64,000 nt of DNA from Ianthella basta (Eukaryota; Porifera; Demospongiae; Verongiida; Ianthellidae). The notes under the pieces are model-generated. The model made no database searches and was not told the DNA's origin. It worked only from the letters and a program-made list of their open reading frames with translations. This document shows, piece by piece, positions 1 through 64,000 of this stretch. Location: the NCBI GenBank assembly GCA_964019415.1, contig OZ025884.1:6162733-6226732 (forward strand). Direction: 5' to 3'. The translations under genes were made by a program, and so were the position numbers. The first letter of the stretch is position 1, and every line of letters begins with the position of its first letter.

Positions 1-314
1 TAACAGAGCTAAGGGTGTGGCAGATGATTAAAAAGTGATGCTGATCCTCCACCTCCCCACAATTACACAGTCTACACACCCTATCACTACAGGGTGTCCC
101 AGTGTACCTCCCACCTCCACCGCCAGAGCCAGGCATCCCGCTTGGAGGCCCGCCATAACTCTCCTACCCCCAGTGATCTCATAGTGAATAGATAGTTCTC
201 TGTACCTGGACTATGTTTAATTTGCCTATATAAAACTAGTCTGAAAAGTCCTGAGTGGCTAGGTAAGTCTGACATCATCCAAGTTCGTTCGCACTAGCCA
301 AAATTTCACAAGTT

Positions 315-357
315 ATCCAGACGTTTCGGCAGCTTCTAGCCACCTTCATCAGTGAAT
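315..357 (-). ncRNA. Small variant hammerhead ribozyme-like motif (left arm)
   Basis: On the minus strand: a five-pair stem I (ATTCA with TGGAT, one G-U), then CTGATGA, one extra A, a six- to seven-pair stem II, then GAAACGTC. The conserved core CTGANGA...GAAA...H is present. Stem III is reduced to AC/GT with no loop, the form reported for small Penelope-associated hammerhead variants that act as dimers. The extra A between core and stem II differs from the textbook hammerhead and could lower activity. Activity is inferred, not shown. Confidence 0.6.
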
Positions 358-594
358 GACAAAATACAGCACTCCTATAGTTTATATATAAATGTTAGTG
401 ACAGGTGATGAAATGTGTACACTGCCCTCCTAGAGTAGATTACTATTGGATCTCTACTGTTACTGCCTAACAAAATTCATTGACTGTTAAATTGTTACTT
501 TAACGTTATTCATGGTCACATCATCAACTGTCACCACATTTCATCACCTGTCACTAACATTTATATATAAACTATTGGAGTGCTGTATTTTGTC

Positions 595-637
595 ATTCAC
601 TGATGAAGGTGGCTGAAAGCTGCCGAAACGTCTGGAT
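595..637 (+). ncRNA. Small variant hammerhead ribozyme-like motif (right arm)
   Basis: This is the plus-strand partner of the motif at 315-357. Stem I is ATTCA (595-599) with TGGAT (633-637); the core CTGATGA is 600-606; stem II is GGTGGC/GCTGCC with two wobble pairs; GAAACGTC is 625-632. Predicted cleavage would follow C632. Stem I and stem II both still pair although the arms differ by a few bases, mostly in or near the stem II loop. Confidence 0.6.
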
Positions 638-960
638 AACTTGTGAAATTTTGGCTAGTGCGAACGAACTTGGATGATAAAACTAGTCTACCACCTGAAT
701 CAGAGCCTACTGGAATTTCGCTAACTTCTGACTTCCATTTATCTATTGAGCATCTGATTAGATATTCCTTATAGTATTGTAGACTTTGATTGATGCATAA
801 TGTTGGTGCTGAATATTGATTGGAGTGGTCATTTTTAAAAATGTCATGGATATGGGCAATCCAATTCTTATACCCTTTATCAGATGCTAGATTACTACAA
901 AAGGGACTTACACAAGTGTCCCTTGGAACAGTGTTTTGATGTGCATTTGGTTGTATTCAT

Positions 961-1665
961 TGTATGTATCCAACTATATAGTACATATCACTGTGTGTGT
1001 GTTTCATGTCATAGCGTGTGCATTCTTACTTTTTGGTAGCATTCCATTGCCCTTGTCAGGAACAGTGTGGCAACATATTTTAAGAACACTATGACGTAAG
1101 ATACAAGTATTACTGAGAAATGCTGACTGGTTCCCATAATATATGTGTACGTATCTGTATGACGTTTATGTGTGAGCAGTGTGAAGTGATTGGAAGTATA
1201 TTCTATAACACAGTACATCACTGAATGGCTTCATCTCCACCAGTGATGTGTATACTCCTGTGTTGAAAGGTTGTTCATACACTTGTACAAGGTTATGGAC
1301 TGTTTAGCAGTCAGATGATGGTAGCTATGCTGATGGAATGTGATCAGAGTGTGGCTTTATGTTTACATACTGCTGTATTGAAAGGTTATAAATGATTATT
1401 CACTGGTGGGTTGCGCAGTGTGTGTTTTAAGCAGTTGCCAGATGTCCACACGTGCTGCTGTGTGCAGTGAGGCATGATACAAATGTAACTGTACAGTGCA
1501 AGTACTCAAAAATGTACATACTGCCACTCAGACCGTGTGCTGTAACTGCTATTGCTGCTTGCTCCTATTAACATCGTACAATACTGTACACAGGTATTTC
1601 AATGACCTAGTCTTGGGTACCAGACATGAGAAGGGAAGTATGGAAGCAAAGAGGTCTTCAGAGAA

Positions 1666-1698
<33 letters not shown>

Positions 1699-1746
1699 TG
1701 TATGTAGGCAATGCCATTGATGCTTCAGTGTACGTATGTATGTACA
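961..1746. other. Intergenic, no gene recognised
   Basis: Short ORFs here have no recognisable motif and are interrupted by GT-rich runs (for example 1669-1692). Positions 1628-1740 resemble 4150-4260, showing that the flanks of the secreted-protein genes were duplicated along with them. Confidence 0.5.
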
Positions 1747-1967
1747 TACATCAGTGCACCTTGGTCATGTGACATGCAAAGGAAGTGATTTGTTTGCAAT
1801 CAAATTCACCATACAAGCTAAAGCAGTGTACAGTATTTGCACAAACAAAATGACACATCAATGTGCCATACTAAAGTGTGGCATAATGTGACTACAGTTC
1901 AGCTCAGAGTAATGAAGTAATAGTGAAGGTTATGACCAATGTGTATTTGGATTCACAGCTTCATTGG
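1747..1967. repeat. Duplicated 3' flank of the secreted-protein genes
   Basis: About 220 bp immediately downstream of copy 1 recurs downstream of copy 2 (about 5725-5931) and copy 3 (about 8748-8968). Shared landmarks include GTCATGTGACATG-type sequence, GTGCCATACTA and GACTACAGTTCAGCTCAGAG. It shows that the tandem duplication units extend beyond the coding sequence into the 3' untranslated or flanking region. Confidence 0.8.
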
Positions 1968-2855
1968 TTAGTAGATGAGCAGTTCTAGAAGCTCCAGTCC
2001 AATGTCTTCATTGCTTCGATGTTCATTGCAGCACAGTCGCACCTCAATGTTTTCCTTTGATTCAGTTGGCAGTGTCCTGCAGAACCACGGCAGACCAGCA
2101 TTAGCGCAGCAGTTGTTGCCATGGGGACAGCCGTGCCCATCCCACAGGGGATCATGGAGATACCACCTTGGCTCCCAAGGCCCTTGATTGGCAGACTCAC
2201 AATAGTAGTTGTTACCGACAAAGGATGGTGGTAGGTTACCAGGGACTATCCCACAAGGACAGGCATCACCATGAAAGTTAGCTTCCTCCTTCAGCCCTGC
2301 TGCGTAGGTCCACACGTGTTTACGAGGGCTCCCATATGTGATGGACACACCGTCTGTGTAGTAACTGTCAATATTCTTTGGTCCTGTATGGTATCCAAAG
2401 GCATCTGGTGAGTTGTACGCATAACCCTTGACTCTGCCACAAATGCGACTATACGACATTCCGTGGGTACTGTACAACAGTGAAGTGCAACCACTGGATA
2501 CAGATTTGGTGCACAATCGCCTTCCAGAGTTTGTTTCTCTCAGCCGAGTTGGGCACCTTGTTTGACTATCTGCCATGTTCCAATAGGCCACTCTCATTCA
2601 GCCTCCCTTGATACTGCAGTGACTTGTTTCCATATCGCAATACCACCTTGACAAGGAAAATGCCGGAGGAGTTCCAGTGATCAGCCAGTAATACCCTGAT
2701 GTAGCCTTTGGATTGCACTCATGTATCTCTCTGCAGGAGGTGGCTGGGGTGGTGAAGCTGAGGCCCAGCTGGCAGAGTGTCTCTCCATAGCAGATGGAAC
2801 ACTGCCACAGAAGGACTGAGCTGACAAGGATGGCTGCAGCCAAAATTGTCTTCAT
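1968..2855 (-). pseudogene. Secreted fibrinogen-like-fragment protein, copy 1 (nonsense-interrupted)
   Basis: This copy has exactly the same length as copies 2 and 3 (888 bp with stop, no indels) and begins with the same signal peptide at the ATG ending at 2855. An in-frame ATG 30 bp upstream is unlikely to be the native start because the alignment begins at 2855. Codon 86, a Trp in the GGW motif of the other copies, is TGA here (2598-2600). That stop would leave an 85-residue product holding only the fibrinogen-like N-terminal part. The remaining 209 codons stay open and similar to the others, so the mutation is recent, polymorphic, or tolerated. I see no frameshift and no other stop. Readthrough is possible but unsupported. 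Confidence 0.75.
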
Positions 2856-4197
2856 GGCTCTTGTCTGGTTGTTCTTTGGTAGCACTCAGTAGTGCTTTGT
2901 TGCTTGTTGGTGAAGACAGCGGAACTGTTTCACTCTTCTAAGCAGAGTTGGAGGACCATTGCAGACTAGCAGAATTTGATTTTAAGGTACTGGAACTATG
3001 GTACCAACCCTGTCTGACCTGGTGGATGAGCTCAGTGCTACTCTATGATCTGCACCATACACATGTATGTAAGGTTCAACCATTTTCAGCACTGGCGGAA
3101 ATTCTTTTCTAAGTAGTAGAGTGCAAACATGCACTAATGAGGACAGTAGGGGGCCCTATGAGACCCTATGTAAACAGCTATCATCTACCCTGCCTCTCAA
3201 GATGAATGCCCTGTGTGCTTGCAATGACAGACTACGGTATATTGGCCCATACATTATACTTAGGTGTAAATTTGGCAGCCTGAGGTGGTGGAGCTACAGT
3301 ATATCTCAGTACTACTATATAGGGCAACTGGACCATTGCAACTGTACATTGACAACTGCACTTGACAACAAAGTGACTATCCCCCCACCTTGAACAAGAT
3401 GACTAGCCTTCGATAACATGTTTACAGCCTGTAAATGAGTAGAATTTGATGTTGAGGTACTGGAACTATGGAGCAGACCCTGTCTGACCTGGTGGATGAG
3501 CTCAGTGCTACCCTGTGACCTGCACCATACACATGTATGTAAGGTTCAACCATTTTCAGCACTGGCAGAAATTCTTTTCTAAGTAGCAGAGTGCAAACAT
3601 GCACTAGTGGGGGACAGTAGGGGGCCCTATGAGACCCTATGTAAGCAGCTATCATCTGCTCCACCTCTCCTGCATACTGGGTTCAATCATTTTACAAAGA
3701 GGGTGCATGTACAGAAGTCCAACTTGCTCTAATTTCTTTGCGCCTACTGTTTGTATGTGTGTAATCGCCTGCACCAGACACATTCTTGTGGCTGCCAAAG
3801 CACACAGGATCGAATGAGACTGGTCATTGCACAATGTGTGTACATACACATGAGTGCCTAATGAATGAAACTTGACCCTGTCTGCTGGACATCATTAATT
3901 CGCTGCCTCCAGTGGCTGGCAAACAGGGTCCAATATGAGACTAGGACTGTGCAGTGTTTTAAGCCCTTGCCAGATGATCATGTACTGCTGTGCACGTGTG
4001 AGACTGTGGCTGTACATGCAATGAACATTCAGTGCAGTACAGTACTACTGCTCAGACTCCAACTAACAGCATACGTACGTACGTATGTAGATTTCCAAGC
4101 TGACTCTGATTGCATGTCATTGACCTAGTCTGGAGTGAAATGAGACACAAGAAGGAAAGTGACTGTGGAAGTGAAGAAGTCTTCAGAGGTAATGATG

Positions 4198-4234
<37 letters not shown>

Positions 4235-4264
4235 CATTGATGCTTCAGTGTACGTATGTGCAAT
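2856..4264. repeat. Non-coding spacer with repeated segments
   Basis: A segment of about 220 bp starting GCAGAATTTGATTTT-like and containing GTCTGACCTGGTGGATGAG, ACACATGTATGTAAGGTTC and GACAGTAGGGGGCCC occurs at about 2963-3190, again at 3431-3665, and a third time at 11163-11570 where it is interrupted by a small insertion. A GT run lies at about 4199-4230. No gene is recognised; the short ORFs are shadows of the repeats. Confidence 0.65.
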
Positions 4265-4364
4265 ATACATGTACACAATAGAATAGAGATTCATTACCAC
4301 GTCCGGACATTGATAAAGGGGAATTTGTTGAGCATTAAACATGTGGTACACTTTTTACCAAAAG

Positions 4365-4403
4365 GCAAAACGTTTCGGCCCTAAAAGGGCCTTCTTCAGT
4401 TGC
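4365..4403 (-). ncRNA. Small variant hammerhead ribozyme-like motif (left pseudo-LTR)
   Basis: Minus strand: stem I GCAA/TTGC, core CTGAAGA (N7 is A), one extra A, stem II GGCCC/GGGCC with loop TTTTA, then GAAACGTT. Stem III is only AC/GT. The residue at the cleavage site would be T. It is a compact match to the same scheme as the motifs at 315-357 and 595-637 although the stems differ in sequence, which supports structural conservation. Confidence 0.55.
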
Positions 4404-4717
4404 ACAAGAGTACAAAACAGAACATGCAGGATAAAAGGCAACAGCAGAATAAATAGGGGGTGGCAAGTACACAAGTGACAGGACCTGATGTGTATGAATA
4501 AAATTAATAAATATTAATGAATTTAATGTCAATAAATTGAAATTGTAGTCATGACGCCATCAGTGCCTGTCACTATTGTGGGGGGGAGGGGAGGGGGGTG
4601 ACCTTGAGGCAGCCCAGCAAGGTTTCAGCAACAAACCAGGGTCTGACTTCATGGCATTGGGGGTGTTCTTAATGTGTAGTGCTTCTTTGACTCTGCTATT
4701 CCCACCTCAAGTCAAGG

Positions 4718-5401
4718 GCAGAACGGCTTTGCACAGGAGATGGCCTCACAGAGGAACTGAACCACCTGTCTAGAGTATTTCAGGCAAATGGCTACCCACA
4801 CGCCGTCACGGCTGGGGTACTCAACAAAAGGCGCAGATGTCCTCCCACGCGCACAGAAGATGAGACACAGAAGATGCTGGTGCTGCCTTACGTCAAAGGA
4901 CTGAGTGAGAGGATTCGCCTGGTTTGCCGCTCCCTGAACATCAAGACAGCCTTCAGGTCCTCCCGGACATTAAGAAGCTTCCTCACTCATGTCAAGGCCC
5001 CAACCCCCCAGGAGGAACAGAAGTGTGTAGTGTACAGGGTTCCCTGTGAGTGTGGCTCAGTATACATCGGAGAGACAGGAAGACAGATGAGGACCCATAT
5101 TGAAGAGCACAAGAAAGCCGTATTGAAGGCTGACCCAAACAATGCCATTGCGACTCATGTGTGGAACACAGGACACAAGATACAATGGAATGAGTCGGCG
5201 TGTGTGGACCGGGATGTGGACTGGTACAGAAGGAGAGTCAAAGAAGCACTACACATTAAGAACACCCCCAATGCCATGAACTCAGACCCTGGTTTGTCGC
5301 TGCATGAACCCTTGCTTGACTGCTCAAGGGAGCCCCCTTCCCTCCCCCCCACAATAGTGACAGGCACTGATGGCGTCATGACTATAATTTCAATTTATTG
5401 A
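4718..5401 (+). pseudogene. Penelope-like element C-terminal fragment, GIY-YIG endonuclease
   Basis: The frame is open from about 4718 to the stop at 5399-5401; an ATG at 4874 is internal and not the native start. The order matches the end of Penelope-like polyproteins: a helical linker, a conserved LPYVKGLSERIR motif, a Cys-containing core with VYRVPCECGSVYIGETGR (the GIY-YIG signature, here VYR/YIG), then an RTHIEEH segment and an Asn/His-containing region (NAIATHVWNTGH). The domain normally nicks target DNA for element insertion. The reverse transcriptase expected upstream is absent, so the copy is 5'-truncated and not autonomous. The last roughly 50 codons are also present in inverted orientation in the left arm. 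Confidence 0.8.
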
Positions 5402-5619
5402 CATTAAATTTTTTTTTTCTTCTAACAAGCATTAATCCGTATATAATAATAGAATTAAACTAATAATAAAATCTGAGTTAAATTTAATAAGAATAAATGA
5501 TTTAAATTCATTTATTAATTTTTATTCATACACATCAGGTCCTGTCACTTGTGCACTTGCCATCCCCTATTTATTCTGCTGTTGCCTTTTATCTTGCATG
5601 TTCTGTTTTGTACTCTTGT

Positions 5620-5658
5620 GCAACTGAAGAAGGTCCTTTTAGGGCCGAAACGTTTTGC
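5620..5658 (+). ncRNA. Small variant hammerhead ribozyme-like motif (right pseudo-LTR)
   Basis: Plus strand: stem I GCAA (5620-5623) with TTGC (5655-5658), core CTGAAGA (5624-5630), an extra A, stem II GGTCC/GGGCC with loop TTTTA and one T-G pair, then GAAACGTT (5647-5654). It has the same layout as the minus-strand copy at 4365-4403. The C-to-T change in the stem is accommodated as a wobble pair. Confidence 0.55.
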
Positions 5659-5931
5659 CTTTTGGTAAAAAGTGTACCACGTGTTTAACGCTCAACAAAT
5701 TCCCCTTTATCAATACATGTACACGTCCATGCTTTGATCATGTGACATGCAAGGAAGTGGTTCACTTGCAATCAAATTATCCATGCAAGCTAAAGCAGTG
5801 TGTTTGCACTACTAACAAAATGACAATGTGCCATACTAGAGTGTGATATAATGTGACTACAGTTCAGCTCAGAGTAATGAAGTAATAGGGAAGGTTATGA
5901 CCAATGTGGTTTGGAATCACAGCTTCACTGG

Positions 5932-6819
5932 TTAGTAGATAAGCAATTCTAGAAGCTCCAATCCAATGTCTTCGTCACCTCGGTCTTGGTTGCAGCACAG
6001 TCGCACCTCAATGTCTGCCTTTGATTCGATTGGCAGTGTCCTGCAGAACCACGGCAGACCTGCATTAGCGCAGCAGTTGTTGCCACGGGGACAGCCGTGC
6101 CCATCCCACAGGGGATCATGGAGATACCATCTTCTCTCCCAAGGCCCTTGATTGGCAGACTCACAATAGTAGTTGTCACCGACAAAGGATGGTGGTAGGT
6201 TACCAGGGACTTTCCCGCAAGGACAGGCATCACCACGGTAGTTAGCTTCCTCCTGCAGCCCTGCTGCATATGTCCACACGTGTTTACGAGGGCTCCCATA
6301 TGTGATGGACACACCATCTGTGTAGTAACTGTCAATATTCTTTGGTCCTGTATGTTGTCCAAAGGCATCTGGTGAGTTGTACGCGTAGCCCTTGACTCTG
6401 CCACAAATGCGACTATAGGACATTCCGTGGGTACTGTACAGCAGTGAAGTGCAACCACTGGATACAGATTTGGTGCACAATCGCCTTCCAGGGTTAGTAT
6501 ATCTCAGCCGAGTTGGGCACTTTGTTCGTCCATCTGCCATGTTCCAATAGGCCACTCTCATCCAGCCTCCCTTGATACCGCAGTGACTTGTTTCCATGTC
6601 GCAATACCGCCTCGACAAGGACGTTGCTGGAGGCTTTCCAGTGATCAGCCAGTAATACCCTGATGCAGCATTTGGATTGCACTCATGTATCGCTCGGCAT
6701 GAAGTGGCTGCAGTGCTTGAGCGTAGACCCAGCTGACAAGGTGTCTCTCCATAGCAGATGGAACACTGCCACAGAAGGACTGAGCTGACAAGGATGGCTG
6801 CAGCCAAAATTGTCTTCAT
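5932..6819 (-). CDS. Secreted fibrinogen-like-fragment protein, copy 2 (295 aa)
   Basis: This is an intact, intronless gene. Residues 1-24 are a signal peptide ending SICYG. Residues about 40-95 resemble the start of a fibrinogen-related domain: SCRAIHECNPNAASGYYWL, then a YCDM motif and a GGWMRVAYW motif. The rest is not a standard fibrinogen fold but a Cys-rich region with conserved blocks such as SRICGRVKGYAY, DGVSITYG, RKHVWTYAAG, DPLWDGHGC and PWFCRTLP, ending in an acidic DEDIGLELLEL tail. The mature chain has about 18 cysteines, so an extracellular disulfide-rich protein is expected. I recall similar unnamed proteins in sponge and cnidarian gene sets, but the function is unknown. The start is the ATG shared by all three copies. 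The tandem neighbours are closely similar paralogues. Confidence 0.85.
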   Translation of the reverse strand: MKTILAAAILVSSVLLWQCSICYGETPCQLGLRSSTAATSCRAIHECNPNAASGYYWLITGKPPATSLSRRYCDMETSHCGIKGGWMRVAYWNMADGRTKCPTRLRYTNPGRRLCTKSVSSGCTSLLYSTHGMSYSRICGRVKGYAYNSPDAFGQHTGPKNIDSYYTDGVSITYGSPRKHVWTYAAGLQEEANYRGDACPCGKVPGNLPPSFVGDNYYCESANQGPWERRWYLHDPLWDGHGCPRGNNCCANAGLPWFCRTLPIESKADIEVRLCCNQDRGDEDIGLELLELLIY

Positions 6820-6982
6820 GGTCTTGATTGTTGTTCTTTAATAGCGCTTAGTATAGTGTTTTGTCTCTTGGCGGTGAAGACAGCGGAACTGTTCCACTCA
6901 TCTAAGCAGTGCTGAAAGTGCTTCTTGAGAATCTCTTGTATTCTGAAGTAGTTTGGAATGAAGTTGCTCTTACACTGCCTAC

Positions 6983-6994
6983 TTATACTATAGG
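6983..6994 (-). promoter_or_regulatory. Candidate TATA region for copy 2
   Basis: The minus strand reads TATAGTATAAGT about 165 bp upstream of the ATG of copy 2. Copy 3 has CTATATAAGT at the equivalent place, and both sites are followed upstream by a shared GGTGTTTACAGATTC block. Conservation between paralogues supports a core promoter, but the transcription start is unknown. Confidence 0.4.
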
Positions 6995-8153
6995 AGGTGG
7001 AGGTGTTTACAGATTCTCTGTGATCAGAAACTTCCCATGCATCCTCATGGTCATAGCCAATCAGCCATCTCTCCTGTGCACCTCACCCTTTGCTCCAGCC
7101 TGTATGACTCTGCCACACCACCTAATTTCATTTAGACAGTTTAATATCTTAGGTGATGTACTTACTCCAACTTCTCTCCTCTGTGTACTTCCTCTCCTGA
7201 TGCCCTGGACAGTGGTCCGTCAAACATTTTTCAACAACCTCATGCCTCAAGTTAGGCTCGTGGCCTGCCTCCCCCTTATCAACAGTACCTGTTAAAACCA
7301 CAAGTGTTTCACTGGTGGCGGATACAAGAAAAGCTTGTCATCCTGCCATTCATGCATCAGTGCCGTATACATCACACATGAGATGAGCCCAAATCAGATG
7401 TCCCTGTCTGCCTATAGTACCTGTGATGTATCTATCTGTCTGTCTACGATATACCTGTCTACCCATCTGTCTTCCCATCTGTCTGTGTTCCTTCTGTATG
7501 CCAGGCTATGTGTCCTCACAAGCCCTTGTGTGTGACGAGGCAGCCACAAATTCAGGACAGTTGGGGTTCTGTACAAATTATATTAGCTAGTTACTGTAGC
7601 TATTAGCCAACAGTCATAGTCTTTCAAAGCATATGCATGCTACTTGCTCTCACCACTTTGCTGGGATGCTAGGCTCAAAGATACAATATATATGTATAGC
7701 GGGTAAGATAATGCTGTCTAATTACATGATGGATTGATTGATTGTGTGTGTGGGTGTGTGGGTGTGGGTGTGGGTGGGTGGATGGGTGTGTGGGGGTGTG
7801 GGGGTGCGGGTTGTATGAGTCATAGGTTCATGACCTTATCTACTGTACCTCATTATTAGGTCATTAATGATTAATCATTATTACTAGGTCATTATTTCAT
7901 CATGATAAACTTCCTTCTTTTCCTTGTAAGTATTCAGTACAGAACAGTATAGAAAAAGGAATCAATCCATACCCTGATGTACTAATGCCCTATATGCACT
8001 ATAGACACATATACAGACGTTTTCAGGTTAGTTGTCCATACCGGGCACCGGGTACAGGACAAAATCATGGTATTATATACATAAACATAAGCAGTATTGC
8101 TGTATAAAATCTCAAGCTCCCAATCTATGTCAACACTAGATTTTGCAATTATA
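6995..8153. other. Intergenic, no gene recognised
   Basis: Positions 7000-7080 still share promoter-side similarity with copy 3 (10020-10080). The remainder shows no coding signal. A GTGTGGGTGT-rich stretch lies at 7744-7810. Confidence 0.5.
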
Positions 8154-8733
<580 letters not shown>

Positions 8734-8968
8734 GGGCAGGCAATGGTTCAGTCCACTTTGCACATGGTCATGTGACATGGTTTGTTTGCAATCAAAGTCA
8801 CTATATATACAAGCTAAATCAGTGTGTTTGCACTACTAACAAAATGTCAATGTGCCATACTAGAGTGTGATATAATGTGACTACAGTTCAGCTCAGAGTA
8901 TATATAATGAAGAAATATACAAAATGAAGGTTATGACCAATGTGTGTTTAGATTCACAGCTTCACTGG

Positions 8969-9856
8969 TTAGTAGATGAGCAATTCTAGAAGCTCCAATC
9001 CGATGTCTTCGTTGCTTCTGTCTTCATTGTAGCACAGGCGCACCTCAATGTCTTCCTTTGTTTCAGTTGGCAGTGTCCTGCAGAACCATGGCAGACCTGC
9101 ATTAGCGCAGCAGTTGTTGCCATGGGGACAGCCGTGCCCATCCCACAGGGGATCATGGAGATACCACCTTGGCCCCCAACCTCCTTTTCTGGCAGACTCA
9201 CAATAGTAGTTGTTACCGACAAAGGAAGGTGGTAGCCTACCAGGGCTACTTGTGCAAGGACAGGAATTACCTCCACCATTACCGTCCTCTTGCACACCTG
9301 CTGCATACGTCCACACATGTTTGCGAGGCCTCCCATAGGTGATGGACACACCATCTGTGTAGGCACTGTCAATATTCTTTGGTCCTGTAGCTGGCCCAAA
9401 GGCATCTGGTGAGTAGTATGCATATCCCTTGACTCTGCCACAAATGCGACTATAGGACATTCCGTGGGTACTGTACAGCAGTGAAGTGCAACCACTGGAT
9501 GCAGATTTGGCGCACAATCGCTTTCCAGGGTTTGTTTCTCTCAGCTGAGTTGGGCACCTTGTTTGACTATGTGCCATGTTCCAATAGGCCACTCTCATCC
9601 AGCCTCCCTTGATACCGCAGTGACTTGTTTCCATGTCACAATACTGCCTTGACAAGGACACCGCCGGAGGATTTCCAGTGATCAGCCAGTAATACCCCGA
9701 TGTAGCCTTTGGATTGCATTCATATATCGCTCGGCAGGAGGTGGCTGCAGCAGTGTAGCTAAGGCCCAGCTGGCAGGGTGTCTCTCCGTAGCAGATGGAA
9801 CACTGCCACAGCAGAACTGAGCTGACAAGGATGGCTGCAGCCGAAATTGTCTTCAT
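8969..9856 (-). CDS. Secreted fibrinogen-like-fragment protein, copy 3 (295 aa)
   Basis: This is an intact paralogue of copy 2 with identical length and domain order: signal peptide to residue 24, fibrinogen-like block with YCDM and GGWMRVAYW, then the Cys-rich region ending in EDIGLELLEL. Differences from copy 2 cluster between residues about 155 and 232, notably around the VQEDGNGGGNSCPC and SARKGGWGPRW segments, whereas the flanking blocks are nearly unchanged. One Cys near the C-terminus differs (CYN instead of CCN). The gene is intronless, unlike the housekeeping genes to its right. The 3' flank is shared with the other copies. A secreted or extracellular-matrix role is inferred from the signal peptide and cysteines only. 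Confidence 0.85.
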   Translation of the reverse strand: MKTISAAAILVSSVLLWQCSICYGETPCQLGLSYTAAATSCRAIYECNPKATSGYYWLITGNPPAVSLSRQYCDMETSHCGIKGGWMRVAYWNMAHSQTRCPTQLRETNPGKRLCAKSASSGCTSLLYSTHGMSYSRICGRVKGYAYYSPDAFGPATGPKNIDSAYTDGVSITYGRPRKHVWTYAAGVQEDGNGGGNSCPCTSSPGRLPPSFVGNNYYCESARKGGWGPRWYLHDPLWDGHGCPHGNNCCANAGLPWFCRTLPTETKEDIEVRLCYNEDRSNEDIGLELLELLIY

Positions 9857-10004
9857 GGCTTTGGTAGCGCTCAGTAGTGTTTTGTTACTTGACAGCAGAG
9901 ACAGCGAAACTGTTTCACTCTTCCAACTGCTGGAGGACGCTTCTTGAGATTCTACTGTTTCCTGAAGTACGTAACTAGAACTGAAGTTGGTCTTACACAG
10001 CTTA

Positions 10005-10012
10005 CTTATATA
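10005..10012 (-). promoter_or_regulatory. Candidate TATA box for copy 3
   Basis: TATATAAG on the minus strand, about 150 bp upstream of the copy 3 ATG. It is in the same relative place as the weaker TATA-like sequence of copy 2 and next to the shared GGTGTTTACAGATTC block. Confidence 0.45.
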
Positions 10013-10084
10013 GAGTTAGAGTGGAGGTGTTTACAGATTCCTGTATGTTCAGATATATGAACTTCACATGCACCCTTCTTGCAC

Positions 10085-11176
10085 TCAGTAAATATCTCTG
10101 CTGTACACCCCACCCCTTCTGCCCTCCTATCTGACTCTGCGTACCTGGCACCTAATTTCTTTTTAAGTTGGTATTTACACTACCATGTAGCTATAGATTA
10201 ATCAATTAACTTAATAAAGGGTTTGTAGAATGGTATACTCATTGGCATGCTCCCCACTCTGCTGCAGTGTGGTCACATGTAGCCCAGATTGCTTCTCCCC
10301 TCCTTTTTATACGTATCTGACATCATCCGTTTTGTGCAATATCAGAAACAGAGGAAGGGTCTTGCCTAGGTGAGACTATGTAGATGTACGTAGTGTATAT
10401 CCTGCCATCACATGACATATGTTAAGGTATACTCTAGCTCTTTCCTCTGATCTGCCCATGTGACTCCATGGCTTCCACTCTTGCATGCTTCACCTCCTCA
10501 CACTCACCTACACAACACCCACACCCATGCACCCACACATGTACGAGCACACTTAGGCTGGCCTGGTGGATGCTGAGTGAAGTAATGTGTGGTGCATCAA
10601 GTGGAGGAACAACACCATTTGTAGGCTTGAGGTGAAGCTATGGCAAAGGAACCTGGCTGACATTAAGGACATGGTCAGTCACACCAAGGAGAGGCACTAG
10701 CCTTCCAGTTGAGTGAGGTTCAGAAGGTGAGCTGGAGCAGCAACATGAAGATTAGTAAGTTTTCCTTAACAAATATAGGAATAAGTGAATACACAGCATA
10801 TACATACAGTAACACAGAAACAACTACGTAACTTATTAAAGGTATATAACTCAATGCTTGACTCTCCTCATTTTTGTGGAGAGCACTGTACATTCCTACG
10901 TAAATTCTGTACCCTGGGCCACAGTGTGGTTCAATACAAGATGAATGCACTGTGTGCATGCAATGACAGAGTACGGTATATTGGCCCATACATTATACTT
11001 AGGTGTAAATTTGGCAGCCTGAAGTGGTGGAGCTATATCTCAGTATTGCTATATGGGACAACCTGACCCCTCTACTGGACCGTGACAACTGCACCCAACA
11101 ACAAAGCGACTTTCCCCACTTTGAACAAGATGACCAGCCTTCAATAACATGTTTACAGCATGCAGACTAGCAGAAT
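10085..11176. other. Intergenic, no gene recognised
   Basis: The sequence is mixed AT-rich with no convincing coding signal. Positions about 10930-11160 repeat the block seen at 3190-3420 (ATGCACTGTGTGCATGCAATGACAG-like, then GGCCCATACATTATACTTAGG). A short open stretch around 10580-10700 was considered and not supported. Confidence 0.5.
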
Positions 11177-11188
11177 TTGATTTTGAAG

Positions 11189-11335
11189 TCAGAAAGGGTT
11201 GGTTCTCCAATACCAGCTTCACAACAGGGTTGAAAACCTTGCCGACGTTTCGACCAGATGCAACCCTGTTGTGAAGCTGGTATTGGAGAATCAACCCTTT
11301 CTGATGCCTGAGCCAGTTGAGAAGCCCTCACTTCA
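11189..11335. mobile_element. 147-bp inverted-repeat insertion with GAAACGTC core
   Basis: Arms of 43 bp (11189-11231 and 11262-11304) face each other across a 30-bp loop. The insertion has a 12-bp direct repeat TTGATTTTGAAG on both sides (11177-11188 and 11336-11347). The related repeats at 2963 and 3431 show the empty site. A 31-bp single-copy tail (11305-11335) lies next to the right duplication. On the minus strand the loop contains GTCGAAACGTCGG, the 3' half of a hammerhead-like core; I do not find the CTGANGA half. The layout equals that of the two larger Penelope-type insertions. Confidence 0.65.
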
Positions 11336-11570
11336 TTGATTTTGAAGTACTGGAACTATGGTGCCAACCCTGTCTGACCTGGTGGATGAGCTCAGTGCTA
11401 CCCTGTGACCTGCACCATACACATGTATGTAAGGTTCAACCATTTTCAGCACTGGCGGAAATTCTTTTCTATAAGTAGTAGAGTGCAAACATGCACTAAT
11501 GAGGACAGTAGGGGGCCCTTTGAGACCCTATGTAAACAGCTATCATCTGCTCCACCTCTCCTGTGTAGTG

Positions 11571-12238
11571 GGTTCAATCTTTTTACAAGATTACATGTAC
11601 AGAAGTCCAACTTGTTCAAACATGTTTGCACCTACCACCTGTATGTATGTAATCACCTGCTCCAGGCACTTTCCTGTGGTCGCCAAAGCACACAGGAATG
11701 AATGAAGACTGGTCATTGCACAATGTGTGTACATACACAGGAGTGCATATAGTGAATGAACACATATAATGAATGTATGCACTCATGCCATACAATATAT
11801 AGGTACAGCATACAGCGTAGTTGGAGGCAGTTTCTAAAGCTTCCAAGGAAACCAGGCACCTATCAGAAATATGAGAAACTATCAATGGCAACTAATGAAA
11901 AGTACCACAGAATTGCAAGCACTAGAGATTTAAAGATTTAATGCAGCTGGCCTATATATAAGTGTGTTACTGATACACTATAGAATATGAGTTAAATTAT
12001 ATAGCTACAAAGTGCTGACTGAAAGTATATAGTGACTTTATGTCCAGTAATTGCAATTGGTGCCTTAGTACATAAATGCATAGGGAGGTCCTTCATATAA
12101 TGTATAGCTTCAGAGGTAAGTTGTGGAAAGCAATAAGCAGTATTTCCAATGCTTCGACACTTCCTTCATTCAAGCTTCCCTCAGTGTGATCACTAAAAAT
12201 TTAATTTTGCCATTAATGTTCTATTCCCAGTTCCTGCA
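11571..12238. other. Intergenic, no gene recognised
   Basis: The first 150 bp resemble 3680-3850 and belong to the repeated flank. The rest is AT-rich without coding signal. Confidence 0.45.
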
Positions 12239-12244
12239 ATTGGA

Positions 12245-12628
12245 GTGGGATTGCGTGCTGTTGCGCACATGAGCCGTGTGAGGCCCCCAGCATGCATTGG
12301 GGTATGTGTCCACCAGTGGTATGGAGAAGTAGAGTGCTCCAGCCCCAGCCTTGGACCCCTTGGGACCTGCCCCTCTGGTCCCGCCCCCAGTGGGCCTATG
12401 AAGGGCAGGCTCGGCAATGCAGGTGAATACATTCTTGCAAAAGTGGACAACATTGTCAACTGGGCCAGGACTGGTTCACTGTGGCCCATGACATTTGGGC
12501 TGGCCTGCTGCGCTGTCGAGATGATGCACACTGCAGCAGCACGCTACGACATGGACCGTTTTGGCTGCATTCTGCACACTGTTACATTGAAGGCTACATA
12601 TTTGTATTCACCAGTGACTGTTCAATGA
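12245..12628 (+). pseudogene. NDUFS7 (complex I PSST subunit) 5' fragment
   Basis: Positions 12422-12565 encode a segment very close to the start of mature NDUFS7/Nuo[17 protein letters not shown], then [17 protein letters not shown] and RYDMDRFG. The adjacent CC pair are two of the four cysteines that ligate iron-sulfur cluster N2. The remaining two ligands and the whole C-terminal two-thirds are not found downstream before the oppositely oriented UBL7 exons. After RFG the reading frame departs from the family and ends at 12628 without a good splice donor. The upstream 60 codons could be a presequence region in the same frame. I infer a truncated duplicate of a nuclear complex I gene. A remote alternative is a first exon of a rearranged gene. 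Confidence 0.65.
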
Positions 12629-12744
12629 TTGGTTATCTAACATACAAACTGCAGTACTGAAACTTACAGTAAGAAATTCATGGGTTAGCATATTAGTGCA
12701 TGAGGTCTGATCAGAGGGAGGTTGTCCGTCCGTCTGTCCGTCTG

Positions 12745-15700
12745 TCATAGTCCACTTCCCATGAGAACTTCCAATGCAGCCTCCACGTTACCTCCTGTAG
12801 CTTCCAGTGCATGCACACAGGCAGCTTCGTCCACAATGCCCATACCACGCAGCTGTGCAAGCTAGTGTGTGGAGGGTGGGAGGGGAGGTGGGAGGGGAGG
12901 GGGGAATTTGAAGTTGAACAATTCCCAACTATCAGTCACTCAGCCATAATGTGCAAGTGTAGTAACAGTATTATTAAACTAGTTACTGTAATGCAAGCAT
13001 CCCCCTTATGTGGTCATGCTGGGTAGTGTGTTAGTCACTTGCTTACACACAAGGAACACACACATCTACAGTATGCATGCACGTGCATAACCATAGCTCA
13101 CACCGCCCACATGTAGAGCTTCAGCACACAACCACAACGAAGAAAGAAGCAAGTGACAGCAGTGCTCCTTCAATATCAGCCTTCCTGCTGCTACATACCA
13201 CACAGCAGAATACACCACATTACCTGTTGGCTGTAGTGCTCCCTCCTGCTCTGTGACACTGAGCTGCCGGGAGTGGGACCTCGAGGTGGGTGAGCTCTGT
13301 GAGTCTGTGCTGGGGGTACGGTCCCACGGCCGCCCCCAATAGCCCCAGCGAGGGCGTTAGTGAGAACATCCTGGGATATCGGCCCACCTGACTGAGCAGT
13401 GGTGGTAGAGGGACCAGCAGTAGCTGGAGGAGGCTGTGGAGCAGGTGGAGGCTGTCCCAACGCCGATGAGAGAGCTGATGTGAGGTCGCCGGGGGTAACC
13501 ATACGTCGGTGCTGTGCTGGGTCACCTGATGTCATGTGACCTCCATCCTCCTGCTGCTGCTGCTCATGAGCCGCAAGAGCTCGCGACTGTTCGTACATCT
13601 ACAGGAAGGAACAAGACAGTGGTCTTACTACTCATCTTACTGAAAGCTACTGCAGTTTACCCAGTCGGAATCAACTGCTCCAGTTGTGCATACAATGTAT
13701 AAACTTCAACAAGACCTCTCCATTCCAGGAACTAATGGGACAGTTTGGGACAGGCCCAAGTGTCCTGAATAGAGAGATGCCACTATTTCAGAAGTGTTTT
13801 ACACATTTCTATGTAGCTGGGACAGTAGGCACTGTCCTCATTAGAGAGGTGTACTTTATAAGGTGGTCCCACTGGACATGGTTGGCTACTTGCCTGTTGT
13901 TGTGACTCAGCCACCTGTTCCATCATCTCATCTCCATCGCCTTCCCTCTCCTCCCCCTCTCCATCACTGCCATATCCTTCCACCATCCTCTCCTCTGAAG
14001 TTGCCTCTTCTACAAGACGAGTAATGAACTCCTCCCTGGACACGCCCCTTCTGGATGTCCCCTCCTCCTCCCCTGCCTCCCCCTCAGCAGTCAGTGTGTA
14101 GAAAAAGGTGTCCATGAACATCTGCCCAACTGCAACCATTTCAGGGCTTCCCAGCAGATGTCTGCAGCAATGTGAAATTGACACAATGAATGATGGAGAC
14201 AAGGGTAGAGTGGACTGTGCACGTTATGCGGGGGAGGGGTGGAGTGGACCCTACACAGTACAAGTGCACAAGTAAAGGAGATGAACCATCTCTTCTTTCA
14301 CAGGCTCACCTTGTTAGCGTCTGAGGGTCACTGTTCCGCACTGCCTCTGGCAGCATGAGGAAGCCTGCACAGGTACGTACAGGGCAAGCTGATGACGCAA
14401 TACTTGGTGATATGATGCAATAGGTATGTGGGTGGTCACCCGGTTGACAGTCTTTAGAGGAATAGGCTCTACCATTTCAGTACTACCACACAGAACACAG
14501 TCAGTGATGTGCACTTGAAAAGCAAGACTGACAGTCAAAACCCCAAAAACAGTAGCAGTGATGACTAAGTGAGTTCAAATGCTATTATTAGGTCTCTTGA
14601 TCAAGACATTAATGCTTATAAGTAGTTGGCTTGGGATCGTTCTTGGAGAATGACAGCAGAGTTAGTGGTATCTTACAGTCAGCACCCAGCCACCCACACC
14701 CACACTACACATGCACACAACATGCACTAGACAGACAGACAGACACACACACACACAACACACTTCTCAGCTGCGGGTTTGCAGCAACGTGGGGCATCGC
14801 TGCACGGAGATAGGCAGGGTTTGTGACCATCTGGTGAACCACAGTCTGCACTCGGCCATCTTGCATCAGGTCCGCAAAATCAGGGGCATACAACGCACCC
14901 ACACTTGGAGGGTCTTTACAGAAGGAGACAAGGAAGGAGTACATTGTTGTTATACACACTAGCCTTAACGATTACATACATTATGTATTATTGGTACATT
15001 GTGGGGCCATGGCACAGTGTGAGAATATGAGCACTGGGGATATTGTGACACTAGGGGGTGCATGGGTGACACTAGAGATGTTGTGTAAAACACTAGGGAT
15101 ATTGTGACACTAGGGATATCGTGAATCATACCCTATGGAGACTGTGTGTGTGGCACACATGTGGATCACACACATACCGGCAGCCACTGCTTTCTTCTTC
15201 TTCTTCAGCACAAAGAGGGTTGCTCCACTCTTGATGCCATAGTCGGAGATGACTCTGGAGTCCCTCAGAAGCCTGCCACCATAGACAACGTCTGCACAGT
15301 AGTAGTCAGACAAAGTCGTGGTGCTTGTGGCAATCTCCCTCGCGCACGTGCACACCATGGCCACACACTACCCATAAACACAGATAGGCACACAGTGCTC
15401 GCACACACACACATACCACCCCATCCTAACACCTTGCATACTCTTAGCAATAGTCACCGACTATGAAGTAAGGTTCCTCCTACTAGGGCGGATCGAGAAA
15501 CTTTTATGACTGGTTTCCAACACATAAAGGTATAGCTATAAGGAAGCATAGACATTATAAGACTGATACATGCAAATACTAGCCAGAGGTGATCTGACCA
15601 GTTTCTGGAAACCTTGGAAACACCCCTGGATCCGCCCTTGTCCTATATGTACTGGCACACACATAGACACTCGACCCGGCGGTAGCTGGTAGAGTAATTA

Positions 15701-15866
15701 ATAAAGTGTACGGTGGAAACTGCTTACCGTGTTCACTTCTGTTAATGTTCAGTGCTTGGTAGACGCGCTCCTTCAAGTCATGAACGGACAGTGAGTTAAG
15801 GTCCACCTCTTTCAACTCTGTTCGCCGTACTGAGCCGTACACGTTCACGAACAACTCGTCGGCCAT
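12745..15866 (-). CDS. UBL7: Ubiquitin-like protein 7 (UBL-UBA adaptor), 405 aa
   Basis: Seven coding exons on the minus strand: 15866-15728, 15291-15178, 14913-14764, 14364-14310, 14161-13894, 13598-13224, 12861-12745; phases agree and the sum is 1218 bp. Residues 1-84 form an N-terminal ubiquitin-like domain (motif DVVYGGRLLRDSRVISDYGI), followed by a KKKKK run. The middle contains a helical region, an acidic Ser/Glu-rich stretch and a Pro/Gln-rich linker with PGDLTSALSSAL and ISQDVLTNAL motifs that match the human UBL7 linker. Residues 368-405 are a UBA domain (QLRGMGIVDEAACVHALEA, then TGGNVEAALEVL). Human UBL7 is 380 aa, so the gene looks complete. Such proteins bridge ubiquitinated cargo and other partners. 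Intron 5 (13893-13599) uses a GC donor (CAG|GCAAGT); the only nearby GT alternative breaks the frame. Confidence 0.9.
13714..13870. repeat. MITE-like repeat in UBL7 intron 5
   Basis: About 155 bp with landmarks GGGACAGTTTGGGACAGGCC, CTCTATTCAGGACA-like and CTAATGAGGACAGTGCC. It recurs inverted at 34141-34281 in a DENND4 intron, and a shorter relative with CCACCTCTCTATTAAG occurs at 29214-29362. It fills much of the 295-bp GC-AG intron. Confidence 0.6.
15486..15637. repeat. 152-bp MITE with GGGCGGATC ends, copy 1 (UBL7 intron 1)
   Basis: It starts GGGCGGATC and ends GGATCCGCCC, with an interior containing TTTTATGACTGGTTTCCAAC and GTGATCTGACCAGTTTCTGG. A second copy in the opposite orientation lies at about 39813-39963 in the first intron of the cadherin gene. 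Terminal inverted repeats plus two dispersed copies of equal length indicate a small DNA-transposon derivative. Confidence 0.75.
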
Positions 15867-16128
15867 TTGTAGACGTCAGCGGTAATTGCGACACTACACA
15901 CGGCACGACACCCACGGCCATGATCCGTGTGTACAGTTAGTTAGCGCCAACCAACCGTATACGGATGGTACAGACCGGATCCATGCTTCAACTAGTTCAT
16001 GAACGCGAAATTGGACTCGTGCACATTTCTCTATTAATATTCTCCTATTTGTAAGAATGCTTGTGTAAATATTATAGAGTTCCAAGATGAATTCCAGCAA
16101 TAAGTTTGTGTGTAGATGGTATTAACAT

Positions 16129-21231
<5,103 letters not shown>

Positions 21232-21562
21232 CTTGATGCTTCTCTTGCCGGATTTCTTTCTCACAGAAACTTTCGCTCGGCTACCACGAGGGTTAGAGGG
21301 GGCAAGATGATACTGAGCATGCGCAGTTGATATATGGCCCAACCCCTTATCAGCTGTTTGTCACGTTCCATTCTAGTCTATCCAGCTAGACCTCTTTCGC
21401 GTTTTCGCGTAACCGAAAGTAACGAGCAGGGAAAGGCGCCTTAACTGCCCGTTACTTCCGGTTACGCGAAAACGCGAAAGAGGTCTAACTCGATTAGTTC
21501 CATTCCTAAAATTGCGCAATCACTATAGCCGGTTCCCCCACTCCAGCCCGCCACCAAGGGAC
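21232..21562. promoter_or_regulatory. Shared upstream region of eEF2 and RCE1
   Basis: Only 331 bp separate the two divergent start codons, so both 5' untranslated regions and core promoters must lie here. No TATA box is evident on either strand. The dominant feature is the inverted repeat at 21387-21487. Confidence 0.6.
21387..21487. repeat. Foldback repeat inside the eEF2/RCE1 promoter
   Basis: Two 38-bp arms, differing at one base, flank a 25-bp loop. The arms run TAGACCTCTTTCGCG... to ...AAGTAACG. The right arm contains ACTTCCGG, a consensus ETS-family site; the left arm has the matching site weakened by one change (CCGAAAGT). TTTCGCG elements, resembling half of an E2F site, are repeated in both arms. 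It could be a small mobile element or a regulatory palindrome; the motif functions are inference. Confidence 0.7.
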
Positions 21563-22357
21563 ATGTTCGTCGAAACGCTCACCTGCTGTTCAATTGCTTT
21601 CGCTTTTGTAGCTGGCTTGAATCTTGTATCAGGAAGCTATGACAGGAACCACCCTAGAACAGTGCTACGTCGCATTGCAACAGCGGCTGTTGTCTCTATT
21701 CTAGCCACCGCGTGGGTGATGTTCTTCTTCCAAGTGTCCTTGGAGGATATTGGCTTGAGAAGGGATGGGATCTTCAAGGTTTCCATGCTTTCAGTACTGA
21801 GCGCTATTATTCTTTACAGCGGCCCTCTGGTACAACCGCTATTTGCGCCTAGAAGTGATGGGACGACCGTTTTGATGGCTTATATAAGGCATTTTGAAAG
21901 CGAGGTCGAGAGATGGGACATTGCTTTGCGCAACTTGGTGGTAGCACCTCTGACGGAGGAGTGGATCTTTCGTGGCTGTATGCTTGCAATCCTACTGCCC
22001 ACCATGGACGTGAGGGCGGCTGTAGTGACTGCCCCAATGTTGTTCGGAGTGGCACACGCACACCACTTGATGGAGTGGTACCGCAATCCAAAGGGCGTAA
22101 AATTCTCCCAGGCATTTGGCAACGTCCTGTTTCAGTTTTTATACACAACCATATTTGGAAGTTACGCTGCGTACTTGTTTGTCATCACCAAGCAACTGAG
22201 TGGCGTCATTTTAGCTCATTCATTCTGCAATTTTATGGGATTCCCCAATTTTGGTGGTATTAGTGCGTGTAAGCAGCCCCACATTGTGTGGTGCTTTTAT
22301 GTCTTAGGTCTTGTTTCATTCTTTTTGTATTTATGGATCCTACCACGTTTCTTGTAA
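21563..22357 (+). CDS. RCE1: CAAX prenyl protease 2 (RCE1), 264 aa, single exon
   Basis: This is an integral ER-membrane protease that removes the last three residues of prenylated CAAX proteins such as Ras. The signature residues of the CPBP/ABI glutamic protease family are present in order: APLTEEWIFRGCM (catalytic EE pair), FGVAHAHH (His pair) and ILAHSFCN (His and Asn). Several hydrophobic helices surround them, beginning with TCCSIAFAFVAGLNLV near the N-terminus. I chose the ATG at 21563, which precedes the first helix; the frame is open upstream but without an ATG. The gene has no intron, although human RCE1 (about 329 aa) has several and the neighbours here are intron-rich. It is divergent from eEF2 and convergent with DENND4. 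Confidence 0.88.
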   Translation: MFVETLTCCSIAFAFVAGLNLVSGSYDRNHPRTVLRRIATAAVVSILATAWVMFFFQVSLEDIGLRRDGIFKVSMLSVLSAIILYSGPLVQPLFAPRSDGTTVLMAYIRHFESEVERWDIALRNLVVAPLTEEWIFRGCMLAILLPTMDVRAAVVTAPMLFGVAHAHHLMEWYRNPKGVKFSQAFGNVLFQFLYTTIFGSYAAYLFVITKQLSGVILAHSFCNFMGFPNFGGISACKQPHIVWCFYVLGLVSFFLYLWILPRFL

Positions 22358-23314
22358 TTTATATTGCATTGAATTTTCCTCACATATACATGATTGTGGT
22401 AGTGTATGGTTGCATATCTGTTGTCACCTGTTCACTCAATGGAATGTACGTATATAGGTGTGTAGAGCTATGGAAGCATAGTATAAAGAGGTGTGAAACC
22501 AAAGTTTTGTCTCCTGCAGTTGAATGAAATGGGTCACCTACTTTAAATTTGTTTGTTCTTGTACCACAGCACACGCAAGGAGCACTCCTCCGCATGCATG
22601 CTTTGTTCCAATGGCAGTCAAACCACGGGAGTGTCCTCTATCCCAGTCCATATATATACATAGGTACAGGTTAACTCATTGCATTCCTGATCAGCTGGGT
22701 TTTCAACTTACATAGACACAATAGTGTTGGCTCGAGTATGTGTGTCATGCATCTAAAATCCATCATTCAAGTTTCATCAGGGAAGAAAATTCAAATTTCT
22801 GCTGTTTGCAATCGGCTCATTTATACGTATTATGCCACAGGCAATCAGTTGCAATTGAATGATTCAACAACTATTTCTTGCTGCACAAAGGGAGATTTTA
22901 GCACACACACACACACAGTACTATTCTTCACAGATTCAGAATATACCTCATGCACAGCTGGTCTACAGTTGGCATTCCAATAGAAACAACAATAAACAAT
23001 AATATTATACAATAAGACTATTAATTTTTATAACTGTCTTGTAATACACAGTGAAACAGAGAACAATAAAATATTCGACCAACTCAAAAATCATGCATAC
23101 AATTATAGTACCAAGTGTGACAAACACAACTGTTATTTATACTATTACTATGTGCAGGGTGCTATACAATAAGTAAATATTCTATCCAGTGCTCACAATT
23201 AAAAAGATAATGGTGACAAATGCATGCGAACACTGTGCATTAAAAACTACTCCAGACGTGCAGTTTCCGGGAACATTCTACCCGAAGTTAACACTAGTTA
23301 CACATGTACATCAC
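22358..23314. other. 3' spacer between convergent RCE1 and DENND4
   Basis: No gene is recognised. AATAAA hexamers on the plus strand (for example near 22989 and 23066) are plausible RCE1 polyadenylation signals. The minus strand should hold the DENND4 3' untranslated region. The base composition is AT-rich, as expected for untranslated sequence. Confidence 0.5.
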
Positions 23315-26300
23315 CTACGAACTGTTGTTTACTTCAAAGGATTGCATCCAGAAGGCTTGACGGCAGTGGACACTGCGCTGCGAGGGTAGGTCTGTGTCCC
23401 GTGGCAACAGCTTCGATAGGTACTCCCTTGGTGTCTTGGCAACTTCAGCCTTGAACACACGATCAAAGTACTCTAAAAGTATAAGATAGTAGTGTTCTGT
23501 TTTAACTTTAGTGAAGGTTACACATGTCCACAACAAACATCCACCTCAAACGGACAATGAAAATGTGCTCTTAACCAATGCCCACAAGTCCACAACTCTC
23601 TCCCTCAATCCCTCCCTCTCCTCCCTCCCCCCTCCCCCCACCTGGATCAAACTGTGGTCCCTGCAGGGCACAGACCAGAAGGGCTATGTCTCTGTACATG
23701 GTCCGGTCTTCTGTTGGGTCTGACTTGGCCAGCAGGTGTCCGACGGATCTAATGACATTGCCAGCACAGAGCCCCTTTATGATCTGGCTGAGAGTGCCTG
23801 GGGGAGCAAGGAGGAAGAGAGGGAGGGGAGGGGGAAGCTGACACAGAAGCCACTAGTGGTTCAGTGGCTGCTTCCAGCAGTTTCAGAAGCTCAACTGACA
23901 ATGTCACTAGACCCTTCATTCCTTCACCCCACTTGCCAGTAGGACCATAACACAAATACGTACACACATCTACATGCACAGTTTACATGCACAGCTACAT
24001 ACCATCGTGGGCCTGCCTCTGCTTGGAATACATGGGCAGGCAGTCCTCAGTCCTCCCTGGCAGCCTGTCCCACCAAATGTCAACTGCAATGGAATGCATC
24101 AGACTCTTCTCCAGATTGAGGTGGTTGGCCAACTCCTGGAGCAGGTAAGACTGGACTCCAGCACGGGACAGAAACCACATCTGGAGGAGGGGGAGGGAGG
24201 GGAGGGCAGGGGAGGGGAGCACCACACTCAAGGTGTGCATGTACTCAAATGTCCCTCTACCACCCAGACACTGTATGGCAACTACTGCTATGGTAACAGA
24301 ATATAGGTTCACTGCTACGGTGTCAGAAAAGGGGTCATTGCTATGGTAACAGAATATAGGTTCGTTGCTAGGGCAGTAGATTGCCACAATATTTTTAATG
24401 GTTCTTTAATTACAGATCCAGATGATTACTTTCAATCTACAGACCCTCAGCTGCGACTGCCATGGATGGGGACATAACAATCCACACACCCTTTACACAC
24501 TCTGCTACTGACCATGTTCCAGAAGAGCACGGGGCTTTGTGTCATAAAGTCCTTGCTCAATATCTCATTCTCCTGCCGCAAATGACGCTCCAGCTCCTTC
24601 CTCAGCACAATAGGGCTCAAGTAGACGTGTTCTTCTGGCCCAAGAAGAAGGCCGTTACACACCGCTGGCTCCACCTCCGGCCTAACTGCTGGTTGGGGGG
24701 GAGGGTTCAGTGGGACACTCAGTGATCGTGCATGACCTCTGCTCTTCATTCCGTGAACTGAGGCGAGGGGGTGGAGGTGTTGGTTGTCATCAGGGGTCTT
24801 AGGAGGGATACCTCCTGGTGCTCCGTTCTCTTTTGTGGTGGTGGTGGATGAGGCTACCCTGTCCTTTCCCTTTGCACTGGTGACCTGGGCAGAAGGAGGA
24901 GAAGGGGGGGGGAGGAGGGCAAAAGGGAAGGGGAGAGGGAGGAAAGAAGGGGGGGGGATGAGGAGGAGGGCAAAAGTGGAGGGGAGATGAGGTAATGAGG
25001 GAGGTTGTCTACAAGTTAGCTACACACAAGGTTTAATTCCACCTTTGTACATCCTTTCTCCTTCCTTACACATCGCTTACCTTTCTCACTCTAATAGACA
25101 ACTTTGGAACAAACTTTTGATGGCAATAAGGACAGCTGGGGAAGAGGGGGCGGGGAGAGGGGGGGAGGATGGAGAAGGGTAGGGAGAGAGAAGGGGGAAG
25201 GAGGGGATGGAGAGAGGAGGAGGAGAAGGAGGAGGAGGAGGAGGAGGAGGAAATGATTGGGTAAAGGAGAACAAGATCTTATGAACTGCATGTCCATGGT
25301 TACATCTACTGCACAGCATTTCAAGAACAGAGACATCCGTTGCAAGCCACAGCTTGCCATGCAGCCAAACTGCTACAAGCTACCAGTGCACCACATCTAC
25401 AACACAACACAAGGAGGATGGCAGCCACTGCTGAGCTCATCAGTGGCTCTCTCTCCCGTGGCACAAGCTACCACAGGGCAGTGCTGTATGGTGCATAGCT
25501 GGCAGTGTTTGCTGTAGCCCAGTGGCCCAGTCCCACCGCTCACCAGGTGTTGTATTCAGATTCACTCGTGGTCCAGTTGGCCATGATGTCCTCATCGTAG
25601 ACAAGGCAGTGGCACGATGGACAAGGACTGCAGCTGCTCATCTCCAGGAGGTATTGCGAGTTGCTATTGAGCGCCCACGGCTTGGGGGTGGGGTGGGTGG
25701 GCGTGGTCCGGTTGTACACTGTCACCCGACGCAGCTTGTTCAACACGGGAGAACCGCCCAGAAGCACAGAAGAGCGCTTCTTTGACAACTGTGGGGTGGT
25801 TTTGGGTGAGGCACTGTCCTCCTCCAACTCCAACGACGGGTCGTACATTGGAAAAGAGGTGAGACGCGCCATGAGGGGGACACCTATCCCCATTCCTAGG
25901 CTCTCGGCTCTTCTGGGAGACATCGGGCTTTTCAGAGTGTCCTCCTTTTGGCTCTCCTTGGTAAGGCTGAGGTGGAAGGACTGTGAGCTCTGCTGCTTCT
26001 TCTTCCTCAGGGACTGCCGCAGGAACCAGCAAGCACCAAACACATACTTGTACAGCTTCCAATAGCTCTTGCTGAGAGGCCAGTGGCTCTCCAGCATTGC
26101 CTAGCAACAGGGCGAGAGGGATGGGGAACACAATGAACATTTACGTACTAGTTTAGTTGAGTCCTCTAATACACACAGGAGATAGGTGCATTAAGAAGGA
26201 GATAAGAGGGGAAGGGAGACGGATGCAGTAGGGGAAGGGAGATGAATGCAGTAGGGGAAGGGAGAAGAATGCAGTAGGGGAAGGGAGGGGAGGGAAGGGT

Positions 26301-26457
26301 AGGTAGTACTGTACCTGATTGTAGAACCCGTAGGTGACTGCATTTGGGTGACTGCCACTCTTCTGCAGCTCTGTCATCACCTAATGGTCGAAGAGGACAT
26401 GCACTCAATGCATTATACATACGTACATACCCAACACACACACACACGCACACACAC

Positions 26458-26540
<83 letters not shown>

Positions 26541-29500
26541 ATATCTGCTTTGTAGGAGTCCCCTCTGTAGCCCGGTGGAGCAAGGTCCACTGCTAAATCA
26601 CTCCCCAAGTCCAGCTCTGCACCAAGAAGACACGTACCCACACTCACAGACAGACCAGCAACACAGCAAGCCACCACCACCACACTGCACATGTCAGCAC
26701 TCACTGGAGACACGGACAGAGAGCTCCTTTAGTGCGTTCTTCAAGGGACGTGTACACTTCTTGGACAGCTTGCAAGCATCAAGCAGTTTCTTGATCTCAC
26801 TGGGGCTGCACAGGGAATGGAGAGAACAGAACAGTTGGGTACAACTGGGAACACGACCAAGGTAATTGCAGGACACAACCACACGACACTTTACAAAATG
26901 TTTGGATGTCACAAATGTCATATGACTCACACACAACTGACCTGAAGCTTACCTCACCTGGTACGTACAGTAACCATTCAGATATTACGTACATTAGGAT
27001 GAGGCCAAAATTCAGAACAGAGCCATCAGCCAAATGCACTAGTGACAGCCATTCTCAAAATACCATGTACACCAAGGCAATTAATTGGGCTATAGCCTTT
27101 AAAAGTTCAACACCTGACCTTTGACCTTTAACCATTGACCAAGTGCACACAACTCACCATTTGATGACGTTTGCATCCAAGTCAATGAAGGTGACATCAT
27201 CAGGGAGTTCGTCAGCCATCATCATGTAGCGGCTATCTATCCCGATGATGAATGGAACAGGGGCCTCGATGTACGTCGCCAGGGACAGTGGGCACATTGG
27301 GATGTAAGAGCACTGCCAGGAGAGGGGGAACAGGATGCTGCACAGCGCCTCCCCCACGGCAGTGAGGAGGGCTGGGCGCGCCGAGTGGAGGACCACTTTC
27401 TGCTCCAGCAGTACCATGGTCAGCACTTGAATGAGGTTGTTGACGTCGAGGCTGACAAGGAGGGATGAGTGTACAGGACCTCTGCAAGGGGGAGTGGGGA
27501 GGGGAGGAAGGGGAGTGGAGTGAGGGGAGAGGGGAGGGAGGGGAGTGGGGAGGGAGGGGAGTGGGGAGGGAAGAAAATTGAGTGCGGGAGGGAGGGAGGA
27601 TCAGGAGGCCATCAACATACATACGTACACCATCCCTTGCATGCTGAAGCACAGTTTTAGTGATGGAGTTGAAATTGAAGAGAGAAATCTCTAATGCTTT
27701 AATCCACACACACACACACACACACACACTTCACAAAGTGTACCAGTTGGAGGACTATGTACTTCACATGTGGTGAGTCTTTCCAAAGAGCAGCTGACAA
27801 CTCACACAAATGGCAGCGGAGTCTGCATGGGGAGGCTGAAGTAGAACCGCTCAATCCCAAACTGTAAGAGAGGAAGATATTAAAGGAAGGAGATGAAGCA
27901 AGACTGCAACATGGATGGACACCCCCTACAAAATTCTTCCACTGAGAAAGGAACACACACACACACACAGCATATTACTTACACAGGAAGGTAGTGCTAC
28001 AGAGTAGCAATACAACACAGCTCTGCAGTGAATATCATCGTATTGCCCTACACACTGCGAATACTGTAACTGTGTAACATTGCAATACTGCACTGCACTG
28101 GATACAGAACGCTTACATCAATCATGACCCTCGGTCGGTCGATGGTTGGAAAGGGGCAGTCATCCATCAGTGTCTGAATGTACCTGGGAGGGGAAGGGGA
28201 GATCAGGTTGTGCCTGCAACACAGTGCTTGCTGTCTACTGCAGTGCTCTTGTAGCACCCTTAGCACGTGGTACGTACAACTCCACATGACTTGAGAGGAA
28301 AGGAGAATAAGCATTCATAGCAAGGCCCGATGGAAGGAGCTACGTTCGAAGACCTTAAACCTGTCAAAACAAGCCACAATCGGTTCGTTACTGTCCATAG
28401 GCTTTTGAAACGACATAGGGCTGAAAAGAAAGTGGCGCTTATTATATTTTCCTCTCAACCATTTCTACGCAGCAATTATCCTGTAATCCACATGACTTGT
28501 CCATCCCTCATATTTCTGGAAACGCCAGTTCTGCCCCCCCCACTCCCCTAAATGTGACCCTGTCTAGTGAACAAGCAGGGAGTGTGGATATAAAGCTACT
28601 ATTGACAGTGACAACCACTCCTCAGCTAGCATTGTCAGGTCATCGTCAAACATCGACAACTTCCACGCTGTCATACAGTTTATCCACCCCATTGTGTCCC
28701 ACATGTCAAGAGGAGTCTTACTGCAAACGCATTACCTTTCCAGAGGCAAGATACATCCTTGAGACAGGGAGAGGCGGTAGATGGCTGAGAGGAAGGCTTT
28801 GAACTCAGCAAAGAAAGGCCACCTTGAGAAGAGGTTGATGCATTTGTTGACATAGAGCTGTCCCTGGGTGTGAAAAGGCAGACATTTTAGTGACAAGGGA
28901 AAAGTGACAGGAGATGCATGCAACTGACATGTGACCAGTCATGGGGGAAACCCCAAAAAGGTATGATGTAACCAATGGATGGATGATGCATACATACAGT
29001 GAAGTAGGTACTGGATGACAAGTGCATAGTGACAAATGACAGGCGGATGACCAATGAAATGGGATGAAACAGGTAAAGACACACATGACAATAACACACA
29101 TGAATGAACACTTTTCATGCAATTGATGAAACGTGAATAATGACCACAACATATAGCCAACAGTGAGGGAACAGGACAATAGATAATGGATGAGGAGTCA
29201 CACTTAGCAATACAGTGGAACCTGTCTAAGATGGTCACTGTGTAAGGCAGCCACCTCTCTAAAAACAGCCACCCCCTGCCCCTAATAGCAGCCTACCTCT
29301 GAAATGCAGCCACCTCTCTATTAAGACCAGCTATAACTGCCCCACAGGCTTAGACAGGTTCACCCCACCCCCTAGCAGTGTGAACAATTAGTTGTGTTGA
29401 AGTACAAACAACCTCAAGTTGTCTACTGACAGGCGGCCCTGTGTACACAGTGCACGTTACATTCACACCTACAGCACGCCCATATGAGGGTAACCAATCA

Positions 29501-31489
29501 GAAAGGAATGTACGCATCTGCCGCAGCTGTTTAAACTTGCATTGTTCCAATCAACAATTTTGAAATAAACATGCATGTGACTTCATTCCACCGGCAGCTA
29601 GCAATTCCTGCTACAATGTGTAGCTGGAACGACACAGGTCAAGGGAGGCTGGCTGCTTCAGAATAGGTCCTGCCTTATACTATACGTATGTAGATAGTGT
29701 CCTGTCTTACGTCTTATGTATGCGTATGTATAGAGTACAGTACTACAGATAAGGTTCCACTGTATGAGATTCACATAAATCAGCAATGATATTTCACACA
29801 TCAGTCATATTAAACACAACGCCGGATCTGGGTGACTGGCCATTCACAGTATTCAACTTTGCACAGTTAAACCACAGCCCAACAAACACGCAGCACTCAC
29901 CTTCCCATCTCCTTGTGCACCCGCCACAACATGCTGTCTGATCTCGTCCATCTTGTCATGGTGAAGAAGAGGTTCGTAGAACAGGACAGTGGCACCGTAC
30001 ATCTTGATAGCCTCTGTACTTGTGAGGACAAACGTGGAGAATGTGGGGAGAGGGAAGGAGGTGTGTTCGTTCCACAGCTCCACGCTGACACCCACAGGAA
30101 GACAGAACATGGGCAGGTGCTCCGTTGTGAGGGGGAAGTCCTCGTAGTCAATGTCAGGGTATCGGGAGAGAATGGCTGCAAGGAAGATGGAGGTGAGGAG
30201 GTGGGTGAAGATGAGGAGGGTGGGGTGAGGGTGAGAGAGGAGCACTGAGGGTGGGAGGAGCACTGAGGGTAAGAGAGGAGCAATGAGGGTGAGAGAGGAG
30301 CAATGAGGGTGAGAGAGGAGCACTGAGGATGGAAGAGGAGCACTGAGGGTGAGGGAGGAGCACTAAGAGCACTGAGGGTGAGAGAGGAGCACTGAGGGTG
30401 AGAGATGAGTACTGAGGGTGAGAGGGCGAAAGGGAGGACTGAGAGTCAGGGGAGTAGGCTGCTGTGACTAAAGCCAACACATTGGTCCTCAGTATCACAG
30501 CCTCCCTTCACACATAGCAGCCACAAAATGCAACTCCCCACAGTATACGTATATAAACAGCACAATTACCCACCAATATCCCTGCTGTGGAGTCTAATAG
30601 TGTGGATTAAATTTCTGCACTGGCATATTTCAGACCTTACACGACCAACTGATCCATGTACGTATCCCATAGCAACAATACCGCCAGATCTCATCCTACA
30701 TGCCTTCACACCTACCCCCACACACACATCCCATGTATACACCATAGAGGAATCTAACACTTGTATACACACACACACACACACACAAGCTGTAATTGAA
30801 GTAGGCACTGTATGCACTGATACAATGAGCACTGTGGTAGGAGTGGGGAGCGGTGGAGTAGGCACCGGAAATGAACACAGTGCAGGGATGGCATCATTAT
30901 GGGATGTACTATAAATAGACTGGCACACTAGTGATATATATGTAATTATGCATAAATACAATAAAGTGTTACAGTCACACACACACGCACACACGCACAC
31001 GCACACAATAAAGTGGTACAGTCACCCACACACTCACACGCACGCACACACGCACGCACGCACGCACACACACCCAACCCCTACACACTTACTGGGCTTG
31101 AAGCATGTTCCTGGAGGCCTGACCACAGCAGACTTGTAACAGAGGAACACACGGCGACCCTGCAACACAATCACACAACATCACATGTCACAGCATATAA
31201 GATACATACGTACTAAAAATACATTATAAAACATCACATAAATAAATGTTGAATTTTCAGTATCAACACTACAAGTTTGTTGCGCAGTTAAGAGAATATG
31301 TGGGTGTGGTTGTGGGTGGGGCTGGATAGGGATGAGGCTTGGAGTACATACCTACTGTATGTATGTATGTATGAGGACTCCAGCTTGTTCCACCCACCCA
31401 CATTGTACATACTGTACATGCACACGCACATACACACGCACACACAGCACACGCACGCACGCATGCACGCATGCACACGCATGCACACA

Positions 31490-31538
<49 letters not shown>

Positions 31539-32715
31539 TAGACTCTGCCCCGCCTCATCATCACTCACCACTCCTTTATTCAAGTTCATCTTGAGCAACT
31601 GATATCCAGGTGGAATGGGTTCATCCTGCAGCATACAGACAGACAGACAGACAGACAGGAAGTGACCCATAAATTCTTGACAGCTGATAGCATGAAACAT
31701 CACATCACTTTATACACTAGCATATCATCAGAGATAGCTGTATGCCACACCCACAGACACACCCACAGACACACCCACAGACACACCCACAGCAGCTATC
31801 GTGACATGACACACAAAGCACACAGGTGGGGTAGCACACACATACATATGCACATACGCACATACGTACATACATACAGCACGAGCATTCTGGGAAATCA
31901 TTCAATACGACCTCTTGGAAGACATGTCACATCTAGGGTCTAGTCGACCAGTGTGAAGGGGGAGGGGTCACAGCCAACCCCGCCCTTCATGTGAGCATGC
32001 ACTGCCTCTCTGGGGGAGACTGCTCACAATGCATTCACTGTACATGGCTGAGCGCCGGGCCAGAGCTAGGCCATCCACCACACATGGGGGGACAGTACTT
32101 CAACAACAAAAGCACAGATCACTCAGTTGGCATCAAGGGGATCCCCCAGGGGAAAGCTCAGATCATGGGACTAACACAGGGGCTTAACCCAAGAATTCAA
32201 TTATAGGACAACAGTCAGCTTACAGTACACAAGGGTCAACAGAAAGGTCTCCCAGCACTGGACACATTCGCAGTCAACACTTAGCCAGCACAGGGGTCAA
32301 CAGAGAAGCCCACTCAGCATATGGACACCCCCTCCTCCCCCCACAACCAGGTTACACAAACACAGGCTCAATTCACAGTCGATCAAATTTGATTAGCTTT
32401 CAAACACATAATGCATTTACAATGCATGCAGTCACTCTTAACCCCTCATATGCGACCCGGAACTCCTCCACTATGGACAATGGGCTGAAATGGTCGGATA
32501 CACTCCAGTAGGAATGAGGGCAGTCACGAGGCATGTGGGAAGGCTACCCCTTCACCTCCTAGCACACAACTCCACTCTGAGGTGTGAGCTACTGACTTCA
32601 GCTCACAGACCGGATGTTGCCAGGCTATCTTGTTATGTTGTGCCCAATAGTGGTGAAAATGGGAGCAGTCGAGTGTGCCATGTTGTCACATGCTATTAGT
32701 GTGTGCACGCGTGCG

Positions 32716-32762
<47 letters not shown>

Positions 32763-35700
32763 GCGTGTGCGTGTGTGTACAGTACACATGACAGTTTGCA
32801 TGTGTGGGTGCTTCTGCATGTGTCTGTAGGTTCTTCCTATCAAACATGACACCCTGCAGTAATGTGTGTTTGTAATTTCACAGAATTCTGTATCTCTTGT
32901 GTGTATTAAAAGGCCAGCACAATCACTGTAATTTCACAATTTCCACTGGCCAGCCCTACCCTATGTATGTGTACACATCCACCGATATCTGCCCTCTTTG
33001 ATAACACCATTCTCATACTCAGTATATTCAACAGTATGCAAAACAACAAGGTCACATAATGAAAACATTTTAACGCATGTTTTGCTGAGTCGTCACTGCC
33101 ACGCCAGCACACAACCACAAGGTGCAGGCATTATTACAACACCCTCTGGAGACTGTACATAGCCGTGTGTAGCAAGCAAACCATTTTCACCTTCCCACAA
33201 ATAAAGGTCAGGGAAGAGGGCTGGCAACAAACCCACATCGTGCTCACTAGCTGTTATGTGCTCACTAGCCATAACAGCGTAGCAGCAGCAGACTGAGAGG
33301 CTACAGTGGAGGTGTATTCAGGTTGTGCCACTACCATGGCTACCATAGCTAATGATATAGGCATTGTCAAACTTCATTGGCTATCAGACGTTTTGCCCAT
33401 TTACAGCTGATTTTATCAGTGGATGAATGTATGAGTGCACAATGGAGGTGTGTACAGGGGTGCATGTGTGTGACACCCACACCCCCATCATGCATAATGT
33501 ACACACTCTCCCACACACCTGCACACACACAGATACCCACTATGTATTTTCATACCGCACATGAATGGAATTCTTCACGCACAGTCTCAATAGCACCGCA
33601 TACACAGGAATTCAACCCCAAATCACATTGCACAGAACATCACGAACACACTTCAGCGGACACAAAACTGCACTAGTATGCCAAGTGCACCTACCTCGTG
33701 GATCACAGCGAGGTGGGTGATGGCCTTCTGGTGTCCAAAGTGGGGCGAGCGCCGAAAGGTTAAGTAGGTAGGGAACCTCGCTCCTGCATTCACATTGGCC
33801 TCGTGCTTGTGCTCCACCGAGTGAAGGATGGCCTCGTGACCCTTGGGAATGGCACTGTCCTTGTAGGAATAGAACACACTGAGGAGGAGGAGGAGGAGGG
33901 GGAGGGGGAGGGGGAGGAGGGGGGGAGGAGGGGAAAGGAGGAGGAAAAGGAGAAGGAGGGGGAGGGGGAGGAGGAGGGGGAGGGGGAGGGGGAGGGGGAG
34001 GCGAACACAAGTACTGCAGCATCACACACCACAGCTAAGGAAACACAGTTACCACATTACATGTACTCAAGCACAGTTTTCACTATCTTGCACCATAACG
34101 CTCAGGTTACACACACTCAATACTGCAGTAATGTGGACCCCTTATAAAGGATAGGATGCTGCCCTAATGAGGACAGTGCCTACTGTCCCAGCCACATACA
34201 CAGAGATGTGTACAAAACTACCCCTGAAATAAAGACACTTCTAATGAGGGCATTTGGGCCTGTCCCAAACAGCCCCAAAGGTGCAGTAATGTGCGGTATG
34301 AATATACATAGTGGGTGTCTGTGTGTGTGCAGGTGTGTGGGAGAGTGTGTACATTATGCATGATGGGGGTGTGGGTGTCACACACATGCACATCCCTGTT
34401 CGCTCAGTGAACCATACAACATAAACTGCAGCTTATACACACCTTGCATACAAAGTATACTAACTGTAAGTAGTACTAATGCAATATGCAACATGATAGA
34501 CACCACAACTGCTACACAGGAGACAACCTCTTTGACAGAATTATAAGAACTGGCAATCCATGCAATCTAAATGTTGTTTAATGGTCGCAAGTGGAAAAGA
34601 CCAACAGTGACATTTAGAGGGATTCCACTGTAGCATGCATGGTAATGGGCACTTGAGCGACTCACAACACTAGCACGTAGCTACTAGCACTGAATGGGGA
34701 AGCCATGGTCAACGGTAGGAGATAAAAGGTTGCCCAGCTTTAGCTGTATTGCACGACAAAGGCCAGCACGGCACTGCTAACTGGGTTAACCTACTCACTA
34801 CATGATCAGTACGTAATTGCAATAGGACTCATGAGGAGACAACACTGACACTTCTGCTATACCCACTGCATAAAGGAGGGGGGGGGGGGGGGGGGTGGGG
34901 GTGGGGGAGCTATGATAAACTTCACTCTACTCAACAACTATCGCTGCACACTGGCTACAGTCAACCTTTCCGTCTTACAACTTCTGGAGGGTGTTACAAA
35001 TAGTTGGCTGTCTTCTTAGTTACTTAGGAACTTGACCAAACTATGGTTTGGCTTGAGCAATTGCTTCATGGCACAGGAATTTCCTGGACTCATTCCTGCA
35101 ATTGATCCCATATGATAGTGGTTGAGTATCATTCCATTGGATAGACGATTTAAAAGCTTCAATACCAGCTTCATGGAGGGGCTTCCGCTGGGAAGCTCCC
35201 ACAGAGGGCAGTCCAGCCACCTTTCCCTGCACACACACTGTGCGTGGGTATGTACATGTTCAATTTCAATAGCAGATATACAGGACCACATGCACACACA
35301 CAGTCGTACAGTATGTGAAGATACATACTCCAATGCACAAATTACCACTCCTTCGGTAGAAGGGGAGACACATTCACAAATAACCTTTCTGAGTGCCTGA
35401 ACCTCCTGGATGTTGGATCACACACGACCATGGCCATTTCCTATACATGACACCATTCCTAGAAAATATTACTTGTTTACAGAAGGAAACATAATATCAA
35501 AGGTAGATACAGGCGGGACACTTCCCAACTAAAGCAGCAACTTGGTAGACAAATACGAACAAATGTGATGAAAACTGGGATATTGTTGTAAAATGTGCAG
35601 TTAACACCTGCGAAATCTCTGTATCATCTGTATTAAAGTGCTCGCTGAGTTCACCTTTTTGAGCTCTTCTTCTATATAGTCCCATGCACATTCCTCAGAG

Positions 35701-36981
35701 CACACCATTCGTTAGCCTAGTTATGTACAACCAGGTCTGGTTTGGCATAAATCGCCCATGTAACAGGCTACCAGTAACAAACTCTACAAACTTTCACATT
35801 CAATACATACAAGCACATACTGAATAAATTAGGTATTCTCTTATTAGTATTACATTCTCCAATGCTGCGTATTTCGTTCACAGTTAGCCCGAAAACTCTA
35901 CAGCAGAGCCAGAGCTCTTCAAAAGTGGGACAAAGAGAACTGGCAGCGAGACAGAGGGGCATCTCTGTGTAAAGTGGGACACGTCCCAGCTAAAGCAGGA
36001 ACAGCTAACACCTAAGTGGTACAATCCTCCTATCACCACTTCAGTCCCTTCCCCGCTGCACACAGACGTGTACCACAGACAAAGCTGCCTTGTTACTGGC
36101 CACAAGCTCTGCCATGGTATGAGCACATGAAGCAGTGCTGTCCCACTCAATTCAGCCCAGCCAGCTGAGTGTCCCTGACAATGGACAGCTGTGTATGTAC
36201 AGGGCAGTGGGAAACGCCCTGCACACACTGCACTTTAAATTAAATTAATTTAGGGAGCAAGCTTGGCATGTCACTGCTAGCGACTACAGGCTTGCATTCA
36301 CTGGAATGAAGCTCAAGAAGCGAAAGCATGTTTAGTGAAACACCAACACCCACACACTTGGCAGTGGGAAACGCCCTGCACACACTGCACTTTAAATTAA
36401 ATTAATTTAGGGAGCAAGCTTGGCATGTCACTGCTAGCGACTGCAGGCTTGCATCCACTAGGAATGAAGCTCAAGAAGCGAAGGCATGTTTAGTGCAACA
36501 CACACACACACACTTGGCAGCCTCTAGAAAGGTCACTGTGTGAAGTCACTTTGAAATGAACAATAGGCAGCATTAGGACAATTTTCCATGCATCTTCCAT
36601 TTAAGGCAGTTAACATAAGGTGACAACCTCTCTAGACAAACAACCCTTTGTTTACTGCCCCCACTCCTCCCGCCTTTACGTGTGCACTCACCCTACTTCC
36701 AAAATCGGCGGTTTGTCTGTGCCTCGACGATAGCAGATGTAGATTGGGCCCTTGTGGAGTCCCAAAGGATTGACGTTGGCCGAGCGGCCCTTCGGCGTGG
36801 TCTCTATGCATTCATACCCGGACGGGGGCTTCTCGTTTCGACTGAAGAGCACAGCAATGTCCGTCACAGGCGAGCCGCTGGTTACGGCCCAGTCAAACTC
36901 TTCCTTGGGCGCCTCCAAAGGCGTCACCTGCGCCCCCAGTCCCACGGTGATAAAGTAATCCGCTAGTCTCGGCTCCATCAT
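23315..36981 (-). CDS. DENND4: DENND4-family Rab guanine-nucleotide exchange factor, 1055 aa
   Basis: Eighteen exons: 36981-36692, 33878-33695, 31625-31569, 31159-31093, 30175-29901, 28863-28736, 28183-28117, 27861-27806, 27481-27158, 26805-26705, 26616-26540, 26380-26315, 26100-25544, 25135-25081, 24884-24513, 24180-24003, 23797-23642, 23472-23315; total 3168 bp. Residues 1-199 form an MABP domain ([18 protein letters not shown], then a second repeat). The uDENN part is about 200-356 ([32 protein letters not shown]). cDENN is about 357-483 ([25 protein letters not shown]). A PPR-like [11 protein letters not shown] is near 560. The C-terminus has a zinc-ribbon-like [17 protein letters not shown]...CCPYC block and [12 protein letters not shown]. 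The family activates Rab10-type GTPases in polarised secretion. The chain is shorter than vertebrate members: the segment expected between cDENN and the PPR motif (dDENN and linker) is missing. Confidence 0.9.
24891..25255. repeat. G/A-rich tracts (polypyrimidine on the transcribed strand)
   Basis: Two long purine-rich tracts (about 24893-25000 and 25137-25255) lie just before the acceptors of DENND4 exons 15 and 14. On the mRNA sense strand they are extended C/T tracts. A similar 120-bp tract precedes exon 2 (33881-34000) and a shorter one exon 16 (24183-24222). Confidence 0.8.
26428..26537. repeat. (CA)n microsatellite in DENND4 intron 11
   Basis: About 105 bp of CA with a few CG interruptions fills most of a 159-bp intron. 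It spawns spurious Thr-His and Val-Cys ORFs. Confidence 0.95.
28291..28458. repeat. 168-bp inverted-repeat element in DENND4 intron 6
   Basis: Ends TTGAGAGGAAA...AATAAGC and its reverse complement GCTTATTATATTTTCCTCTCAA-like form imperfect terminal repeats of about 22 bp. Only one copy is seen in the window and no clear target duplication, so the assignment is tentative. Confidence 0.4.
29214..29362. repeat. About 148-bp MITE with GGAACCTGTCTAAG ends (DENND4 intron 5)
   Basis: It begins GGAACCTGTCTAAG and ends CTTAGACAGGTTC, with CCACCTCTCTA repeated inside. Short interior similarity to 13714-13870 and 34141-34281 suggests one family. It has no coding content. Confidence 0.6.
30224..30424. 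repeat. Minisatellite, roughly 20-bp unit, in DENND4 intron 4
   Basis: About nine imperfect tandem copies of a unit like GAGAGAGGAGCACTGAGGGT, starting within 50 bp of the exon 5 acceptor on the minus strand. Confidence 0.85.
30765..31540. repeat. Cluster of CA and ACGC simple repeats around DENND4 exons 3 and 4
   Basis: Runs at about 30769-30786, 30976-31010, 31026-31073 and 31425-31534 flank exon 4 (31159-31093) and lie downstream of exon 3. A 12-bp unit CCACAGACACAC repeats four times at about 31747-31792. Confidence 0.85.
31626..33694. other. DENND4 intron 2
   Basis: Non-coding intron. GT runs lie near 32718-32750. Positions about 33384-33430 hold a decayed match to the hammerhead-like element (CACTGAT on the minus strand and AAACGTCTG) without an intact core. 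Confidence 0.6.
34141..34281. repeat. MITE-like repeat, inverted copy of the UBL7 intron element
   Basis: It contains CTAATGAGGACAGTGCCTAC and GGGCCTGTCCCAAACAG, matching 13714-13870 in reverse orientation. It lies in DENND4 intron 1. Confidence 0.6.
34864..34910. repeat. Poly-G run
   Basis: A G homopolymer of about 19 bases followed by TGGGGGTGGGGG in DENND4 intron 1. Comparable C runs lie at about 18786-18805 (eEF2 intron 6) and 63143-63160. The lengths are likely unreliable in any assembly. Confidence 0.85.
36204..36517. repeat. Tandem duplication of 157 bp
   Basis: Two adjacent copies begin GCAGTGGGAAACGCCCTGCA (36204 and 36361) and share a palindromic AAATTAAATTAATTTAGG block. They differ at only a few bases. 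They lie in DENND4 intron 1. Confidence 0.9.
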
Positions 36982-37152
36982 GGTGCACCGAACACTGGGA
37001 GAAACTCGTAGCCAGCGGCCATTTTATCCTACGACGTCATCAGCTGCTAATTTCGTCGGGACACTCCCATATTCACCTTCCTAATTACGGCTTATCCCCT
37101 TCACCTGGTCCTTTGTGTTCGCCACGCAGTGAAGAGACAAGAGGAAGCCGCG
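36982..37152. promoter_or_regulatory. Shared upstream region of DENND4 and OSTC
   Basis: 171 bp separate the divergent start codons. The sequence is relatively GC-rich with no TATA box, as is common for bidirectional housekeeping promoters. It contains a CCATTTTATCC segment (minus strand AAAATGG), loosely YY1-like. Function is inferred from geometry. Confidence 0.55.
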
Positions 37153-37955
37153 ATGCTAGGTTTCTTGTACGACGCCCCTTTTCAGGTGCTAGAGGTGCCC
37201 AATCTCAAAATGAAGCGCCCTTCCTTTGTCACTCTGCCGTCACCCATGGTCGTTTTTGCATTCATCCTCTTTACATACTTTCTTGTCACTGGAGGCATCA
37301 TCTATGACGTGATCGTGGAACCTCCCTCCATCGGCTCCACCACGGACGACAAGGGACATTCAAGGCCGGTCGCCTTTATGCAGTACAGGGTCAATGGCCA
37401 GTACATAATGGAGGGGCTAGCATCGGCCTTCCTCTTCACCTGCGGAGCACTGGGGTTCATCGTCTTGGACAAGTCCAACGCCAGTAACATACCAAAGCTA
37501 AATCGCACTCTCCAGTTTGTCTTCGCGTTCATGTTCATATTGATTTCCTTTGTTGCTTGCAGAATATTTATGACCATCAAGCTGCCGTAAGTCTGCATGT
37601 CTAATGTTCAGTGGTTTTCTCCTCTATAATATTCCATTCATAGAAGTTTTGAGGTTCTTGTTAATAAGAGATTACCTCAACTAATGTTTGTGTCTCTCAA
37701 GTTCCAAGTAGCCATTTTGTTTCTAGCATAGATACAGTACTACATCTATGTTTCTGGTTAAGTACACGTGATTCCAACTTCAGATTCCATTTTAAATTTG
37801 GGTTTAGGGATGGCCTGTAGCTAGGTATACATACACACACACTCAAGTATCCATAATTATGTGATCATAATTAGCATACAATGTGTTTGCTATTGTTCAC
37901 CTCAGTCACTACTCCTTATTTGGTCCTGTTTCCCTCCAGGGGCTATCTGAAGTAA
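37153..37955 (+). CDS. OSTC: Oligosaccharyltransferase complex subunit OSTC (DC2), 149 aa
   Basis: Two exons: 37153-37586 and 37940-37955 (sum 450 bp). The second exon adds only the C-terminal GYLK after an AAGCTGCC|GTAAGT donor. The protein is a small ER membrane subunit that links the STT3A oligosaccharyltransferase to the translocon for co-translational N-glycosylation. Recognisable family blocks are [51 protein letters not shown] and [11 protein letters not shown]. Three hydrophobic segments (about 29-49, 84-102 and 117-137) are predicted. The length is identical to human OSTC (149 aa) when the ATG at 37153 is used; an in-frame ATG at 37129 would add eight residues and fits less well. It is divergent from DENND4. 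Confidence 0.93.
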
Positions 37956-38918
37956 GAAGAAGAGTAATGACACCTAGGAGACCTGTCTAGTTAGAGATAT
38001 GAAATGTGATTCTATTTTGCAGTTCTATCATGGCTCATGTGTTGTGTGCAGAAGGAACTGATTACTGTACGTCTGATGTATGTGTGGCATGTGTGAATGA
38101 TCATGTGTCGTGCATATTGACATGTGGACCACATTGCATGCTGGTTGGTGACGTGGGACAGTTGTGTACTGGTAGGATCCACCAATTTTAAGCTGTTTTC
38201 ATAGACCACAAACAGTCAATGCATGTTGATGTCACAAGCATCATAACAGCTCTGAATTCAGCTACATTCTATACTAGTGAATACACACTATGGGTGTAAC
38301 TATAATTATGTGTACATTATCATACATAGCTACATATAGAGCAGAGTGAGTGTATGTACTTAGCTATTTTGCGGGCCTAACGACAAATGCAGCCGAGGAG
38401 GCTATCACAGCAGCCAAGGGTGGTGCACACTTGTGCTAAAGGAATGGAGGCATGAACTTTAGAGTGAGATGGGAGAGAGTGGGGAAGCTTTCGACAGAGA
38501 TAGGCAGAGAAGAGGAGACTCCAGAGCACTTGAATGGAAGCAGCAAAATACAGCCTGCTGCGCGTCAGAAGTCTGACCATAGACACACGCTATGCTCTGA
38601 TTCGTCATATAGCCTCGTATCAAGGCTCTATCGATTAATTTCCCCTGCTAATTTTCCAAGGACGGCCTGTGCATACACTAGCATGGAGGATCCATGTTAC
38701 AAGGCTACCCGGAGGGTACCTATAAAATCATAGAAGGGGACGTCCCTTGGGCTGGGTGTGTCCAATCATTACACCGGAACTGCGATAGCGAGCAACAGCC
38801 GAAGAGAGTAGAGTCTCTGAGGATAGCCTTCATTTTAGCTTTCTGGTGTGGCCAGAGCTTGTTTCACTGCTGCTCAAGAAGGCACATGCGCTTGCTTTGA
38901 ACCCGGAGAAAGCAGAAG
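37956..38918. other. Intergenic, upstream of the cadherin gene
   Basis: This region contains the OSTC 3' end and the cadherin promoter. Short ORFs have no recognisable domain. The last 600 bp are less AT-rich and should hold the cadherin 5' untranslated region. Confidence 0.5.
38721..38728 (+). promoter_or_regulatory. Candidate TATA box of the cadherin gene
   Basis: TATAAAAT (within CCTATAAAATC) lies 198 bp upstream of the inferred start codon at 38919. Position and consensus fit a core promoter; no transcript evidence is available here. Confidence 0.45.
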
Positions 38919-41900
38919 ATGTCGAAGACGAAGACGAATCTTTATGGTGGAGGTAGCTCTTTTCTTCTTATAACAGGTATTGAGTTAGCTATGTAGAGTC
39001 TAACTACGTTTTACTTTGCACTGTGTTTCTGGCAGAGTTACTTTCGCAAGGCTAAAGCTATGATGCATATCATGATGGGCACGCATGCATATGCTCTGCC
39101 TAGCCGGTCTGTGAGGCCAGTAGCTATAGCTATTACGTAGCTATCCTGTGGCTGCAGCAAATGGTAAATTGCCTGTAGGTCATGTAACTGAGGACTCGGA
39201 CATACATAGATCAAGTCAGATGCAATGGAGAAGTCTCTTGAATTAAGGCCCAGGAGGAGTGGGTCTGCCTGATTACGCTAGGCAGGAGATTCCACTCCCA
39301 TGCCCCCCTAGCTGCAAAAGACCTCCGACTCCATTCAGTCATGTTTGGGGAGATGTGGAGCTTTTCAGCCCCTTGTGTGTTCTGAGAATGATACTGATCA
39401 TAATTGGTGCTTTGTACTCTGATAGTACCTCACATTCACATAAAGGACTAAACTGCTCTGCCATGTTATACAAAAACTTGAGTAGCTAGGAAGACTTCTC
39501 TCAAATAAATTGCAGAAATGCTAGCCAACAATCACAAATGTAACTATCTGCTGAGAGAGACAGGGAACGGGATCCCTTCTGGGATTAACCGATTGCATGT
39601 GCATGTTCAATGACTTGTCATTCTTGTAATTTAACTTAATTGAGTAATTTTTTAAGTAATCGTTTCCTGCATGCTATTTTGATTTTGATGTTCTATATTA
39701 TACCATCACAAATCAATGGATACTCCATGTGATTGCTGCATGGCTAGTGTTTCCACAATTTGTTTGAGCTGCACTGACATGTGTTCCCTACAAGCAGCAC
39801 CCACTGTTCAACGGTGGATCCAGGGGTGTTTCCAAGGTTTCCAGAAACTGGTCAGATCACCTCTGGCTAGTATTTGCATGTATCAGTCTTATAATGTATA
39901 TGCTTCCTTATAGCTATACCTTCATGCGTTGGAAACCAGTCATAAAAGTTTCTCGATCCGCCCTAGCTGTTGGCATGTATCAGTATGTCATTGGGTTCAA
40001 TTTCGGTTTTCATTTGCTGTACTGGTAATGTATGATTGTATAATAGCTATAGCTATGGCCAATACTCATATAATGTATGCACTGTCTCGTGCAGTCTTTT
40101 CCTCATATGTCAAAATAACCATTGATAAATCAATTAAATGAGCATATCTCTCCACAATCTCTTTACAGTGTTGGTTACACTTCAACCTTCACTGGATTCT
40201 GCCCAATTTACTGGTGGATCCAACGTTGAATTGACTGTTCCTGAGCTTACGACAGGAGTTCTTTATCAATTTCATATTGTGGGTGATCCAGAACTGGATG
40301 ATATTGTGTTTGCTGAGACTGGTGGGCATAGTGTGCTAACTGTGAATGACACAGGCTTTCTGCTGGTCATGGGCACCTTGGACTTTGAAACCCGGTCCAT
40401 GTATGAACTAGTGGTTGAGGCTATGAATGCCTTGAATGGCAATACCCTTGCTACTGCAACCGTGACTGTTCAGGTAACCAATATCAACGATCATGCCCCT
40501 GTGTTCACACGGGACACCTACACCGTCTACCTACCCTATGAAGGTGAACCATCAACATACGACATATCCACCATGTGCTCTGATTTTGACGCAGCCCCTT
40601 ACAATGTATTACAATTCACTGCTCAAGAATTTATCCCTCAAAATGGTAGTGAGTTCCTTGCTGTTGATGCAAGTGGGCTAATTCAAAGGATGCAAGATAT
40701 CACTTCCACCCGTCCGACAGAGGAGTACCAGTTCACTGTACTGTGCTTTGATAGTCCAGACGCAGGAGACAGTCCCATGGCAGACTCTGCTGGTGTGACT
40801 GTTGTTGCTCAAGCACTCAACATAGCCCCCCCTGTTCTACCATCTTCTCTTGTATTCAATGTGACAGAAACCAGAGACTCCAACACCCAAGTGGGTACTT
40901 TTACTGTCACTGACCCTGATCCACAAGACACTATTACTGTTGAGATAACTGGTGGAGCCTCTGCAAGATTCTTTCTACAATCATTAGGAAATGGCCAGTA
41001 CGCTCTAGTCTCTACCCAAGAACTTGATAGAGAGTCATCTCCTTCCCTTACTGTAATTGTCACAGCTAGAGATGGGCCTGAGGATTTCTATCGCACACAG
41101 AGTTCAAGCATTGCCATCCGAGTTAATTTGGAGGATGTGAACGACAATAGTCCGCAGTTCATTGAGAGTAGTGCTATGGTTACTATTGCTCAAAGCCACC
41201 CTCTGAATATGGCAGTATATAATGCACGTTGTACTGATCAAGATGTGAATGATGAAATTTCATACAGCATATCCAGCGGAGCTACAGGCACCTTTTACAT
41301 TGAGCCATCAAATGGATCCATTTTTCTGGCTCAGGATGTGGATCGATCCAGTCTGCTTGGAAGTCATTTTCTTGCTGTCATTTGTACTGATGGAGTAAAC
41401 ACACCCGTAGCTTTCATAGACATCACAGTCACCTCAAACAACACCAGGGCACCACAATTTAGTCACTCCTCTCGTGTGTCACTGAATCTCCCTGAAGACA
41501 CTGCAGTGAACACAGTAATATTTGATGTCAATGCCACTGACGATGATGGAGATAGTGTATCCTATCACCTTGTTGACTTTGCATCTAACAGCCAGTACTT
41601 TTTGGTGGACTCCATGTCTGGACAGGTAACCCTAAAGCAGGCCCTTGATTTTGAAGGTGATTTCTCCCAATTTGAACTGTCCATTGAAGCAGTGGACGAT
41701 GCCAGCCAACCACTGACTAGTACAGTTACTATTTTTGTGCAGGTGGAGAATGTGAATGACATACCACCAACCTTTGCTAGTGCTTCGTATACTGTCACCG
41801 TGCCTGAGTCGAATGCTGTTGTTCCACCAGTGATCACCCCAGAGAATTTCTTTCAAGCCCAGTGTCAGGATCCAGAAGATCTTCCAGTTACCATCAAGTA

Positions 41901-44900
41901 CCGTATCATTCAAGTAGACCCAGACCCAATTCCATCTGGCTTTGATTTGGTCATCGACGAAGACACAGGGAATGTGTCCTCTACTGCTCCCATTGACTAT
42001 GAAACCATTGGTCCTGTTCGTTACACTGTGACACTTCAGTGCTATGATATGGATCAGCCGATCTTGAATAGTACTGCAACACTCGAGGTGATAATCGAGA
42101 ATGTTAATGAGTATCCACCAATGACAGATGGGTCCAAATTCTTTGTAGCAGATGAGAGCCTACCTATTGGAAGTGTAGTCATCAGTTTTAACAGCAGTAT
42201 TGATGGTCTACGGAATGTGAATGTAAGTGATCGTGACAGGGATTCTGTTTTTCGCTATACTTTGTCAGGACTGAGTAACCTCTTCTCCATCGATAATGAG
42301 CGCAGTGTTCTTGTGTCTACTTCTGAACTCAATACCGATGACACTACTCTCTTTCCAGCAATGGCTTGCATAACACAAACCAGTCCATACTGTAAGATCA
42401 CTATTCCAATAACCATTTGTGATGGTGATACAGATAATACTGACTGCCTGGCTGAGCAGTACGTTTTGATTGTAAGAGCTCTCAATGATGACAGTCCCAT
42501 GTTTGATCAGAACAGATATGAGACTGACGTTAGTGAAGGCTTGACCGGGCCGGCAGAACTACTAGCTATCATGTGCAGTGATAGTGATCTATACATTGGG
42601 GGTCAACTGACTGTCACTATTGTGGATCATCCAATCGCAGAACAAATGTTTGAAGTATCACCAACTGCTGTCACCTTGCGCTCTGGCCTAACTCTGGACT
42701 ATGAAGAGCGGGTAGGCTATAGCTTCTTGGTACAATGCACAGATGGTACTGACACTGCTACAGCGGATGTGGTCATCAATGTCCTAGCAGTGAATGAACA
42801 TAGACCAGTCTTCACCAATACCCCTTTTGATTTCAGTATCTCAAAGACCACTCTGCCATCTGTTATTGCAACTTTGTCTGTAACTGATGGAGATGAGGGT
42901 ATTGGAGGTACTCTGACATACACACTGGAGCCAGCAACCTCTACATTTGATGTGGTAAAGACAAGTGATTTAATGCAGAATGCCTTCTTTTTCTTGAGAC
43001 AGGACCTTTCTGAAAGTTTGATTTTACGGTTTGAATACAATGTCACAGTGTCAGATGGCACCTTTACCACGGTGGAACCTATAACTGTTGTCATCACCGA
43101 TGGAAACTTCAACAGACCACAATGGGTAGATGGATTTGGACCCATTTCATTAAATATTCTAGAACACAACCCAGTTGGCTCCCTGGTCCATACTCTGAGG
43201 TGCACTGATGCTGACACTCCCAACACTGTCAACTCTCTCATCACTTACTCCTTTCACAGGCCCAATTGCCATTTTGCTATCAACAACGAAACTGGTATTA
43301 TTTCAATAGCAAATGTTATTATCGTTCCAGAAGGGGTGGCTAGCCTAAGTTTCACACTTGGCATACAATGTTCTGACAATGGTGACCCACGGCTAATCCA
43401 AACTGGTGATGTTTTTATCAATGTTGCAGCTGTTCCGGACAAGACAACCATACTCATTCCTGGAAATGCTGAAGATATTGTAGTGTCTGTTCCAGAGAAC
43501 TTGCAACTAAATGACATTGTGTCTAACATTGTCACAGCAAACTTTGATGAAAACGAATTTGAGTGTACTATCAATGATGATAATGTCCAGGACATCTTTT
43601 ACACCAGCATTTCTTACCCAAACTGCACCATTCGCCTGAGAACACCACTTGATGCAGATTTAGTCACCACCTATTACTTCCCAGTAACTGTTTCAGACAC
43701 TACGAATGTCACTGTGAATGTTACGGTGTTCGTTCAAGATGTAAATGACAATGAACCCAATTGTTCTCTAATCAATGGGAGAGAGTTCCAGGTTGAAGTA
43801 AGTCGTGAGCCTGACTCGGTTGTAGCAGAACTGAATTGTGTGGATGTGGATGTTGGGGAAAATGGAAATGTTAGCTATGCACTCAACCACCCCTTGTTTG
43901 GCGTAATGCCCCCTTCCAGTCTGATAGTGACAGAAAACCTGACTTCAAGCTCAGCTACAAGGCACTTGCTGGAAATCACAGCTACTGACAATGGGGTGGA
44001 TGTGAAACGCAGCACTGTGTTTTATGTGACTGTGGTAGTTGACCTTGTTAATGTTGGACCACCTTCATTTGAGAATCTTCCTGCAGTTATCATGGTTGGC
44101 GAATCTACAGCTATTTCCAGTGTGATATTCTCTATTAGTGCAAGTGACCCCGATACAGGTTTCTTTGGAAGCCTAGTTTTCAGTAAGGTGTCGGGTGATC
44201 CAATGGATTTCTTTTTGATTGGGAATGAGGGCAATGTGAGGCTACTTCGTGCCCTTGATGCTTCAGATACTGACACCTTCAACATCACTGTTTCAGTAGC
44301 AGACCCAGACACTACTGTGACATCAACTTTAACATTCCTTGTGCGCGAAGTGAATGATTTTGCTCCAGTTTGTACCCAAGATATCTACTTCACAACTGTT
44401 TTGGAGGGCAGTGGGGAGACCGTATATCCAGGTCTTGTGGACTGTGATGACCGGGACAATGGTGTCAGTGGCACCATCATCTACAATGTTCAACCTGGAC
44501 TGCATGAAAACTTCTTCACTGTAAGCAGCGATGGAACTATTACACTTGCTCCCATGATTGATTTTGAGCAGTTTGAAGAATTGAGTGTGTCCATCAATGT
44601 ATCAGATCGAGGAACCCCAGCCCAATCTATACAAGTAACGGTCAGGGTTAGTATCATTCCTGTCAATGAGCACACTCCAATGATTTTGAATACTGTCTTA
44701 CAAGCAACTATTTCAGAGGGAATAACAGTGGGTTCCAGCTTTTACAGATTTGAAGTAAGTGATCAAGATAGAAACACTCATCGAGATGGACAGTTTTTTG
44801 TCTTTTTGGACGGCACTGACCATGCAGACTTTGGTATACTGGCCAATGGTGATGTAGTGACAGCTGCACCTTTGGATTTTGAGAGACGGAACAGCTACAG

Positions 44901-47900
44901 TCTGACTGTTACAGTAAGGGATAATGCCATAATGTCAAGAAGCTCTACTGCCACATTTACTGTCATAGTAGAGAATGAGAATGACCTTCCTCCACAGCTG
45001 TCTGAGGACCTGTACACGGGCACCATCCGGTCATCTGATGGACTGGGTGCTACTGGAGTACAAATCACCTGTACAGACACTGAATTCACTCCAACTCGGG
45101 CAGTTACATTGCAGCTGTTGTCTGCTCCTAGTTTCTTAAGCATCTCTACAGCTGGTAGCATAGTCGTTGTCAGCACCATACCAGAGGTAGACATGCTATA
45201 TGTCTTTGATGTGGAGTGCGCAGACTCTGGTTTGCCTGTGCTCACAGCCAGGTCATCAGTTTCAATTTTAGTGTCAGCAGGTACCCCAAACATCACCTTT
45301 GTTGATGCAACACCTATGGTCACATTTAGCGAATCAACTCCTGTGTTTGATACTGCTGAAGGCAAGAGCACTCGCATTCTAACCGTTATTGCCCGTGCCT
45401 CAGGCACAGTTCTATACAGTATGACACACAATACATTCTTCATTGAAGAAAGGACAGGTATTGTGAGGCTGAAGAGTCCTTTGGACTATGAGACAGTAAC
45501 AACTTACTCACTGATCATTCGGGCGTCTCTCAGCACTAACCCCATCATCTACAATGAACTGCAGGCCCAAGTAAGTGTTTTGAATGAAAACGACAATATA
45601 CCAGTCTTCATTACAGACACTTTCACTCTCAGCCTCAATGAAAGCTCTACTGAAGGCCTGCAGAATGCAGTAGTGGAATGCTTTGACAATGATTCACATC
45701 CATTTGGAACAGTACAGTACTCCATCAGTACAAATTCTTTGTTTGAAGTGTCAAGTTCAACTGGTAGAATCTCTCTCTTAGGTGGAATGGTACCTGACTA
45801 TGAACAAGCCTCTCAGTACACGCTCACTGTCACCTGCTCTGACGGTGAACTGACAGATGAAGTAACTGTTTTCGTTGAAGTGTTGCCTGTGAATGAATTT
45901 GCCCCACAGATCACTAGTAGTACAGAAGCAATGATATCAGAAAGCACTGGAGTTGGAGCTCCAGTGAAGCAGCTTACTGCAGACGATGCTGATGACTTTC
46001 CTCATGACACCATCAGGTACTACATTATTAGTGGAAATGAGAAGCAGAAATTCCAACTGAATGAGGCTACTGGTGAGCTGTTCCTGATCAGCAACCTGGA
46101 CTATGAAGAAGACACAATGTTTAGTCTGCAGATTGAAGTCAGAGACGATGGCGAACAGGACTATCAGTTCATGGCACGTTCCTCAATCACCGCCATTACA
46201 ATCCTCATCACTGATGAGAATGACAACAGCCCAGTGTTCACTGAAGAAGTATACATTGTGTCTGTGCGGGAGAATGCTTCATTAACAACTGTGATTGAGA
46301 CTGTCAATTGTACAGATGGGGATTCAGGACCAAATGGAGTACAGGAAATTATGATAACCAACAGTGATGAGAACCCTGTACCATTTCGCTTGAGCACCAG
46401 CTTGCCTCTTGGCTTTCTGGAGGCAACTCAGCCTCTTGAAGCCAGACCATACATAGTGCAGTTGATGTGTTCAGATGGAGGAATGCCACCAAGGACAGCA
46501 TCCTCAGTGGTGATAGTCAGTGTCACTCCACGTGTGGAAGAAATTCGATTCACTATGAACCTTTATTCGTTCAATGTTCCTGAGTTAGAAGCTGTTGCTG
46601 GGCACGTTGTTGGGAACATTGAAGCATATGACAACATCACAGATAGTTTTGCTTATGAGATAGTGGGAAGGAATTACAGCACCTTTTTCATTACTGCTTC
46701 ATCTGGACAGCTGAGACTCTTGCGAGCATTGGATTATGAGAACCCAGATGACCGATTTTTCCATTTTACAGTACGTGCAACTAAACCAGATGGTGCCTCA
46801 GCAGAAGTAGCAGTAGCAGTGTCAGTTTTGAATGAGAATGATGCTGGTCCAATGTTTTCTGACACCATCTACTTTGGGCAGGCCAGAGAGTCTCAGCCCC
46901 CACCACTATCGATTCCTGTGGGAATCAGCTGTACTGATGTGGACAATGATGCTGATACTAGTAGGAGTCTAATTTATTCCCTGGAAGGCACTAACAGCTT
47001 CATCATTGATGATACAAGTGGTGCTCTAAGCACTAAATCAGTGCTTGATGTAGAATCTCTACTGCAGCATCAGTTCACTGTTGTTTGCACAGATTCTGAT
47101 GGACTTAGTGCAACTGCCAGTGTGCGTGTGACTGTTCTGCCTTTCAATGACTTTGCCCCTGTGTTTGCATCTGAAAATTACCAACAGAATGTCATAGAGG
47201 GAAGAATTGTATCATCTGTTATCCAAGTCATAGCCTCTGATGGTGACTTTGTCAGTTATGGCACTCCGGTCTACAGCATTACATCTGGTGACCCAGAAGA
47301 AAGGTTCTCAATCAGTAGTACTGGTGTCATTAGAGTGGTGAATCCACTGGACTATGAGACCCAGACCCAGTACATTCTCACAGTGCGAGCAACAAACATC
47401 ATTCCACCCGATGATGAGAGTGGCTCAAAGCAGAAGAGCGATTTCACCACTGTGACGATAGATGTTATTGATGTGAATGATGTGCATCCCCGCATCAGTC
47501 CGGCTGATGCTATTGTAACAAATTTGCAGCGGGACTCAGCAGTGGGGTCTGTGGCAGTCATGTTTACATGCACCGATGAGGATTCCAGTAATGCAGGCCA
47601 AGTGGAAATGTCCATTTTTGGTACTGAGCAGGACTTTGAGCTGAATTCGGCTGGTCTTCTTGTAACCACAGTGACACCACTTCAGGCATACTATTACATT
47701 GAAGTACTATGTAGAGATTTTGGTTCCCCATCACTGTCAGCCACTGCCACAGTGGTGATTTCTGCCAACTCAACAAATTTGAACCGCCCAGAGTTTGTCA
47801 ACCTGGAACCTACCATCACTGTTGAACCAGATAACCTCAACAATACTGACTGTGTGTATTTTGTTGATGCTCAAGATGCTGATGGTGCAAACACCCCAGA

Positions 47901-50900
47901 AGGTACTCTACGTTTTACCCTGACCCCAGTACCAAGTACACAAACAGCTTACTTTGCCTTTAATAGCACAGCTAGCTGCATCTACCCAATGAATGGCCAA
48001 GAAATAGACCTTGGAGACAGAAGCACAGTTCTGCAGTTCACATACAGACTAACAGTGGAAGATAACGGAGTGCCGGCACTGAGTGACAGTGTTTTACTTC
48101 AAATCTTCATTAGTGCCAACACAGCTCCCACCCTTCCAGCCACTGTGGAGCCCATTGGAATCCTTGAGTCTCCCTCACCCAGCTTAGGGGAACAGCTCAT
48201 TGATGTACCCTGTTATGATGTGGATTTCAATGACCCTCTCACAATGACCATCTGTGAAGGCAATGATGAAGGTATATTTGGCATCTCTGTGAGTTCAAAG
48301 AGCATTGCAGATGATGGTAGGGGCATGATAGTAGGCAGCCTTGCCATTCTGGCTGGGAGGCAGCTGGACTATGATGCAGGCACAAGAGGGTATGCCCTCA
48401 CTATCCAGTGCTCTGATGGACTTCTTGCAGCCACCACTTTGGTCATGATCAATGTCCTACCTGTCAATGAGCACAGCCCAACGTTTGTTGGTGATGGTAC
48501 ATTTAACATTTTAGAGAATGTCTATGTGGGTTACAGAGTTACAACTCTCATCTCCACTGATGGGGATGCTGGGGAAGATGGTAATGTGCGGTTTGAGCTT
48601 GTGTCAGAGTCTGTGCCTTTCAGCCTTGCACCAACTGGTGAGCTTACCGTCAGTGAAGCTCTGGACTATGATACCGGAGCTGGAGGGTACCCACTGATGG
48701 TCATGGCTTATGATAGAGCTGCTTCTGGTGATAATGATCCAGATAGAAAAACACACTCTAGTAATGTTGTAACGTTTCTGGTGAATGTAAATGATGAGCC
48801 TCCAAAGTTTCCAGAAGGCATAATGTACGATTTCACTGTTGATGCAACACAAGCTGTCAACTCCATTATTGGTATGGTGAACTGTACAGACACTGACCTG
48901 GAGATTGCCACTGTGATATCATATACCCTGCTGAACCAAGCAGTGGGCACCTTGTTTCATGTGGACAGTTCCAGTGGAGAAATAAGGGTTGCAGGTGATC
49001 TTCTCCAACGTGAATTTGACAACTATGGCCTCTTGATCCAGTGCTCAGACAGTGGTGTGCCCATTCTGGGCAGCATTACTGAAGTCATCATCAGTATTAT
49101 TGAAATCAACAGTCACTCACCTTTATTTGTGGATCCACCTCCTCATGTTACTGTGTCTGAGTCACACACTCTAACTGAAGTGCTCCAGCAGTTTAATGCA
49201 TCTGATAATGATCCCGGACTGTATGGCAAATTGACGTTCTCCATTGATCCAGACACAAACCAAGATGGCATCTTCACCATCACACCATCCACAGGAGAGT
49301 TGAAGCTGCTACGACTGCTGGACTTTGAAAGGGAACAGTCACACCAACTCACCATTGTGGTGACTGATGGAGCAGAAGACACTACTAACCGCATGACAGC
49401 TACCACTACATTCACTGTCTTTGTGAGGAATGTTAATGAGCGTGCTCCAATCTGCACCCAACCTCTCTATATTGGCTATGTTGATGACGGAACACCCGTC
49501 AGTGCCATTGTCTTGCAACTCAACTGTTCTGGTGGGGATAAGTCTGATGATGTTACCTACTCACGGGGAGCAGGTAACCTTAGTCCTTTTAATCCTGAAT
49601 TTAATGTGGGACAACAAAATGGAGAGATTCATTTGGGTGTGCGTCTGTCATCAAGCTCAGGGGGGACAAGAGAGTTCTATGAGTTTGTAGTCCATGTTAC
49701 TGACACCATTGACCCCAGAAGGACAACAGATATTGATGTGCAAATAGCATATTTGTTTGGAAATGACCATGCCCCGGTGTTTGAACAGTTAACCTACAAC
49801 TGGATGTTGAAGGAGGATAGTGCCATTGGTACCAACTTTGCTGATGTAACAGCTACAGACAGTGATCGTGGGATTCAAGGTCAGGTCACGTATTCCCTTA
49901 TTGGACCAGATTCAAGCTTTGTCCGAATCAACTCAGAAACTGGAGCAATTCTCCTTGCCAGCACACTAGATCGGGAAAGTCTTTCATTGCTCAACTTTCA
50001 AGTGGTAGCCACTGATGGAGATCCATTCTCTCCCATGGTTGGCAGTGCAGATGCTACTATTGAAGTGCAGGATGTGAATGACAACCATCCACTCTGTGTT
50101 CCAATGTACCTAACTGTACCAGTCGTAAGTGACACTGGGGTGGGCACTGTAGTGGCACAGCTGAATTGTATTGATGCAGATTTGGGAGAAAATAGGAGGC
50201 TAATGTACAGTGTGAGCCCCTTAACGCCTGTAACACCATTCTCAGTTGATTCCAACAGTGGTGCTGTGATGGTGGCAGGCCCCCTTCAACCTTCAACATC
50301 CTTCCTCATCACAATTCTGGTGTCAGACTTTGGCTCTCCATCACTAAGGAGTGAAGTAGATGTGGTTTTTGAAGTGTATCGCAAGAACAAGTTCCCACCT
50401 ATGTTTGGAAGCTCTGAATATAGCTTTCCCATTGATGAGACCATTGCGGTGCTGGATTCAATTGGTGTTGTTGCTGCAACTGACAGGGACAGTCCCACTG
50501 ACAGTTTGAGGTACAGGCTTGCTTCAGCCAACCCAGATTTCTATGTGAATCCTGAAAGTGGGGCGATCCTTGTAACTGCCCCCATGGACTTTGAGGTGCT
50601 GGACAGGTTTGTCTTTTCAGTTATTGTTGAAGATGGAGGTAGCTTCAATGGATCTGATGTTCTGTCAGACACAGCTACTGTCACAGTCATCATTAACAAT
50701 GTCAATGACCATGCTCCAGAGCTCAGTGGAATTGGCATTTATGGCACTAATGTGAATGTTACTGCCTCAATGGGAACTTCAATCCTTGAGTTCATGTGTG
50801 AAGATGATGACTCTGGCAGTTTCGGTGTTGTCACTGTAGCACAAGACCCAATTGACATTCCTTTTGCTACTCAAGGAAGCTCTGGTCACTATAGCATTGT

Positions 50901-53900
50901 GATCAATGAGGACCTCACTGTAAATGGTGGAACCAGTTACACAGCTAATATCTCTTGCACTGATGGAATGTTTTCCACTGTAGGACAGGTGTTCATTGCT
51001 ATTTTGCGTCCTGGTAATCCGAAGTTCTCCCAGGCGGTTTACCAATGGAACCTTCCTGAGGATACCCCAGTAGGGACCAACTTCACACAGATCTCTGCTG
51101 AGAAAACTAGTGGGACAGCTTTGACATACAGTATCACAAATGGGAATGAGGATGGCCATTTCAGAATCAATCGTGAAAATGGTATTCTTCAGCTTGCCTT
51201 CTCAGTAGACTATGAGCTGCAGCGAAGGCATGGACTTATTGTCCGAGCTACAGACGGAAATGGTAACTTTTCTGAAGTGCTTGTCATCATTATTGTCCTG
51301 AACGCTAGTGAGAGGTCAGACATGGCTCTGCCATCAGGAAGGTATCTTGTGGCCCATGATACACCAGTGAACGAACCATTCGGACAGCTGAAATGCTCCA
51401 ATGATACCTTACAAAGAGGAGATACCTTCAATTTCACCTTCATTCCACCTTCTGAATTCTTTAGTGTAGACGAGTATGGAACAATGCGTTTGTTGAAGCA
51501 GCTAGATGAAACACCAATACATGTCCTTCCAGTGATCTGCTACAGTCTCACTACAGATGAACCTGAGGTTGCATCAGGCATTGTCACTATCACTGTTCAA
51601 TTCGAAAACAATCATGTTCCAACATTTGACCTGGATATTTACACAGTCACTGTACCAGAGAACCTCAATGCCTCAGAATCAGTGAAGCAAGTTGTGGCAA
51701 GAGACTCTGACATTGGTAGCTTTGGAGAAATTTCTTATGCTATTGAAAGTGGAAACTTTGGAAACAAGTTCTTTATTAACTCAAGCACAGGTGAAATCGG
51801 TCTTCTGTCAGCACTGGACTTTGTTACAACCAGAGAATACAACTTAACAGTAGTGGCTGTGGACGGAGGAGCAACTGCTCCCGATGGCAAGCGCTTCTCT
51901 GGCTCAACCACTGTGTTTGTCCAGGTTGAGGATGCCAATGACAATATTCCAGTCTTCAGTCAACCTATTTATGAGGCTGCCATCTTGACAGACCATGCAC
52001 TCCTTGGCTCTGTTGTCAATGTTAGCTGCTCAGACGGTGATTCAGGTGTGAACCAACTCATAGACTATGACATCCTTCCCACCTCAGACAAGTTTGCTAT
52101 CACCAATGAAGGCAGCATCCTCTTAACAGGAGACCTCGAAACTGAAGCTGTCTACAATCTAAGAGTGCGTTGCACTGATAGAGGAACTCCTATGCTATCA
52201 TCATCTGTACAAGTTGTCATCATTGTGTCTCCTATTAGTGTAGGTGCTCCTATCTTTGATGAGGCTAGTTACAATGCTTCCATACCCGAAGATCATCCAG
52301 TGCTTGGCGATTTCCTCCAGGTGTCTGCAACGCCAGCCAACATCAACATTGGTGTGAGGTACTCCATTGTGGATGGTGAGGGCGACGGAGCAGAGCAGTT
52401 TGGCATTGATCCTATCTCAGGTTCTCTTTTCACCACTGCACGCCTCAACGCTGTCGAGAAGAGCACTTACTATGTTCTGGTTTCTGCTCAGAATGTGGGA
52501 CCCAATGAACTGAATTCACATGTGTTAGTGTCCATCACAGTAACTGATGTGAATAACAATGCACCTGTCTTCACACCAAGCAACTTCTATCGAGGCACTG
52601 TCAGTGAGTCAGCTGTTAGATTTCAACCAGTCCTTTCTGTGACCTGTGAAGATGGGGACTTGCCAGAAAATGCGGAGGTATCTTACCAAGTGACCAGCTC
52701 TAACAGTTTGTTTGACATTAGCAGTGATGGTGTGGTGTTTGTGAACACTGCTTTGGATTATGAAACTAACGTGGATCACACCATCACAATCTCCTGCAGC
52801 GACAGTGGAACTCCACCTCAGTCAGCTACAGCTACTGTTCTGATCAGGGTGACCCCTGTCAATGAGTATCCACCAATGTTCACAATGGATACCTATACTA
52901 TCCCAGATGTGGCTGAGGACACTGCTGTGGGTAGCATTGTTGGCCGGGTAGCAGCAACAGACAGAGATAGTGGCAGAGACGGTATATTCTCTTTCCATGT
53001 CTTTGAGCCCAACCCATCATTCCAAGTCAATTCTGATAACGGCTCAATAACAGTGATTCGTCCTTTGGATTATGAAGCCTCTCGTGAACATGCTCTGACT
53101 GTCATTGTTGAGGATGAAGGTGGAGAAGCAAGCACTGCTCAGTTAGTAATACAGCTGAGTGATGTGAATGACAACAACCCAGTTTTGACACCAACTGCTG
53201 CTGCTGTAGACATTCATGTGAGTGAAAGGGCAGGTCTCCTGGTGCAGCGGTTTGCTTGTGAGGATGAGGACACCGTACCAGTTGGTGATCCCACATTGTC
53301 AATAGCCTCCACTACTTCTCCCAAATTTGTCCTTGATGTGAATAGTCAGCTTGTGATGAATAGCACTTTTGAATCACCTGCAGTACACAGTATAAAAGTC
53401 CACTGTGCAGACAGAGGTGGGCGCATTGCGCTCACATCAGCTGTGGCAATCACCATCTATGAAGACAGGAACCTCATACCTCAGTTTGTGCCATCCAACA
53501 GATACGAAACAACCATCGACGAAGGTGACTACACTGATGTGATTGTGTACACTGTCAGTGCTGAAACACAATCAGCTAGCTTTGTCACTTTCACAATATT
53601 TGAAGGTGGTTCAGAGTTTTCTGTAGATGCCTCAAGTGGTGATGTGAGGATAACTGGCACGCTGAATCGTCAGGTTCAAGCTGTACATCATGTCATCATC
53701 CAAGCAACAGCCAATGGACACTCCTCACTAGCAGTTCTTGTTGTCAGGGTGCGAGATATCAATGATAATGTGCCTGAGATAATCCCAGCAGAACAGACCA
53801 TCTTTGTACAAGAGACGATCTCACCTCCCTCCTCAGTGTCAACAATCATCTGTGAAGATAGCGATGAAGGAAGTAATGGAGAGACTTCTGTCAGCATTCC

Positions 53901-56900
53901 CAGTGGACAGACTGCAGATGGGCTGTTCAGTGTGACTCCAGACGGGGTTCTCTCTCTAATAGGAGCTCCTGAATACGACTCAGGTGTGACCCAGTACAAC
54001 ATCACTGTGATGTGCCATGATAGGGGCTCTGATCCCCAAATGACTACAGGGACAGTTATCATCATTGTAGAACCTGTCAATGAGTACAGACCAGTGTTTG
54101 ACCCTTCAGTATACCTTGTTCAAGTATCAGAAGATATCAGTGCTGGGTCCACAATTCAGCAATTGAATGTATCTGATTTTGATGGTGGAAATGATGGTCA
54201 GTTCTCTCTACAAGTCACCACCAGCATTGGATCCAGTGACTTTGTCACCAGTGGTCAGTCACTTGCTATAACTAGCAGTTTGAATGCAACACGGCAAACC
54301 TTTTACAACCTTGAGGTGGCTGCTACCGACCGAGGCTCCCCCATCAGCTTGACAGGGTATGCTGATGTAGACGTGTCTGTCACTGATGTTAACGAAGCAC
54401 CATACTTTAGTGAAGAGGTGTATGTGGTGTTCGCTTCAGTTGAATTGCCAAGTGGCTCAATTGTGGGAGATATTACTTGTATTGATGGAGACACCAATCA
54501 GAATGCAGAATTGAGCATTTCAATGTCCAGTTCTGGCGATGCTGATATCTTTCAGCTTGCAATCCTATCCTCTCGGCCAGGTCAGACTGTAGCTCGTATC
54601 TTTACAAATGTTGACAAGCTCACATTACCTGTGAAAACCCTCACATTTGTGTGCAGTGACGGAGGAGTGCCTTCTCTTTCAGACACTTCCACAATGATTA
54701 TCACCATCACACCAATGAACAAAAGACCACCTGTCTTTGTCAACTTCATGGGATCCGTTACTGTGGAGGAATCTGCATCTGTTCCAGTGGTCATCTTTGT
54801 CGTGTATGCAACTGATGTGGAGACTCCCACAGGCATTACATATGCAATAGTTGGAGGCAACATCAACAGCACCTTTTCCATTGATGAAGGTACTGGGAAA
54901 GTAATTCTGAACAAACGGCTGGACTATGAGGTGCAGCCAGCGTACAATCTCACCATTCGGGCATACGATGCTTCTCGAGTTAACCCAATGTTCACAGATG
55001 TGGTCTTGTTTGTGAATATTCTTAACAACAATGATTTCCAGCCAGTAATAACAGGTCCGTCAGCCATCACACTGGAAGAGAATCAACGCACTGGTGTGAT
55101 GCTTGCTCGATTCACTTGCACTGACAGGGATGGGTTTGCTGTCCGCTTCCTCATAGAAGGTGACCAGTACAACCAATTTGTAATTGATTCTCGTACTGGC
55201 AATCTCCAACTATTGAGAGCACTGGCCTATGAAGAAACAAGTGAACATTCTCTGACCATAGTTTGCACAGACAATCCCCCTACAGAAGCAGGCCTTCCAA
55301 TGTCCTCTTCCCAAAGCATTGTAGTGTCTGTGACTGCAGTTAACTTCTATGCTCCAGTGTTTGAAGGTGCCAACTCTTCAGTCCCATACAGGTTTAGTGT
55401 GATGGAGAACACAGAAGTGGACATGGCAGTACCAATAGGCCAGGTGATTGCCTCTGACCTTGACAATCGGCAAAGTGCTGTCATCACATACACTGTGGTA
55501 GAAAGGGATCCTCACATACTGGCTTTTGTGGTTGATAGACTGACGGGTGTCGTCTCACTTGTGTCCACTGTGGATCGAGAAATGAATCCTTCTTTCAGGC
55601 TTACCATTGAGGCTGATGATGGAGACATGATTGCTGGTTCTCTTACATCTTCAATCAATGTCACAGTTGACATTGTTGATGTCGATGACAACAGGCCAAA
55701 ATGCACAGAAGAGACATTTGTCCACTTGATTGTGGAAGGTGATTACAACAGGTTATCTCTAGCTGCTCTCAACTGCAGTGATGCTGATGAAGGACCTAAT
55801 GGAGATCTCTCATACACTATTGTGAGTCAGGACACATTTGGTGGAGCAACATTCACATGGAATGTAGACAAAGGCATCCTTGAGCTGACTGGAACAGTAC
55901 TGCCAGGCGTTATTAATCTCTGTGTGCAAGTCAGTGATCAGGGAACCCCAGCTTTCTCACTGAATGTGCAAGTCATTGTCAACATACAAGTGAATGATTC
56001 TGTATCTTTACAGTTCATCCCAGCTGTGTTTAGGACAGCTGTGAGAGAGAATGAGACTATTGGTGCTGTGATCTTCAATGGGGAAGACTTAAAAATGGCA
56101 CTAATGTTTGGCACACAGACAGACCCTGACTTTGCACTGCAAAGCAGTGACAATGATGTTCTTCAGCTCTTTTCAATAGAATCAAGCACTGGTGACATGA
56201 TTCTCAACAGAGAGCTAAACTTTGAGAGCAGAACTGAGTATGGCATAGTGATTATGGCAACTGATGCCCAGTATGAAGCTTTTGCCATCCTTATTGTAGA
56301 AGTAATAGATGTGAATGACAACAGACCAGTTTTCTCCCAGTTAGATGGTTATCAAGCCATCATAGATGAGAATGCAGTTGTCATGGTGATACAAGTGCGA
56401 GCTGATGATGTGGACACAGGAGAAGGAGGACGAGTCAGTTACAGTTTGGTAGAGACTCCAGAGAGTCAGTTCTTTACCATTGATAGCAACACTGGATGGA
56501 TCGCTACTGTGAATGAGATTGACTATGAAGTTTTCAACTGGTTAATCCTCCAAGTGGTTGCCTCAGACAATGGCTCTCCTCAGCTCACCTCACACACAAT
56601 TGTCACTGTCTCTGTGAACAACCTCAATGACAACCCACCTACCTTCAACCAATCAGTGCATGTTATATACATCACAGATTCTGACCCTATTGGTACTAGA
56701 CTGGCCAGGTTCAAAGCCTCTGATGCTGACAACCTGGAGCCACTAGACTTCCTAGTGAGTGCAGATCCATGCCCTGATCCCTCTCTCCCAAGACTGGATG
56801 TAGTCACTCAGCTGTTTGATGTGGATGACAGCACACAAGAACTGACGCTGATTGGTAGTGTACCCACTGGTGTGTCCACCAACTACTACTTCACTGTGTA

Positions 56901-59846
56901 TGTAACCGATGGAGAGATGGTGGGCACCACTTGTGTGAATGTATTTGTACGTGAAGTGACTCTCCTTGAAGCTGTCTTCCTTGAAACTGATGTCATTGGT
57001 GATTTCCTCTACAATCTGACGTGGAATATGAAGGCGAAGGCTGTTGATGTTACCCGCAGTACAATGTATGCTATCATTGGGGGGAATGATGATGGAGTGT
57101 TTGGTGTGAGAAATAGTGATACCATTGTGAATGAAATGGAGCTGGATAGGGAGGATATTCCTGAGCACCGCCTTCTGATTGACGTTTTTGACCATCAAAC
57201 AGGCGTGAATGCAACAGCTTTGCTGCGCATCGTGGTCCAAGACATAAATGACAATGCCCCAATGTTTACTGAACCTTCATACTCATTCAGTGTAGTCGAA
57301 GGTGTCCGTGATGATCCAGGTGCATTACTTCTGGGCACATTTGTAGCTGAAGATCCTGATTTCTTGTTGAATGGTGAAGTGCGTTACTCAATCGATGGTG
57401 ATGGCACTGTATTCAGTTTCAACAGCATCACTGGAGAGCTGTCTTTGCTGGCCATTTTAGACAGAGAGGAGACACCAGAGTACAACTTCAATGTCATTGC
57501 AGAAGATTTGGCACTGGACAGTCAATCTGCCTCTGCTGCAGTGACGGTAACCGTGACTGATATCAACGACAATCCTCCAATTTTCTTTAACCCTGTAACT
57601 GAAGCATCCATCTTGCCTGGGGCCGGACCAGGCTCTCTCCTAGTCACCCTCACTGTCACAGATGCAGATGAAGCCTCAAATGCTGACATCTCCTTCACCC
57701 TCGCTTATGCCCCAACGCCAAGTGAGGAGCTGTTTACCATTGTCAAAGAGAATCCCTCATCTGGCAGGTTCATTGCAAGATTACAAGCTGTAAAGACTAT
57801 TGTAGAGGCATATCATGGCACCAGCATCATCCTGAGGGCAATGGATGGCGGACAGCCTCCCCTCTCCTCCACTATCACCTTTACTCTCAGAGTGCAGAAT
57901 ACTCTCCCCCAGTTTCCCACAGCTGTGTACACGTCTCAGGTTCTTTTTGAAGAGCTCGTTGACAAAGAAGTGCTGGTTGTGACTGCTACTGACCATGATG
58001 GACAGAGAGTAAGATACACAAGACAGTTGATTCAGGCTGGGTCTGAAGTTCCGTTCGCTGTCAACGCTGAAAATGGTGCCATCACCACAAATAATCCTAT
58101 CACACTGAACTGGCCACATAAGTACCTCTTTGAGGTAATTGCGGAGGATAACAACCAACCAGCGATGGGTAGGGCAACTGCATTTGTAGCAGTAAACATC
58201 TACAACACTAGCCACCTCTTGATTCTGAAGTCATGTAACTCGACCACAGTGCTGCAGAACAACCGGGAGCCTCTAAGAGCTGCCCTTGAAAACTGGTACA
58301 ACAGCAATGGATTTACAGGATCCCTGTTTATATACAATGTCACAGAACGAGAGGACGAAGATGAAAACAGGTAAGGCATTGTTACCAAGTAGTGCACATT
58401 GTGTTGCTACATGCACTGTCCTCAATAACCTCTGATGCTGGATTATTGTGCATGGAGAAAGGGCTGTAAAGTGAATTATACATAGCAAATGGTCATCTTT
58501 GTGTGTGATTTGATGTATGTATGTATTGCTTGCACATATTTTTGCCTGTGTGAGACTCTAATATAATTATGACAAAACACATTTTTCCATATTTGTGTAC
58601 TCCTGTAACATTGGATTATGTTGTTTCTGAAGCAATTATTGTGAGTATGTTATAGTTATGTACTGTACATTCTTCTGTATTGTAGTTTGTGAAGTATGTA
58701 CAAAGTGTATGCTTCTTTCCAATCCAATTGAACATTTGGTACATGTACAGCTGTGCTGTACGTATAAAGTGCCAGGTATTTTTACTTTATATAAGACTCA
58801 GCATGTGCTTCTATACTACTATAGGGTTCAGTCCCGTGTGCTGGTGTACTTTGTGATTGGTGAGTTCTACCAGAACTGGACCAGCCCTCTCGTTCCAACC
58901 ATGGACACAGCACAGGACTATACCAAGAGCTTTGCTTTTGGCAAAAATCTGCAGAGCACCATTGGCTTAAGGCTGAAGGAAGGCAGTCTCTTCAATAACA
59001 TCTGTATTGTAGGGAGTGATATCATCAAAAAACCAACTAATGTGCACATGACATTGGATGTGGCTGCTTGGATAATAATTGTGGTGGCAGCAGTGGTTGT
59101 GGTGCTCTTTCTAGCATCAGCCTGTACCTTGATCCTGTGCATTTGCTGTTACTGTGCACTAATGGGCCGGAAAGCAGAACAGTGAGTGGTGCATGGGAAT
59201 GTATTGTGGAAGTGGCAGCTGATACACATGCATGTACATGTAGGCAAGAGTTCTGTGGCATGTGGCATGTACATACATAGTATGACTACCAACAGTGTTG
59301 ATTATTATGCATGGGCTGCATGTGCTTGTACAGCCCATTGTTATATATTTCCATTATTGTGGAGTACTTGGGCTGACGCTACACAGTCCAAACCAGTACA
59401 ATGTGTGGTTCTGAAGGCTCACCTTATTAGCAAGTGTGTCTTTATTAGTGTAATATTTTGGCTGTCACATTAACTGATTGTCCTGCAGAATCTCCTTGTA
59501 TACTCAGATGTATGAAACTCTAAACGAAGAAGCTGACGATGACAGTAATGACAGCAGCAACTATGACCTTACTGAAGCATTAACACGGGACCAGGATGAT
59601 CCACAGATTCAGTTGGCGTCACTCTCCAAGTTGCAAAGCAGCCATTCTGCAGACTCTAATACAGGTGTCAATGCTACAGCTGAAACAATGCTGACTTTGG
59701 AAGATGTGGATGAACATAGTGAGCAGGCTCGAAATATGGATTTAGCTATAGGCTACGCTGCAGCCACTGATGATGAAACAGTGTTTGATGACATGGAGGA
59801 CACAAGTGAGAGCACCAGACCTATCAGTATTTCAAGCCCACTGTGA
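38919..59846 (+). CDS. Giant transmembrane cadherin, about 57 cadherin repeats, 6324 aa
   Basis: Four coding exons: 38919-38976, 40169-58370, 58825-59181, 59489-59846; phases agree and the sum is 18,975 bp. I reject the ATG at 40138 because a clear acceptor (CTCTTTACAG) follows it and joining exon 1 builds a signal peptide (SSFLLITVLVTLQPSLDSA). The 18.2-kb exon encodes about 57 cadherin repeats averaging 107 residues, recognised by A/CxDxD, LDYE/LDRE and DxNDN motifs. No EGF, laminin G or other module was seen. Exon 3 gives a non-cadherin membrane-proximal segment, the transmembrane helix and a Cys-rich juxtamembrane stretch. Exon 4 gives an acidic, Ser-rich tail of about 119 residues ending ISISSPL. 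It probably mediates calcium-dependent cell-cell or cell-matrix contact. No clear beta-catenin site is visible, though DDDSNDSSNYDL is faintly similar. Orthology to Fat, Dachsous or CDH23 is not decided. Confidence 0.93.
39813..39963. repeat. 151-bp MITE with GGGCGGATC ends, copy 2 (cadherin intron 1)
   Basis: Inverted copy of 15486-15637. The right end CGATCCGCCC is intact; the left end reads GGTGGATCC and has diverged by a base. It lies about 200 bp before the acceptor of the giant exon. Confidence 0.75.
40490..56010 (+). other. Alternating cysteine/non-cysteine cadherin repeat array (repeats 2-50)
   Basis: Within the giant exon, each even-numbered repeat from 2 to 50 has a cysteine in the CxDxD-type motif. 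In 20 of those 25 a second Cys sits in the VxCxDxG motif about 55-60 residues later (repeat 2: codons at 40576 and 40744). Odd repeats 1-49 have Ala, Val or similar at both places; only repeats 7, 11 and 25 contain cysteines, and those are elsewhere. In five even repeats (12, 14, 30, 32, 50) the second Cys is absent from its usual site and a new one appears right after the linker Pro (near 43760, 44371, 49452, 50096 and 55701). The pattern ends after repeat 50. Confidence 0.85.
59063..59160 (+). other. Cadherin transmembrane helix and Cys-rich juxtamembrane segment
   Basis: AAWIIIVVAAVVVVLFLASA is a clear single membrane span, followed by CTLILCICCYC with five cysteines at the cytoplasmic face. 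Such clusters are often palmitoylated. The following residues include RK, consistent with a cytoplasmic side. Confidence 0.8.
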
Positions 59847-61203
59847 CAATTCTGAAGGAACTCTTCTGGCATGGTGTTGTGTCAATTGTGTACAACTTTG
59901 GTGCTGTAGTTTAAGATTCAATCAATATAAAACATAAATATATAGTTAATGACATTAGAATACCTCATGAAAGATTGTATTATTGTACAATAATATATCG
60001 TTTGTACAGTTTTCAGAAATGTGAATTATAATTTAGGCATGACTGTACAAATAGCTAGAGTATATTGCATGTGTGTCTCCTGAAAATAACTGCAGCAAAT
60101 ATAGAATAGAACAATTGCATAATAGATCTCGTTGCCATGGTAACATGCATCTAAACGATGATTCTAAATCTTTGAGAAGCATTCCAATTGCTTTGCGTGT
60201 GATTGATTCCAAATCCCATAATAGTACGTATGTTGCAGGCAAAGCATATGCACAGGTGCATGCTTATAAATTTCATACAAAATCATATAAACATTTGCGG
60301 GCACTCTGCAGGGGCATTTATCATTGTGTATAATATGACATCATTTAAGTGTATGGCACCAAATGCAAGAAGCAACAGGAGCGTGAAATGATTGGCTAAG
60401 TGAACAGATTTAAGACACTTAAGTGGCAACCAATCGGTGTCTCTACGTGATCTAACTACTGCATATGAAATAAGGAACAAGGAGAAGTCATAGCACATGT
60501 GCATGCAGTGCTCAGTACCACATGGAATACTTGGCAGTCTTTTCACCATTCCCACCACTGCATCAATTGAATGGATTACCACTGCCCTGATTTCACATAT
60601 ATAATATAAAACACAATCTGCTACGCAAAAAACATTTAATAACAGCTGCAGTTATTCATGGTTGTGGTCATGTGAAGCTGTTGTTTTTTTGTGCGTGCAG
60701 TCTACAATGAAGACAGACATATGTACATCATGTCACGTACATCATAACTCTCACCTTTTCATGCGTGTACTGTACATGCACATGCACCAGCTGCTGCCTT
60801 CAAGCCTCATTTCAAATACTACTCTCACACATTTGCAGTGTACATCACTCTGATCTGGACCACTCACTGCAGTATTCTCTGCAGTTCCTTTTGTGCACAG
60901 TAGCAAAGAACTCAACCAAATTTGAAGCTACGACTACTATAATTACTATAATATTACATAATTGTATAGGATATACAATATGGCACTTGCTCTATTGGCA
61001 GAGTGCATAAATTATGTGGTACACATGCACCTAATTAACTTAAAAATAAATAACGAACACATTATACAATAACTGCATACACCTATGTAATAATCTGTAA
61101 TTTTCATATAAGTGGTAACAGCAAGCAGAGTAAATAGTAATGAAAGTGAAAAATAGCAAGTGACAAGATGATGTATTGTACTACAAATTCACTAATTAAC
61201 TTA
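59847..61203. other. 3' flank of the cadherin gene, no gene recognised
   Basis: AT-rich sequence with no canonical AATAAA immediately after the stop; ATATAAAACATAAA near 59926 is the nearest candidate for a polyadenylation signal. Small ORFs show no domain. Confidence 0.5.
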
Positions 61204-61848
61204 ATGGTTGTGTGATTTCCCTCACACTTTGATTGGATAAGATTCTTGAGTGTTAATCATGTGGTATATACGTACTGTAGACTTTTCAATGTGCAAAATG
61301 TTCATTACATTCGCAAAGTGTTAAAACTTAATTAATATTGCATGGTGCATGTGCTTGGTACATGTTGATCATTTATGCAAACTGCAATGAATCTGATTAA
61401 AATATGTGAACTCATGATCAGACACAGTGACATGCAGGCCTAAGATTCAGACCATAATGCATGTATACATGTCTACATATGTTCAGACTGCAACTTCCTG
61501 CCCACTAATTCTCCCAGAGGCATGCAACATTAACCATATATAGTCCACTCCAAAGGGAGTAATGACTCTCCAAACACTATGGGATAGCACAAAGTACTGA
61601 TAGAATAGAGACTCATTACCACATCCAGCCATTGGTTGGGGAAGATTCTTGAGCATTAATCACGTGGTAGACTTATGTCTTATAATGCAGTTGATTTGTT
61701 TTTTGTACCCCCCTTTGCAACTGCATGAAGAATGTCCTATTGGGGCTGAAACATCTTGCACATTGAAAAGTCTACAGTACGTATATACCACATGATTGAC
61801 ACTCAAGAATCTTACCCAACCAAAGTGTTAGGTAAATCACACAACCAT
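61204..61848. mobile_element. Decayed Penelope-type inverted repeat
   Basis: Arms at 61204-61302 and 61749-61848 are reverse complements with scattered mismatches (GGTTGTGTGATTT...CTTTTCAATGTGCAA). Positions about 61602-61640 read GATAGAATAGAGACTCATTA, very like the single-copy tail of the element at 4277. A core-like TGAAGA...GCTGAAACATC near 61726-61760 is a damaged hammerhead-like motif. There is no ORF. The interior third arm (61633-61680) suggests two nested or tandem copies. Confidence 0.6.
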
Positions 61849-62234
61849 GCATCCATCAGCCAACGACACATTTCACAGAACTTGCAATTTTCATTCATGA
61901 AGAATTAAAACAACAGACAAATACAGCACATCACTTCAGTCAATGAATATCATTAACAAACGTGCACCATTAACACAAATAAATTACCTACAAATCAATC
62001 ATAACACCATTAGTGTTTCAAATTGCAATTTACGGTTCAATCCATATAAGTCAGTTCACATGATGGAAAATGAGCTGTACACATCAACAGTAGTTGGAAT
62101 GGGCCATAACACTTGAGGGTTTATATAAACTTATAAAGTAACAGATACAAATTACAAAACTAATTGCAAGACAAGCAAGTACACACTGCTATATAGTTGT
62201 TGGCAAACACACATATAGCTACATATGAAAACAG
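61849..62234. other. Spacer downstream of the NHL gene
   Basis: AT-rich, no coding signal. It should contain the 3' untranslated region of the minus-strand NHL gene. Confidence 0.4.
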
Positions 62235-63062
62235 TTAGAAAAACTGCACACGATTGTTCCCCAAGTCAACTACACATACCACACCACTGTGATCAACACA
62301 TATTCCCAGAGGTCCATTAAACCTCCCTGTAAGAGAACCTTCCCTTCCAAACACGTGAACCAGTTCACCTTTCAATGTGTATACCATTACCTTGTGGGAG
62401 AAGAGTGAAGTGATCAACAAATGGTTGTCACTAGTAGCAGCAATGTAGTGAGGATCATACTTGGGCTGAAAATCTCTTTTAAAAGTACCTCCCTTGGACC
62501 ACACAGAAATTCTTGCATTCCCATTATCAGCAATATACACAAGGCCATCTGAACCAAACGTTATGCCAAGAGGTCTATCAAAACACCCTGGGCCACTTCC
62601 TTTTGAGCCAAAAGCAAACAGAAACTTGCCCTCTTCACAGTGAACAGAGACACGGTTGTTGCCATTGTCACAGACATAAATCAGACCTTCTGTGCTAACT
62701 GATACACCATCAGGATTGCTGAGACTGTCTCTTTCGCTACTTGCATGGTGTATGGTTTGAAGAAGTTGGCCATTTTGGGACAGCTTGACTACTTTATTGC
62801 CGTAATAGTCTGTAACCCAAACATTCCCTTTCTGATCAAAGGCAACGCCACGCAACGAATCACCACCAAGCACTTCTTCGCCAACAGACCTCACCAATGC
62901 ACCCTCTTTTGTGAGAAGATTAACACATTTACTCAACCCATCTGTCACAGCCAGGACCTCACTGTTCACAGCCACTGTTTCATACACACCATTCCCTAGA
63001 CTGTGTTGCTTGACCTTCTGACACTCTCCAAGTTTCCTCCAGTCCCTGAGAGGGTGCTTCAT
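62235..63062 (-). CDS. NHL-repeat beta-propeller, terminal exon of a TRIM2/3/71-like protein (partial)
   Basis: The last exon runs from an acceptor CCACTTGCAG ending at 63063 to the TAA at 62235-62237, about 275 codons. Six NHL repeats are visible, with blade motifs such as LRGVAFDQKGNVWVTDYYGN, PDGVSVSTEGLIYVCDNGNN, PLGITFGSDGLVYIADNGNA and PLGICVDHSGVVCVVDLGNN. This matches the six-bladed propeller at the C-terminus of TRIM-NHL proteins, which bind RNA or partner proteins. The upstream exons that would carry RING, B-box and coiled coil are not found before the window edge, where a retroelement ORF begins at 63357 on the other strand. The gene may continue beyond the window, or it may be truncated. 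The ATG at 63061-63059 is probably internal. Confidence 0.8.
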   Translation of the reverse strand: MKHPLRDWRKLGECQKVKQHSLGNGVYETVAVNSEVLAVTDGLSKCVNLLTKEGALVRSVGEEVLGGDSLRGVAFDQKGNVWVTDYYGNKVVKLSQNGQLLQTIHHASSERDSLSNPDGVSVSTEGLIYVCDNGNNRVSVHCEEGKFLFAFGSKGSGPGCFDRPLGITFGSDGLVYIADNGNARISVWSKGGTFKRDFQPKYDPHYIAATSDNHLLITSLFSHKVMVYTLKGELVHVFGREGSLTGRFNGPLGICVDHSGVVCVVDLGNNRVQFF

Positions 63063-63069
63063 CTGCAAG

Positions 63070-63356
63070 TGGAATTAGGACCAGGGGGTGGGGTCATGAC
63101 AGAGGCCAAGATACAGTAAACTAAGTGGTATATGTCCATTAACCCCCCCCCCCCCCCCCCCGTGCACAACATCATAGGCGGCTAACATACAATAGATGCC
63201 TTCACAGTAGTGTACGTGTGTGTGTGTGTGTAGCAGTAGGATGGAACAGCAGAGACTTTTTCAAGATGGCGGATATGTTGTGACATCACCGTGGATTCGT
63301 TCAGATTCGTTCAGATTGTTCAGAGTATCTCAGAGTATCCTCAGAGACAGGTATCG
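63070..63356. other. Spacer with poly-C run and probable retroelement 5' leader
   Basis: A C run (about 63143-63160) and a short GT run are followed by AAGATGGCGG and tandem GATTCGTTCA and AGAGTATC repeats just before the ORF start. The left end of the retroelement could not be fixed. Confidence 0.4.
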
Positions 63357-64000
63357 ATGCCTCAATGCTGCCGATGCAACGGTAGCGGGCGTTGTAACAA
63401 ATGCATTTGCTACAAGTCGGGAAGACGTTGTACCGATTGTCTTCCCCATCGCGTGAATCGTTGCGAGAATCGCGCTGAACCAAATCATGATGAATCAGCA
63501 ACACTCGGTGGTAGAACATGTCAGACAGCAGAGGAATTGGCCAAGGAAGACAGGCAGGCAGGTGATGGCTTTCAACTCGCGAGCCACAACGATCTCCCAC
63601 ATTTCAACACCACCAATCTCCCCAACTTTGTTTGGGGGGATACTGATGGGGAGACCCTCTCATCGCGTCTGAAGAAGGCGTATGAAGAGGTAGTAAGCTG
63701 GAAGCGAAACCTCTTTGAGGTCCCAAGGGGGAAGGCAGGAACTGACTTTGTCTCAGAAGTGACCCGACTGATAGAGGCTTACAATGACGCCACAGCACTA
63801 GAAAGCATTGCCTTGAAAGCAGTAATGGTGATGCCCAGCTTGTTACTTCAGAGGCCTCATGCCAGGTCCAGCACCAAAGACAACATCCGGTGCTTGGAGG
63901 AAAGGCTGTCAAAATGGAAGAAGGGAGACCTTGATTCACTTGTCCACGAAGGTCGTACTGTCCAAAGTCAACTGAACACTCACCAGATTCAGCACCAAGA
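63357..64000 (+). CDS. Retroelement ORF N-terminus, open at the window edge
   Basis: The frame opens at ATG 63357 and runs without a stop for 214 codons to the end of the window, so the gene is partial. The N-terminus is a compact Cys-rich block, CCRCNGSGRCNKC then CICYKSGRRCTDC and HRVNRC, that looks like a zinc-binding knuckle. It is followed by a linker and the block NFVWGDTDGETLSSRLKKAY, then VSWKRNLFEVPRGKAG, a helix with SIALKAVMVMP, LLLQRPHARSS and LVHEGRTVQSQL. I recognise this order from the N-terminal part of reverse-transcriptase-encoding mobile elements frequent in sponge and cnidarian genomes, upstream of the polymerase domain. The polymerase itself lies outside the window, so the class (non-LTR is most likely) is not proven. 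Confidence 0.6.
   Translation, partial: MPQCCRCNGSGRCNKCICYKSGRRCTDCLPHRVNRCENRAEPNHDESATLGGRTCQTAEELAKEDRQAGDGFQLASHNDLPHFNTTNLPNFVWGDTDGETLSSRLKKAYEEVVSWKRNLFEVPRGKAGTDFVSEVTRLIEAYNDATALESIALKAVMVMPSLLLQRPHARSSTKDNIRCLEERLSKWKKGDLDSLVHEGRTVQSQLNTHQIQHQ

What the first reader, a model, noticed from the sequence alone, without database searches (positions are those of the whole stretch)
40490..56010. Cadherin array built of two-repeat units: strict alternation of disulfide and non-disulfide repeats
Seen directly: from repeat 2 to repeat 50, all 25 even repeats have the Cys of a CxDxD motif plus a partner Cys. The 25 odd repeats from 1 to 49 lack both, with other cysteines only in 7, 11 and 25. 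In ordinary cadherin repeats these two positions are usually Ala (ATDxD and VxAxDxG), on neighbouring strands, so an intradomain disulfide is plausible. Alternation over about 50 repeats implies growth by duplication of a two-repeat module, not of single repeats. I know of no described cadherin with this order, but I could not search.
Basis: partly seen in the sequence, partly recalled or inferred. Interest (0 to 1): 0.92.

Follow-up and report, generated by a model that had tools for sequence, protein, structure and literature searches.

The report
Giant cadherin with alternating disulfide repeats
A sponge-type adhesion protein of about 57 repeated domains is built from two-domain units in which every second domain carries a predicted internal disulfide staple and the calcium-binding joints alternate between complete and incomplete, a design also seen in molluscs, annelids and amphioxus and not turned up by our literature searches.

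Summary
Confirmed. One open frame (40138-58371, 6078 aa) holds 57 cadherin repeats. All 25 even repeats R02-R50 have Cys in CxDxD; none of the 25 odd repeats R01-R49 does. In 18 sponge-type proteins in register (window included), 450 of 450 even repeats have the CxDxD Cys with exactly one partner, of constant type per position. New: linkers alternate too. Junctions into a Cys repeat keep 7.96 of 9 Ca2+ ligands, those out of it 4.92. With Cys masked, repeat profiles split by parity (47 of 49 nearest neighbours): the unit is a pair. The pattern holds in 66 sponge-type proteins and, with the alternative pair, in 24 proteins of amphioxus, molluscs, annelids and an acorn worm; vertebrate FAT1/FAT4 and insect fat listed lack it. 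I read it as an old animal cadherin family of disulfide-stapled, Ca2+-clamped pairs joined by looser joints. Disulfides and mechanics are inferred, not measured.

The parts
40138..58370 (+). Giant exon: open frame with 57 cadherin repeats (true start and signal peptide uncertain; an upstream exon is possible)
   Evidence: (Pfam Cadherin PF00028)
40195..40500 (+). R01, odd-type first repeat without Cys
40501..56004 (+). R02-R50: array of alternating Cys (even) and non-Cys (odd) repeats
43759..44064 (+). R12, even repeat with the alternative Cys pair (position 2 + CxDxD)
44368..44679 (+). R14, even repeat with the alternative Cys pair; centre of the second AlphaFold triple
49450..49776 (+). R30, even repeat with the alternative Cys pair
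50092..50400 (+). R32, even repeat with the alternative Cys pair
52252..53181 (+). R39-R40-R41, the odd-even-odd triple folded with AlphaFold2 (pLDDT 94.6)
55699..56004 (+). R50, last Cys repeat; alternative pair plus one extra Cys
56005..58215 (+). R51-R57, membrane-proximal repeats outside the alternation
58825..59181 (+). Predicted exon 2: membrane-proximal segment and transmembrane helix (about 59072-59155)
   Evidence: splice sites and frame read directly; no transcript
59489..59846 (+). Predicted exon 3: acidic cytoplasmic tail ending ...SSPL, stop TGA
   Evidence: Pfam scan of the spliced C-terminus gave nothing above cut-off

Best explanation
A giant transmembrane cadherin whose ectodomain is a chain of about 25 two-repeat modules. 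In each module an odd repeat is joined to an even repeat by a near-complete Ca2+ linker (DxNDN), and the even repeat carries one intradomain disulfide next to that site, tying its B-strand end (CxDxD) either to the F strand (VxCxDxG) or to the start of the A strand. The even repeat then joins the next odd repeat through a degenerate linker (typically PxNE-H/Y/F) that should bind fewer Ca2+ and bend more easily. The protein would work as a jointed tether: disulfide-stapled, Ca2+-stiffened pairs with a more compliant joint between pairs, reaching between cells or projections and resisting unfolding under load. The array grew by duplication of the pair and has kept its parity; it was in place before the window's species and Amphimedon parted, and a module of the same kind exists in bilaterians. 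SHOWN from sequence: alternation, partner rule, linker alternation, parity classes, conservation. INFERRED: disulfide formation, fewer Ca2+, flexibility, tether role, single origin.
For: 25/25 even vs 0/25 odd. 450/450 even repeats in 18 sponge-type proteins (window included) with exactly one partner of constant type, against 14.5% invariant columns elsewhere; 4 of 432 odd repeats have Cys at either position. Over 66 sponge-type proteins, 1585 CxDxD-Cys: F partner only 1243, N-terminal partner only 335, both 3, neither 4; F-Cys in 13 of 1954 repeats without CxDxD-Cys. Linker ligands 7.96 vs 4.92 of 9 in the window, 8.10 vs 5.31 over the 66, 7.94 in 102 Cys-free homologs. Parity classes with Cys masked. 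Spacing of successive Cys repeats even in 1513 of 1519 (sponge-type) and 202 of 215 (bilaterian-type). Same pattern in three paralogs; none in six other giant cadherin frames of the genome, examined in full or part, or in one 6-repeat frame. AlphaFold pLDDT 94.6 and 92.0, best solved match CELSR1 EC4-7; repeat positions 2 and 26 lie in short strand or bridge pieces of R39 and R14. Ca2+-free or partly Ca2+-free linkers bend in PCDH15 and DN-cadherin (PMC5120219, PMC8325961, passages).
Against: No sulfur-sulfur distance, Ca2+ binding or flexibility was measured. In bilaterian relatives the ligand contrast is weak (8.42 vs 7.88 of 9; parity signal in ligands at p<0.05 in 16 of 24), so the looser joints may be mainly a sponge feature. 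29 of 239 bilaterian-type CxDxD-Cys have no partner found, including single-Cys repeats of Argopecten P0154. Parity is broken in Saccoglossus P0046 and in places in seven other bilaterian-type proteins; three sponge-type proteins have an extra unpaired CxDxD-Cys at the wrong parity. The 3446-aa paralog has lost the F partner in R44. R06, R09, R25 and R48 cluster with the other parity.
Confidence: 0.68

Rival explanations
1. The Cys form intermolecular or inter-repeat bonds (covalent bundling of filaments) rather than intradomain disulfides.
For: The CxDxD Cys sits near the repeat's N-terminal end, close to the linker; R50, R10 and R26 have a third Cys; 29 of 239 bilaterian-type CxDxD-Cys lack a visible partner.
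Against: Exactly one partner within the same repeat in 450 of 450 cases, at one of two mutually exclusive positions; bonds between repeats or molecules would not require that.
Confidence: 0.08
2. The two-repeat periodicity is real but serves binding: odd and even faces form a repeating ligand or self-recognition surface, and the linker differences only set the twist between repeats.
For: Repeat-by-repeat correspondence with Amphimedon (41 of 52, counted) shows that positions are preserved individually, as for a long recognition surface; odd repeats are more alike than even ones (0.83 against 0.60, mixed 0.63, without the Cys columns).
Against: No interface evidence was sought; the concerted loss of the Ca2+ ligands that even repeats give to their downstream joint fits a mechanical role more directly.
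Confidence: 0.2
3. The sponge and bilaterian alternations are convergent: CxDxD-Cys arose twice in different giant cadherins.
For: Different dominant partner (F strand in sponges, N-terminus in bilaterians); no collinear repeat register between sponges and bilaterians; whole-protein scores to Branchiostoma only slightly exceed those to vertebrate FAT4 (1181 against 1075 bits); the bilaterian tail motif is absent from sponge-type proteins.
Against: Five sponge repeats use the bilaterian pairing; linkers alternate the same way (DVNDN into, often PVNE out of, the Cys repeat); with Cys masked, Cys repeats of 11 bilaterian-type proteins best match even-repeat sponge profiles in 53 of 109 against 33 of 307 other repeats (Fisher p 2e-15), three control proteins in 2 of 111; both groups end with Cys-free membrane-proximal repeats.
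Confidence: 0.25
4. Ordinary cadherin array in which the alternation is a passive relic of tandem duplication with no function of its own.
For: Even-step tandem duplications exist: P0154 has near-identical four-repeat units, P0007 a second run of R30-R43-like repeats.
Against: Cys and partner type are invariant where 14.5% of other ungapped columns are; a passive relic would decay.
Confidence: 0.05

Closest known systems
Protocadherin-15 / CDHR5 EC1 disulfide (C5-C73 in CDHR5, strands A and F; PMC8691648, passages)
   Same: A single intradomain disulfide in a cadherin repeat, joining two of the strands A, B and F
   Different: Only in the tip repeat EC1 and between A and F; here every second repeat, between B and F or A and B
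PCDH24 EC2 F-G disulfide (C187:C201; PMC8691648, passages)
   Same: Intradomain disulfide in a cadherin repeat
   Different: F-G hairpin, another pair of strands; described for one repeat
FAT4 / FAT1 / insect fat
   Same: Giant arrays of cadherin repeats; automatic names of several relatives say 'Fat 4-like'
   Different: About 34-35 repeats found, plus accessions that I recall as EGF and LamG in their Pfam lists; no CxDxD-Cys in the vertebrate and insect ones listed
Cadherin-23 and protocadherin-15 tip-link cadherins
   Same: Long EC array, then a membrane-proximal segment and TM; some incomplete Ca2+ linkers (PMC5120219, passages)
   Different: 27 and 11 repeats (recalled); periodic disulfides or periodic incomplete linkers not known to me
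DN-cadherin (type III classical) with complete or partial Ca2+-free linkers (PMC8325961, passages)
   Same: Bendable joints, linked by the authors to incomplete Ca2+ linkers
   Different: Few sites among 15 repeats; classical cadherin
Immunoglobulin domain B-F disulfide (recalled)
   Same: A B-strand to F-strand disulfide in a Greek-key sandwich
   Different: Here at the Ca2+ end of a cadherin repeat, not in the core of an Ig domain

Membership tests
Cadherin superfamily | Tandem EC repeats matching PF00028 | tested here: met
   E 6e-58 and 1e-152 for two parts of the frame; 57 repeats; TM 0.86 to CELSR1 EC4-7
Cadherin superfamily | Ca2+-binding motifs XEX, DRE, DxNDN, DXD, XDX | tested here: met
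   near complete at odd-even junctions (7.96 of 9), degenerate at even-odd junctions (4.92 of 9)
FAT / FAT-like | About 34 repeats followed by EGF and LamG domains (recalled definition) | tested here: not met
   57 repeats; Pfam finds no EGF or LamG in residues 4301-6078 nor in the predicted spliced C-terminus
Classical cadherin | Catenin-binding cytoplasmic domain | tested here: not met
   Pfam scan of the predicted spliced C-terminus: only sub-threshold hits, none to a cadherin cytoplasmic family; the gene model is a prediction
CDH23 / PCDH15 | EC array plus a ferredoxin-like membrane-adjacent domain before the TM (recalled) | tested here: inconclusive
   a segment of suitable length lies between R57 and the TM; Pfam gave no hit for it or for two bilaterian relatives; it was not folded
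PCDH15/CDHR5-type EC1 disulfide | A-F disulfide in EC1 | tested here: not met
   R01 has no Cys; even repeats have B-F or A-B type pairs
Alternating-Cys cadherin family proposed here | CxDxD-Cys at one parity with one partner in the same repeat | tested here: met
   window 25 of 25; 66 sponge-type proteins, 1578 of 1585 with exactly one partner
Alternating-Cys cadherin family proposed here | Cytoplasmic FDGxAxDPxT...YEY motif seen in bilaterian members | tested here: not met
   found in 11 of 196 proteins searched, all bilaterian-type, none sponge-type; sponge frames read from single exons may lack their tails

The most novel reading that the evidence does not exclude
An unrecognised cadherin family older than the sponge-bilaterian split, filed in databases as 'Fat 4-like' or 'cadherin-23-like', whose ectodomain is a periodic mechanical device: Ca2+-rigid, disulfide-stapled two-domain segments with a compliant joint every second domain. 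It would be retained in sponges, molluscs, annelids, amphioxus and an acorn worm and be missing from vertebrates and insects (not searched exhaustively).
Probability: 0.5. Interest if true: 0.87.

Novelty: new variant of a known kind. Interest (0 to 1): 0.8.

Why it matters
Cadherin arrays are usually thought of one repeat at a time. Here the unit of structure, of evolution and probably of mechanics is a pair, kept in strict register over 25 pairs and over deep divergence. One three-domain fragment would suffice to test how a cadherin tether sets its stiffness by alternating full and partial Ca2+ joints and by disulfides. It also suggests an adhesion family of early animals hidden under automatic names; sponge choanocyte collars have unidentified candidate linker cadherins (PMC4942974, passages including the abstract), for which a protein like this is a candidate, untested.

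Tried and rejected
First attempt at splitting repeats by a linker regular expression gave only 9 seeds and no domain table; replaced by an iterated self-HMM. A tree of the window's 57 repeats alone gave weak support throughout and no clean parity clades; I moved to profiles built from 18 of the 66 sponge-type proteins. Nematostella 'cadherin-23-like' P0136 and P0134 (a eukprot entry) score well but lack the pattern (P0136 has one CxDxD-Cys). The third protein search, on the C-terminus of a bivalve member, found 7 proteins, the named ones bivalves, so the taxonomic limits remain open; its two new proteins were not analysed. Pfam scans of two bilaterian C-termini and of the window's own gave only sub-threshold hits. 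Literature: the listings of searches (10 to 20 rows each, of more papers) showed no title or abstract on periodic cysteines in cadherins; passages of PMC10734073 and PMC5968619 have no mention of 'cysteine'; Nichols et al. 2012 is not held and was not read.

Rows dropped: domain hits of 45 residues or fewer before counting (one search used them, 103 control repeats instead of 96). The AlphaFold alignments used 19 of the 24 odd-even-odd triples; those starting at R01, R07, R09, R11 and R25 were left out. The Cys-masked bilaterian test used 11 of 24 bilaterian-type proteins. The protein searches listed 120 of 254 and 120 of 1063 hits. Position-2 Cys were counted 19 to 30 residues before the CxDxD Cys.
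Full report
WHAT IS THERE. The + strand holds one uninterrupted frame, 40138-58371, 6078 aa. Pfam calls cadherin and an iterated self-HMM splits it into 57 repeats. There are 64 cysteines. At the B-strand CxDxD column, 25 of 25 even repeats from R02 to R50 have Cys and 0 of 25 odd repeats from R01 to R49. With 25 of 50, one-parity occupancy has a chance of 1.6e-14. Twenty of the 25 have Cys in the F-strand column (VxCxDxG). The other five, R12, R14, R30, R32 and R50, have Val or Ala there and Cys at repeat position 2, straight after the linker proline. R51-R57 lack both.

GENE. Splice sites read directly give exon 2 at 58825-59181 and exon 3 at 59489-59846, a protein of 6315 aa: 57 repeats, a membrane-proximal segment, a transmembrane helix and a tail of about 120 residues ending SSPL. 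Pfam finds nothing above cut-off in the spliced C-terminus. No transcript supports this model, and the true start is uncertain.

THE LINKERS ALTERNATE TOO. Even repeats have largely lost what they would contribute to the joint after them: XEX Glu 11 of 25 against 23 of 25 in odd repeats, DRE Asp 10 against 20, first linker Asp or Asn 1 of 24 against 21 of 24, second linker Asp 4 of 22 against 18 of 23. Counting nine ligand positions per junction, junctions into a Cys repeat keep 7.96 (n=25) and junctions out of one 4.92 (n=24); over the 66 sponge-type proteins 8.10 (n=1534) and 5.31 (n=1504); over 102 homologs without CxDxD-Cys 7.94 (n=3625). Of those 102, 3 show a parity signal in ligands at p<0.05, no more than chance gives; of the 24 bilaterian-type proteins 16 do.

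TWO CLASSES OF REPEAT. For the window alone, similarity without the two Cys columns still favours same parity (z 6.4, 0 of 5000 permutations), but through odd-odd pairs (0.83, against 0.60 even-even and 0.63 mixed), and the tree has 11 parity changes where shuffles average 17.1 and reach 10. With per-repeat profiles from 18 proteins, all Cys masked, nearest neighbours share parity in 47 of 49 (even 25 of 25, odd 22 of 24), z 17.5; with linkers trimmed 44 of 49, z 14.1. A two-cluster cut puts R06 and R48 with the odd and R09 and R25 with the even, 45 of 49 by parity; without linkers 39 of 49. So two classes exist and the unit of growth was the pair.

SELECTION. In 18 sponge-type proteins in register (window included), 450 of 450 even repeats have CxDxD-Cys with exactly one partner, and each ordinal repeat keeps its partner type in 18 of 18; 4 of 432 odd repeats have Cys at either column; 672 of 4630 ungapped non-Cys columns (14.5%) are invariant. 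Over all 66 sponge-type proteins: 1243 F only, 335 N-terminal only, 3 both, 4 neither; the 4 are an extra wrong-parity Cys in P0015, P0017 and P0027 and one repeat of the shortened P0003. Mutual exclusion of two partners for one Cys is what a disulfide predicts.

OWN GENOME. The window lies in an unnamed 209-Mb assembly. Two more full copies (6078 and 6092 aa, 92.7 and 93.3% identical) and one of 3446 aa lie on the same contig; all keep the pattern, save that the short one has lost the F partner in R44. The short copy has a similar start and resumes at the end of R24, so about 24 repeats are missing. Other giant cadherin frames have no CxDxD-Cys: C21 (38 repeats), C8 (40), C2 (18, partial), the C21 9027-aa frame (51 repeats in the part held), C22 (23, partial; one F-column Cys) and another on C17 (28, partial). 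Further cadherin frames listed were not examined.

RELATIVES. Two searches gave 195 proteins. With the window, 90 of 196 have six or more CxDxD-Cys and 106 have one or none. Of the 90, 66 are sponge-type, including the window, Amphimedon queenslandica P0036 and P0044, whose 'scpid' label I recall as Sycon; most of the rest are from unnamed sources and are called sponge-type by pattern alone. Cys-masked profiles put 41 of 52 Amphimedon repeats on the expected one of R04-R55, and show a second run of R30-R43-like repeats in P0007 (counted), which has 69 repeats where relatives have 53. The other 24 include Branchiostoma, Ruditapes, Mercenaria, Mya, Mytilus, Argopecten, Sinanodonta, Potamilus, Physella, Aplysia, Dimorphilus, Paralvinella and Saccoglossus (names); they use position 2 as partner in 206 of 239, F in 4, none found in 29. 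Successive Cys repeats are an even number apart in 1513 of 1519 (sponge-type) and 202 of 215 (others). The exceptions are one place in P0015, P0017 and P0027, and places in P0046, P0126, P0130, P0132, P0133, P0145, P0147 and P0171. Their linkers read DVNDN into and often PVNE-H/F out of the Cys repeat, but the ligand contrast is small (8.42 against 7.88). Vertebrate FAT1 and FAT4 and insect fat proteins among the first 120 hits have no CxDxD-Cys, and a few have one stray F-column Cys.

COMMON DESCENT. With Cys masked, Cys repeats of 11 bilaterian-type proteins match even-repeat sponge profiles best in 53 of 109 cases, other repeats in 33 of 307 (p 2e-15); P0044 17 of 20 against 3 of 37; three control proteins 2 of 111. 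This favours one origin, but no collinear register links sponges with bilaterians and the FDGxAxDPxT tail motif is found only in 11 bilaterian-type members. I hold common descent at about 0.7.

STRUCTURE. AlphaFold2 models of odd-even-odd triples are confident (pLDDT 94.6 and 92.0) and match solved cadherins, best CELSR1 EC4-7 (TM 0.86 and 0.87). Coordinates are not returned, so sulfur distances are unmeasured. In the DSSP strings, R39 has single strand-or-bridge residues at 2 and 26, and R14 has two-residue strand pieces at its residues 1-2 and 26-27, the positions of the alternative pair; R40's Cys27 lies in a short piece just after its B strand and Cys77 in its F strand. That the pieces pair with each other is my inference. 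In the PDB alignments printed, both positions are nearly always Ala and never Cys. Known cadherin disulfides tie A to F in CDHR5 and PCDH15 EC1 and F to G in PCDH24 EC2 (PMC8691648, passages).

MECHANISM. The Cys precedes the DXD motif, beside the near-complete Ca2+ site shared with the odd repeat before it, so Ca2+ and disulfide would together make the odd-even pair one stiff body; the next joint, poor in ligands, would be compliant. Bending at incomplete Ca2+ linkers is reported for PCDH15 and DN-cadherin (PMC5120219, PMC8325961; passages). At about 4.5 nm per repeat (recalled) the ectodomain would span about 250 nm. A long-range jointed tether is my most likely function. Sponge choanocyte collars have unidentified linker cadherins (PMC4942974), a possible site, untested.

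NOVELTY. The listings of nine literature searches of open-licence papers showed nothing on periodic Cys in cadherins; most subscription papers are not held. I rate it a new variant of a known kind.

Noticed in passing
G000:C17:6258105-6268442 (-), in L012-L013: A 3446-aa paralog has a similar start but lacks about R01-R24, an even number of repeats, and has lost one F-column Cys (R44); P0003 looks like the same shortened form from another source.
   Followed up: partly
window 5935-6837 (-) and 8972-10015 (-): Two Cys-rich frames with sub-threshold matches to the fibrillar collagen C-terminal domain (E 5e-4 and 1e-3).
   Followed up: no
window 21413-22354 (+): Type II CAAX prenyl endopeptidase (Rce1-like), E 2e-17.
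   Followed up: no
window 62238-63074 (-): NHL-repeat frame, E 2e-26.
   Followed up: no
G000 C21 4531054-4556025 and around 6250003-6275889, C22 near 3023287 and 3057955: Other cadherin frames of 8.3-9.0 thousand residues without a stop, without the Cys pattern where examined.
   Followed up: partly
P0154 (Argopecten irradians), residues about 447-2591: Near-identical four-repeat tandem units, each with one single-Cys repeat and one four-Cys repeat: expansion in even steps.
   Followed up: partly
C-termini of 11 bilaterian-type members, e.g. P0058 and P0124: Conserved cytoplasmic motif FDGxAxDPxT...YEYNTxTxERRW near the C-terminus, resembling half a WW domain by eye (recalled); no Pfam match above cut-off in the two scanned.
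   Followed up: partly
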